Below are positions 1 to 64,000 of a stretch of DNA of 64,000 nt, one piece after another. A model generated the notes under the pieces. The model made no database searches. It worked only from the letters and a program-made list of their open reading frames with translations, and was not told the origin of the DNA. Numbering within the stretch: position 1 is the first letter of the stretch; each line of letters begins with the position of its first letter. Both the position numbers and the translations under genes were made by a program. Origin of the DNA: Albula goreensis (Eukaryota > Chordata > Actinopteri > Albuliformes > Albulidae); NCBI GenBank assembly GCA_022829145.1, contig CM040764.1, forward strand, positions 248,001 to 312,000, given 5' to 3'.

Positions 1-257
1 ATAGCCAGAACTCTCCTGCATAACATTAACCATCTGAATAAATTAGTGATATCTGCTAGCCATCACTCTGAGTTTTCCGGATAACGTTCTGAGGCTTCCC
101 TTGATTCTGTGTGGTTCACCTGAATCCTTAACTTCCTAGTTCCAATGTGGTGACTTATTTAAGTAGTGGTACATATAACTTCAAAAATGGAGTAACTGAT
201 TTTGCGTCTTATCCCCACCCTGCTCAAGGAAAAGTGTGAGGAAAGCGCTTGAAAGTA

Positions 258-1570
258 TGAGGGGCCGTCAGGGACACAATCCAGAATTAGCATTCACACA
301 CACATATAAAACAAAACACATTCACACACTATAGTCGAAACTTCTCACACTTACAAGTGAAATGCTTTCACAAACACTACTGAAATGTTATGCTGTCTCA
401 CACACACACACCTGAAATGCTTTTATACACACAACTAAAATGTTGTTTTCTCACACACAACTGAAATGCTTTTATACACACAACTGAAATGCTTTCACAC
501 ACACAACTAAAATGTTTTGTTTTCACACACACAACTGAAATGAGCTCACACACAACTGAAATGCTTTTATACAAACACAACTGAAATGCGCTCACACATA
601 CAACTGAAATGCACTCACACACACACAACTGAAATGTTGTGTTCTCACAAACATTATTGAAACGCTCTCATAAATACGACTGAGATTTCAGTGTAACTGG
701 AAGGAATTTCAGTGTAAAAGGAAGGCAGCTCGGAAGGGGAAGTGAAATGGCTTTGGAGCGCACATGTCCTTCCAGGAGCTCTCCGGCCATTTAACAGAAG
801 CTGCTGCATTACTGAACAACATTTTGGCATCGGCAGAGACAATTCGAACATTGTCTAATGCAACAACTGGGCAAAAGTCACAGGTTGCCTCAGGTGCCGA
901 CACGGTGGAGAGTGGACTGATGTCGCTTTTCCCATCTGGCGGGCGCAGCAGCCGCAACGGCCAGCCACAGCCAGCTGCTGGTCCAGTCCGGACTTCCGTG
1001 CCGCGGTATCACGCTCAGCAGAGCTTTGGCCCATGGACATCGGCCACAAGGAGAAGAAGGTGAGATGGATATTTACACCCTGTGTATTGCCATTCTAACT
1101 ATGTTGCTGCTATAAGCACATGAGAGGACGATAGACAGGTTTTGTTTTTTTCTTGCCGACGTTAAAACACATATGACGTTGAAGTTAGTTGAAGCTAGTT
1201 GCCTTCCTTTTACACTGAAAAGCCTTCCGGTTACACTGAAATCTCAGTAGTATTTATGAGAGCTTTTCAATAATGTGTGTGAGAACACAACATTTCAGTT
1301 GTGTGTATAAAAGCATTTCAATTGTGTGTGTGAGCTCATTTCAGTTGTGTGTGTAAAAGTATTTCAGTTGTGTGTGTGAAAACAAAACATTTTAGTTGTG
1401 TGTATAAAAGCATTTCAGTTGTGTGTGTGAGACAGCATAACATTTCAGTAGTGTTTGTGAAAGCATTTCATTTGTACGTGTGTGACGTTTCGACTATAGT
1501 GTGTGAATGTGTTTTGTTTTATATGTGTGTGTGAATGCTAATTCTGAATTATGTCCCTGACGGCCCCTCA
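258..1570. mobile_element. Foldback DNA element with long inverted arms
   Basis: The outer ends are inverted copies (TGAGGGGCCGTCAGGGAC at the left; its complement at 1553-1570), each flanked by TA. The arms run about 258-728 and 1198-1570 and are near-mirror images. They are built from many short units pairing a CA-rich stretch with CTGAAATG, at roughly 20-25 bp. The 470-bp loop is not repetitive and holds an exon-like reading frame. The TA flanks would fit a TA-targeting DNA transposon, but no transposase is visible, so the superfamily is left open. The arms could form a very long hairpin. Confidence 0.75.
764..1063 (+). CDS. Exon-like ORF in the loop of the foldback element
   Basis: An open frame of 99 codons starts at ATG 764 (MSFQELSGHLTEAAALLNN...). 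It has a hydrophobic/Ala-rich first 30 residues that could form a helix, then a Ser/Gly/Gln-rich tail. Near its end lies a good splice-donor match (AAGAAG/GTGAGA, GT at about 1061). It may therefore be a first exon carried by the transposable element rather than a complete gene. I do not recognise the product with certainty. It could be captured host sequence or the leader exon of the element's own protein. Confidence 0.3.
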   Translation: MSFQELSGHLTEAAALLNNILASAETIRTLSNATTGQKSQVASGADTVESGLMSLFPSGGRSSRNGQPQPAAGPVRTSVPRYHAQQSFGPWTSATRRRR

Positions 1571-3698
1571 TATACACATTTACGCTGTTTGTGGTCATTA
1601 CAAACGCATTTCCAGTGACTTAACAAGGGGGAAAATTTTACTGCAATAGTTTCGCTTACCTAAGAGCTTAATCAAAGAATCTTTGTAACAAGATGGTTCA
1701 GTTGCTGAAAATACTACCTAATACTAGTGGCTAATGATATACAGTGAACAATGAACCTTGACATATGAATTCAATTCGTTCAAAGACCCGACTCGCAACC
1801 CAAAATATTCGTAACTCAAAATAATTTTCCCCATTTAAAATACTGGAAAAAAATGTAATCCGTTCCGCCTTGATGACAATAACACTATCTACAACAAAAT
1901 TTATGTCTTTTTTTAAACTGTTCAGCCTTGATGAGAATAACACTATATATATGTATGTGATTTGATATATATGTATATATATCAAAATTGTCTTTTATGA
2001 AGAATTCTTACCTTGGAAACAGCTGCTAACGGAGGTGGCTGGCGAACGGAGGTAGGTGGGGGAGGAGGAGGAGGGAGGCCTGAACTTGCTACTGTACGTA
2101 CGGTACGGTACCTACCGTACTTAAAAACTTAATATTTTTACTCATTTTCTTCCTCTCAATAGTGAAGGTTCTTACCTTGACAGCTTTAGATTCCAGCCAA
2201 CTGCTTTTGCTGGCCTGACTAGAGATTCTAAACATTGCAGTATCTGCTTATTGCTGTTGATGCAAACTGCTGTCATTTGTTTAGTTTTCCCTTTTTCCAT
2301 GAGACAAGTTCATTTACATGAGACAGAGAAAGAGAGCAAGTTAGAGCATCGGACCTTGAAAGATTGACAGACTGCCTTTCCAGGGTGAGAGAAAAGACTC
2401 AGAGAGATAAAAGACAAAGTAAAGACTGTGTGAGACTGGACACCCAGAGAGGACAGGCTGTGCACCCACTGCTGTCAGCAGGAGCTGAAGACAGAGCTGT
2501 GTGATGTTCTGAAATGTGATAAAGACACATTAGGATTCACTGAACAACATTCATTTAAAATGTCCTCCTTAATAAGTGCACAGGTTACCATTTTACTTCT
2601 GTTACTCAATAAGTCTGGCAAATTTAGAGATAGATACTGAAGTGTATTTCCTAAAATAATACACATCTGTACACATCTCAAAGCTTTCTTATGAGCCCAG
2701 TTTGAATATTTCAGTATTCAGTGTTACCTTTCTCTCTCTCTCTCTCCCCAAATGTTAGAGCAGCCCCATGTAAACCTGCACCCAATGCAGAGGGGCAGCC
2801 AGAGGAAAGAGGAGAATCAGAGAATCATCAGAGAAAAAGGTCCTGGTCTGACTCCATATTTACACTGATGCAATTATTGAACATTTTTGCTCACCTTTGA
2901 CTGGTTTTACCTCCATCAACATATCTGTAACTCTTATTTCTCTGAAATTATTTTTACAAATATATGCTGTGGAAATAGTTTATTGCTGCTGCCTCTGATA
3001 AGGTAATCAGGGAGAAAGCACTGGAGTGTGAGCAGTCATGGGTTGGATGGCTTGGGAGAAGCAGGCTCTGAGACCATGGTTTTAGATGGGGAAAGAGCTG
3101 TCTGGTTATTGTCTCATGGAAAAAGGGAAAACCAGCCAAATGACAGCAGTTTGCATCAACCACAAGGAAATGTAAGCAGCGAAATTCATAGAAACTTCAC
3201 CCAGGTCAGCCATAGTATGTTTCCATAGCAACTTTTGATGCTGAAAGTGAGATTTATAGGTTTTTGTCACATTTCCCCTTTATTATTAAATCGTATCAGT
3301 GCTAGTACTCACTCTGCTGCAAAAGACCAGCTTAATTTGGGAGGCTGAAGCAGATGTTCTCTATCCAAAAGAAAACTGGCCAAAGACATTAAGCAGAGCA
3401 CACACTGTCTCTCACTGAATCACAAGGATGGCAAAAACCCACATACGTTCACTTTGATTTGCATGTATCCTGAATTCAGGAATTTGAAACTTCAGCTTGG
3501 TGAAAATGATATGCAATTCAAAGATAAGACAAGAGAAAACAAAAATTTGCCTGGGCCCATCTCAAATGACTGTACTGTCCTCTCTTAGTACCAGACATCA
3601 TACTCTGCAACATCACCATGTAATTGACGGTCATTTCATTTACTTGTTTAGACTAAACAAACCCTGTTTGGAACAAACCATAGCATTATTGACTTACC
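1571..3698. other. Non-coding stretch, no gene recognised
   Basis: AT-rich intergenic sequence. It holds an (AT)-type microsatellite near 1945-1985, a short GTAC-based palindrome at 2094-2120, and a (TC)n run at about 2730-2748. The text around 1760-1920 (clauses on 'aactcaaaataattttcccc') looks like an old dispersed repeat. An exon-like block after the pyrimidine tract (2756-2839) could be a lost exon, but it shows no recognisable domain. Confidence 0.4.
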
Positions 3699-5215
3699 CA
3701 GGGGTGGACAGTAATGAAGTACATTTACTTGAGTACTGTACTTAAGCACATTTTTCGAGTATCTGTACTTTACTTGAGTATACTTTTTTTTTTTGGAAAC
3801 TTATGACTTTTATTCCACTTCATCTGAAAGACAAATATTGTACTTTTGACTCCACTACATTGCTATGGTTTCCGTTACTCGTTACTTTGAAGTCAATGGA
3901 TGAATTTCCTTTTCTTTTCTAAAATGCGATAGGCCATATAGTGTGTCCGTCACAGGAGAAAAACCAATCACAGTAAACTACTTCTACGCTGTCAGTCAAA
4001 TTCAAAGTACTTGCCGCATTTTTTGAACTTCAGTTTGAACTTGGAGGTTGTAATGATGGCTACGACAGATAAAGATGACGATTCCTCACCAGAGTACCCG
4101 TGGCCATATCTGAAGTCCAAGATTTTTGAAATGAAGAAAGATTCATATCGTTTTAAATGTTTGCTCTGTTTCCCGAGCACAAACTTCGTCACTGCCTTCA
4201 AAATTGTAGTAGGATCCTATTGAATTCAGGCCGAGTTTTAGACCAGTGGGCTAAGCTAAGTGGGAAAAATATCAAAATATATAGCGTTGCTAGCTGGCGA
4301 ATGAGTTACCATTTAGCATACTGACAACGGAAGCAGGTGGGCCTCTCAGGTGAGGAAAATGGCTCAGCGTTTCAAAGTCCTCGATTCAAGAAAGACAAGA
4401 GGCATTGCAAAAAAATATACTCGTTTTCTTTCACAGATGTTAAACTCTGATACAGCGTAGTGCGAAATGACTAGACAAATAAGACCGCTGCCAGACTCGC
4501 AAGACATAAGAGTGGCCACAGTGCAGGATATGAATCACCACCAGCCAAAGGTAAAAGGATGTGCTCTAATTCGATCGTATGTGTCTACGTTTCAAGAACA
4601 GTACTGGTGTCCTTCTCATGCTGGACTTCATGGAACACTCCAACCATTTGTGAATGACATGTTAATACCATTCCAATCGAAGCACATTCGCAAGCTAACT
4701 CAGGAGGCTAGCTTGCTGCTTGATCATGGCAGCGTAGTGGACACGTTGATGAGCAAGCATTTTGCAAATATATAACAAAGTTATTCATCAAATTCACAAG
4801 ACAGGTAGCTTCCGAGCTAACGTGAAAACTACATTAATATGACAGAAAAACATTCCCAAGCAGGCATCAGTTATTAGTAAGTTAAGTGTCTTTTCAATTG
4901 TATTTCTATAGGCTTTGTAGAATATTCTACAAGCTTTTTATTCTACAGTTTCTACAAGCAGGTCAGTGCATTCAGTCAGTTGTTTCAGCGTCATTAGGTT
5001 CTGTAAATGCTTTGTGGCAACAATACAACAAGGTGTTGACATTGAAAGGAAATGTACTTTTGAATACTTAAGTATTTTTTAAAAGCAAGTACTCCAGTAC
5101 TTTAACTCAAGTAAAAATTTGACTGAACAACTTTCACTTGTGTTGGAGTAATATTTGGCCAGGAGTATCTATACTTTGACTCAAGTAATGGAGTTGTGTA
5201 CTTTGCCTACCTCTG
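3699..5215. mobile_element. hAT-type DNA transposon, decayed
   Basis: The left end CAGGGGTGGACAGTAATG and the complement of the right end CAGAGGTAGGCAAAGTAC are the imperfect hAT-like inverted termini common in fish. Both are followed by runs of 'tacttgagta' type sequence. Inside, 4053-4220 (+) encodes MATTDKDDDSSPEYPWPY... with a YRFKCLLCFP motif, which resembles the start of a BED zinc finger in hAT transposases. A second open piece at 4467-4775 is not clearly assignable. No continuous transposase or RW..DDE catalytic core is seen. I could not find a matching 8-bp target duplication. Confidence 0.65.
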
Positions 5216-5780
5216 CTTGGATGAAAGCAAAGCCTACCCCTGAACAGTGAAGGGTGAGAAAGCACTCTTTCACACGTTATGAAAGTACAGACTCCTTTCA
5301 CATTTCAGCTAATGTATTTTATGGCCCCCACCAGCATCAGGACTGTAACTGGTAGCCATTTACAAAATGTGTTTGTGTTATTACATTAACGATAACCAAA
5401 AACATATATTTGTAGGTGGGGAAAAAAAGGAAAACATATACATTAAAAATTTGCATTAACAGAGCACACCCCCCCACCACCACCACCTGGCAATTTACAG
5501 GTTTACATTCTTGTTTTTGGGCTATTTAGCTCAAATAAATATCATATCTGTGGGACATAATATGCCACTACATGCTTCAATAAAGCATAGCATATTTCTG
5601 AAAACAGGTGAACGTCTTTATGAGTCAGCTGCTCACTACATCATTTATTGTTTTATCATGTTATTTTATCCAGGATCTGTGGAAAAGCTACAGTAATACC
5701 TTCACATCAAAAGCACGTGTGATTCTGTTATTTTTAATTTATATTCACTATCTCAACATTTCTTTTTCCATTACCTCCAG
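5216..5780. other. Non-coding stretch before the lectin-like exon
   Basis: No gene or clear repeat is seen. There is a C-rich/CAC run at 5467-5488. The last 20 bases are pyrimidine-rich and end in CCTCCAG, the likely splice acceptor of the lectin exon. Confidence 0.4.
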
Positions 5781-5948
5781 ATAATCTGGTTCTGGTCTAT
5801 GAGAATAAAATCTGGACTGAGGCCCTGAGCTACTGCAGACAGCACTGTGGAGACCTGGCCTCCGTGTCCACAGAGCAGCTCCAGCACTGGTTGGATTGCA
5901 CATGGCCTTGGAGCTTTGGATCCTGGTGTTCTCCCTCATCTGCCTGAC
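5781..5948 (+). pseudogene. C-type lectin domain exon fragment
   Basis: After the acceptor at 5779-5780 the frame reads NLVLVYENKIWTEALSYC, then RQHCGDLASVSTEQLQHW. This is the first third of a C-type lectin-like fold: the W-T-E-A helix, the first conserved Cys and the D-L-A-S-V strand. In fish this pattern occurs in mannose-receptor-like and NLR-neighbouring lectins. After 'QHWLD' the similarity stops and a TGA follows at about 5946, so the WIGL core, the calcium-binding residues and the last cysteines are absent. Inferred to be a truncated exon of a lost lectin gene. Confidence 0.6.
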
Positions 5949-6018
5949 CATCGGCCTCTTCCCAAGGAGGACCTACTTTCATGAGGTACTGATGAGGTGG
6001 AGGACCATAATCAGCTGA
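5902..6018 (+). CDS. Short ORF with hydrophobic N terminus
   Basis: ATG at 5902 opens 38 codons: MALELWILVFSLICLTIGLF, then basic PRRTYFHE and a stop at 6016-6018. The first 20 residues look like a signal peptide or a single membrane helix. It overlaps the end of the lectin fragment in another frame, so it could be a relic leader exon of a lectin-like gene or chance. No family is recognised. Confidence 0.2.
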   Translation: MALELWILVFSLICLTIGLFPRRTYFHEVLMRWRTIIS

Positions 6019-6404
6019 CTAGAGAAAGGGAAGAAAAAGAAGAGGAGGGGTTTCCCCAGACCAGCCAATCAAAGGGAGCCACCCATCCCTGCTACAGAAC
6101 CCTGCCCCCCTCCCTGCAGATCCCAGGAGGCAGAGCAAAACAGGTGAGGAAATCCCTCTCAGTAGTAAAAACATGATATTCAATATCACAGAAAATGTAA
6201 TATTTAACATGGCTGAAACAGATACAAATATCTAGACAAGATGTTTAAGATACAGACAGATTAAGGACAGAATATGGATTTAGGCAGAACTGAGGAATTG
6301 TGGGACAGTGATTCAGCTAAGTCACAATTACAGACAAACACAATTTCAACAAATGTTAATATTTGCACATTGTAAGTTGTATGTTGGACAATTAGGTTTG
6401 TCAG
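6019..6404. other. Non-coding stretch
   Basis: Purine-rich at 6020-6060, then ordinary AT-rich sequence. Nothing recognised. Confidence 0.4.
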
Positions 6405-8150
6405 ATTGTGTTCAGTTCAGTTCAATTCAAATTTATTGTCATGTGTATTAAAAATACAATGAAATATGTGTGCTTCGACTCTCTCTGCCTTAACATAGAG
6501 GCACATCATCACAAGAAAACCAACAAAGGACACATATGCACAATACATCAGTGTACACATATATACACATTATATACATGTAAACATTATGTACACAATA
6601 TGCAGTACGCAAAAACATTACATAATATACAACAACAATGTGCAGTGCATATGGTAGCATCAGCTGTTCAGCAGCCTGGCTGCCTGTGGAAAGAAACTGT
6701 TACTGAGACGGGTGGTGTGTTTTGATGCTCCTGTTACATTTTTATAGATGGAAGGAGCGAGAACAGAACATGCGCGGGGTGGCTGGTGTCCTTAGTGATG
6801 TTTTGGGCTTTCCCTTTGCATCGAGTGGTGTAGATGTTATGAGGTTGTGGTAGTTCTTTGCCAATGATTTTTGCTGCTGCCTTTACAGTCCTTTGTAGCA
6901 GTCTGCAGTCCTGAGCAGTCAGGTTGCCAAACCACACTGTGATACAGCCTGTCAGTATACTCTGGTACAGTGATAAAAGTTCACAGAGCCATGGTACTCA
7001 TACCAAAACTCTTGAGATGTATCCGAAAGTACAGTCTGCTGTGCTTTCTTGAGGATGCAGTTGGTGTTCAGAGACCATCTGAGGGTGTCTGAGACGTGTA
7101 TGCCAAGAAATCTAAAACTATCAACAATTTCAACAGATGATCCATTAATGGGAATATGAATGTGATTTTCTCTGGTCTTTCTGAAGTCAACAGTGATTTC
7201 TTTTGTCTCATTGACATTAGAGAGTGGTGGTTATCATGGCACCATATGGTTAGCTCTTCCACTCCCCTCCTATAGGCCCTCTTATCACCGTTGCTTATTA
7301 GTCCAGTCTCTGTGGTGTTGTGTGCAAATTGTATGATGCTGTTGTTGTCATGTTAGCAACACAGTCATGTGTAAACAGACTGTACAATAGGGGATTGAGA
7401 CAGCAGCCCTGAAGAATTTCCTATTCTCACAGACTGGGACCTGCCTGTCAGAAAATCAAATAGCTAATTACAGATAGATTTGCCCCGACCAAGACCTCTG
7501 AGTTTCAATACCAGCTTAGATGGTACAATTGTACTGAAGGCAGAGCTATAATCAACAAACAACATTCTGACATAGGTATTTTTCTTTTCAAGGTGTACCA
7601 AAGCACTATGCAGAGCGAGATAGTGTCATCTACAGATCTATTAGAACAGCAGGTAAACGGTAATGGATCAAGAGAATGTAACGTTTTATATAGGATATAA
7701 CCAATCTCTCCAGGGACTTGATACTAATATAGGTCAAAGCATTAGGTTGGTAATCATTAAGGCAAGAGACTGGTGTTTTCTTAGGTATAGGCACAATGGT
7801 GGTTTCCTTCAAACACAGTGGAACCACACACAATGACAGGGAAAAGTAAAAAATGTCAGTATAAATGTGAGATAGCTGAGTGTAGCATGTCTTGAGGACA
7901 CGAGAAGGGAGGCCGTCTGGGTGGGCGGCTTTACAAGCCTTAACTCTTTTAAAAGTTTTACTCCCATCAGCCTCCATCGCATGTAGATGGACTGCATCGG
8001 ATGGGCACTGTGCTGCTGTCACTGGATCCAAGTTGTGGGCTTGAAAGCGAGCATAAAAGTTGTTAAGCTCGTCCAGGAGAGTGGCAGAGGTATCACCAAT
8101 ACATATCTGCCCTGTTTGTCTCGAAAATCTGTTTCCACTGAAAAACATGT
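6405..8150 (-). mobile_element. L2/CR1-like LINE, 3' part, decayed
   Basis: Read on the minus strand, 8148-7630 encodes part of a non-LTR reverse transcriptase. LLDELNNFYARF, KAAHPDGLPSRVLK and TTIVPIPKKT followed by LNDYQPNALT match the early RT blocks of fish L2/CR1-like LINEs. Further downstream, 6937-6734 encodes the C-terminal GCITVWFGNLTAQDCRLLQR-type segment and ends in VLFSLLPSIKM. The 3' end near 6405-6440 complements to 'catgacaataaatttgaatt', a usual LINE tail. The RT core with the catalytic FADD-type box is not in one open frame, and several frame breaks are present. It abuts an L1-like fragment upstream. Confidence 0.75.
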
Positions 8151-9509
8151 TGACCTACTAAACAAAGTTGCCTCCCCTTTCTTTTTACTATTTGGGCAAT
8201 ATGAATTAAATACCTTATCTACCCATTCTCTTCTTAACTTCTTGTGCTCAGCATCATTTGCATGTGTCTCTTGCAACAATGCCACTTTTTTCCTCTTTAT
8301 GGGGGTTGTCATTCAATTTATATTATAACTAGTAAAATTCAAAGTGGGCATAGTTAACTATAATTTTCTTATCTGCTTTTACTACTTCTCTCCCTCCCAC
8401 CACCCAGCAGTCCCTTCAAGCATTACACTGTGTCCCACCTTCAAAAGAAAGACAAACTTTCATGTGGACTTAAATAACATATCAAGAAAAAAGTGACTAT
8501 TAACATCCAATAATTCACATAAGATTTAAGTCATAAAGCAAGCAAAAATGACTTTCAACTACCCAGTTGGAACAGAAGTAAAACCTTCAACCGTAATTGT
8601 GGTTTTAACCATTTCAACCAACCTCTGTTTGTAAATAGGCAGAGAATGGTAACCTCCATACCTCTCTGGGGTGTAAGTACTGAGTGCCATTAAAACAACA
8701 CCCAAGGAAAAACACAAATCCCCTGGTAAGGTTGTTCTCTTAACTTGATTCTCTCATAGAAAATTATGTCTGACATATTCCCCTCCCCCAAAACCCATTC
8801 TGAAATTCAGTATACTGAACCATTACTGACTGAAATTAACATTTCTTAATCTGCCACTGTAGGAATTATACATCTCTCAAAATGAAGTTGCAGTACCTAT
8901 TACCTCATTATTTGATGAGCTCAGTTACTCTACAAATTATTTTGAAAGGAAGATGACATTCGGACAGTGACACGCTCCCTCTTCTTCTCCTATTCTCCTG
9001 CACCTGCCATGGCTCTCCAATCAGCTCCTGCTCCCGCTTCTACACTGAAAAGCCAAGGGTGCTCTGAGCAGATAACGCCTCCACCAGTGTCAAAATGGCT
9101 TCATGCCCGTTTCCAGATTCACTCTTAGCTGCGCTGGAAATCAACATCTGGCCTGAATGCCTTTCTCCTTCAGTTGCTTAATCACTTCACGTACCCGAGC
9201 CCTCTTATGTACGTCTGAGGAATAATCTTGGTCAAAGTATACAACTTTCCCCTGGAACATGACCTGTTTCTGCATCCACGTCTGGTGTAGTTCTGCTTCC
9301 TTCACAGTTGGGACCTTAGGACCTAGGGGAAAAGTTCCACGAAGTGTCCCCGTATCCTTCATAGCCAGGTGCGAGAATCTCCTAGCAGACGAGAGTTGCT
9401 CTGAAGTAGCATTTGCTAGCTGGCTATTGTGGTGTGGTCTGGGATATTTGAAAAAGTCAGCTAAAAACAAGTCCAGGGAAGAGTACACCTGCTGGGACAC
9501 ATTGACCAA
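8151..9509 (-). mobile_element. L1/Tx1-like LINE fragment (ORF1 C-terminus and start of ORF2)
   Basis: On the minus strand 9509-9141 encodes the C-terminal half of an L1-type ORF1 protein (VMFQGKVVYFDQDYSSDVHK, then VREVIKQLKEKGIQARC), the RNA-chaperone domain. Beyond a roughly 830-bp spacer, 8312-8150 encodes the start of an L1-type endonuclease: VALLQETHANDAEHKKLRRE with the catalytic-site Q-E-T-H, then GRYVLV. There the L1 sequence stops and the L2-like LINE begins, so the two elements are nested or joined. The rest of L1 ORF2 is missing. Confidence 0.7.
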
Positions 9510-10010
9510 AGTGTTTTTAAAAATACCAGTTTGAGAATCTGTATGGGTCCGGACTCTACCTGCTTTGGACAGATTAGCCTAATTGTCAAAGAGATTGAAT
9601 TCAAGCATTCAGCGGTCTTATAGTACCCCTGAGACAGGGAGTGCTGGATACCTGCATAGCTCCAGGCCTGACTACCTGTGTGGGCAGGTAGCAGAGGATG
9701 ATAAGGAAGCGGCTGATAGAGCTCAGTCCAGTTTTATTTAATGCATGTTTTTTTTTATGCTGTAATCCTGTGTGTGCCACACAGTAGTGGTAATCTCAGA
9801 CCCAAATGATTGCACTGTATGTCTTTTTATCTGCTGTTGGTCTTTAATATACATCTGTTGCTAAAGGAAAGGGTAGTTTATGTGTAAGTAAATGAGGTCC
9901 AGCTGATTGTTTGTACACCAGCCTATTTGCAATCACTCCAATCATGTATTTCTATAATTGAACTAGTGAGTTCTATAATTATAATTGCTGTAATAGCTAT
10001 AATTGCAGTG
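9510..10010. other. Non-coding stretch, possibly 5' L1 remnant
   Basis: No open frame is recognised. The first 200 bases may belong to the more N-terminal part of the L1 ORF1 upstream on the minus strand. The rest is AT-rich and leads into the 58-bp minisatellite. Confidence 0.3.
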
Positions 10011-10148
10011 AGTTCGAGCTGCAGTCAGAGGATGAGGTTAACTAGAAGCTCTGTCTCCATGTGCTGTGAGTAAGAGCTGCAGTAAGAGGATGAGGTTAAC
10101 TGGAAGCTCTGTCTCCATGTGTTGTGAGTTAAGGCTGCAGTAAGAGTC
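10011..10148 (+). repeat. 58-bp minisatellite, about two copies (gene A side)
   Basis: Two to two and a half copies of the 58-bp unit that is abundant at 45.7-57.7 kb (core GAGGTTAACTGGAAGCTCTG followed by TCTCCATGTGCTGTGAG). Its presence here shows that gene A once had, or shares the edge of, the same exon-array region as gene B. Confidence 0.85.
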
Positions 10149-10439
10149 TTTTAAGGTTGGAGATAAAAGTGCTTCCTTGGTTGTAGCCATTTTTCTATTC
10201 AGTAAAATAGCTATGTCCATTTAAGTTTCATCTAAGTTGTATTTTAGAAATCTGGACAGAACATTATAGAATGTAAAAAGCTCTCTTTACTTTAAATTGC
10301 TTCTTCCAAACTTTCTAATTTAACAAACACAGGTCATTGTTTAGAAGGAATATGCTTAGTTGGACAGTAGATGATGCCTTGAACTGTTTGCCAATTTTCA
10401 ACACTTTTCACCAAATTGTCCGTAAAAACAAATATGCGA

Positions 10440-10545
10440 TGTCTGTTTTGAGTTTTTGGGTCCAGCAGAAAGAGCAGGGTCTCTTGTACCCAGCTGTCTT
10501 AGAGCTGCAGGAAGAGGATGACATGAAGACTTTCTCAGGATGGTG
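10440..10545 (+). pseudogene. Relic of the NLR repeat exon
   Basis: The stretch 'ccagcagaaagagcagggtc' followed by 'cttgtacccagctgtct' aligns with the first half of the 111-nt exon of gene B, and the 50 bases before it align with that exon's upstream intron. The acceptor (tctctaatag in intact copies) is destroyed here. After 'gctgtct' the sequence jumps to 'tagagctgcaggaagaggatga', which is the 58-bp minisatellite. It is therefore a recombinant, 3'-truncated exon. The same relic sits at 57985-58095 in gene B. Confidence 0.7.
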
Positions 10546-10559
10546 AAAATTCACCATCA

Positions 10560-12990
10560 TCTCAGGATGGTTGTAGATGGTTGTTTGTGGTTTAGTGAAA
10601 ATGTTTTAGCTGTGTCAGGCAGCTTGAATCCAGTGGCATCATACCTCACTCCCTCCTTCAGCATGTTAGATCGATTCAAGTGACCCACACCCTCTGTTTT
10701 TGTGAGGCCCTGTTTGGGCTGGCTCAGTTTGAAGCCTGGAGTAGACCGTCAGTAGACCGGTGCTGTGTAGCTTCTAGGTATGAAAACGACATGAATTTCT
10801 GCCAGTCAACTAGCTGATGCTGAAGCCGATACATTACAGACAAATCTTTTTTTTTTTTCTATGATGTAGGATAATAACAAAATCAAGCCACTTGATCAGC
10901 ACAGATCACAAGATGAAAATTTTGTTCCATTTGGTGTGTACCAAATTATTGTTTGCTTCTTCGCTCACTGCATAGCTTAACAGAAGCTCAAACCCCTCAA
11001 TTAATGTTTCAAAAGACTGATTAATAAGAGACTCTATTTAATGAAACAAGAAGTTTGTTTTTGCAAAATAGCCTAAACATCCATCCATATTTTGAACTTC
11101 CACAGATAAAAAAATGTAGTAGGCTAATAAAAAATAGCAACCATAACAACAACAATATTGTCATTGACCCACATATTGAACTTAAGCAAATAAAAAACTT
11201 AATAAAAACAGATTTTCGCCCGCTTAACTGTCAACAAATTGTTCACATCCCTAGTAGTTTTTCTGTCCTTTCTCCAAACACTGAGGGTGTAATTAGAGCC
11301 CAGGAGTCTCTGAGCCAAATTTAGCTAGCCACGTTGCTAACTTGGTTTGTGTGAGCCATTGCCAAATACTGCAGAATTTGAAGAGAGGTATCTGACAGTT
11401 TTCTAGAGTCAAGTATGTGGTCTTCAAGTAACAACTGCATTTGCCATACGCAGTGTAAGCCAGCTATCTGCTGGTACAGATTAAGCCATGGTCTTACAAA
11501 GTATTTTTAAGTCACTTGTTTGTACCTGATACCACAAATATAATTGACCAGTTTTGTCAGTGTCACATGTGTCTCTTTCCCCAGACACTGCTGGGATATT
11601 TGCTATAAATATGAGCAACCTTTATCACTCTGGAAGCTCCACTCATAGCTGGAGTATGAAGATCTTACTCTTGACTTTTCTCCTGACTGCCCTGTTTTAA
11701 TCAACACCTGCATTTTGAGACACTTCCCTATATTATCAGTTTATTTAAAATGTTCAACACCCCATGCTACAATGACTGGAGGTTCACTTTGATGAGACAA
11801 TGTTAGCACAGCCTAAACAGGGAAAAATAGACTGTAAACCAATAAAATTATCTTGTCTCATTGCTTGTAGTGCCCTCTACTGGCAAACTGGGCAGCAAAT
11901 TGGAGGAGCCACATGCATGGGCAAAAGGTTCACAGCATGGGGCTGAGAACATCATTTGAGAAAACACCCTCACTCCCTGTTGGATGAGGCATGGGCAGGA
12001 ATGAGTTCCATTAAGAACTCTTAATCGTGAAATGGGGTTGTGACATTATGAGCAAAGCCATCAATGTATTTCATGTCTTACACACACCATACATATCCAC
12101 ACAGGCACATTAACACTATTGATGATATTATGGTGGCTCGTTTAGTCCAAATAATAGAGAACATAGCCAGTGTTCTATGCTCTCTCCACACTCAACTGCT
12201 ACTCGCTAAAAATTCTGCATGGTAGTTTCGTGCAACTTAGAGTTTCATATTAGTATAATGCTAGTTACCTATTCTAGTTCTGTGCTTTTTATTAGTACAC
12301 TTGCAGCGGTTGCTAATACAGTGCCACAGAGTAGTAAATGTAAGCATAGTGTTTGCTGTTGCCAATGATGAAAGCACATAAAAGCAGGAACATGGAAAGG
12401 ATCTTGTAGCTATTAGCTTTACTGCTAATCTGCCTCTCTTTCATAAATAATAGCGACTAATATAGGGACATGTCTTTTTATTACTTATACAGAAGAACAA
12501 CATCACAGTCAAACCATTCATTTCACAGAAGTATGGTAAAGCTTTACTGCTGTAATGTTCGGTTTGTTATCTCACCCCTTAGCTTGGTAGGTGTTTGGTG
12601 ATACAGAATGGAAGTCTATCACTCCGTGCAAGTAAGATCCACCCATCCATGGTGTAGGGATGAAACAGGCCTTCCTCTTTTGGAAATCTGTGGGTAAATC
12701 TGTAATGATAAACCAGTGAGCTGAACTGGCTGTTAGGTAGCTAAATACTGAGGATACTGCATCACCCCATTTAACAATTTGTTTCATTCTATTTTAGAGA
12801 AGACAGAAGGAAAATACATGGTTCACCAGCTGGCTATGTGTTTTTCCTGCTTAGCTAACAACACCTCCTTTCCCCTGCAGAGCGTACAGCATGCTATAAT
12901 ATTTAAGCAGGGTCTGGCTGCAGCCACTCCAGACCTCGGCACTCAGGCCCCTCCTCAGAGACGCCCTGCTGCATGTGGAGCCCTGCATCG
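10560..12990. other. Intron sequence of gene A, no further gene
   Basis: Shared with 58100-62140. There is a T-run at 10848-10859. Short open frames on either strand are present in both copies, but they change amino acids freely between copies and are not taken as genes. The block after the pyrimidine/CCCCTGCAG at 12870-12880 is GC-richer and could be an old exon, but no domain is recognised. Confidence 0.45.
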
Positions 12991-12996
12991 GCTTGC

Positions 12997-13847
12997 TCAG
13001 GGGCAGGTGGCTCTCTCCTGCACAAACCAGAGAAGGTGTTTGACATCTTTCTGGCCCACATGGTTCTGCGTTATACCACACAGTAAATTAGGGGGACATT
13101 TTAGGGTCATTTGCTCTTGGGAAACTGGTTTGTTAGTGTCACTGCCTCCACCATACACTCCTTAGTTTCCATAAGGCTGGGGAGACCCAGGCTTCTTCAG
13201 AGAAGCTTTTTATCAGGAGCTTTGTGCAGAGGGAACAGTTCTCACAGCAGGATATGTACAATGTTCAAGGAAATGAGACTGTACACCACCATATAATGGG
13301 AATGATAAAATTAGGTGAAGTGGCTGTTTTGGAATCTGCCCAGAGCATCACCTTTGATGTGTTAACATGAGCAGGTGCCTTCAGTGGACAAAAAGCCAAT
13401 CCCATTCTGCAACAATTGCCATATGGACAGTTCTTTTATCAAAAAGGCACATAAACATCTCTGTTATGCGTAACATTTCAACAACTTCAGCTGCCTTTAT
13501 CTTAACACAAAGAACAAGCTCTGCCTAAACCACAGGACCAGGATGTCACAGTGTGAAGGGTTTAACATAAGCAATATGATAAGCATTATACACAGAATTT
13601 TTCCTTCACAATTATGAAACAGCAGTTATCAAACACTTGGGATGTCATTTTGATGACCTTTAACATTAGAGACCCAGACTCTGGCGTTAGGGTGTCTTTT
13701 CCCATGCTGTTGAGAGAGGGTGCATCGGTGATTATGTTTCTTGAAAGGTTTAAATCCTGTTATCTAGTGCTTGAAGATACAGTTAAATAAGACGCATGTG
13801 TAATCAAGTCTCATTATAAGGAAGTGAAAATTTCTTGAACAATTATC
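12997..13847. other. 851-bp segment absent from copy B
   Basis: Copy B jumps directly from 'catcggcttgc' (62147) to 'aacttttgtttca' (62148). In copy A these two points are separated by this segment. No inverted ends or target duplication are seen, so deletion in copy B is at least as likely as insertion in copy A. No gene is recognised inside. Confidence 0.6.
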
Positions 13848-14134
13848 AACTTTTGTTTCACGCCCCAGAGGCTATTTCATTGGTTAATTATATGGTTAGG
13901 TACGTTTTAACCACAGGTTCACTGTTTGATATAAGTATGAGTGACACAACCTACCCCCAAACACGCAGCCCCACAAACTTCCCACCCCCCGCATGGGTGT
14001 ACCCAGTTTTTACAAGACAGAGGTCTAAAGATTGAGCTTCTCTAAAACATTTTAATGCACTCTTCCTATGTATTTTTTCTTAATTCACTGTTTCTTTCTG
14101 TCGGATCTCTGATTCCTCACAAATCTCTTTGCAG

Positions 14135-14222
14135 GGTCCAGCAATCAGAAGAGTCCAGCTGTTTGGAACAGAAGAGTCCAGAGAGGAGAGAGCAGTGTAT
14201 GGATGTAAACCCCACAAATAAG
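14135..14222 (+). CDS. NLR gene A, 88-nt N-terminal exon
   Basis: The acceptor is ctctttgcag and the donor is aataag/gtgtgg. The frame after one leading base reads VQQSEESSCLEQKSPERREQ, then CMDVNPTNK. The exon enters in phase 2 (one base completes a codon, as after the 111-nt repeat exons) and leaves in phase 0, which fits the start of the PYD exon. The same exon lies at 62434-62521 in gene B, with five or so base differences. It is a hydrophilic linker with no known fold. Confidence 0.6.
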
Positions 14223-14610
14223 GTGTGGTATGTTTTTAAATTATCTATACAGTAATCATCATGGGGTTTGGCTTTGAGAATACTCTTTATTTCGCCTCTC
14301 TTTTCAGGCTCATAACTATGAGAATGACTAATCATCCAGGAACAGATTCATCCCTTTTATCATAAACATTTTAAATGCTACTTCAGCCATTTCTGGGGCA
14401 GGCATTTGGGAACCTGAGAATCTGCAGCGGACATGGCGAGCACAGTTTGTCTCGCATAATGATATGCAGCAGTCTATTTATCCAGATTCACAAAACAATT
14501 CAATTACTCTCAGGGAAAGCATGATTAATCTGAATTACTGCCTCTACAAAGTCATCAATGAAAAGCAAAAGCTGAACTTCAAAGAAATGGAGTGAATTAT
14601 GGCACATCTC

Positions 14611-14800
14611 TTTATGTGTTTATTTCAGTCTCTCTGATATAGCACACCTCTTCATGTGTTTATTTCAGTCACTCTGATACAGCACAACTCTTCATGTGTT
14701 TTTTTTTTCAGTCACACTGATACAGCACACCTCTTCATGTGTTTATTTCAGTCTCTCCGATACAGCACACCTCTTCATGTGTTTATTTCAGTCTCTCCAG
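14611..14800 (+). repeat. 40-bp minisatellite carrying repeated splice acceptors
   Basis: Five copies at a period of about 40 bp, each with 'tttatttcag' or 'tttttttcag' followed by 'tcactctgatacagcacac'. The AG dinucleotides end at about 14628, 14668, 14711, 14751 and 14791. The true acceptor of the PYD exon is probably the next one (ctctccag, ending 14800), so the array multiplies acceptor-like sites directly upstream of a coding exon. Confidence 0.8.
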
Positions 14801-15035
14801 CACACTTTCATGAAGTTGAAGAAGGAGGAGAGTTGAAACAGTTTCACAGCCATCTGAGTCAGGTTTACCTAGAATGCACTGTTGAGACAACAGGACGACC
14901 TTGAGGCCCAGCATGTAACTGAGAATATGCTGGAGACCTGTGGCAGTAAGAGATCTCTGAAGGTCACACTCCACATCCTGATGATCATGAAGCAGAAGGA
15001 TCCCACAGACTCACTGGAGAGAGATGAGCAGAAGA
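14801..15035 (+). pseudogene. PYD (pyrin domain) exon of NLR gene A, frame-disrupted
   Basis: The frame entered in phase 0 reads HTFMKLKKEE. The match continues in another frame as ELKQFHSHLSQVYLECTVE and returns to the first frame as LEAQHVTENMLETCGSKRSL, KVTLHILMIMKQKDPTDSLE, RDEQK. Helix 1-2 (KKEELKQF) and the later T(V)ENMLETCG..SLKVTLHILMIMKQKD segment are the pyrin-domain signature known from fish NLRs. Compared with that pattern there is an extra AG at 14831-14832 and one extra base near 14885-14900. Together they restore the frame, but stops arise in the original frame. The donor AAGA/GTAAGA leaves phase 1, exactly what the NACHT exon needs. Confidence 0.7.
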
Positions 15036-15461
15036 GTAAGACACGATTTTGTGTAAATCAGTCATTAATATATCAGTATTGGCAACTGCACAGAAGCCAC
15101 GAAAGCCACTCACGAAACAGACCGTATTTTAGTGTACTGTTCCAACATCTGAAAAGCATTTTCAGCATTTCAGCATCACAAGAATAATACACCATTCCAC
15201 CAACAGCCACCAAATGAAACCCAATTTATGATATTATTGCTGTTAATAAGATAATAGAATTGTGTGATCATAACATATATGGTGTGTCTTCAAGAACAAG
15301 GCAGAATCTATTTCTGTTCACTATTTTTGCAGATTATTGGAGTCCACTGTGTGACAGACTTGAGCAAAATATTGTGTCAAGGGGAAAAGTTTATAACAAT
15401 TTTTCAACTGATTTGTTTTTTTTTACATAAGTAAATTATCTTTCATATTTCCTCTTCTCAG
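15036..15461. other. Intron between the PYD and FISNA-NACHT exons
   Basis: 426 bp of AT-rich sequence with a T-run at about 15414-15424. It ends in the acceptor cctcttctcag at 15461. Nothing else is seen. Confidence 0.6.
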
Positions 15462-17508
15462 AAAAACTCACAAGAGCCCAACAGACACTGAAATCTGATC
15501 TGAAGAAGTTTGAATGCATATTTAAATGTTTAGTACAGCAGGGCCACCCAACCCTCCTCAATGAGATCTACACAGAGCTCTACATCATAGAGGGGGGAGG
15601 TGGGGAGGTCGATAATGAACATGAGGTCAGACAGATTGAGGCAGCACCCAAGAGACAAACCACACAGGAGACTTCAGTCCTCTGCAATGACATCTTTAAA
15701 CCTTTACCTGGACAAGAGAAACACATCAGAACTGTGCTTACAAAGGGCATCGCTGGCATTGGGAAAACTGTCTCTGTGCAGAAGTTCATTCTGGATTGGG
15801 CAGAAGGAAAAGCTAATCAGGACATTAATTTCATCTTCACTCTTCCTTTCCGAGACTTGAATTTGAAGAAAGACAAAGAATTTAGTCTGATGCAACTTCT
15901 CCAGCACTACTTTCTACAGCTGAAAGAGATTGAAAGTGTTGAACATGATGAAGTCAAAGTTTTGTTCATCTTTGATGGTCTGGATGAGTGTCGACTTCCT
16001 CTAGATTTCCGGAACAATGAGATCTTCTGTGATGTAACAGAGTCAGCATCAGTGGACGTGCTGCTTACCAACCTCATGAAGGGGAATCTGCTTCCCTCTG
16101 CTCTCCTCTGGATCACCTCCCGACCAGCAGCAGCCAATCAGATCCCTCCTGAGTGTGTCCACCAGGTGACAGAAGTACGAGGGTTCAATGATCCACAGAA
16201 GGAGGAGTACTTCAGGAAGAGAATCAGAAATCAGAACCTGGCCAGCAGAATTATCTCACACATAAAGTCTTCCAGGAGTCTCTACATCATGTGTCACATT
16301 CCAGTCTTCTGCTGGATTTCTGCAACAGTTCTGGAGACATTGTTGGGTAAAGTGTTTGGCAGAAAACTCCCCAAAACTCTGACTGAAATGTACACACACT
16401 TCCTGCTCATTCAGACCAATGTGAAGAATCAGAAGTATCATGGCACCAATGAGACAAACCCAAAGAAGATCTCAGATGCAGAAATGATCCTGAAACTGGG
16501 GAAGCTGGCTTTTCTACAGCTGCAAAAGGACAATCTGATATTCTATGAAGAGGACCTGAGAGAGAGTGGCATTGATGTCAGTGAAGCTTCAGTGTACTCT
16601 GGGGTGTGCACAGAAATCTTTAAAAAGGAGTCAATGTTCCATCGGGAGAAAGTCTACTGTTTTGTTCATCTGAGCATTCAGGAGTATCTGGCTGCCTTGT
16701 TTGTGTTTCATTCATGTGTAAATGAGAACAGAAAGGCACTCAGACCAAAAAAATCAAGAGGTAAAGCTGGAAGAATGGAGCTGTCTGAGTTACACAGGAG
16801 TGCAGTGGATCAGGCCTTACAGAGTAAGAATGGACACCTGGACCTTTTCCTCCGATTCCTTCCAGGCCTCTCATTGGACTCCACTCAGACTCTCTGAGAA
16901 GAACTACTGACACAGACAGGAAGTAGATCACCTGTGTCAGACCCACTGACACAGACAGCAAGCAGATCACCTGTGTCAGACCCACTGACACAGACAGCAA
17001 GCAGATCACCTGTGTCAGACCCACTGACACAGACAGGAAGCAGATCACCTGTGTCAGACCCACTGACACAGACAGGAAGTAGATCACCTGTGTCAGACCC
17101 ACTGACACAGACAGGAAGCAGATCACCTGTGTCAGACCCACTGACACAGACAGGAAGCAGATCACCTGTGTCAGACCCACTGACTCAGACAGAAAGCAGA
17201 TCAGAGAGCATTAGAAAAACAGTCCAGTACATTAAGCAGAAGATCAGAGAAGAGTCTTCAGCAGAGAGGACCATCAATCTGTTCCACTGTCTGAATGAAC
17301 TGAATGACAACTCTGTAGCGAAGGAAATCCAGACCTCCCTATGATCAGGAAGACTTTCTGATAAAGAGCTGGAACCACACCAATGCTCAGCTCTGGCCTT
17401 TGTGTTACTGATGTCAGAGGAGACCCTGGAGTTTGACTTGAAGACGTACAACACAGCAGCAGGTCAGCAGAGGCTGGTACCAGTGGTGAGGAACTGCAGG
17501 AAGGCCAA
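15462..17508 (+). CDS. FISNA-NACHT exon of an NLRC3-like NLR (gene A), with two in-frame TGA
   Basis: The frame begins [20 protein letters not shown]. The FISNA motif ([21 protein letters not shown] region, about 15566-15630) is followed by the NACHT P-loop GIAGIGKT at 15746-15769, by RDLNL and by Walker [14 protein letters not shown] (about 15957-15992). Then come [20 protein letters not shown], the winged-helix segment with [14 protein letters not shown], and the [12 protein letters not shown] block that ends this exon in the family. TGA codons lie at 16895-16897 (where relatives have Leu/Gln) and 17342-17344. The frame is otherwise continuous to the donor GTGAGT at 17509 and leaves phase 2. 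A 39-bp coding repeat is inserted after the first TGA. The gene may be dead, truncated after NACHT, or carry sequencing errors. Confidence 0.88.
16907..17200 (+). repeat. 39-bp coding minisatellite in the NLR exon
   Basis: Seven full units of 39 bp start at 16907, 16946, 16985, 17024, 17063, 17102 and 17141, with a partial eighth at 17180. Each encodes LTQT(G/A)SRSPVSDP in the NLR frame. Relatives have one [11 protein letters not shown] stretch at this place, so that segment has been expanded. As 39 is a multiple of three, copy changes keep the frame. Confidence 0.92.
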
Positions 17509-17908
17509 GTGAGTACTGTTACATCATTCATAATGCAGATGATTGACACTGATCTTTGAGTAAACAGTTTATAATTGTGTGAGAATAAAGTGCATGAATC
17601 TAGCTTACCTATATCATGACCAAAAGCTTGTGTCAACCTTCAGAAAATGTTCATGAATAATATTTCAGAAGGTAATATTTTCTGTTCCATTTTCATATAC
17701 CCCTATGTGTGTGTAGCAAAGAAAAACCAATGGTAAAAATACTGTAATCTGAATGTTATGTAATAGTTGAACAACTGGCCATATAGGATGCAGAAAATAA
17801 TCTACAATTTAAAAATCATTCAGTAGCATTTTTATACTTCCATCTTAAGTGTGAAACCTCACTGCAATTTAGGTCTTCCTCATCATGTCTCATTTGTCCT
17901 TTTTGGGG
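17509..17908. other. Start of the long intron of gene A
   Basis: AT-rich with no gene. The donor is GTGAGT at 17509. Confidence 0.5.
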
Positions 17909-18090
17909 CAGCCTATAGCCTAGTGGCTAAGGTAAATGACTAGGACCCCTGAGGTGGGCGGTTCAAGTCCCAGTCCAGCCACAGAAAGGACACCTTTAAC
18001 CCCACATTGCTCCCAGGGGTTCGTCTAATCAACTGTAAGTCGCTTTGGATAAAAGCATCAGCTAAATGACAGTAATGTAATGTAATCTCC
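17909..18090 (+). mobile_element. tRNA-derived SINE (fish type)
   Basis: The head has Pol III promoter boxes (A-like 'tagcctagtggctaag', B-like 'ggttcaagtcc'). The tail 'gtcgctttggataaaagca' followed by 'cagctaaatgacagtaatg' and short TAATG repeats is the LINE-derived end shared by many teleost SINEs. It looks full length at about 180 bp. Confidence 0.8.
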
Positions 18091-18613
18091 ACAGCATCCT
18101 CTCTGAATTTTGAATTTGGTAGGTTTTGGGGGGGGGATCACAGGGGGTTACAAGCTCACTGCATTTCCTGACAGCTTGGGCATGCTGTGATAGCACACCC
18201 CATCCCTGCTGTTCCCCAGTGTGCTGGTGCTGGGGATGTGGCTCACTCTGCCTACTGCAGAGGGGTGGGGTTTGACCTGTCCCAGCCATTTCCTGGCCCC
18301 TGTACAAACTCTGCCCTCTTCTAGGACCCTCCTGGTGTCAGATTTGAACTAAACAAACTTTATAGTGCTGCACAGTGACCAGTTTGTTCTCCATCTCAGA
18401 CAGGGGCTCAGTGGTGAAATTACTGAGGGACGCTTATTCTTCCCCTCTCTATGCAGGTTCCAGAACCTCTCCAGGGCATTAGCATTTTAAAGCTAACCTC
18501 AAAGTGAGACCTGGAACCTTAACCTCCAAACAGGTCATGCTGGGCATTTTGGTCTCTGTCTGTGGAGGATGGGTGGGGTGTTGTGCCATCCTTATTGTTC
18601 TGTCCACTGGCTC
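18091..18613. other. Non-coding intron stretch
   Basis: Moderately GC-rich at 18120-18320, with a G-run at 18128-18136. No gene is recognised. The 60-codon frames on both strands look like chance. Confidence 0.4.
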
Positions 18614-19581
18614 TGTCATACCAAATTTGATCCGCCTAGGAAATTTGATCTGGCTTGACACAACAATTGGTTCTAAACAGCTGATATAGTGTCTCTATTG
18701 AAAAATAAAAAACGAAAAGGCAAATACATATTTTACAAAGGGGCATGCTTTTTAAGTATTCGTGATTAAAGTCTTTGGTGAAATTATAGTGGCAAGCAAA
18801 CAATGGTGGTGAATCTTACAATTCAACCTTGGTGGGCATACAAATTCATGATTCAAATTACTGGTCGCTCCTGAATGCTGGCCAGGGTGCATATACTTAC
18901 ACAAACATAAACAGTAAATGCAGCGATCTGTCCAGCTTTACTGTGGTCATCTTTATTACGAAAGCCAAATAGTCCAATATTACAGTGAAAAGAATTATTC
19001 TGTTCATTGAAAATACACTGGGATCCCGTGGTATTCGCTCGCTCGCATTTTTAATAGCTTTATGTTTCTCTGAAACAAACATTATTTCTGCTTGCCTTTC
19101 CAATGGTTCTTTTTTTAAGGTTTTTTATTTTGACATTGAAAGACAGATAACGTTTTCTGTCGTTATCAACTACTGGTTATCTTCACATGTCTATTTAAGG
19201 TATCTATGTGCTGTAGGGTTGATCTTTGAAAAACTAAACTAGCTAGGGATAATGCAGGCCAGGCAATGCTGTCAGGCAGAACTATGTAACTTGTCAGACA
19301 GTAATATTAGATGTCAGCTTCAGTGTAGTTACCATCATCTTCAATAATAGAGAACATCCTCATTAATAGTAAAAATCTCAAAACTGCACTAAAATGATTT
19401 AACTCCGCTCTCTTCGTGAGATCGCGTAAATTCCTCTGAGGCTCAAAACTGAGAGCAATTTTATTTCCTAATGTTCTAAATGTTAGATCGTCCCTGCATT
19501 GTTATAGCAATGCACGCTATTTCTGCTGTTGTTGCGATGGGTTGGATCAAATGTCCTGGATGGATCAAAATTCGCATGACA
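18614..19581. mobile_element. Non-autonomous DNA transposon with ~50-bp inverted ends
   Basis: The left end TGTCATACCAAATTTGATCC and the complement of the right end TGTCATGCGAATTTTGATCC pair over about 50 bases with mismatches, and both contain two TTTGATC motifs. GCTC flanks each side (18610-18613 and 19582-19585), a candidate 4-bp target duplication. There is no transposase. The family is not recognised. Confidence 0.6.
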
Positions 19582-19585
19582 GCTC

Positions 19586-20559
19586 CTCTGTTGTCGGCTG
19601 GATGACCGATACTCCTTGCAGCCCTTTCAACAATGGTTGTGGAGTTGGACTTGCTGGTGATGCCATCTTCCTCCCCAGGTCCTCATGAGATGAACAGTGT
19701 TGATATCTGCAGGAGACTCAAGAACAATCCAAACACAGCTTGCAAAACCAACATTAGAAGATTATTACATCTTTCACCACTAGGAGTAAGCAAAGGATCT
19801 TTGCTACTCTGCCTAAAAGGAAACTTAATCTAAAACTGTGACTCACAGTAGAGATAGTATAGAGATGGAGATGGTATATTCTGTTATGCAGTCCTGTCAT
19901 TAAATACGATTGCATCATGTGAAGCTGATCTCTACACACAGAATGTATCTGATGCCCAGTCATTTGATTGAGTTAGGAACTCACTCACCACTTTCCGGTC
20001 GTGTTAGCTGATGACATGCTCATGTATTTGACCTGTGTTTAGACACTCACCACCAGGGTGCTGTTGCTCTCTCAAAAGCATATTGATTCTGTGGAGTTTC
20101 AAAAATGATCACTCTGGGAAACTAAAAATCCCACAGTTATGGAATTATACATTTTACAAAATTGTTTTAAAAAATAGTTTTTTATTGCTTGTGTGAAGTG
20201 TTCAAATCTCTATGTCTCAAATACTCAGACATACTTTAACTTGGATTCTGCCCCTGTCTGGGGGATCATTTCATCCATACACGACCAACACCCCACCTGC
20301 CTGTCCCTCTCATATCCCCCACCTGAGTCTGTCCAAACCAATCCAACTCACCCCAACCCTAGAAGGCCCCTCCCATCCTGCCCCCCACATACACAGTGAG
20401 GGAAATACTAGGGAAAGAGATTGAGAGACTGTGGAAACAAAGAGAAAGAGCTTAGAAAGACAGAGTGAAAGAGACATGATATGTCATAAAATGGAAAACT
20501 GCAGTGATCATAAATTTTTTTAATTTTGCATTTTACAACCTTCATGTTTTGGATATCAT
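19586..20559. other. Non-coding intron stretch
   Basis: No gene or clear element. 20270-20400 is C-rich, and 20400-20470 is purine-rich. Confidence 0.4.
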
Positions 20560-21010
20560 AAATATTTAATTATATTGTCTCACAGAATAAAAGAAAATCG
20601 CATTCTGTGCATGATGTTTGCCCAGCAGTAGAAATAAATTCAGAATAAAGTTCTGTGATAGGTCTTGATCTTTGACCACAATCAATTTTACAATATTAAC
20701 ACTAACATTAAAAAGTGACAGTAAGTTAATGTATTGTGTAAAAAGTGACAGTAGGTGTTGCTGAACTGTGTTAAAAGCAGACCTGTCCTCAACACCTCTA
20801 TTAGCTTTATAGGCAGATTGCATTGGGTCTAGTAAACCCTCTGCTTTGCTATGTAGCTTTTACTCGACCAATCTCTCAAACGATTTAATGACCAATGAGG
20901 TCAGTGCCACTGGCCTCAGTGCCACTGAGTTCTTTGGGGGTTTGTTTCTTTGCTATGAGTAACAATGATTGACTCCTTGTAGAGTTTGGGTACTCTCTTA
21001 TCGTTCTATG
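20560..21010 (-). mobile_element. L2-like LINE fragment, reverse transcriptase piece
   Basis: On the minus strand the text around 20823 reads MQSAYKANRGVED, and SAFNTVQQHLL follows. These match the fish LINE RT block 'LDP.QFAY..NRGVEDA ... SSAFNTI.P'. The part between the two blocks is deleted, and the preceding block (PKLYKESIIV... ) is frame-disrupted. It is a short, old, 5'- and 3'-truncated fragment. Confidence 0.65.
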
Positions 21011-23470
21011 GATAGGTTAAACTCATAGGAGAAAATATCACACAGCTGTAATGCACATATTTTAAGTTGTTTTCCCGTACTCCTATTTGGCCCAGGGTTT
21101 TTCCCAGTTTTCCATTTTCTGAACATAACTTTAACATTTCAGGGACCGAACATGAACTCAGTAGACTCAAGGAGTACTTGTACACTTGGTCACAGTGTGT
21201 TGGACTGATTAAATATATCTGGCTGTGTGAACACATTCCATTTACACTTGGCTCCATAACTGAGTCACCATGAGACAGATATAAATCTGATTTGCTATCC
21301 ATGCATTATAAGCAGCTATATGGCACTATCTTCTGGAATGTAGGCAGTCAAGATGATACCAGGCGCCAAAATTTAGCTTCATGTCATTTTACAATTAAAT
21401 TTACAATTCTGTGTGCTGATGTATTTCCATTTGGGAGGCGTAAAGATTATGGCCTGAATGCAGTGTGCGAACTTGTAGGCCTACTTACTTTATGTCAGCA
21501 CATCTGATATATCATAATCAGTTAATGACCACATCAAACCTCCACATGGGAATCGTAACCCAAAAATGATTATACGACCAACTAAAGCAGGGCACAGATA
21601 TTAGGGCACTACTCTATACATCTGCAGAGTGATGTAATATATTTTATAGCTTGTCATCAAGCTAACATTTGCGGTAGAAGATGCCTCTGGCTCTGGTTGC
21701 TCTTCAGAGATGATTGGCGTAGATTTTTTGGTAAATGCAAAATTTGTGAGTAAGCTTCCTTGTTTTATTTTTGGCATATCTGCATGCTGACTACAAAACA
21801 GGGAAATGAATGTTTGTTTTTTTTCTGATATTTTAGTTAAAGTGAATGAAGTTTATGATATTGTGCCGCCATGCTTTGATGGTGATGGCAAGAATAGCAT
21901 GCATGTCGGTATCTTTATTAAAGTGAATTACTGATGAATCACCCTCATGCATAAATCATACATCAATAATAGCCTAATTTTACACATGATCCATGATGAT
22001 GAACATATAGAGTATGAACAAATAGAAATGCATGGCAAAAATAACATATTGTCAATATTTTAGAGACCCCCCAAAATTTCACAAATCATGTGGAACTCCC
22101 CCTGGCTCCCCTGGCTTAATGACCAGATACTGTTTAGTAAAATTACTTGCCAAGCTTTGACATTTCCATGTGGTTTTTTTTTGTAATCCAGATACCATTT
22201 AAATGTAGTTCAGGCATTATGTTGTTCCAGTTTTAAAAAGTAATTACAAAATGTTCACCTTCATCCAGCCATTTATAGCTTGTCCTTATGAAACTCCTTT
22301 GGCTTTATCGATGTACTGTTGACTCACCTTGCTTTTCAAATGAGCTAATTTAGTTCAGTTTTCTTCTGGTTTATATACATTGTATGTATTGCATACATTG
22401 TATAAAATGCAATAATATTCATGATCAATTCATTTTCCTCCCTTTTTTTTCCAGAACCTGATTTCATTGCTAGGGTTTTGTATTTCAGATTTTAGAAGGT
22501 CCCTGTTAAGATCATGTCTCTTGCTTTGCTTTAATCCAGACACAATTAATACATTATATAATTTGATATCCAGTTGGCTCAAGTCCAAAAAAAGAGGTAT
22601 TATGTTTCCAGTAAGAGCGTCTTCTTTTTGGATGAACATCATTTGTACTGAAAGCTTTTACAATAGTGTTCTGGTCCAACAGTGGTGTTGGAACAACCTC
22701 TATTTTTACAATGTTAGGGCATAATGAATGTGATATAAACCATCGGTTGATTCCTAGGTTTAGATGGGCCAGTTTTGTTACTCCAAGTAACCACTTGATC
22801 AGGGTTCCTGACTCTTAAAATGCTGGTTGGGTCAAACATAGACATCATATTGGTTAAGGAATTGTGATTAGTTTTGTTGGGGCCTGTGATGTCATAAATC
22901 CATGTTAATTTAGAGCTGGTTTTAAATCCCCACCTAATTAAATGTTCAGATTAGGATTGATTTCTCAGAATTCATTATGAATAGCATCTAGGAAATAATT
23001 ATTTCACTTATTTTGGCCATAACCATAAATATTCCCAGGCAAATAATTTCAAAATTGACCATCTGTAGTGACAACTGCTAAGTCATAATGACCTGCAGGA
23101 TTGAGGTGAGATAAAATAAATTTATTTAAATTTAGAAGCCCAGTTGAGTATTGAATTCTTTCAATAATTCATCGACCATCCCATGACTGTTGGTGAGATT
23201 CTCCTATAATTCGTCCAAGAATGTTTTCAGATGATCCAGCCAATTATTGCAGACAGGCCATTTCTTACTGAGATCTAATGTTGTCCCTTTAAGAATGCCA
23301 GGAGATCTTATTTGTCCCAAATGAGCCTGTTATGATGCTATATATTTTTTGTTAAAATAATAAATTTTAGATAATAATCTTTAATAATGTTAGATTTACC
23401 GAGTCCCTTAAAAGCACATCAGCTTGTCTGGATACAATGTTTTAAGAGGGTTGACATTGTTTATTTAACG
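21011..23470. other. Non-coding intron stretch
   Basis: AT-rich throughout. Open frames up to about 98 codons occur but show no recognisable domain. There is no clear repeat structure. Confidence 0.35.
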
Positions 23471-23890
23471 AGAGAGTGGTTTGACTCTGTGACCCGGAGA
23501 GTGATAAGTGAGTGAGTTGGATCGACGCTCTTTCCAGTGAGGTTTGTGCGCGCAGCTCGGCGGCGTCTGGTAAATCCTGGAAGCGGATCTCCCAAAACTC
23601 CTCCACTCCACTCGAATATTGTTTTTTCCCCACGGTTTTCTTTTCCTTGTTTATCCTTAACCAACTAAATTGTGCGACAACGTGACACTCAGCCCAGGCT
23701 GTTGGGATCTTTTAGAAAACACTGAACAAACCGACTGCTTTCGCAATTCCAACACCGGGCTGTCCGTCCCCGGCGACAAGAGCGAGCTAGCCGCGGAATG
23801 AGAAGCTCCTGCGTTGGGTACAAGCGGCGGAGGCAACGTCAGTCCTCTTTTCTTTCTTATTGTATTTAAACAAGCGGAGTGTATCAGCCT
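23471..23890 (+). promoter_or_regulatory. GC/CpG-rich island of unknown origin
   Basis: GC-rich text with many CG dinucleotides (for example 'gtgcgcgcagctcggcggcg' and 'cgtccccggcgacaagagcg') inside a very AT-rich intron. A short frame starts at ATG 23797 (MRSSCVGYKRRRQRQSSFLS) and stops soon after. It may be a 5' UTR/promoter of a host transcript or of a retrocopy. No TATA box was singled out. Confidence 0.3.
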
Positions 23891-25785
23891 CTCAACTCAG
23901 CAACCTTATCGCTAGCATTGACGAATTTAAAGACAACCAGAGTAAGAGTCTGCCCAGGGAGGCCGTGACTCTATCAAGCTAGGAATATGTATCCCGTTTC
24001 ACCACAAATATTTTGGAATCTACATCAGTTGTAAGCTATTTTTTCATCATCATTTCCGATTGGAATGCCGGGGTTATTTCTTTTGACGAGGAAAAGTTTG
24101 TTGGAGCTCTCAGTCCAGCAGGCTCCACTCGGACATTATAGGTGATCACTCCAGTAATTGTGGAGTGCGCGAACTTGATTATCAAACCTACTTTACTGCT
24201 GTCTCATATGGTCATGGGATTGAGTTTACATTGTAAAAGTACCAGAGTCAGACATGACGGCGCCATTTGGAGTCCCTATAGATTCACAATTCTAGCTGTG
24301 TGGTAACCCCTCATCACTCCAAAATATTTTACTCGCAGTTACATTTATCCTTTTACGTTAATTCATGTTATGGAACTTGACACAACTCGGTAAGAGACAA
24401 TCATGTCGCAACTGAAGTCAACGTAGGCTTTGTGTCAGTAGGCTAAATTACGGCGATTACAAGATTGCAAAGCGAGACCTGTACAAAAACTATGTGAACT
24501 CAAAGCAAGGTTTTTACTAAAATCTGAAATCGCTAACAGCCAAGCTGATTGGCAGTTATGCTCAAACAAGCAGTGAAGCTTGCTTCTCCTGCCACAGTAA
24601 GAGACTCAACAGAGAAGCTTTTCTGCCAGAGATTGAGAGGGAGGCTATGTACCAGCTACCAAGCAAACTCATACTGTTGGCGAGGTACCTGCTCGGTTAC
24701 CCACAAGGTATATGTTGAATATTCTGTTCTGTTTTACACCAAATTGGTGAATTTAACAGATGGAACTTTAATTTGGATGCCATTAGTGGCTTGTGAAGTT
24801 GAGCGACACAAACCGCACACAGCCATAAACTAGCGGTACCTCTGCAACACAGCACTTCATTATTATATCCTCACAGTAATTTGGTGTGAATGTGTCGCAG
24901 CCTGATCTCTGTGGAGGGGTGACAGTGCTCTCTATTGGACTCATTTCAGTAGAAACACTCTCAGACCATTGAAGGAATAGAATGATTTATCAAATGGTTA
25001 GGCACAGAAACTGAACACTGGTTTTGGGCTTGGAGTCCTAAGGGGGAGAGGAGTGAGGATGTTCTCGTAGGAGAAGACGACCCCCAAAGACCGCCAGTCA
25101 AAAGATCTAAGAATATGGAAATGATGGGACTGCAAAAGAGAAACGTTAGTGGACCAGAGCGGAGTGAATGTCTGGAATGTTGAGCCTGATGTAAGATTGG
25201 AATGCACCAGAGGACCAGCAACCCAGGTGTTTAATTAGGTGGTCGGGAAGTCAGTTTTTTGCTGCGGTGGTGGCTGCTCCGATTCTGGAAGAATGGGAAG
25301 AAAAATTATATTCTTAATACATGCATAATAATACGTGTGTACAAAACGCATAGGCTATACCGCATGAGCGGGGAGCGGGGGATCGTTTAGTAAAGTAAAT
25401 AAGCGCTCAGAAAGAATCAGCGGAGCCTGGGTCTTAGAATAAAGATAGCGTGGCATGTGGAGTTTTATACAGTTTTACTACAATGATATTGGCAAAATAA
25501 GATGGTTACAGAAGAGGGCTATACAGAAGAACTTTGTTTACGAGCAGTTTGAAGAGAATAAAAACACAACACTGGTCCGTGCAGGCCTACGTTAAAATAA
25601 AGCACAATTTTGAAGGGCTATTTGAGTCCTCTCCTTGTGGAAAATTAATCAAATAAAAATATCCCACTTTGAAAATAAATAAAACATATAGCAGTGGCCA
25701 GATAATTTTAAAATAAAAACAATAAACATGAAAACAGCTTGTACGTAATTATGACTTAAGTCCATTTCAGTGTACACCGTCTTCC
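23891..25785. other. Non-coding stretch, no gene recognised
   Basis: Mixed composition. The frames at 24549-24833 (+) and 24961-25221 (-) have no recognisable motif. The region may belong partly to the element that follows. Confidence 0.35.
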
Positions 25786-26095
25786 CCTTCTGTTTTTCAT
25801 CACGCCGCGGGCAGCGAACAACCGTTCAGCCTGCATGGGCATTAAGTAAAACTAGCTCAGTGTCGAAAACAGATAAAATATAGCTATAGAAAAATGATAA
25901 CATAAATTACACTGTTCTCACCTTTTTAGTGTGATTTCGGTTTCTGAACGTCACTGCAGAGCTTCTCGTCATGGGGCTGTAAAATGTGACTTTGATCTTC
26001 ATGCAGGACTGCAGGCTGTCATCAGTGAGGCGAGAGCGGTGTTTGGGCTTAATGAAGTTCATGTTAGAGAAAACCTGCTCACATAAGTATATGGG
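25786..26095 (-). mobile_element. hAT transposase C-terminal fragment
   Basis: Minus-strand reading gives PIYLCEQVFSNMNFIKPKHR, then SRLTDDSLQSCMKIKVTFY. This is the hAT dimerisation block (CEQ.FS.M...K...RSRL.D..L) of Charlie-like/ZBED-like transposases. The rest of the transposase is missing. It runs directly into the DIRS-like fossil, in the same frame at the junction. Confidence 0.6.
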
Positions 26096-27400
26096 TCCAA
26101 TGATGGAATGATGCGAAACCAGGCCGGGGGAAAAACCGTGCAAGACCTTATATGAAACAAAAGAGGCGTCCGGGTGACCGCAGAGGTCGGTCCGGAGCCT
26201 GGAAATGTTAAATGGAGTAGAAAGAAGCCGGAGTAGTCGAGCCTGATCGAGGGGATGGGAATGGCGATTCACGGGGCACACAAGAAACGAATGGGCGCCT
26301 GCACAGAAGCAGCCGATGTGCAACAGTTTGCAGTCGCTGCGAGCGTATTGGCCTTAATTAAAATTATTACAGACTTCCCTACCCCCGCTCAGCACAACCG
26401 GACGACCACGAACATCAGACCTCATAGGCAGAGGTAGAAGGCCTGAGTCGGGCGCAGGAGCGATAGGTCTAGGCGGCTGCGAGGCTACGGGAGCGGGTCG
26501 AGTGGACGAGGCTACCATAGAACATAGCCTGGTGGAGTGTTCGGTAGAATTAACAGACGGCACAGGCTGACGACTTCAAACCGAGAAAAACTCGAGAGTA
26601 GACATTGGAATGTTAAACCCCCCAGTACGCACAAACATTAAACTGAGACAGCCTAGCTGCCTAAGTGGGACCCGCCGAAACGGACAGCAAGGTCAGCTAC
26701 AATAGCTAAGTAATCATTTAGGTTCCGGCAGTGAGGGAAGGCTGAACAACTGATGTCGGTGTAGCGGTTAAAGGCTAGGCTAAACTCGGGGAACGTGAGA
26801 ACCTTAGTGGAGGGACGGACCCGACGTTTTAAGGGACACGGTAACGCCATCACACTCCAACAACCTGTGCTCTAGGGGGAGGAAGGAGATAGCAGTGAGA
26901 ACAAGTTAACATCCGCACCTTGTAAGACTTGGGAACGGATGGCGGCTGACTCGGGAATCGGGTCGAACACAGGGAGAGGGGGGGCGGGAGTCGCCTTGGC
27001 TAGGCTATAGGCATGGGCGCGGGGAGGACCGGGGTTGGGGGGCCAGGATGGCAGAGAGGCGGTGTGAGCGGGAGGGTCTGGAGGATAGTACGCTGACGAG
27101 CAGTGAGGGGGTTGCGGAGGAAGAGCCGAAGGAAGCTGAGCTGGGAGGGATGAGGGAGGGAGACGCTGTGCCGGATCCCTAGGAGCATGCAATAGCGGCA
27201 CTACCGCCGGCAACACGAGTGCCGAGGTGAGCATGCAGTGGTAGGACGGGGCCCACCGACTCTGGAGCCGAAGGAAGCTGAGCTGGGAGGGATGAGGGAG
27301 GGAGACGCTGTGCCGGATCCCTAGGAGCGTGGATAAGCGGCGCTACCGCCGACGACGCAGGTGCCGGGGGAAGCCCGCCGACTCCGGAAGCACGATGGGA
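26096..27400 (-). mobile_element. DIRS/Ngaro-like YR retrotransposon, broken fossil
   Basis: Minus strand, GC-rich. Parts in order: a Pro-rich segment; a gag-like block with SQVLQGADVNLFSLL and TFPEFSLAFNRYTDISCSAF; GGREVCNNFN; a Cys-rich knuckle-like segment (HIGCFCAGAHSF); and the region before the RT with HPDASFVSYKVLHGFSPG. These match the ORF1/ORF2 boundary of fish tyrosine-recombinase retroelements. It is a partial, broken copy with several breaks. RT, RNase H and recombinase are not seen. Confidence 0.65.
27124..27400. repeat. ~142-bp tandem duplication in the YR fossil
   Basis: The text 'agccgaaggaagctgagctg' with its following 120 bases occurs at 27124 and again at 27266. The first 63 bases are almost identical, and the remainder has diverged. 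Confidence 0.75.
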
Positions 27401-28199
27401 GCTAGGTAGGTGGTGCTTATATACTTATGTGGAGACCGTAATTGATTGAAGGGGTTGTCTGAAAATGATTCCCCCAAACTCCCCCAAAACAGCAACATGC
27501 ATTTTATGGTTATTTAGCCTGCTCCCTTCTTTTATGGTCCCTTGCCATGCACCCAGACACGGCCTGAGAGGGACAAATGGACTTCACCCCCTTGTAAATA
27601 CCCCTGAATCAGTGACCAAAGAGGCAGCAGGCTTTTTAAGCATGGCAAGGAGCAGAGCTTAACTCAGAAACTAAAACGAAACACTTATGACAGCCAAAAT
27701 GGATGTACATTTGGGGTTACCAGTTAAAAGTGGAATTGGGCGTGGTACGACCCTCTTTGTTGTTGGTAAGCCCTAAGATGCCCCCAAATGTAGAATCCTT
27801 TTTTAAACATGCCCAACCACAGGGGCTATCACCTGTCTCTCTCTCCCTCTGGCTCCTTCCCCTTCTGGAGCATGTGTGTGTCTCTGTGTGTGCGTACGTG
27901 TGTGTGAGTGAACAGGTTTACTTAAACTATCCTGGAGTTACTCGTTAGAACACCTGCAGAGCATGCAGCATGTAGGTAGGAGATATTTTGTCGGACGTGG
28001 CGTGCCCTTTTCTTGGTGATTGCATCAGCACTGAAGCTCTAATAATTTGCAGAGCTTTACATGGGGAGAGGGAGATTAGACCCTGATTAGATAACTATTC
28101 TATCATTCCCTGATTCTTTGTGAATTTTCCCATGTCTGAGCAATCAATAATTAATTTGATGAACTTTCTCCAGGCTCATATTTCAAATTTAAGCTGCAC
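27401..28199. other. Non-coding stretch
   Basis: Holds a weak (TG)n tract at 27872-27908. No gene is recognised. Confidence 0.4.
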
Positions 28200-31100
28200 A
28201 TCATTTCAATGTGCTTTATTGGCATGACATGGGCTGTGTTGCCACAGCAAATGGTACAGTTAACACAATAACGGAACAAACACAAATGATAACAGGGAAA
28301 AAAAGGAACAAACATGAATGCATATTATGAATGACTATTTACCAATATTTATACCATTTATTAAATTCCTGCACTGGTGACAAGTTGCTACATATAGAGC
28401 AGCCAGGGAGGCTGTGTGTCCTTCACCCAATAAGATTGGTAATTGTCTCTTCCCAGGGAGTGTTTCAAAATTTGGATATATTCTTTAAAAATTTTCAAAG
28501 AAGTCTTTGTGGATTTTTGTGTAATTTGTGCAGTATAGGAGGAAGTGTTGCTCTGTCTCAGCCTCACCTGTCTCACAGTGATCACATATCCTCTCCTCTT
28601 TAGGGCGTCAGATTTGCTTATGTCTGCCTGTTTCAACGGCCAGGCTGTGATCACTTAGTCTGTATTTGGTTTGGATCTCTGTCTGCTTTATATCTCTAAC
28701 AGTGGAGAGATATTCTGCCAGTTTGTAATTTCTGTTTAACATAGTGCAGGAGTTGCATGTTCTTTTTATGGCAGAGAAAGCTCTTTTTGTCTTGTAGTGC
28801 ATTCACTGCTAAGTTGAAGCTCCCCGATGCATTGATTTTCAGACCAAGGTATGTGTCATTTGTGGTATGTTCAAATACTGTGTTGCAGGAGGTGAAACTG
28901 TATCTGTTTTTTGAGACCTGGCCTTTTTTTTAGAATATCATTATTTTGGTCTTTTTTAAGCCAGAACCCAGGACTGGCAGAAGTTTTCTAAGATGGCCAG
29001 GTTCTGCTGTAGCCCTTGTTCTGTGTGTGACAGCAGAACCAGGTCATCTGCATATAATAAAAATGTAGTATCTGTGTCATGTAGAGTCCAGTCCAGTAGA
29101 AGTCCAGGAGCTGCAGAATGTTCCAACATTGTGGCCAATTCATGTATGTAAATGTTAAATAACATTGGACCCTGTCCAATGCTGCAACCCTGTCTCACCC
29201 CACGACCCTGAGTGAAGAATTCTGTTCTTTGATTGTCAATTTTCCTGCACATTTGTTTTGTAAATACTATACATTGATTTAATGATGTCATACTTTACCC
29301 CCTATACCACTTTGAAGTATTTTATAATTTAGTATCTGGTGCCAAATAGAATCAAATGATTTTTAAAGTCAATAAAGGATGCAAAGATTTTTCCTTAGTT
29401 AATTTGGTGAACATGTTTATCTGTGAGGGTGTATAGTGTGTAAATATGATCTGTTGTATGACGTCTTGGGAGGATTACAATTTGACTCCTACTCAAGACA
29501 CCGTGGAAGTTTACTGTAGGGAAGTTTATAATTCTTTGAATTAGGGATGCTACAAAATAACTTCCCAGATCACTGTTTACACAGATGCCTCGGTAATTAT
29601 TGGGGTCTAATTTATCTCCACTCGTATAAATTGGGGATATCAGCCCTTGGTTCCAGGTGTCAGGGAAGCAGCCAGTGCTTAGTGGTAGACTGAATAATTT
29701 CAGTAGGGCCTCTTGTATTAACTGGTTACTATATTTCAGCAACTCATTATTTATGTTGTCAAAAGCACAAGACTTTCTTGGTTTTAGTGTTCTGAGATGC
29801 TCAGTTAATTCCTGCATTGTGATTGGTGTGTTTTGGTTGTCTTTGATCGATTGTTCAAGTAATGCAAGTTTTCTCTTTTTTTCAATTTGTTCATTTGTTA
29901 ATTTGTTTTGTGCAATGTCCATATGCAAGTTTTAAAAATATAGTTACCAACCTGAGCCATTTTTAAAGTTAATGCAGGTTTTTCTGCCAAAATGAATTTA
30001 TTCCACATTTCCCAGAATTAGTTTTGATCGATAGATTCTTCAATGTCAATGAGAGTTTTGTTAATGTGGTTCTCTTTGTTCTGTTTCAGAGTTTTTTTGT
30101 ATTGTTTTAATGTTTCACAGTACTCCAAGCGTTAAATCTGGGTTTTGGGGCTGGTGATGTTTTTGATAAGACAGTTTCTGTAACTTTTTCTGAATTAAGT
30201 TACTTCATCATCAAACCATTCTCTTTATATTGTTTTGGTTACAATTCTTGTGATTTCAGGTGAGTTAAGAGCTTTGCTGAATTCTTCTACGCTGTTTGGA
30301 GCCCATCTGTATGTGTGTTTTAGATCGTACAGCTTACTGGGCTGTGTCTGTATGTTGTCTGGCTCATTTGTTCTGTTTATATATACAATGATTTGACTGT
30401 GGTCTGATAGGGAGGTTTTTTGCCTGACAGTGAATGCATTTATGGAGGGGGGGTCCACATCTGTAATGGCATAATCTACCACACTGTTCCCAAGAGCTGA
30501 GCTGTAAGTGAACCTTCCAAAGGAGTCCCCTCTGATCCTACCATGAATGATATACAGACCCAAGGTTTGACAGAGATACACTACCTGTCTACAATTTTTA
30601 TTAATTACATTGTCGTTGCTGTTTGTGGTTTTTATGATTAGAGTGTGGTACATAGAAGATTGGCCAAAGATGTGTTTGTTTCTTTCAGTGGTGAGGAAGT
30701 CAGTGAGAGTACCTGTCCTGGCGTTTAGGTCTCCACAGAGCAGCACACTTCCCTGGGCCTGGAAGTGGCAGATGTCTGTGTGCAGATAGTTAAAAATGGA
30801 TGCTTTGAAATAGGGAGAATCCAATGGGGGGTGTAGATTGCACATAGGTACATATCTTTTTTAGATGGAAAGATTTTTTAATTTATTTTTAATCAAGGTA
30901 AGTGTCACCTGTTTTTACTGGGCCAATGAATTTATTTATTTCTTCCTTGTACCACACAATAATTCCACAAGAATCTCTGCCTTGATTTATATGTGTATGT
31001 TTAAGAGAAGGGAGAATTATCTCTCTAAAAGTTGGGTGGGCATTCTTTGGACACATGAGCACGACACCAGGTTTCACTGAGTAGCACAATATCAGCATTT

Positions 31101-31600
31101 TCTAAACTATTTACACATTCAGGATCTGTGCTCTTCAGACCAAGTATTGAGGACCACAGACCCTGGATGTTCCAGCTACAGATTTTTAGAGTCAAAATGT
31201 AAATATAAATGTATGGAAAAATGAAATAAATTACAAATATGATAAATAACCTCCTCCTGCAGCTGTCTCAGTGCAGCCGTGTGCTCCTGTCTGAGCCGGT
31301 GGAACTCCTCTTTCAGCTGCTCTGTCTGGCCTTGCTCTGTAGTGCTGGTCCTGCTGCTCTCCCTGAAATGCGTAAACTCCAGCTCCATCAGGGACAGGCT
31401 CTCTCTCAGCTGCAGCAGGCCGTGTGTGGGTCTGGGGGAGCAGGAGGGCTGGGGGGAGTCAGTACTCTGCTGGCTGGACCTGTGTCTGGGGTGCTGGGGA
31501 CCAACAGGCTTGGAAGATTATATGTTATCGTTTTATCTGGAGGAGCTGTGATTGTAACCTTTTCTTTTAGTTTGGGGAATCTTTTTTCCAAATCAAAAAG
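28200..31600 (-). mobile_element. LINE (APE-type non-LTR retrotransposon), near full-length but decayed
   Basis: Minus strand. 31591-31176 gives a Pro-rich then coiled-coil leader (PPDKTITYNLPSLL; LRQEHTAALRQLQEEV). 31098-30889 and 30845-30225 give the APE-like endonuclease (LPSLKHTHINQGRDSCGIIV, LLCGDLNARTG, DYAITD, SLSDHS). 29928-29395 and 29291-28956 give the reverse transcriptase (KSCAFDNINNELLK, DPNNYRGICV, GRGVRQGCSI, catalytic LLYADDLVLLSHTEQG). The 3' end near 28200 complements to 'catgccaataaagcacattg', a LINE tail. Several frame breaks separate the pieces. The clade is not assigned. Confidence 0.8.
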
Positions 31601-32253
31601 AATTTCTTCATTCCCTTGTATGAGGACGGAGTTCTCCTCTTCATCTATATTCAGCTGTCTGCCTTTTGAAATCCCATTATTTTGTATGTTTTTGAATTCC
31701 TCATATATAGTGGTATGCCAGTTTTCTGTCTTTGTGGTGTAGAAAATTAAAATTGTAATTATTTGTTTTCCTCCTGTTTTCGAGTAGTCAAGAATTAGTG
31801 TCTCTGGACGGTCTTCTATGATGTTGATATTTTAAGTGTCACTTTTTACAGTTGGGACACACAGGTAGGTGGCTAATGGTAATGCTACACACTTTAATTC
31901 AGTGATGAAATGTAGTTTTTCCCCCTTCAGTTTTATTTTGTCCTCTATCTTGTCCTTTTTTTATAATAGTGGTTAGCCTTCTTATTTTATCCCTTTAAAT
32001 TTGTAAAGGCTTACCTTTCCTCTGTTTTCTTTTTGTGTATGACATTTTAAATGTCCAAATTCCATTTTCTTGGTGTGTGTGAATTTGTCTTCTTATTTTC
32101 AATCCTTCTGCCCTTCTTGTCCATTTGTTATTTTTTGTTGTTAATTACACTGTACCCCCATATGATTGTAGGACAGTTTGATGGTGTCCTACTTGGGGAC
32201 AGAGAGTTCCCCTACCTGCCGTCTCTATACGTTATCATATTCCCTTCGTTATC
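31601..32253. other. Stretch between LINE and Tc1, possibly the LINE 5' end
   Basis: T-rich on the plus strand, with no recognisable frame. It may be the 5' region of the LINE. The Tc1 element begins at its right edge. Confidence 0.35.
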
Positions 32254-33636
32254 CAGTCAACTCCAGAGTTATTGGCACCCCTGACTGGAAATGCAGTAAA
32301 AGTACAATAAAAAAATAAATAATAACATTATTGAGATAAACTCAAAATGCATAGATGCAAAAACATTAGTTTAGTAGTTTATTAATGTTTCTATTATTCC
32401 AAAATCATACTTAATAAATAAACTAATTCATCAAAAAGAAGGATTCATAATTATTGGGTCTTATACTGTTTGACAAGGTTAAGGCACACACTTGGAGGGA
32501 TTTTGGACCATTCCTCTTTGCAGATCCTTTCAAGATCCTTCACATTCTTGGGTTTGTGCTTATCACCTGCCCTGTTCAGTTTAGCCCACAGATTTTCTAT
32601 CAGACTGAGGTCTGGTGACTGAGATGGCCATTGCAGAACATTGATTTTGTTGTCCCAGAAATATTTCTGTGTGGATTCAGAGGTGTGCTTTGGGTCATTG
32701 TCTTGGAAGAAAGTTCACCTACAGCCAAGTCTCGGCCTTCTGGCAGAGGCAACCAGATTGTCAGCCAAACTTGCCTTATACCTGGTGGAATCCATTGAGC
32801 CGTCGATCTTAACCAGTGCCCTTCAACCTCTGGAATGAAAACAGCGCCAAAACATCACTGAACCACCACCATGTTTCACCGTGGGTATGAGGTGACTTTC
32901 CTTGTATGCATCTGTTTTTGGACGCCAAACATGCCGATGGTTTATCTGACCCAAAAAATTTAATTCTGGTCTTATCTGACCACAGCACCTTCGTCCAATA
33001 TTTATTGAAACTATTTTTGGCAAATTGCAAGTGCTTGCTTCTGTGTCTTGGGGTAAGAAAAGGCTTTATTGTTGCATCCCTTCTAAAAATCATGTGGTTA
33101 TGGAGGTGGCATCTGATGGTGCTTTTTGAAACCTGGTGACCCCAAGATGCCACCAAGGCCTGCAATTCCTTCACAGTGATTCTTGGGAAATTTTTTTGCT
33201 TCTATCACCATCCTCCTCCCTATCCTAGGGGGAGAATGCATTTGCGCCCTTTACCTGTCAGGTTTTCAACTGTTCCATGCTTATCAGATTTTTAAAATAA
33301 TTTCCCTGACAGTGCTCAGTGGTATATTTACTCCTTTGTGGATCATCTTGTTGCCATTACCAGAGTTCTGAAGGTCTATGACCATCTGTCTCTTTTAAAC
33401 TGCCATTTTGTTTTGCTTTCTTCATGTTGTTGGTTGGCCAGGGGATTTTTTATGTGTGGTACCTCATTTTTATACCCTAGTGAAACTGGAAGTGATGTAA
33501 TGATACAATATAGTTCCCTAACTCTTAGATGAATTTAAATAAGATGAATTTCATTCCTGGTTTAAATTTGGTAATTTTGTTTCTGATAATCTTTAGGGGT
33601 GCCATTAATTGTGAAACTTTGATCTGGAGGAAACTG
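32254..33636 (-). mobile_element. Tc1-like DNA transposon, decayed
   Basis: The ends are inverted: CAGTCAACTCCAGAGTTATT...GGCACCCC at the left and, complemented, CAGTTTCCTCCAGATC...GGCACCCC at the right. On the minus strand, 33174-32809 encodes the HTH-to-catalytic part (STIRCHLHNHMIFRRDA, KVLWSDKTRIKFFGSDK with the first catalytic Asp). A frame change follows, after which HGGGSVMFWRCFHSRG continues in another frame. The last block, QWPSQSPDLSLIENLW with the final catalytic E region, lies near 32640-32580. About 1.4 kb, inactive. A clean TA duplication was not seen. Confidence 0.85.
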
Positions 33637-36600
33637 ATTTTTAATTAAATGAATGAATGATTTTGATTGGCTCAATTGTAACATTAATACACTACAGTAT
33701 TTGTTACATGTTGGCATTTTTAGTTTATCTCTATAATGTTGTTATATATATTTTTTGTTGTATTTCTGTGACATTTTCAGTCAGTTTTCCTGTCTGCGTT
33801 CTGCACATGAGGATAAACGTAGGAGTAAGAGCTGGAATAGTAAGAGAGGGAACAATGGGTTCTTCCTGGTTTTATAGTTTTCATTGCCCATTGCATGTTT
33901 CTGGGGTTACAGAATTGGCTTACTGTAACTGAGGATGTCAGGCTGGGGTGGTGCTATAAACATCACTGGTGGTTCCTGTGGAATGTGTGGAAATGTAGTT
34001 CCATTGTCCCTACACCCCCCTTTGGTCTCAGGATGCGGCTTAAGCCAGTATTCCTTTTGAGCGCAAAAATCATTCAACATTCCACAGGTCCTCAAGTTCA
34101 TTTGACAGGTTATGACAGTTTGACAAATCTGGGCAGTTCATACATAGCTGTAGACATCTGGGCAGTTATGTGTAACATTTAAGCAATCATGAATAACATA
34201 TCAAAAGAGAACACTACTAATAGTCAGGGACTGAATATTAAGGTACAGTCATATCTACTGACAAACTAAATTAATAAAACATAATGGAAAATAAGAAAAC
34301 AGCAGCACCTGGGAGGTTTATGCTCAAAGTGGTCAGGAGTGTTAGTGAGGTTAGAGTTTGAGTTGTCAGTGATTCAGTCATGAGAAGTCTGAGGGGGGTG
34401 CCCTATGGAGCAGATGAACTTTTGACTACAGTTTGAGGTCTGGTCTGGCCCAGACTGGACTGGACTGTTTAGTCCCTTCAGACAGGAGCTGCTGTGGAAG
34501 GGTGATTCCTGGCTGTTACCCCCAGGTACCCTTGTGCTGTTCTGACAGAGACTGTTTATCCTGGTGACTGTATCAAGAAATGGAAACGAAGACATAATGA
34601 TCTCATTTCTACAGTCCATCCTAGTTTGTGTGATGTCCTAACCAGGAGATATATGTTAACATTAGTGGTACTTCCTGAAGTCCAGCTAATTACAGATTTA
34701 CATGTCACTAGGTCAGTGAGCTGCTACTCACAATAAGGAGGTGTTGTGAAAAATGTACCAATGGGGCAGCACTCTAGGGATGTGCCCAATGCACCTGCAA
34801 AGATCATCCTGTAGCTGTGGTTGCCTGATTGGGCTAGGTTTAGCATTCTACAGTAACTGACTAAATTGAAAATGAGGCCAGACTTTCTACTGTTTCTGTG
34901 GCATAGTGAATGCACTTCAGGGTGAACAAATGAGCTGAAGGCATTTTCCTCCTCTGGCATGTAGTTGCATAGGTTAGTGTGATGGTGAGCCAGTCAAATA
35001 TAACCTTAAATTTTCACAAAACTAATAGTGATTGGCTCGCAGATTGTTATGATGAATGTTATTTCTTGGATAAAAATTACAGTACTGAGAGTTGGCGCTG
35101 AATTTTCTTTACATATCCCGTTAGTATGGGCAATAATTTTCCCTCTAAATTGTAAAACGTATTGATGATGGTGTTGATATTGTGTCAAATTGTTCAACAG
35201 TACCAGTTAGGTATCAATAAGATCTTAATGATACCCATCCCTCCTTAGAGGTAACTGTTGTGAAACACAGTTTGTGTTGCCTGCGTGGAGGGGGATAAAT
35301 CATACGATTGTCAGAAGGTCCATGCTGAGATCTTCTGGTCCCCTCTTTGGAAGGGTGCACAGGGAAACTGGCTTCATTCTCCTGCTGGGAGGAAAAAAAT
35401 GGAGATTAAATACACTCTCTGGTGAGAATGTTAAGCTTCTCTCTCAGAAGCAAAGGGTTAGATGACAGCGGTCTGGGGAGCGATCTCTCATCTGATGCTG
35501 TAAAGCATAAGTGCTGTTCAGTCCATAGGTTTGTCCCTTATGGCCAGAGTTTCTTAGAGAGCCCACCTCTTCCTGGTGCAGGTGAGATAAGGTCCATAAA
35601 GTTAAATCAGCACAGCCAGAGGATTAAAGACCTGAATAGACTGAAAGGTTTTGGTTAGAGGAAGAAGAAGAATGATGCTTAGAGCAGCATGAGTCACAAG
35701 TAGACCCCCCTTTCCCCTTTTCACCGTGTGAAGAGTGAGATATCAGCACATAGTCTGATGTGGTTTCAACTGAAACACTGCTCAGTGAATTAGAGTAGGA
35801 CCTGAGGTCGGCTAGACCGGATATTGGACCCAGATCAGAATACAAAGTGTTTCTGTGCACCTGGTTATATGTGGCTCCTTGCAGAACTGAGGTGAGTGGG
35901 GATGAGACGTTAACCGCTGAAGAAAGGGGCACCATGTGACTGCAGTACTGCTGAGCGTTTACTTTTAAGATGTAGGAGCAAAGATCTGATGTGGCAGAAT
36001 GCAAATCATGTAGATACTGCAGAGCTTTTTGCTAGGTTTGTAGGTCTTGGAGGATGTTTGTTTTTGGCCTTTCAGGTTTACAATCTCACTCCCTAGTTAC
36101 TCATTTGCAAAGGAGAGCAAGGCTGGCTTGCCTTGAGAGGGCCAAGACAGAGCATGACTATGTATTATTCAGTTCAAAATAGGTTAAGGGCAATTTAATA
36201 ATGCCATTAAATTTCAGAAGTACTGAAGATGTTGGCATGCCATTCGAATGACCAAATGGACAATTATTTTCATGATTCAGAGATAAAAATAATGATTGTT
36301 CATAATCAATTAAAGCTGTCTCTTATAGTGATTTGAATGATTAAGGGTGATTAATAATACCAATAATGAGTAACAATGCTTTTCTTCAAGTTTGTGCGGA
36401 ATTGTCAATGTGTTACCAAGGGCAATTCACAACCACAGTGTGAGTTTTGCTTGCTGTAACTTGATTCAGCTGCAGTAGACAGTGGCGTTTGAGAACATGT
36501 GCAACATCAAGTGGTCAATGTGGGAAGTGCAATGATTTAAGTTAGAAGCTGCTTGGATAGGGGCCCCATTGTCTGTTTTGTCAGGAGCTTCACTCCCTCC

Positions 36601-36640
36601 TTCTCCAGGGGCCCCACTCTCTACCTGAATTGAATAGCAT
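33637..36640. other. Non-coding stretch with unclassified minus-strand frames
   Basis: Minus-strand frames at 34960-34724 (MPEEENAFSSFVHPEVHSLC...), 34619-34374 and 36004-35624 (MHSATSDLCSYILKVNAQQY..., Ser-rich) are longer than chance might suggest. They share no motif that I recognise. They could be pieces of one old retroelement or retrocopy, and no function is proposed. Confidence 0.3.
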
Positions 36641-36650
36641 TTTTCTTTCT

Positions 36651-36671
36651 AAAAAAAAAAAAAAAAAAAAA
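36651..36671. repeat. poly(A) run
   Basis: About 21 A in a row after 'tttctttct'. It could be the tail of a retrocopy or simple sequence. Confidence 0.7.
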
Positions 36672-37389
36672 CATTAAATCCAGCCAAATGATATTATCAG
36701 AAAACATTGAATATGCCAAAATCTATCCTCACACATGAGGGCACCACAAAATGTAGAGGAATTGTACTATTCACCACATGGGAAGCAGAAATATGAGGAT
36801 AATGCTGTTCCTCACAAAGGCTCCAGTTAAATGCAGGTGAAGTGTATGTAGTGCAGGAACAAACAGATAACACAATATGTTGAACTTAACAGTCCCAGCA
36901 CAAGGCACCAATTAAAAGTAATCAATCTCATAAAATGACTTAAGCCATAACCTTTAATTTCAAAAACGTATTAAAATTACAATATTAATGGCAAACCAAC
37001 AGGAATTACCATGTTACAATTATTGATAATTAGTATTGGGGATCTCATCAATTTTGAAGACTTTCTTCTATCAATAGAGTGGCTACAGTCAATGTTTAAG
37101 TGATCATACACAGACAACCTGTTGTAAATACAAAGGCTTCATCATTCACAACGATAAAAATGATAAAAATATGTGTTTGACAGCGACTCTGAGCGTGTGT
37201 AGATGACTTAGTCAGAACACACATAGAGTGTGTGTGTGTGTGTGTGTGTGTTTTTCTCCACATGTTGGGATGGTGTATATTTATTTTGTGTGTGTGTGTG
37301 TGTCCGTGAGACTCTAGCTGGCACAGGGACACTGAGTCATTGTACTGTCACACTCCAAACCCAGCACAGAGGTGTGTGTGTGTGTGTAT
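36672..37389. other. AT-rich stretch with (TG)n microsatellites
   Basis: (TG)n tracts lie at 37229-37251, 37288-37303 and 37371-37390. No gene is seen. Confidence 0.6.
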
Positions 37390-37510
37390 GTGTTTTCTCC
37401 ACAGGCTGGGTTGGTGTATATTCATAGTGTTTGTGTTTTCTCCACAGGCTGGGTTGGTGTCTATTCATCGTGTGTTTGTTTTCTCCACAGGCTGGGTTGG
37501 TATATATTCA
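37390..37510 (+). repeat. 43-bp minisatellite carrying repeated splice acceptors
   Basis: Three copies of 'gttttctccacaggctgggt' followed by 'tggtgtatattcat', with AG ends at 37404, 37447 and 37490 (period 43). It lies directly upstream of the LRR exon and has replaced that exon's normal 5' half. Confidence 0.85.
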
Positions 37511-37511
37511 T

Positions 37512-37644
37512 AGGCCTCAGTCCTGCATTCTCCCCACTCAGAGCTGAGAGCTCTGGACCTCAGAGACAACGAGCTGCAGGATCCAGGAGTGAGAGCGCTC
37601 TCTGCTGGACTGGAGGACCCACTCTGTAAACTACAGAGACTGGG
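37512..37644 (+). CDS. NLR leucine-rich-repeat exon, 5'-truncated (gene A)
   Basis: The frame reads HSELRALDLRDNELQDPGVR, then ALSAGLEDPLCKLQRLG. This is the second half of the standard fish NLR LRR exon (LxxLDLxxNxLxDxGVxxLSxGLxxPxCKLxxL). The donor is GG/GTGAGT, leaving phase 2 as in the family. The first half, which normally carries the first LRR of the exon, is missing. No acceptor nearby gives the LRR frame in phase 2, so the exon may be unusable. Confidence 0.75.
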
Positions 37645-37904
37645 GTGAGTAAAAAACAAAAACCCCCTCTTTGATGAAGGGCTCAAATGTGACTAAATAT
37701 CCCACTCATATTAATAATGACTCATGCTAAAGCTTTCTGTTCACTTTGCAGTCAAACTGTGATGTTAAAATGTGTGTTTTTCCAATAGCAATTTCAGTGT
37801 TCATAAGGGAATAAAATACTGATTGCTACTTTTGAAAATTATTCATTCAGTATTACAATATTAATTACATGCTTTCAATTAAAGACAACAAAGAAGTAAA
37901 TGAG
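37645..37904. other. Intron-like spacer
   Basis: AT-rich. Nothing recognised. Confidence 0.5.
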
Positions 37905-37969
37905 TCAGTCCCAGGAGATTCAGGAGTGAGAGTGCTCTGTGCTGCTAAACTGGACACACTTACACTGCG
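37905..37969 (+). pseudogene. LRR exon remnant
   Basis: 'ccaggagattcaggagtgag' followed by 'agtgctctgtgctg' corresponds to the PGDSGVRVLSA part of a fish NLR LRR exon. The following 'GLEDPxC' part is replaced, and the piece ends in GCG/GTAAGT, a donor that then becomes the first unit of the 45-bp repeat. Confidence 0.55.
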
Positions 37970-38175
37970 GTAAGTACAGAGAGTTCCCACATTGCACCTC
38001 ATAGACACACTGCTGTAAGTACAGAGAGTTTCCACACTGCACCTCATAGACACACTGCTGTAAGTACAGAGAGTTTCCACACTGCGCCTCATAGACACAC
38101 TGCTGTAAGTACAGAGAGTTTCCACACTGCGCCTCATAGACACACTGCTGTAAGTACAGAGAGTTTCCACACTCT
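37970..38175 (+). repeat. 45-bp minisatellite carrying repeated splice donors
   Basis: Units start with GTAAGTACAGAGAG at 37970, 38015, 38060, 38105 and 38150, exactly 45 bp apart. Each contains 'tttccacactgcacctcata' or close variants. The donor of the LRR remnant has been multiplied. Confidence 0.92.
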
Positions 38176-38630
38176 GTGTCACTCAGTCACTGTCTGTGAA
38201 TCTGTGAATTTGTGAATCACCACTGAACATTCATTTAGCTTTGAGGGACTGTGGCACAGAATGTACTGAATCATCTCTTCGAGCTTGACATCTCTGGCCT
38301 ATCATTCTGAACGCAGTTAAATCAGTGCATATTAAAAGCAGATGAATGAGATTTGGACTGTATTCCAAACAAGAAGTGTATTCTCTACAGTGAAGTACTC
38401 AAAGGTTTGAAGTTCGCTAATTAAATAATGAAATTTATTCTTTTAATTTAGCTAGTTCTGCACTATATACATTATGCCATTAGCCCAGTTAAAACACTAC
38501 ATTATCCTGGGCATTGTTGTGACAGAGCTAAGGGGTACCTTCGCATAAAATGGTACCTTTACACAAAAATCAAAGGGGCTTGTTTTGCCTTATTGTTAGG
38601 TAAGTCAATAATGGTTTGCTTAGTTCCAGA
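38176..38630. other. Non-coding stretch
   Basis: Nothing recognised. Confidence 0.4.
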
Positions 38631-40060
38631 CAGGGTTTATTAAGTCCAAACAAGTAAATTAAATTTCCTCTTATTTTTGTTCGTATCGACGATTTGTTCT
38701 TATTTTGTTAGTGCCCACTGATTTTTGGGATTCACAAATGTTTTCTTATTTTTGCTATTCTCTTAGGTAAGTCCCCAAACTGTTTTCCCAACGCAAGGAA
38801 ACATAAGTTTTAAATTTGAGGAACATAAAAAATGAAATTATTATATGTTTTAGAGTAATTATAATGATTGGATTATTACATTTGTGGGCTAAAGAAATAT
38901 TATTGGTCCATTGATCCAAATTAAGACTATAAAAACCCTTGGATGATATTGTATGCGTTCAGCTTCTGAATGGCTTACATTCTGCTCTTAGATGCTTTGG
39001 CCATCCAGGCCTTATGCAGAGAACACGTTTTTAGAGATTGCACAGATCTATTTGATGAGACGGATGAATGGCTGCTGAGTCATTCTGATACTCGAAACTG
39101 ATGCATGGGGAGCGTCTGACTGGACACCTGTCAGTGCCACCTCTCCAATCATTTATTGAAATTTTAGGTCTACTGCGATACCGCCACCTCCAGTTATCAT
39201 CATGGAGAGCTTGGCTTGGGCAATGGGTTTTTATTCATCATTTTTGTTTTCATGTCAATCCATTATCTTTTAATTTCAGTTACTGTGTGTCCCTCTGCTG
39301 ACACAGCATTTACAGCATCACAAATGTTTTGCCATTGCTGGGTTTTTGATTTTCCTTTAACACCTTTACTTTGTTTAAGTTTATTTAACAGTACAGGCAT
39401 GCACTGCATAACATCCATTCGGGCAACCTCCGACCACATATACGTCCATAGTCCCGTAAGGTTATGGGAGTTCAGAAATCCCAATTGGAGAAAGGGATAT
39501 AGCGGATTAAAACAATTTAACCCACATATTACCTTGCCAGATACATTAACTGATATACAGTACTATATGTGTACAATATCTTGACTATTTAGTCAATACA
39601 GGCACACTATAGTATCCGATAGTTTTGCAGAGTATATGCGATAATATCGTGGTCACACAATGTCCAAATCACATAACGCCCTATTTCACAGAACGTATTG
39701 TGTACACTATGCAACGCATACCTGTACATCAATTTCACTCCTGCTGAAGTTAAAGCCTGTTTTTGGTGGCATCTCTCCAATTCTTGGGCATGTGCCAAAG
39801 AATTTGCACATGGCACAGCACCTGCCCTTATATAGTATTTAGGGGCGTTACCTATACTAATAACAAACAATTGGCTAAATGCCTCCAGTTTATGATCAAG
39901 TGGTATTCATCAGTCAGCATGCCTGGGTAAGAGCAGTTTTGGATGATTAAGAACGTTTGGTGCATCTGGAGTTGACTTCTCTTATTTTTTCTCTTCACGG
40001 AAAATTAAGAGAAAATATAAGAGAAATTTAAGAGAATGTTGCTGCATGAGGCCCATTATT
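38631..40060 (+). mobile_element. PIF/Harbinger-type DNA transposon relic
   Basis: Around 38990-39090 the plus strand reads LDALAIQALCREHVFRDCTD, then LFDETDEWLLSH. This matches the N-terminal region of fish Harbinger transposases (RxxRVFRDRxDxLxxxDE.LL.R). The later text is frame-broken. The outer parts are rich in 'ttctcttatttt' (38745-38765, 39978-39990) and in its complement (40005-40035), consistent with subterminal inverted repeats. Exact ends are uncertain. Confidence 0.5.
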
Positions 40061-40472
40061 TAACATACAGACAGTAGCACTGATGCCATATGATAATATG
40101 GGTAGTTTCAACTTTACTTTCAAACACAGCTAAGTGACAGAGCTACATCATCATATATTAACACTTATTTCAGAAACTACTAACAAAGAAATTCAACATT
40201 CAGACCAATATTTCAAAAGGGAAATTAGCTATCTTTGTGCAGTGGGCTGGAGGCACAGAGGATTACTTTAAAAATATTAAGCTGGAAAAAGTGCTGAAAA
40301 AGTCATTTTATGGGACAGATTAAATGAGACATAGTAACAAGGAAGCCATTGTCAATGTCTGTGTAATTACAGTATTATAGATGTTATATTTACCTCTTTT
40401 TTATTGGGGGCTGTCAGAGAAATGCCTTTTTGTCCCTCTTTTCCTTGTCCTCATTTCTTCTTCTTCTTCCAG

Positions 40473-40548
40473 GAGTGTCTGTCAGAGGAGTGACTGGATG
40501 TCTTTGAGTCTCACAGAGTCACACATGGAGTACCCGTCTTCCAATTGA
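40473..40548 (+). CDS. Possible terminal exon of NLR gene A
   Basis: After a strong pyrimidine tract and acceptor (cttcttcttccag), one base plus the frame SVCQRSDWMSLSLTESHMEY, PSSN and a TGA follow. The one-base entry fits the phase-2 donor of the LRR exon at 37644. The peptide matches no domain that I know, so this call rests on splice signal and phase only. Confidence 0.25.
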
Positions 40549-42179
40549 CAGATGTGCTTAAAAAGAGCAACAAGGACTTCATCACTTTCAACATGAATCT
40601 AACATGTTTAGCACTCTAGATGTACATACTCTGAGAATTACTGCAATGTAGTACATCTCGTGCTGCTGGCTCTAACTATATTTTTACATGGTGTTACATG
40701 GTGTGCTGGACAGAATTTTTTATGCCCAAGTGCATGAATACAACTTTAATAACTTGATCATCAATCACAGAAATAAGTACGACTTCTTCCCTCAACTTAA
40801 AACTTACGATAAAACTCAGCTTTCACAGACTCTTAAGTGTTGCTCTTGTCCCAGACCAAGAAGCTGAGGATCATAAATATGGTGACTATAATCCAGGTGA
40901 TTTGGGCATCAGCAGCTGGTTAGAGAATGCATTAGGAGCATTAGGTGCTGAAGAGTTGTGATATGAGCTGCTTGCTGTGCAGTGTATAGTCTTAGAGTGT
41001 ATAACTGCCTGCAGGAAAGCTTTGTGTTCTGCATGTGTGAATAAGGTGATTGTTGTGCATATGGTCTCTCAGTCTGTGAATGTTTCTCTCCTGTCACTCA
41101 CTGGGATTGCACTGGATGAGGATGAAGAGAAACACTTCAGACGCTATGAGTGTGAGTGTGTAACATGACCTTTTCAAACATGCTGTAAAGATTGTGTACT
41201 ATACAGGGTCTCAAGATCCATGGGCCAAAGGTGCTCATACATGATGATTACTATCCTAAAGGCAAAAGGGGGATGTGGAAGCTAAAAGAAAGTTTGCTGT
41301 ATATAAGCTATGGTGAGGATTTTCAATATTCTGGCTTTTGTTATCTTGTCTAACCCTGTACTGTCCTCCTCCTTTAAGCCATTTGCATCAGTGTATAAAA
41401 TCTTCTAAACCATACCATACTAAAACTGCAGCTACAAGTTGTCTCTTGATTTTGCTAGATCACGCCCAGGTATGTAAATGTGTAACAGTATCCTCATACA
41501 GCCACCTAGAGTACATGTGACTAGAAAGGGAGCCACCCCTCAGAGTGTTTGTACTCTGGCTGCTGTGCTCTGTCTCTCTCCATGCTGCATGTGTAAAAGC
41601 CTTCAGGCCCTAAACAAAGACTGTGATCTTTCACAACAGTGCGGAACATTTTGTAATTTATATAAATCCACATTTGGGGAACAATTAGAGCAGTGTGCAT
41701 CTGTCTCTCTCTTTCTGAACAAAATACCAACTGAGACTCCCATGATGAGCAAATACTAAATGTAAGGAATTGAAACTGGCTTTCTATCTACTGGCAGATC
41801 TACTGGAACAGTCTTCACTCATAACTGGTCAGATGGCATTCCATGCTTCAAGTTCAAACTGAAAGGAGAATACGCAGATCTCCATAATAATAACAATACA
41901 GACAGAATCAGATTCAGTTCAGAACTAGAGAAGAATAAACTGGGTCTCAGCAATGAATAGCTCTGTGTAGGTGAGTACAGTCTTTCAGCATGCCACCATG
42001 TTTTCAAAAAGCTGCTCAAGGCAGCAGGATCGCTGACAGAACTTTAATTTCCTTTATTATAAAATAAATTCCTATTTCTGTGTGATCAGATCTTAAATTA
42101 CAGTGAAGTCATACTCTATGATGGAATAATATGGCAATTACAAAGTTCATAAATGATATTCAGTAGCACAGTAACTTAC
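40549..42179. other. Region between genes A and B, no gene recognised
   Basis: AT-rich. A clear poly(A) site for gene A was not identified. Frames of 60-93 codons (for example 41478-41759) look random. Confidence 0.4.
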
Positions 42180-42550
42180 CATGGGTAATGTAGTCTGAGA
42201 GTTACATTTTCTTCTATTGGCATTTATAAACCATTTATACAGTAACCTAGCATGGATATTAGTTTTAATAATCGATTTTATACAGTATTCTACCAACCAT
42301 GCAAGATTTATAATTCATTTTATGCATTATCTTAGCATGCATGCTACCCTAATAATGTAATATATTCTGTATCGTAGCATGGATTTTACGTTTTATAACG
42401 TAGTCAGTATACTAACATTGAGGTTAACCTAGATAATCCATTTTATAGAATGGGTGTTAGCCTTGATAATCCATTTTATAAGGTCTTGTAGAATAAGCAT
42501 TAGCTTTTATAATATATTTTAGTCAGTATCCTTGCATGGATGTTTGACTG
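42180..42550. repeat. Degenerate ~40-45-bp AT-rich minisatellite
   Basis: The motif 'agcatggatattag' / 'ataatccattttata' recurs about eight times at 35-50 bp spacing with heavy divergence (42245-42545). It is an old tandem array. Confidence 0.55.
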
Positions 42551-43233
42551 ATGTGCCCTGTGTATGGCAGTACTATAAGCACTGTATTATCAAACACTTA
42601 ACCAAGTGGTTTCAATGTGCAGTTTTGATACGTTAATTATGATGGTTGATTTTAGATTTACTAAAAACTGTACCATTTTCAAATGCGTCAAAAGGCATGC
42701 AAGGTCATGAAACCGAAAACCAGTCAGTCTGGTTTACAGCTCTGTCTCCTGCCAGCAGCCCAGTGCTTCCCTCTCTTAACGGTTATGTTTGATAAACACC
42801 GACACAAAACAAGAGAGTAATAAACTTTACAATTAATATTTATATAGCACATTTCCAACTTCAGCAAATAATCAATTTAAAATATGTTGATCAATCAGCT
42901 CTGAAAAGCACAATACAAAAACATGTTTTTACCATGTACACTTCATGAAACATTCAAGTTATTCAAAACAATTCCATAAAAAGTCCTTAAAAGAGCACAC
43001 TGACAAGGCAGTTCTAATGAAACCTTTCAATAACTTTTGACTATCAGCATTTATGTATTTAATCATAAAATCAAATGTCTAAGGGCCAATCCAAAAACAT
43101 GTAAATGAGAAATCATGTTAAAGTTATTAAGCTGATTCTGTCGTTGGGCTTTTGTTGTTACGTTTTACTGACACAATCTCTTTTACTGTCGATTGAAGAT
43201 CCTCTAATGGAGCTCTGTTTTTTTCTTTTACAG
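42551..43233. other. Upstream region of gene B
   Basis: AT-rich. It ends in the pyrimidine tract and acceptor 'ttttcttttacag' at 43233. No promoter motif is clear enough to name. Confidence 0.35.
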
Positions 43234-43305
43234 GTTGCCTTCAGCGGTTTCTGATGTTCTCTTGACACTTCATGTCTGTTCCTCGGTTCTGATTAAAGTT
43301 TTTTG
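43234..43305 (+). other. Possible 5' UTR exon of NLR gene B
   Basis: 72 bp between a strong acceptor (tttttttcttttacag) and a donor (TTTTG/GTGAGT). No start codon frame is needed here. It is placed 1.2 kb upstream of the first coding exon on the same strand. Inferred from splice motifs only. Confidence 0.3.
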
Positions 43306-44401
43306 GTGAGTGCCTTAAAGGAGACTCTGACATTTTTGTAATTAACCCCTTGTGTTCTGTTGAAATTGGCTTTCCTTCCTCATTGTTTGGGGTCCAACAG
43401 ACACCAGCGCTATACATGTAAGCGCAATAGCTAAAAGTTAAAGATCAACCAATTTTGTTTTTCCTCAGGTCTTTTTTACTTCCTTTGACCTCATTAACAG
43501 GTCCTCTAACCCATTCAACAGTCTAAGCTTTCCCTTTTTCCACAAAGTGGGCCTGCACATTTCACAAAGGTGTTTAATTAAAAAAATGTATTATATATGT
43601 ATTATAAATATATATATATTTAATGTTTAATATGTTATATGGGCTTTACCTGAACAGCTATACATTTATTTGGTTTGTCAAAAATTTTAATATACAAAAA
43701 ATATATGTATTTTATTGAAAATAGTTAAAAAATGTTTATGTTTGCAATCAATTTGACTGCAGAGAAAACTAACTGTTATACAATAAAATAAAATTAATCC
43801 AAATAGACTACTCAACTTTCCAAGGACTTGTCCAACTGGCAAACTAATTTCCACTAATTTCCAAATTTCCAGTAGATAAGAACTCCTCCAGGCTATCAGG
43901 ATTCCCATGGTTGAGAGGACCAGTGCTCCTTTCAACCATGGCACAAAGCAGGACCAAAAAGTCCCAAGTCCTAGAAGACAAACTGTGTATCAATTTACAA
44001 AACATGCACATCCCCCAATAAACTGTGGGCCAATAAACCTGTTTGAATAAGTACAATTGCTTTGTGAGAGTGAGGGACATGATAAAGAATGATAAAACCC
44101 CACAATAAATGCACCTGTATCTCAGCTACCACCCTCTCACCCTCTGCCATTCTGACTGTAGTGCCCCTTATCAAGTAATAATGTGCATGAAATATTATAC
44201 ATTATATATTCTATAATATAGAAATAATACACTATGTATGTGTACACATGTTTGGTGTGTTTGTGTTTATTCAGAGTTACTATATAGTTACTACATGTTA
44301 CTATATTGCACTACTCTTGCACACACATTATAACTGTGGTGTAGAGGATGTTTTTGTGTTTATCTGTTTATTCAGTATGTTGTTATTTTGTGTGGTTACA
44401 G
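43306..44401. other. Putative 5' intron of gene B
   Basis: AT-rich with TA repeats at 43590-43620. No gene is seen. It ends in 'gtggttacag'. Confidence 0.4.
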
Positions 44402-44534
44402 GTCTGTTGATCTGGGTCAGAAACCTCTCATGGTCCAACCTGGACTGATACATTCCAGACTCCTTGGTTTCCAAAATGAGTGTCTCTGAGGACCCAAAGA
44501 CCAGCACTGGAACCTCCAGCCCTGACAGCAAGAG
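44402..44534 (+). CDS. NLR gene B, first coding exon
   Basis: Acceptor gtggttacag at 44401, then ATG at 44476 with an AAAATGA context. It encodes MSVSEDPKTSTGTSSPDSKR (the last codon is split) and ends AAGAG/GTATAA at 44534 in phase 2. Fish NLRs of this family begin with a similar short leader (MSLSGE..., Ser-rich, ending in K/R), which supports the start. Bases 44402-44475 would be 5' UTR. Confidence 0.65.
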
Positions 44535-47500
44535 GTATAAATGCATTAATCAGATATATAATTATATAAATCGATTAATCAGGAATAAAACCTTGAATTT
44601 TGTGTATATCTGCAGTGCATAATCGGTGGGCATATACTGTATGTCACCCATTCTTAAGAACTGAGATAAGCCACCTCCAACCAGAAAAAACCTTACAAAA
44701 AACATTACAAGAAACCTTAAAAAAACAAATTGAATTGAATTGTGTGGTAAAAATTGCAATTTGTGTTTTATATACAGAATAGATCTAAAATCATTTTTGA
44801 AGTTCTTTAATTTTTTAACCTCTAAACCGGAGGATTGTCAAAAAATACATACAAGAGACAAGAATTAAAATTTGTATTTAAAGCCTTTCAATTTGGAAAC
44901 TGACTGTATATTATTCATAACATGCTTGTGAAAATCAAGTGTTTGAAACTTTGGTTTAAAATGTCTCAGACCTTAAAAAAATAATTTTACAGTGAAGTAT
45001 GAGTTAATTTAATTTGTTACTTTAAGATTTTTTAAATAGTGTACACAATGAAAGATGAGAGACTTTTCTTGAAATCTTCATTGTGGGAACTACTCTTTGG
45101 CAAATGGTTGGATTTGAAATACACTCTACCTGTAATTTGTGTTCACTAAAACTTGAACGAATGTTCTCAATTTTAAAAGTAAATTTGCACAAATAAATAT
45201 GCACTCGTGAATGTAAAAATCTGTTCCTCTGTGTGGTGAGTTAGTGACGGGTCAATGGAGCCACCACCCAAATTAAGAGGAGAATCCAAGGTGAACAGGT
45301 TCACATTTATACTGCTGTTTCTTTATTCCTCACTCTTACAGTCTACAGTCTGATGTAGGTAGAGTGGGGACACAGTTCCTCCGTACTTAAAAAACGTTTA
45401 ATTTTATTGTTTTCCAAAGGAATTCATCTGAATCTGTGTTCATGCTGTGAACTGTGTAAAAAGGACTAAACCTTTTCATCACACTCTTCATTGTACTCAA
45501 CAAACTTTTTTTTTAATTTGCATCCCTGATTTGATTGATCTGTACTCAACAGCCTTTAACAAATTTCTGAAATTAAGGCTTAATCGCGAACAAGTTGTGC
45601 AAAATGTAGAACGATTGCTAATTAGTAGATTTAAAGAAGAGATAAAGATTTGCTCTTCATTTTGGATATCACTTATTTAACTGCACAATAAAATAAAATA
45701 TTCAATCCATGTGCTGTGAGTTAGAGCTGCAATAAGAGGATGAGGTTAACTGAAAGCTCTGTCTCCATGTGCTGTGAGTTAGAGCTGCAGTAAGAGGATG
45801 AGGTTAACTGGAAGCTCTGTCTCCATGTGCTGTGAGTTAGAGCTGCAGTAAGAGGATGAGGTTAACTGGAAGCTCTGTCTCCATGTGCTGTGAGTTAGAG
45901 CTGCAGTAAGAGGATGAGGTTAACTGGAAGCTTTGTCTCCATGTGCTGTGAGTTGGAGCTGCAGTAAGAGGATGAGGTTAACTGGAAGCTCTGTCTCCAT
46001 GTGCTGTGAGTTAGAGCTGCAGTGAGAGGATGAGGTTAACTGGAAGCTCTGTCTCCATGTGCTGTGAGTTAGAGGCAATAAGAGGATGAGGTTAACTGGA
46101 AGCTCTGTCTCCATGTGCTGTGAGTTAGAGCTGCAGTAAGAGGATGAGGTTAACTGGAAGCTTTGTCTCCATGTGCTGTGAGTTGGAGCTGCAGTTAGAG
46201 TAGTTTAAGGTGAGAGATTGAAGTGCTTTCTCAGCTACAAGGTGATATTCTTACTCTTCTTCCTTCTTGTTGCCTCTGCACCTCATGTTCCCACAGTGTT
46301 TTATAAGTCAGTATTATATATTGCTGTACCTAACAACCTGTAGAAATTGAGAACTTGCAAGGAAAATAGCTTTTCCCACAGTTTTACTTATCACCAAGGT
46401 AATTCTGGAACATAACCATTCTTAGTTGGGCAGTATGAGAATAAGCTGCGTTTATGTCAGCAAATAGTTGGTGGCACCCTGAACTGCTGGGCTGTTCTCA
46501 CCAAATCACTTTTTAAAACAAATGTGCAATGTCTCTATTCTCTAATAGGATCCAGAGTGAAAGAGCAGGGTCACCTGTACCCAGCTGTCTGTCAATACAG
46601 AGTGACCAGTCAATGGAACAACCCATACAATTCAGTGGAGGATTTACAGGTGGTCCAAGGTAAGAAAATGGGTAGATATTTACCCTTCATTATCATTATG
46701 TTTATCTGTCAATGGCAACATTAAAGTGTAGGTGGGCTGTGCCATGTTATATTCAGGTGTATGACAGTGTACCATTTCACATTCAGGTGCAGGTTAGGAA
46801 TGCTGTGTCAAACTCAGGTGTAGGTGGGGTGTACCACATCACATTCAGGTGTGAAAGATGCAGTAAGAGGATGGGGTTAACTGGAAGCTCTGTCTCCATG
46901 TGCGGTGAGTTAGAGCGGCAGTGAGAGGATGAGGTTAACTGGAAGCTTTGTCTCCATGTGCTGTGAGTTAGAGCTGCAGTAAGAGGATGAGTTAACTGGG
47001 GAAGCTTTGTCTCATGTGCTGTGAGTTGGAGCTGCAGTTAGAGTAAGAGGGATGAGGTTAACTGGAAGCTTTGTCTCCATGTGCTGTGAGTTGGAGCTGC
47101 AGTTAGAGTAGTTTAAGGTGAGAGATTGAAGTGCTTTCTCAGCTACAAGGTGATATTCTTACTCTTCTTCCTTCTTGTTGCCTCTGCACCTCATGTTCCC
47201 ACAGTGTTTTATAAGTCAGTATTATATATTGCTGTACCTAACAACCTGTAGAAATTGAGAACTTGCAAGGAAAATAGCTTTTCCCACAGTTTTACTTATC
47301 GCCAAGGTAATCCTGGAACATAACCATTCTTAGTTGGGCAGTGTGAGAATAAGCTGCGTTTATGTCAGCAAATAGTTGGTGGCACCCTGAACTGCTGGGC
47401 TATTCTCACCAAATCACTTTTTAAAACAAATGTGCAATGTCTCTATTCTCTAATAGGATCCAGAGTGAAAGAGCAGGGTCACCTGTACCCAGCTGTCTGT

Positions 47501-50500
47501 CAATACAGAGTGACCAGTCAATGGAACAACCCATACAATTCAGTGGAGGATTTACAGGTGGTCCAAGGTAAGAAAATGGGTAGATATTTACCCTTCATTA
47601 TCATTATGTTTATCTGTCAATGGCAACATTAAAGTGTAGGTGGGCTGTGCCATGTTATATTCAGGTGTATGACAGTGTACCATTTCACATTCAGGTGCAG
47701 GTTAGGAATGCTGTGTCAAACTCAGGTGTAGGTGGGGTGTACCACATCACATTCAGGTGTGAAAGATGCAGTAAGAGGATGGGGTTAACTGGAAGCTCTG
47801 TCTCCATGTGCGGTGAGTTAGAGCGGCAGTGAGAGGATGAGGTTAACTGGAAGCTTTGTCTCCATGTGCTGTGAGTTGGAGCTGCAGTAAGAGGATGAGG
47901 TTAACTGGAAGCTCTGTCTCCATGTGCTGTGAGTTAGAGCTGCAGTGAGAGGATGAGGTTAACTGGAAGCTCTGTCTCCATGTGCTGTGAGTTAGAGCTG
48001 CAATAAGAGGATGAGGTTAACTGGAAGCTCTGTCTCCATGTGCTGTGAGTTAGAGCTGCAGTAAGAGGATGAGGTTAACTGGAAGCTTTGTCTCCATGTG
48101 CTGTGAGTTGGAGCTGCAGTTAGAGTAGTTTAAGGTGAGAGAGATTGAAGTGCTTTCTCAGCTACAAGGTGATATTCTTACTCTTCTTCCTTCTTGTTGC
48201 CTCTGCACCTGATGTTCCCACAGTGTTTTATAAGTCAGTATTATATATTGCTGTACCTAACAACCTGTAGAAATTGAGAACTTGCAAGGAAAATAGCTTT
48301 TCCCACAGTTTTACTTATCACCAAGGTAATTCTGGAACATAACCATTCTTAGTTGGGCAGTATGAGAATAAGCTGCGTTTATGTCAGCAAATAGTTGGTG
48401 GCACCCTGAACTGCTGGGCTGTTCTCACCAAATCACTTTTAAAACAAATGCAATGTCTCTATTCTCTAATAGGATCCAGAGTGAAAGAGCAGGGTCACCT
48501 GTACCCAGCTGTCTGTCAATACAGAGAGACCAGTCAATGGAACAACCCATACAATTCAGTGGAGGATTTACAGGTGGTCCAAGGTAAGAAAATGGGTAGA
48601 TATTTACCCTTCATTATCATTATGTTTATCTGTCAATGGCAACATTAAAGTGTAGGTGGGCTGTGCCATGTTATATTCAGGTGTATGACAGTGTACCATT
48701 TCACATTCAGGTGCAGGTTAGGAATGCTGTGTCAAACTCAGGTGTAGGTGGGGTGTACCACATCACATTCAGGTGTGAAAGATGCAGTAAGAGGATGGGG
48801 TTAACTGGAAGCTCTGTCTCCATGTGCGGTGAGTTAGAGCGGCAGTGAGAGGATGAGGTTAACTGGAAGCTCTGTCTCCATGTGCTGTGAGTTGGAGCTG
48901 CAAAGAGGATGGGGTTAACTGGAAGCTCTGCTCTGTGAGTTCCAGTGAGAGGCGGTGTTAAGAAGCTCTGTCTCCATGTGCTGTGAGTTAGAGAGGAGGA
49001 TGAGGTTAACTGGAAGCTTTGCTTTGTCTCCATGTGCTGTGAGTTGGAGCTGCAGTTAGAGTAGTTTAAGGTGAGAGATTGAAGTGCTTTCTCAGCTACA
49101 AGGTGATATTCTTACTCTTCTTCCTTCTTGTTGCCTCTGCACCTCATGTTCCCACAGTGTTTTATAAGTCAGTATTATATATTGCTGTACCTAACAACCT
49201 GTAGAAATGGAGAACTTGCAAGGAAAATAGCTTTTCCCACAGTTTTACTTATCACCAAGGTAATTCTGGAACATAACCATTCTTAGTTGGGCAGTATGAG
49301 AATAAGCTGCGTTTATGTCAGCAAATAGTTGGTGGCACCCTGAACTGCTGGGCTGTTCTCACCAAATCACTTTTTAAAACAAATGTGCAATGTCTCTATT
49401 CTCTAATAGGATCCAGAGTGAAAGAGCAGGGTCACCGGTACCCAGCTGTCTGTCAATACAGAGTGACCAGTCAATGGGACAACCCATACAATTCAGTGGA
49501 GGATTTACAGGTGGTCCAAGGTAAGAAAATGGGTAGATATTTACCCTTCATTATCATTATGTTTATCTGTCAATGGCAAGATTAAAGTGTAGGTGGGCTG
49601 TGCCATATTATATTCAGGTGTATGACAGTGTACCATTTCACATTCAGGTGCAGGTTAGGAATGCTGTGTCAAACTCAGGTGGAGGTGGGTGTACCACACA
49701 TTCAGATTCAGGTGTGAGAGAGCTCTGCAGTGAGTTAGAGCATGAGGTTAGGTTAACTGGAAGCTCTGTCTCCATGTGCTGTGAGTGAGTTAGAGCTGGA
49801 AGCTCTGTCTAAGAGGATGAGCTGGTTAACTGGAAGCTCTGTCTCCATGTGCTGTGAGTTGAGTTAGAGCTGCAGTAAGAGGATGAGGTTAACTGGAAGC
49901 TTTGTCTCCATGTGCTGTGAGTTGGAGCTGCAGTTAGAGTAGTTTAAGGTGAGAGATTGAAGTGCTTTCTCAGCTACAAGGTGATATTCTTACTCTTCTT
50001 CCTTCTTGTTGCCTGCCTCTGCACTCATGTTCCCACAGTGTTTTATAAGTCAGTATTATATATTGCTGTACCTAACAACCTGTAGAAATTGAGAACTTGC
50101 AAGGAAAATAGCTTTTCCCACAGTTTTACTTATCACCAAGGTAATTCTGGAACATAACCATTCTTAGTTGGGCAGTATGAGAATAAGCTGCGTTTATGTC
50201 AGCAAATAGTTGGTGGCACCTGAACTGCTGGGCTGTTCTCACCAAATCACTTTTTAAAACAAATGTGCAATGTCTCTATTCTCTAATAGGATCCAGAGTG
50301 AAAGAGCAGGGTCACCTGTACCCAGCTGTCTGTCAATACAGAGTGACCAGTCAATGGAACAACCCATACAATTCAGTGGAGGATTTACAGGTGGTCCAAG
50401 GTAAGAAAATGGGTAGATATTTACCCTTCATTATCATTATGTTTATCTGTCAATGGCAACATTAAAGTGTAGGTGGGCTGTGCCATGTTATATTCAGGTG

Positions 50501-53500
50501 TATGACAGTGTACCATTTCACATTCAGGTGCAGGTTAGGAATGCTGTGTCAAACTCAGGTGTAGGTGGGGTGTACCACATCACATTCAGGTGTGAAAGAT
50601 GCAGTAAGAGGATGGGGTTAACTGGAAGCTCTGTCTCCATGTGCGGTGAGTTAGAGCGGCAGTGAGAGGATGAGGTTAACTGGAAGCTCTGTCTCCATGT
50701 GCTGTGAGTTGGAGCTGCAGTTAGAGTAGTTTAAAGTGAGAGATTGAAGTGCTTTCTTAGCTACAAGGTGATATTCTTACTCTTCTTCCTTCTTGTTGCC
50801 TCTGCACGTCATGTTCCCACAGTGTTTTATAAGTCAGTATTATATATTGCTGTACCTAACAACCTGTAGAAATTGAGAACTTGCAAGGAAAATAGCTTTT
50901 CCCACAGTTTTACTTATCACCAAGGTAATTCTGGAACATAACCATTCTTAGTTGGGCAGTATGAGAATTAGCTGCGTTTATGTCAGCAAATAGTTGGTGG
51001 CACCCTGAACTGCTGGGCTGTTCTCACCAAATCACTTTTTAAAACAAATGTGCAATGTCTCTATTCTCTAATAGGATCCAGAGTGAAAGAGCAGGGTCAC
51101 CTGTACCCAGCTGTCTGTCAATACAGAGTGACCAGTCAATGGGACAACCCATACAATTCAGTGGAGGATTTACAGGTGGTCCAAGGTAAGAAAATGGGTA
51201 GATATTTACCCTTCATTATCATTATGTTTATCTGTCAATGGCAAGATTAAAGTGTAGGTGGGCTGTGCCATGTTATATTCAGGTGTATGACAGTGTACCA
51301 TTTCACATTCAGGTGCAGGTTAGAATGCTGTGTCAAACTCAGGTGGAGGTGGGGTGTACCACATCACATCACATTCCAGGTGTGAAAGATGCAGTAAGAG
51401 GATGGGGTTAACTGGAAGCTCTGTCTCCATGTGCTGTGAGTTAGAGCGGCAGTGAGAGGATGAGGTTAACTGGAAGCTTTGTCTCCATGTGCTGTGAGTT
51501 GGAGCTGCAGTTAGAGTAGTTTAAGGTGAGAGATTGAAGTGCTTTCTCAGCTACAAGGTGATATTCTTACTCTTCTTCCTTCTTGTTGCCTCTGCACGTC
51601 ATGTTCCCACAGTGTTTTATAAGTCAGTATTATATATTGCTGTACCTAACAACCTGTAGAAATTGAGAACTTGAAAGGAAAATAGCTTTTCCCACAGTTT
51701 TACTTATCGCCAAGGTAATTCTGGAACATAACCATTCTTAGTTGGGCAGTATGAGAATTAGCTGCGTTTATGTCAGCAAATAGTTGGTGGCACCCTGAAC
51801 TGCTGGGCTATTCTCACCAAATCACTTTTAAAACAAATGTGCAATGTCTCTATTCTCTAATAGGATCCAGAGTGAAAGAGCAGGGTCACCTTTTACCCAG
51901 CTGTCTGTCAATACAGAGTGACCAGTCAATGGGACAACCCATACAATTCAGTGGAGGATTTACAGGTGGTCCAAGGTAAGAAAATGGGTAGATATTTACC
52001 CTTCATTATCATTATGTTTATCTGTCAATGGCAACATTAAAGTGTAGGTGGGGCTGTGCCATGTTATATTCAGGTGTATGACAGTGTACCATTTCACATT
52101 CAGGTGCAGGTTAGTAAGAATGCTGTGTCTCCAGGTGTAGGTGGGGTGTACCACATCACATTCAGGTGTGAAAGATGCAGTAAGAGGATGGGGTTAACTG
52201 GAAGCTCTGTCTCCATGTGCGGTGAGTTAGAGCGGCAGTGAGAGGATGAGGTTAACTGGAAGCTCTATCTCCATGTGCTGTGAGTTGGAGCTGCAGTTAG
52301 AGTAGTTTAAAGTGAGAGATTGAAGTGCTTCCTTAGCTACAAGGTGATATTCTTACTCTTCTTCCTTCTTGTTGCCTGTGCACGTCATGTTCCCACAGTG
52401 TTTTATAAGTCAGTATTATATATTGCTGTACCTAACAACCTGTAGAAATTGAGAACTTGCAAGGAAAATAGCTTTTCCCACAGTTTTACTTATCACCAAG
52501 GTAATTCTGGAACATAACCATTCTTAGTTGGGCAGTATGAGAATTAGCTGCGTTTATGTCAGCAAATAGTTGGTGGCACCCTGAACTGCTGGGCTGTTCT
52601 CACCAAATCACTTTTTTAAAACAAATGTGCAATGTATCTATTCTCTAATAGGATCCAGAGTGAAAGAGCAGGGTCACCTGTACCCAGCTGTCTGTCAATA
52701 CAGAGTGACCAGTCAATGGGACAACCCATACAATTCAGTGGAGGATTTACAGGTGGTCCAAGGTAAGAAAATGGGTAGATATTTACCCTTCATTATCATT
52801 ATGTTTATCTGTCAATGGCAACATTAAAGTGTAGGTGGGCTGTGCCATGTTATATTCAGGTGTATGACAGTGTACCATTTCACATTCAGGTGCAGGTTAG
52901 GAATGCTGTGTCAAACTCAGGTGTAGGTGGGTGTACCACATCACATTCAGGTGTGAAAGATGCAGTAAGAGGATGGGGTTATCTGGAAGCTCTGTCTCCA
53001 TGTGCGGTGAGTTAGAGCGGCAGTGAGAGGATGAGGTTAACTGGAAGCTCTATCTCCATGTGCTGTGAGTTGGAGCTGCAGTTAGAGTAGTTTAAAGTGA
53101 GAGATTGAAGTGCTTTCTTAGCTACAAGGTGATATTCTTACTCTTCTTCCTTCTTGTTGCCTCTGCACCTCATGTTCCCACAGTGTTTTATAAGTCAGTA
53201 TATTATATTGCTGTACCTAACAACCTGTAGAAATGGAGAACTTGCAAGGAAAATAGCTTTTCCCACAGTTTTACTTATCACCAAGGTAATTCTGGAACAT
53301 AACCATTCTTAGTTGGGCAGTATGAGAATTAGCTGCGTTTATGTCAGCAAATAGTTGGTGGCACCCTGAACTGCTGGGCTGTTCTCACCAAATCACTTTT
53401 TAAAACAAATGTGCAATGTCTCTATTCTCTAATAGGATCCAGAGTGAAAGAGCAGGGTCACCTGTACCCAGCTGTCTGTCAATACAGAGTGACCAGTCAA

Positions 53501-56500
53501 TGGGACAACCCATACAATTCAGTGGAGGATTTACAGGTGGTCCAAGGTAAGAAAATGGGCAGATATTTACCCTTCATTATCATTATGTTTTATCTGTCAA
53601 TGGCAAGATTAAAGTGTAGGTGGGCTGTGCCATATTATATTCAGGTGTATGACAGTGTACCATTTCACATTCAGGTGCCGGTTAGGAATGCTGTGTCAAA
53701 CTCAGGTGGAGGTGGGGTGTACCACATCACATTCAGGTGAGAGATGCAGTAAGAGGATGAGGTTAACTGGAAGCTCTGTCTCCATGTGCTGTGAGTTAGA
53801 GCTGCAATAAGAGGATGAGGTTAACTGGAAGCTCCGTCTCCAAGTGCTGTGAGTTAGAGCTGCAGTAAGAGGAAGAGGATAACTGGTAGCTCTGTCTCCA
53901 TGTGCTGTGAGTTAGAGCTGCAATAAGAGGATGAGGTTAACTGGAAGCTCTGTCTCCATGTGCTGTGAGTTAGAGCTGCAGTAAGAGGATGAGGTTAACT
54001 GGAAGCTTTGTCTCCATGTGCTGTGAGTTGGAGCTGCAGTTAGAGTAGTTTAAGGTGAGAGATTGAAGTGCTTTCTCAGCTACAAGGTGATATTCTTACT
54101 CTTCTTCCTTCATGTTGCCTCTGCACCTCATGTTCCCACAGTGTTTTATAAGTCAGTATTATATATTGCTGTACCTAACAACCTGTAGAAATTGAGAACT
54201 TGCAAGGAAAATAGCTTTTCCCACAGTTTTACTTATCACCAAGGTAATTCTGGAACATAACCATTCTTAGTTGGGCAGTATGAGAATTAGCTGCGTTTAT
54301 GTCAGCAAATAGTTGGTGGCACCCTGAACTGCTGGGCTGTTCTCACCAAATCACTTTTTAAAACAAATGTGCAATGTATCTATTCTCTAATAGGATCCAG
54401 AGTGAAAGAGCAGGGTCACCTGTACCCAGCTGTCTGTCAATACAGAGTGACCAGTCAATGGGACAACCCATACAATTCAGTGGAGGATTTACAGGTGGTC
54501 CAAGGTAAGAAAATGGGTAGATATTTACCCTTCATTATCATTATGTTTATCTGTCAATGGCAACATTAAAGTGTAGGTGGGCTGTGCCATGTTATATTCA
54601 GGTGTATGACAGTGTACCATTTCACATTCAGGTGCAGGTTAGGAATGCTGTGTCAAACTCAGGTGTAGGTGGGGTGTACCACATCACATTCAGGTGTGAA
54701 AGATGCAGTAAGAGGATGGGGTTATCTGGAAGCTCTGTCTCCATGTGCGGTGAGTTAGAGCGGCAGTGAGAGGATGAGGTTAACTGGAAGCTCTATCTCC
54801 ATGTGCTGTGAGTTGGAGCTGCAGTTAGAGTAGTTTAAAGTGAGAGATTGAAGTGCTTTCTTAGCTACAAGGTGATATTCTTACTCTTCTTCCTTCTTGT
54901 TGCCTCTGCACCTCATGTTCCCACAGTGTTTTATAAGTCAGTATATTATATTGCTGTACCTAACAACCTGTAGAAATGGAGAACTTGCAAGGAAAATAGC
55001 TTTTCCCACAGTTTTACTTATCACCAAGGTAATTCTGGAACATAACCATTCTTAGTTGGGCAGTATGAGAATTAGCTGCGTTTATGTCAGCAAATAGTTG
55101 GTGGCACCCTGAACTGCTGGGCTGTTCTCACCAAATCACTTTTTAAAACAAATGTGCAATGTCTCTATTCTCTAATAGGATCCAGAGTGAAAGAGCAGGG
55201 TCACCTGTACCCAGCTGTCTGTCAATACAGAGTGACCAGTCAATGGGACAACCCATACAATTCAGTGGAGGATTTACAGGTGGTCCAAGGTAAGAAAATG
55301 GGTAGATATTTACCCTTCATTATCATTATGTTTATCTGTCAATGGCAAGATTAAAGTGTAGGTGGGCTGTGCCATATTATATTCAGGTGTATGACAGTGT
55401 ACCATTTCACATTCAGGTGCCGGTTAGGAATGCTGTGTCAAACTCAGGTGGAGGTGGGGTGTACCACATCACATTCAGGTGTGAGAGATGCAGTAAGAGG
55501 ATGAGGTTAACTAGAAGCTCTGTCTCCATGTGCTGTGAGTTAGAGCTGCAATAAGAGGATGAGGTTAACTGGAAGCTCCGTCTCCAAGTGCTGTGAGTTA
55601 GAGCTGCAGTAAGAGGAAGAGGATAACTGGTAGCTCTGTCTCCATGTGCTGTGAGTTAGAGCTGCAATAAGAGGATGAGGTTAACTGGAAGCTCTGTCTC
55701 CATGTGCTGTGAGTTAGAGCTGCAGTAAGAGGATGAGGTTAACTGGAAGCTTTGTCTCCATGTGCTGTGAGTTGGAGCTGCAGTTAGAGTAGTTTAAGGT
55801 GAGAGATTGAAGTGCTTTCTCAGCTACAAGGTGATATTCTTACTCTTCTTCCTTCATGTTGCCTCTGCACCTCATGTTCCCACAGTGTTTTATAGTCAGT
55901 ATTATATATTGCTGTACCTAACAACCTGTAGAAATTGAGAACTTGCAAGGAAAATAGCTTTTCCCAAAGTTTTACTTATCACCAAGGTAATTCTGGAACA
56001 TAACCATTCTTAGTTGGGCAGTATGAGAATAAGCTGTGTTTATGTCAGCAAATAGTTGGTGGCACCCTGAACTGCTGGGCTGTTCTCACCAAATCACTTT
56101 TTAAAACAAATGTGCAATGTCTCTATTCTCTAATAGGATCCAGAGTGAAAGAGCAGGGTCACCTGTACCCAGCTGTCTGTCAATACAGAGTGACCAGTCA
56201 ATGGGACAACCCATACAATTCAGTGGAGGATTTACAGGTGGTCCAAGGTAAGAAAATGGGTAGATATTTACCCTTCATTATCATTATGTTTATCTGTCAA
56301 TGGCAAGATTAAAGTGTAGGTGGGCTGTGCCATATTATATTCAGGTGTATGACAGTGTACCATTTCACATTCAGGTGCCGGTTAGGAATGCTGTGTCAAA
56401 CTCAGGTGGAGGTGGGGTGTACCACATCACATTCAGGTGTGAGATGCAGTAAGAGGATGAGGTTAACTGGAAGCTCTGTCTCCATGTGCTGTGAGTTAGA

Positions 56501-59500
56501 GCTGCAATAAGAGGATGAGGTTAACTGGAAGCTCCGTCTCCAAGTGCTGTGAGTTAGAGCTGCAGTAAGAGGAAGAGGATAACTGGTAGCTCTGTCTCCA
56601 TGTGCTGTGAGTTAGAGCTGCAATAAGAGGATGAGGTTAACTGGAAGCTCTGTCTCCATGTGCTGTGAGTTAGAGCTGCAGTAAGAGGATGAGGTTAACT
56701 GGAAGCTTTGTCTCCATGTGCTGTGAGTTGGAGCTGCAGTTAGAGTAGTTTAAGGTGAGAGATTGAAGTGCTTTCTCAGCTACAAGGTGATATTCTTACT
56801 CTTCTTCCTTCATGTTGCCTCTGCACCTCATGTTCCCACAGTGTTTTATAAGTCAGTATTATATATTGCTGTACCTAACAACCTGTAGAAATTGAGAACT
56901 TGCAAGGAAAATAGCTTTTCCCAAAGTTTTACTTATCACCAAGGTAATTCTGGAACATAACCATTCTTAGTTGGGCAGTATGAGAATAAGCTGTGTTTAT
57001 GTCAGCAAATAGTTGGTGGCACCCTGAACTGCTGGGCTGTTCTCACCAAATCACTTTTTAAAACAAATGTGCAATGTCTCTATTCTCTAATAGGATCCAG
57101 AGTGAAAGAGCAGGGTCACCTGTACCCAGCTGTCTGTCAATACAGAGTGACCAGTCAATGGGACAACCCATACAATTCAGTGGAGGATTTACAGGTGGTC
57201 CAAGGTAAGAAAATGGGTAGATATTTACCCTTCATTATCATTATGTTTATCTGTCAATGGCAAGATTAAAGTGTAGGTGGGCTGTGCCATATTATATTCA
57301 GGTGTATGACAGTGTACCATTTCACATTCAGGTGCCGGTTAGGAATGCTGTGTCAAACTCAGGTGGAGGTGGGGTGTAACACATCACATTCAGGTGTGAG
57401 AGATGCAGTAAGAGGATGAGGTTAACTGGAAGCTCTGTCTCCATGTGCTGTGAGTTAGAGCTGCAATAAGAGGATGAGGTTAACTGGAAGCTCCGTCTCC
57501 AAGTGCTGTGAGTTAGAGCTGCAGTAAGAGGAAGAGGATAACTGGTAGCTCTGTCTCCATATGCTGTGAGTTAGAGCTGCAGTAAGAGGATGAGATTAAC
57601 TGGAAGCTCTGTCTCCATGTGCTGTGAGTTAGAGGTGCAGTAAGAGGATGGGGTTAACTGGAAGCTCTGTCTCCATGTTCTGTGAGTTAGAGACTCAGTC
57701 AGAGTCTTTTTAGGTTGGAGACGAAAGTGATCCTTTAGTTGTAGCCATGCTTCAATTTAGTAAAATAGCTATGTCCATTTAATAAGTGTGCATTTTATAA
57801 ATCTGGGCAGAACATTGTAGAATGTAAACAGCTCTTCCTTACTTTAAATCTTAAAAGGGGAATTGCTTCTTCCAAACTTTCTCATTTAAGAAACAACCAA
57901 GTTCATTGTTTAGAATGAATCTGCTTTGTTGGACCGTTGATGATGCCAATTTTCAACATTTTTCACCAAATTGTCTGTAAAAACAAATACGCAATGTCTG
58001 TTTCGGCTTTTTGGGTCCAGCAGAAAGAGCAGGGTCTCCTGTACCCAGCTGTCTTAGAGCTGCAGGAAGAGGATGACATGAAGACTTTCTCAGGATGGTG
58101 GAAATTTACCATCATCTCAGGATGGTTGTAGATGGTTGTTTGTGGTTTAGTGAAAGTGTTTTAGCTGTGTCAGGCAGCTTGAATCCAGTGGCATCATACC
58201 TCACTCCCTCCTTCAGCATGTTAGATCGATTCAAGTGACCCACACCCTCTGTTTTTGTGAGGCCCTGTTTGGGCTGGCTCAGTTTGAAGCCTGGAGTAGA
58301 CCTATCGTCAGTAGACTGGTGCTGTGTAGCTTCTAGGTATGAGAATGACATACATTTCTGCCAGTCAACTCGCTGATGCTGAAGCCTGTCAGGTAAATTC
58401 CCTTATGACCTGTTGAGGTGAATATTAGAGAGGAATGAACATGCAAACAAGAGCTTTCAATCAACACAAGTTTAATACAAATGCGCATTTGGGAATCAGC
58501 CTCCTCTGAGATCTGATTCAAAGTACATAAATAATCACTCATCTTTTATACTGTTTTTATGAATACATAATCTTCATGGTAGGTGTGGAGATCCCACCTC
58601 TAACATTTCATTGGTCAACAGTTACTTCAATGTCCTTTAGCTATTTCTTTTTAATGAGTCTTCTGTTCTTGCAAAAAGTTATTTTTCCTCACCAGACGAT
58701 GGCAATCCGCCCAATTTCAGTTACTCCCCAATACAATTTTCTACGATTACAATTAGTTCTTCTTTCTACTCCGAAGGACAACTTATTCTCATGGGAGTGC
58801 TCAACAACCTAGAGAGTTGTTACCTCTTATCTTTATGCACACACACACACACACACATTCTTCTTTACTTAGGTCTACAGGAAATTTCCACCCCACCTGT
58901 CTATTATACAGAAATTACATTTCAACTTCACATTCAATGGCTTTATACATTTTATATACATAACCTCTATAATCTACATAACCAACTATAATTTCTCTAA
59001 CAAGCCGACACATATTTTTTTTAAATTCTATGATGTAGGATAATAACAAAATTAAGCCAAGTGATCAGCACAGATCACAAGATGAAAACGTTGTTCCATT
59101 TGGTATGTACCAAATTATTGTGTTCTTCTTCGCTCACTGCACAGCTTAAGGGAAGCTCAAACCCCTCAATAAACATGTTTCAAAAGATTGATTCATGAGA
59201 GACCCTATTAAATGGAACAAGAAATTTGGTTTTGCAAAATAGCTTAAACATCCATCCACATTTGAACTTATGCAGATAAAAAAATGTTTAGGCTAATAAA
59301 CAATAGCAACCATAACAACAACAATATTGTCATTGACAGACATATTGAACTTAAGCAATGAAAGAAACTCATAAAAACTGATTTTCACCTGCTTAACTGT
59401 TGACTGACAATTGAGAAATTGTTCACATCTCTTGTAGTTTCTGTGTCCTTTGTCCAAATGCTGAGGGTGTACTTAGGTGTAATTAGACAAGTTTAGCTAG

Positions 59501-62500
59501 CCACAACTTGGTTTGTGTGAGACATTGCCAAGTACTGCAGAACATGACGAGAGTTATCTGACAGTTTTCTAGAGTCAAGTATGTGGTCTTCATATGTATC
59601 AAGCATGTGGTCTTCAAGTTAGTAACAACTGCATTCGTCATACATAGTGTAAGCCAGCTATCTGCTGGTACAGATTAAGCCATGGTCTTACGCTGTCTGT
59701 AATTTTTAATATGGCTTGATAAAAGGTTTTATTTTCCTGAAGGGAAGTATTTTTAAGTCAGTTGTTTGTAACTGATTGTGACGGAGAACTGATTTATATT
59801 TTATTCTCCGCCCCAAATATCGGCGTCGGCCGCGGGATGGGGAAATTTAAACCGTGACGCGTGTATTAGGGGGGAAAAGAGATAGGAAAAAACATCAAAC
59901 TTTGTGTATGTATGTTCATTTATTTTTTTTGGTTTAAAAGTGCTGTTTGTTCGTTCAGGGTGGATATTGGCGTTTGTTGTCTGGGGGGGAAAAAATTTAC
60001 TTTTCAAATGTTACCGTTTTTAAATAGCGAACTACATATTCATTTAGCGGGTGCACACGTTATCTGTTTTGTTAGTTAGCTATGTTCACATTTCACTTTC
60101 ATCATTCATCACTCGAACTTTCCGTAATACATAAATCCCGGTGTACTCACTTGTGCGTCTGTGTCTGTTTCACTGGGGTGTCAAAGGAGCACACGGGGGA
60201 AAACATGGTGGTTTTAAGGATTGTGGGTAGAGTAGTTCATGTTGGTTTGTAAGGTAGGGGGAATTGTTTCAATGTTTTGTGTTATGTTATTGTATTGGTG
60301 ATGGGGGAAAATGTATTTGTTTAATGTATTGTTTGTATATACTTTTGTTGTTTGATCATGTAAAGAATTGATAGATTATTGTTCCTTTGTAAGTTAATTG
60401 ATTTTATTTTTGGGATGGTATGGTCGGGAGGGGGTAATTGTATTTAAGGCCCTCCTGCTCTTTATTAAAAAAAGGCTGTGGGTGAGGCAGGACCCGGGAA
60501 AGCCAAAAAGGACATAATTGGGAACTGATTGCCCCAAATGTTTTTTGTAAATATTCACTAATAATCAGGACTTTATTTTGTGTACAGTTTTTTTTTTTTT
60601 GATTTATCACTATAATAAAACCACCATTCACCCTATTTTTCTGTGTTGGCCTCTTGTTGACCGCTCGCCATCCTCACACTGATACCACAAAAATAATAGC
60701 CCAGTTTTGTCAGTGTCACATGTGTCTGTTTCCCCAGACACTGCTGGGATATTTGCTATTAATATGAGCAACCTTTATCACTCTGGAAGCTCCACTCATA
60801 GCTGGAGTATGAAGATCTTACTCTTGACTTTTCTCTTGACTGCCCTGTTTTAATCAACGCCTGCATTTTGAGACACTTCCCTATTTTATCAGTTTATTTA
60901 AAATGTTCAACACCCCATGCTACAATGACTGGAGGTTTCCTTTGGTGAGACAATGTTAGCACAGCCTAAACAGGGAAAAATAGACTGTAAACCAATAAAA
61001 TTATCTTGTCTCATTGCTCTGTAGTGCCTTCTACTGGCAAACTGGGCAGCAAATTGGAGGAGCCACATGCATGGGCAAAAGGTTCACAGCATGGGGCTGA
61101 GAACATCATTTGAGAAAACACCCTCACTCCCTGTTGGATGAGGCATGGGCAGGAATGAGTTCCATTAAGAACTCGTAATCATGAAATGGGGTTGTGACAT
61201 TCTGAGCAAAGCCATCAATGTATTTCATGTCTTACACACACCATACATATCCACACAAGCACATTAACACTATTGATGATATTATGGTGGCTTGTTTAGT
61301 CCAAACAATAGACAACAGAGCCAGTATTCTATGCTTTCTCAACTCTGCTACTCTCTCAAAAATGCTATGTGGTAGTTTCATGCTAAATAGTTTCATATTA
61401 GTGTCATGCTAGTTACCTATTCTAGTTCTGTCCTATTTATTAGTGCACTTGCAGCGGTTGCTAATACAGTGCCACAGAGTAGTAAATGTAAGCACAGTGT
61501 TTGCTGTTGCCAATGATGAAACCACATAAAACACAGGAATATGGTATAGGTTCTTGCCGCTATTAGCTTTACTGGTAATGTACCTCTCTTTCATAAATTA
61601 TAGAGACTAATATAGGGACATGTCTTTTACTTACTTATACAGTGTAACAACATCACAGTTAAACCATTCATTTCACAGAAGTGTGGTAAAGATATTTACT
61701 GCTGTAATGTTCGGTTTGTTAGCTCACCACTTAGCTTGGTAGGTGTTTGGTGATAAAGAATGGAAGTCTATCACTCTGTGCAAGTAAGATCCACCCATCC
61801 ATGGTGTAGGGATGAAACAGGCCTTCCTCTTGTGGAAATCTGTGGGTAAATCTGTAATGATAAACCAGTGAGCTGAACTGGCTGTTAGGTAGCTAAATAC
61901 TGAGGATACTGCATCACCCCATTTAACAATTTGTTTCATTCTATTTTAGAGAAGACAGAAGGAAAATACATGGTTCACCAGCTGGCTATGTGTTTTTCCT
62001 GCTTAGCTAACACCACCTCCTTCCCCTGCAGAGCGTACAGCATGCTATAATATTTAAGCAGGGTCTAGCTGCAGCCACTCCAAACCTCGGCACACAGGCT
62101 CCACCTCAGAGAGGCCCTGCTGCATGTGGAGCCCTGCATCGGCTTGCAACTTTTGTTTCATGCCCCAAAGCCTATTTCATTGGTTAATTATATGGTTAGG
62201 TACGTTTTAACCACAGGTTCACTGTTTGATATTAGTATGAGTGACCCAACCTACCCCCAAATGCCCCAGCCCCACAAACCCCCCACCCCCTGCGTGGGTG
62301 TACCTGGTTTTACAAGCCAGAGGTCTAATGATTGAGCTTCTCTGAAACATTTTAATGCACTCTTCTTATGTATTTTTTTCTTAATTCACTGTTTTTCTGT
62401 CGGAACTCTGATTCCTCACAAACCACTTTGCAGGGTCCAGCAATCAGAAGAGTCCAGCTGTCTGGAACAGAAGAGTCCAGAGAGGAGAGAGCAGTGTATG

Positions 62501-62521
62501 GATGTGAACCTCACAAAAAAG
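44402..62521 (+). CDS. NLR gene B, N-terminal part with a 13-exon tandem array
   Basis: Gene-level entry (partial; continues beyond the window). Exons: 44402-44534 (5' UTR plus start codon), thirteen 111-nt exons between 46549 and 57204, then 62434-62521. All internal borders of the array are phase 2, so any number of array exons joins the first exon to the 88-nt exon in frame. The array peptide (SERAGSPVPSC, SDQSMxQP) is the repeat that precedes PYD or FISNA in fish NLRs. Its function is not established, and a flexible or oligomerising N-terminal extension is inferred. No FISNA-NACHT exon is found before 64000, although in gene A it lies 1.24 kb after the 88-nt exon. Confidence 0.65.
44535..45709. 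other. First intron of gene B
   Basis: AT-rich, no gene. It leads into the 58-bp minisatellite. Confidence 0.5.
45710..46205 (+). repeat. 58-bp minisatellite, ~8.5 copies
   Basis: The unit is 'agctgcagtaagaggatgag', 'gttaactggaagctctgtct', 'ccatgtgctgtgagttag', period 58. Copies differ by a few bases, and one (46070) has a short deletion. Blocks of one to six such units lie in every intron of the exon array. Confidence 0.95.
46549..46659 (+). CDS. Array exon 1 of NLR gene B
   Basis: Acceptor ttctctaatag, donor CCAAG/GTAAGA. The frame after one base begins IQSERAGSPVPSCLSIQSDQ and ends in SGGFTGGPR, 37 residues. Residue 23 is Glu (ATGGAACAACC). This is the reference form; exons 2 and 5 are identical. 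Confidence 0.8.
47457..47567 (+). CDS. Array exon 2 of NLR gene B
   Basis: Identical to exon 1 over all 111 bases. Splice sites intact. Confidence 0.8.
48473..48583 (+). CDS. Array exon 3 of NLR gene B
   Basis: One base differs from exon 1 (AGT to AGA), changing Ser18 to Arg. Splice sites intact. The downstream intron carries a more scrambled minisatellite (48890-49020). Confidence 0.8.
49410..49520 (+). CDS. Array exon 4 of NLR gene B
   Basis: Residue 23 is Gly (ATGGGACAACC). A silent change CCT to CCG lies at Pro9. Splice sites intact. Confidence 0.8.
50290..50400 (+). CDS. Array exon 5 of NLR gene B
   Basis: Same sequence as exon 1 (Glu23). Splice sites intact. It returns to the Glu form after the Gly form of exon 4, which suggests exchange between units. 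Confidence 0.8.
51075..51185 (+). CDS. Array exon 6 of NLR gene B
   Basis: Gly23 form. Exons 8-13 are identical to it. Splice sites intact. Confidence 0.8.
51864..51975 (+). pseudogene. Array exon 7 of NLR gene B, 112 nt with frame change
   Basis: CACCTGTACCC of the other copies is CACCTTTTACCC here, a net gain of one base, so the exon is 112 nt and shifts the frame after residue 9. Acceptor and donor are intact. As neighbouring exons are phase 2 on both sides, skipping this one exon keeps the message in frame. Confidence 0.75.
52652..52762 (+). CDS. Array exon 8 of NLR gene B
   Basis: Gly23 form. The intron just upstream has 'aatgtatctattc' instead of 'aatgtctctattc', a marker shared only with exon 10. 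Confidence 0.8.
53436..53546 (+). CDS. Array exon 9 of NLR gene B
   Basis: Gly23 form, splice sites intact. The following intron holds a five-unit minisatellite block with a divergent unit (gaagaggataactggtagct), shared with the introns after exons 11, 12 and 13. Confidence 0.8.
54394..54504 (+). CDS. Array exon 10 of NLR gene B
   Basis: Gly23 form with the upstream 'aatgtatctattc' marker of exon 8. First half of the second 1742-bp dimer. Confidence 0.8.
55179..55289 (+). CDS. Array exon 11 of NLR gene B
   Basis: Gly23 form. Second half of the dimer, corresponding to exon 9. Confidence 0.8.
56137..56247 (+). CDS. Array exon 12 of NLR gene B
   Basis: Gly23 form. The upstream intron has 'cccaaagttttac' and 'aagctgtgtttat', shared only with exon 13. 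Confidence 0.8.
57094..57204 (+). CDS. Array exon 13 of NLR gene B
   Basis: Gly23 form, last intact copy. The next copy downstream (57985) is the decayed relic. Confidence 0.8.
57400..57715 (+). repeat. 58-bp minisatellite, 3' edge of the array
   Basis: About five units, the last ones more divergent. It passes into the segmental duplication copy B at 'agagtctttttaggttggag', exactly as at 10148 in gene A. Confidence 0.9.
57985..58095 (+). pseudogene. Relic of the NLR repeat exon, copy B
   Basis: Same recombinant structure as at 10440-10545: repeat-exon 5' half, then minisatellite-like 'tagagctgcaggaagaggat'. The acceptor is lost. The shared break point shows that the relic formed before the A/B duplication. 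Confidence 0.7.
58387..59002. mobile_element. Probable solo LTR fossil (616 bp)
   Basis: The insertion starts TGTCAGGTAAATTC and ends CTCTAACA (TG...CA), flanked by AGCC at 58383-58386 and 59003-59006. The paralogous site in gene A (about 10829, 'gaagccgatacatt') lacks it. It contains a (CA)n tract at 58839-58856. The LTR-retroelement family is not resolved. It is younger than the A/B duplication. Confidence 0.55.
59003..59776. other. Intron sequence of gene B shared with gene A
   Basis: Matches 10829-11530 with small indels. No gene. Confidence 0.6.
59777..60678. mobile_element. Solo LTR fossil (902 bp)
   Basis: The ends are TGTGACGGAGAACTG and CGCCATCCTCACA (TG...CA), with the 5-bp direct repeat CTGAT at 59772-59776 and 60679-60683. 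The empty site 'gtacctgataccac' is present at about 11525-11538 in gene A. An AATAAA-like signal lies near 60613. The length, TG/CA ends and 5-bp duplication fit a Ty3/gypsy-like or BEL-like LTR. It has no internal coding part and is younger than the A/B duplication. Confidence 0.8.
60684..62433. other. Intron sequence of gene B shared with gene A
   Basis: Closely matches 11530-12996 and 13848-14134. It holds no separate gene. The 71-codon minus-strand frame at 61939-61724 is present in both copies but is not conserved as protein. Confidence 0.6.
62434..62521 (+). CDS. NLR gene B, 88-nt exon after the array
   Basis: Acceptor actttgcag, donor AAAAAG/GTGTGA. The frame reads VQQSEESSCLEQKSPERREQ, then CMDVNLTKK. 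It enters in phase 2 and so joins array exons in frame, and it leaves in phase 0. Counterpart of 14135-14222. Confidence 0.6.
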
Positions 62522-62617
62522 GTGTGATATCTCTTTATCTATGTATTAATCATCATGGGGTTTGGCTTTGAGAATACTCTTTATTTCAACTCTCTTCTCA
62601 GACTATTAGAATGACTA

Positions 62618-63202
62618 AGCTCTCACTTCGATGTGGTGTAATTGCACACATTCAAAGGAAGTGCTCTGCTAAAAACCCCTAATTCTAATGAATCATAATC
62701 TCATACAGATTACAGTATAGGCACATGTTTGTTATGAGACTCAAACTCCCAGCAGCACTGTTACTGGCTATGGCAGGAAGTCCACACTGGTAATGTAACA
62801 GCTGTTATGGGACTCAGACTTCCAGCAGCACTGTTACTGGCCAGCTGTTATGGGATGCAAACACCTAGCAGCATTGTTAATGGCCTAGACGATTACTTAG
62901 TGATGGCAAACCACTATCGCAGAAAAGACACACCTACTACACTCTCTACTAGTGCAGGGTTTAGAGTGCAAGGGACACACGCACAGGGTGTAGGGTCCAG
63001 GGAACACACAGGCTGTAGGGTGCGGGATAAAATACTCGCAGGGTGTTGGATGCAGGGAAGAACATTCTCAGAGCGCAGGGAACACACTCACAGGATGTAG
63101 GGTGCAGGGAACACACTCACAGGGTGTAGGTTGTAGGGAACACACTCCTCGTTTGGAGCACAACACAAGAACAAACACAGAGCTGGAATACGGTTTCAGC
63201 CA
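62618..63202. repeat. 585-bp insertion made of two minisatellites
   Basis: Absent from gene A ('gaatgacta/atcatccagg'). 62730-62885 has three copies of 'gttatgggactcagacttcc' plus 'agcagcactgttactggc'. 62955-63150 has six or so units of 'agggtgtagggtgcagggaa' plus 'cacactcac'. No terminal repeats or target duplication are seen. Confidence 0.65.
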
Positions 63203-63299
63203 ATCATCCAGGACCAGATTCATCCCTTTTATCATAAGCATTTTAAATGTTACTTCAGCCTTTTCTGGGGCATAAAAAATTCCTGGGACTGAAAAATGG

Positions 63300-63550
63300 C
63301 AAGCATTAAACCGCAGGTGAAACTGAGAAGTTCTGTAAGTTGTTGGTCATAGTCAGAGTCAGTAACGTCAACTAACTGCATTGTATCTTCGGCTTCGTTA
63401 GTGACAACAGTGAAAGTTGCATCATCATCATCATCATCTGTCGGTTCTTCAAAATCCGCTTCATGACCTCTTTCACATACAGTACTTTTTATTCAAGTCA
63501 GGAATAGCTTCTTCTTCACTGCTGTCCTCATCTTCCAAGTCTGACATCAC
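63300..63550 (-). other. Acidic minus-strand coding-like stretch
   Basis: Minus-strand text gives MSDLEDEDSSEEEAIPDLNK from about 63545. In another frame it gives EADFEEPTDDDDDDATFTVV and TDSDYDQQLTELLSF. The Asp run comes from a (CAT)n tract at 63419-63440. Acidic N termini like this occur in several transposase and host protein families. The frames are interrupted and no family is assigned. Confidence 0.25.
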
Positions 63551-64000
63551 AAGGTGCAACCTCAAGAAAGTAACCTCTCACCAGTTCTTCCCACTGAGTT
63601 CTGTCTCTTGCACCGGAGAGATTCATTGTTTGAGAGCTGCCGCAACTCTTATCGTAGTCCATGATTCTAACAAAACGCAAATAAACTTTTCCAAAAAAGT
63701 AAACAAAAAAGTACACTATAAACTGTTGGAAAGCGGCACGTTGGTGTGAACCAATGAACGTTCAGCACTACGTTTACTATAGCACTAGAAGAAGAAAAGC
63801 AAGCGGATCTATGCACCATAGAAAGAGAAAACGCCGGTTTCAGTCATAAATCAAGCATTATTTCAGTTACTTTTTTCAATCAAAATTGTTTTGTATTGTG
63901 AATTGTCATCAGAGCTAATGTGACCGGGAGATCTTAAGCTGCATAACAGTATCAGAAGACGAAACCATATGATACTCAATCGCTTGGTTTGACAGTACAA
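63551..64000. other. Right edge, no gene recognised
   Basis: No PYD, FISNA or NACHT sequence is visible here, though gene B would be expected to continue to the right. Confidence 0.4.

What the first reader, a model, noticed from the sequence alone, without database searches (positions are those of the whole stretch)
46549..57204. Thirteen tandem, frame-neutral NLR exons
Thirteen 111-nt exons, each with intact acceptor (ttctctaatag) and donor (AAG/GTAAGA), are repeated at 784-1016 bp. Every border is phase 2 and all but one are a multiple of three, so any number can be included or skipped without changing the frame of the NLR. The first exon also ends in phase 2. This could give one gene a large set of N-terminal length variants, about 37 residues per step. 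Repeats of this type (SPVPSC...SDQSM) are known before PYD/FISNA in fish NLRs, but an array of 13 near-identical copies in one gene is unusual.
Basis: partly seen in the sequence, partly recalled or inferred. Interest (0 to 1): 0.88.

Follow-up and report, generated by a model that had tools for sequence, protein, structure and literature searches.

The report
Repeated peptide exons in fish NLR
A fish immune-receptor gene carries thirteen near-identical copies of one small exon, a known kind of repeat in fish NLR genes that is also amplified at other places in this genome; one copy is frame-broken, and nothing yet shows that the copies are mixed and matched in RNA.

Summary
Thirteen copies of one small exon lie at 46549-57204. 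Twelve are 111 nt and copy 7 is 112 nt; all 13 have intact splice sites, spaced 784-1016 bp. They join in frame to an ATG exon (44476-44534), a linker exon (62434-62521), and a PYD exon and an open FISNA-NACHT exon just outside the window.

The interpretation needs trimming. (1) Single-exon N-terminal peptide repeats are a published feature of fish NLRs (Howe 2016). (2) The array is not alone: the exon core occurs 452 times in this genome, and fetched loci hold 15 (6 broken), 12, 10, 8 and 5 copies. (3) Copy 7 is a +1 frameshift with a stop inside itself, so a model with all 13 copies stops at codon 261, before PYD and NACHT. (4) No transcripts could be examined; symmetric phases follow from exon duplication.

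Not in the passages I read: the introns hold a 58-bp minisatellite, and in one sister array the spacing changes in exact 58-bp steps. This fits minisatellite-linked unequal crossing-over, an exon-level VNTR. Verdict: new member of a known kind.

The parts
44476..44534 (+). Exon 1: ATG, codes MSVSEDPKTSTGTSSPDSK, ends in phase 2
   Evidence: the same 59-nt exon with AGCAAGAG/GT donor was seen at 7 other loci of this genome
45706..46200 (.). 58-bp minisatellite (8.6 copies) before the first array exon
46549..46659 (+). Array exon copy 1 (111 nt, phase 2-2)
47457..47567 (+). Array exon copy 2 (111 nt)
48473..48583 (+). Array exon copy 3 (111 nt)
49410..49520 (+). Array exon copy 4 (111 nt)
50290..50400 (+). 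Array exon copy 5 (111 nt)
51075..51185 (+). Array exon copy 6 (111 nt)
51864..51975 (+). Array exon copy 7 (112 nt): +1 frameshift, stop inside itself if included
52652..52762 (+). Array exon copy 8 (111 nt)
53436..53546 (+). Array exon copy 9 (111 nt)
54394..54504 (+). Array exon copy 10 (111 nt)
55179..55289 (+). Array exon copy 11 (111 nt)
56137..56247 (+). Array exon copy 12 (111 nt)
57094..57204 (+). Array exon copy 13 (111 nt)
46859..57704 (.). 58-bp minisatellite blocks after each of the 13 exons (2-6 cores each)
57996..58054 (+). Vestige of a 14th copy (first part only, no usable splice pair)
62434..62521 (+). Linker exon, 88 nt (VQQSEESSCLEQKSPERREQCMDVNLTKK), phase 2 to 0
   Evidence: seen at 5 further places. 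PYD (C24:312600-312840) and FISNA-NACHT (from C24:313620) follow outside the window

Best explanation
This is the N-terminal peptide-repeat region of a fish-specific NLR gene (FISNA-NACHT type with a pyrin exon). One symmetric 111-nt exon and its intron, which holds a 58-bp minisatellite, have been multiplied head to tail. The likely mechanism is unequal crossing-over and gene conversion between the near-identical units, helped by the minisatellite, with homogenisation inside each gene (inferred). Because the exon is phase 2-2, gain or loss of whole units keeps the frame, so the locus would behave as an exon-level VNTR that sets the length of an N-terminal tail at 37 residues per copy. The default expectation is that all copies are spliced in, since all carry essentially the same sites (inferred). 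In the assembled haplotype copy 7 would then truncate the protein, so this haplotype is probably a null allele or young pseudogene, unless copy 7 is skipped or its extra base is an assembly error. Shown: exon anatomy, frame, neighbours, copies elsewhere, presence of the minisatellite beside the exons. Inferred: transcription, inclusion, the recombination mechanism, population length variation, function of the tail.
For: Exons and splice sites. In-frame joining to exon 1, linker, PYD and FISNA-NACHT: open for 1182 residues when copy 7 is left out, and open with no array exon. Pfam PYRIN 4.5e-13, FISNA 3.4e-34, NACHT 8.5e-34. FISNA-NACHT dN/dS 0.39 against the C7:40.63 gene, one pair only. Published N-terminal repeats of about 30 residues, each on a single exon, in zebrafish NLRs. 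452 genomic matches of the exon core, 0 in the reversed control. Other arrays. Within-locus exon differences 0-2.73 per 111 nt against 8.66 between loci. Minisatellite at all 11 repeat-exon loci tested. At C7:34.33 Mb all 9 spacings are 205, 263 or 321 bp, i.e. 58-bp steps, and the minisatellite runs up to the acceptor. In the window the 785-bp units have 2 cores, the 957-958-bp units 5 and the 1016-bp unit 6.
Against: No RNA data, so inclusion is unproven. In the window the units spaced 880, 908 and 937 bp do not fit whole 58-bp steps from 785, and the 880-bp unit has only 2 cores. Between loci pN/pS of the repeat exon is 1.77 (0.92 and 0.83 in the two other frames), so purifying selection on the peptide is not shown. 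In the window copies frame 2 is open as well as the coding frame, so openness there is weak evidence. Copy 7 breaks the frame if all copies are included. Some minisatellite places listed (C5, C6) have no exact exon core in the capped listing, so the link may not be exclusive. Copy number in other individuals is unknown.
Confidence: 0.7

Rival explanations
1. The array is an isoform generator: exons are skipped or included in varying number, and copy 7 is routinely skipped or used as a poison exon, giving many N-terminal lengths from one gene.
For: Symmetric phases; the frame stays open if copy 7 is left out; human NLRs have a precedent for splicing of modular frame-preserving exons, NLRP3 exon 5 (PMC6642158: abstract, and one Results section).
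Against: All copies have essentially identical splice sites, so no copy-specific regulation is visible; symmetric phase is expected for any duplicated exon of this kind; no transcripts examined.
Confidence: 0.15
2. The array gene is a pseudogene or null allele, and the array is just a tandem repeat that happens to hold exons. This overlaps with the best explanation, which leaves the state of this haplotype open.
For: Copy 7 frameshift; the upstream paralogue at 10.0-17.5 kb has in-frame stops in its NACHT exon; broken copies occur in other arrays: 1 of 4 at C8:35.98, 1 of 8 at C17, 6 of 15 at C7:36.32, 2 of 4 at C7:39.45; nearly 10% of the zebrafish sequences, 145 of 1513 FISNA-NACHT, have early stops (PMC11192531, passage).
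Against: PYD and FISNA-NACHT exons of the array gene are open and dN/dS is 0.39 in the one comparison made; 12 of 13 copies are 111 nt with intact splice sites.
Confidence: 0.35
3. Copy number, or the extra base in copy 7, is an assembly artefact.
For: Near-identical units of about 0.8 kb can be mis-assembled; the extra base sits in a run of T.
Against: Units carry private differences and different minisatellite numbers, so the array is not one unit copied by the assembler; similar arrays with other sequences exist elsewhere, and some of those also hold 110- or 112-nt copies.
Confidence: 0.12

Closest known systems
N-terminal peptide repeats of fish NLR-C / NLR-B30.2 genes (Howe et al. 2016, PMC4852459; groups 2-4)
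   Same: Repeat peptide of about 30 residues, each on one exon, in the N-terminal extension of FISNA-NACHT genes; 'extensively duplicated' in groups 2b and 3b; two main types (passages, section 2.2).
   Different: Here 13 near-identical copies of 37 residues each (111 nt), a 58-bp minisatellite in the introns and a frame-broken copy; I saw none of these in the passages and section read. Copy numbers per zebrafish gene were not in the text I saw; the alignment supplement was not read.
LPA kringle IV-2 repeat
   Same: A copy-number-variable repeat inside a gene that sets protein isoforms: 5.6-kb unit, >40 isoforms (abstract of PMC6314250 in a search listing).
   Different: Different gene and protein; variation is shown between people there, only predicted here.
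Modular LRR exons of human NLRs (NLRP3 exon 5 skipping, PMC6642158)
   Same: Frame-preserving repeated exons in an NLR, skippable without frame loss (abstract and one section).
   Different: LRR exons with splicing shown by RNA; here N-terminal, near-identical copies, no RNA.
Tandem exon duplications such as obscurin (PMC9013439)
   Same: Many homologous tandem exons of similar length, with repeated elements in the introns between them (case-study section).
   Different: Unrelated gene; older, more diverged duplicates (about 79% identity in the region quoted).

Membership tests
Fish NLR-C / NLR-B30.2 family | FISNA next to NACHT in one large exon | tested here: met
   PF14484 3.4e-34, PF05729 8.5e-34 in L009:2583-4451
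Fish NLR-C / NLR-B30.2 family | N-terminal peptide repeats, one per exon (groups 2-4) | tested here: met
   13 exons that join in frame to the NLR when copy 7 is left out; feature as stated. Kinship of the peptide to the zebrafish repeats was not tested by sequence.
Fish NLR-C / NLR-B30.2 family | Death-fold exon (groups 1 and 2) | tested here: met
   PF02758 4.5e-13, L009:1489-1869
Fish NLR-C / NLR-B30.2 family | LRR exons after the NACHT exon | tested here: inconclusive
   LRR reading frames at L010:7733-8236 and L012:8480-8896, about 13 and 34 kb after the NACHT exon; whether they belong to this gene is not shown
Fish NLR-C / NLR-B30.2 family | C-terminal B30.2 exon (only in some groups) | tested here: inconclusive
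   Crude motif scan of C24:311001-351000 found none; no profile search was run for it
Exon-level VNTR (LPA KIV-2 type) | Tandem in-frame near-identical exon units | tested here: met
   12 of 13 units in frame
Exon-level VNTR (LPA KIV-2 type) | Copy number differs between individuals | not testable with these tools
   one assembly only
Alternatively spliced tandem exon cluster | Transcripts with different exon subsets | not testable with these tools
   no transcript data held

The most novel reading that the evidence does not exclude
A 58-bp minisatellite and a short symmetric exon travel as one compound repeat through this fish's NLR genes (452 exon cores; 3705 minisatellite cores). The compound repeat acts as a fast, frame-neutral exon VNTR, so each NLR gene and each individual carries its own N-terminal repeat number. 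Frame-broken copies act as poison exons, or are tolerated because they are skipped.
Probability: 0.25. Interest if true: 0.62.

Novelty: new member of a known kind. Interest (0 to 1): 0.36.

Why it matters
Zebrafish differ strongly in their NLR repertoires (PMC11192531, abstract in a listing and passages), and I saw no function given for the N-terminal repeats in the passages read. If exon copy number varies by minisatellite-linked recombination, repeat number becomes a measurable, heritable trait of each NLR gene, and tail length can be tested against inflammasome assembly. It also warns that short-read or automatic gene models may miscount such exons (inference).

Tried and rejected
Rejected: that the array is the only large one in this genome. 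Rejected: that all 13 copies can be used together in frame. Rejected: that the array is a simple assembler copy of one unit (private differences). Considered: the peptide as a known domain. Pfam gave only one sub-cut-off hit to three joined repeats (pof12 beta-propeller, 19.2 bits against a cut-off of 27), and no solved structure matched a profile of 12 repeats at E up to 1. Literature: among the titles and abstracts listed, I saw no paper on minisatellites or splicing of these repeats beyond Howe 2016 and the 2024 eLife paper; searches: 20 of 47 listed; 13 of 13; 12 of 1,796; motif letters, 15 of 34; 3 of 3; 1 of 1; 10 of 104. Selection on the repeat exon was inconclusive. An earlier count said that the stop caused by copy 7 lies in exon 8; that is wrong. 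It lies in copy 7 itself (translation; codon 261).

Led nowhere: a complete census of array sizes. The pattern search lists only 100 of 452 places and a second pattern did not complete. The FISNA family count did not complete. Structure prediction of the repeat was not accepted.
Full report
WHAT IS THERE. The window is G000:C24:248001-312000 of a 932-Mb genome; the FISNA domain marks it as fish. A script found 13 exons with intact acceptor and donor between 46549 and 57204; 12 of 13 are 111 nt and copy 7 is 112 nt. Ten of the 13 fall into two identical classes (7 and 3 copies) that differ by one base. Starts are spaced 784-1016 bp. Read in phase 2 the main versions code R-IQSERAGSPVPSCLSIQSDQSM(E/G)QPIQFSGGFTGGP. 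A partial copy without a usable splice pair sits at 57996-58054, and a similar vestige at 10456-10499 in an upstream paralogue.

THE GENE. Exon 1 (44476-44534, ATG, 59 nt) ends in phase 2, and a linker exon (62434-62521, 88 nt) takes phase 2 and ends in phase 0. Beyond the window lie a PYD exon (L009:1600-1840) and a FISNA-NACHT exon (from L009:2620). Joined in a script, the model without copy 7 is open for 1182 residues and the model with no array exon is open too; the model with all 13 stops at codon 261, which lies inside copy 7 (translation). Pfam finds PYRIN, FISNA, NACHT, winged-helix and HD2 domains. The 59-nt exon 1 with the same AGCAAGAG/GT junction was seen at 7 further loci, and the linker exon at 5 further places, one of them the upstream paralogue; in the C7:40.63 gene the linker looks one base shorter. 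The FISNA-NACHT exon compared with that of the C7:40.63 gene has dS 0.081, dN 0.031, ratio 0.39. LRR reading frames occur about 13 and 34 kb after the NACHT exon, with reading frames that look like mobile elements between (not tested); that the LRRs belong to this gene is not shown. A crude motif scan saw no B30.2 up to C24:351000.

HOW USUAL IS IT. Howe et al. 2016 (PMC4852459; [quoted passage not shown] In this genome a 26-base core of the exon, up to 3 mismatches, occurs 452 times, against 0 for the reversed control (100 places listed). Besides the 8 short loci I fetched 25 stretches of 10 kb (L009-L033), chosen by likeness to the window exon, by clusters in the listings, or as flanks, so not a random sample. 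Larger arrays found besides the window: C7:40.62-40.64 Mb, 12 intact copies, plus one without a donor and one partial, with exon 1, linker, a PYD that matches in two frames, and FISNA-NACHT; C7:36.32-36.33 Mb, 15 hits, of which 9 are 111 nt, 3 are 110 nt and 3 lack the normal donor; C7:34.33 Mb, 10 copies, all 111 nt, plus one weak hit; C17:3.89 Mb, 8 copies, of which 7 are 114 nt and one 110 nt, plus one weak 99-nt hit; C7:37.73 Mb, 5 plus one fragment; C7:39.45 Mb, 4, of which 2 are 111 nt. At C7:36.32, 34.33, 37.73 and 39.45 an exon-1 match was seen (70-90% identity; only a weak 40% match at C17), but NACHT exons were not in the stretches fetched. In the first nine loci, window included, 57 profile hits gave 50 with a splice pair, 47 of them 111 nt; one of the 50 (L014:5856) overlaps another exon and is spurious, and 7 had no good pair. 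Thirteen is therefore near the top of what I saw, not alone.

HOW IT MAY ARISE. Exons within a locus differ by 0-2.73 bases per 111 on average, between loci by 8.66, range 3-16 (43 exons of nine loci; the 112-nt rows and 4 exons of a second type were dropped). Each locus thus has largely its own homogenised version. The introns of the window array hold a 58-bp minisatellite: the 784-789-bp units have 2 cores, the 957-958-bp units 5 and the 1016-bp unit 6, which fits whole 58-bp steps; the 880, 908 and 937-bp units (2, 3 and 4 cores) do not. At C7:34.33 Mb all 9 spacings are 205, 263 or 321 bp, and in the stretch printed the minisatellite runs up to the acceptor. The minisatellite was found at all 11 repeat-exon loci tested, and its 40-base core (up to 2 mismatches) occurs 3705 times in the genome, reversed control 0 (100 places listed). 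Some listed minisatellite places, such as C5:1.26 Mb and C6, have no exact exon core in the capped listing, so the link may not be exclusive. Unequal crossing-over and conversion between such units is the simplest account; this is inference.

WHAT COPY 7 MEANS. If all copies are spliced in, this haplotype gives a 260-residue product that stops before PYD and NACHT. A null allele or young pseudogene is a serious possibility: the upstream paralogue is broken, several other arrays hold broken copies, and nearly 10% of the zebrafish sequences (145 of 1513 FISNA-NACHT) have early stops (PMC11192531, passage). Skipping of copy 7 would leave an open frame but is not shown. An assembly error in the T run is possible.

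SELECTION. The array exon differs less between units (0.0083) than its upstream (0.0181) and downstream (0.0268) flanks, but the numbers are small. Against window copy 1, one exon per other locus is 0.91-0.95 identical, its ungapped 60-base flanks 0.33-0.93; at 2 of 8 loci the upstream flank is slightly more alike than the exon. Between loci pN/pS in the coding frame is 1.77, from 35 synonymous against 229 non-synonymous differences summed over non-independent pairs; the other two frames give 0.92 and 0.83. So constraint on the peptide is not demonstrated; relaxed or diversifying change is equally open. Over the 50 rows the coding frame is open in 47, the other two frames in 1 and 14; in the window copies a second frame is open too, so this bears mostly on the other loci.

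VERDICT. The NLR assignment holds. The claim of a large set of splice variants is untested and is weakened by copy 7 and by the uniform splice sites. The better reading is an exon-level VNTR of a known NLR repeat.

Noticed in passing
window 10004-17507: Upstream paralogue of the array gene: minisatellite, vestigial repeat exon, linker exon, a PYD-like stretch (87% identical DNA; the reading frame tested gave no Pfam hit) and a FISNA-NACHT exon about 93% identical, with in-frame stops at 16895-16897 and 17342-17344 and a 39-bp tandem repeat (16906-17203, 7.6 copies). No exon array was found in it.
   Followed up: partly
end of L032 and L031:1-2303 (C7:34331768-34334303): Ten 111-nt repeat exons with introns of 94, 152 or 210 bp, differing by exact 58-bp steps; the minisatellite runs up to the acceptor in the stretch looked at.
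   Followed up: partly
L028/L029 (C7:36323606-36334561): Array of 15 repeat-exon hits with recurring spacings, as if in a higher-order repeat; 3 copies are 110 nt and 3 lack the normal donor.
   Followed up: no
L022:2944-6578 (C7:40.64 Mb): In the 12-copy C7 gene the linker exon looks one base shorter and the PYD matches in two different frames, so this gene may be damaged between array and NACHT.
   Followed up: no
window 397-1485: Two tandem-repeat blocks (397-636 and 1261-1485) whose units look like reverse complements, with matching 21-bp repeats inside (685-725, 1201-1241): perhaps a large palindromic element (judged by eye).
   Followed up: no
window 28956-30860 and 32809-33201, minus strand: Reading frames that look like retroelement and transposase fragments (recognised from memory, not tested).
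   Followed up: no
window 37384-37513 and 37962-38173: 43-bp (3 copies) and 45-bp (4.7 copies) tandem repeats between the two NLR genes.
   Followed up: no
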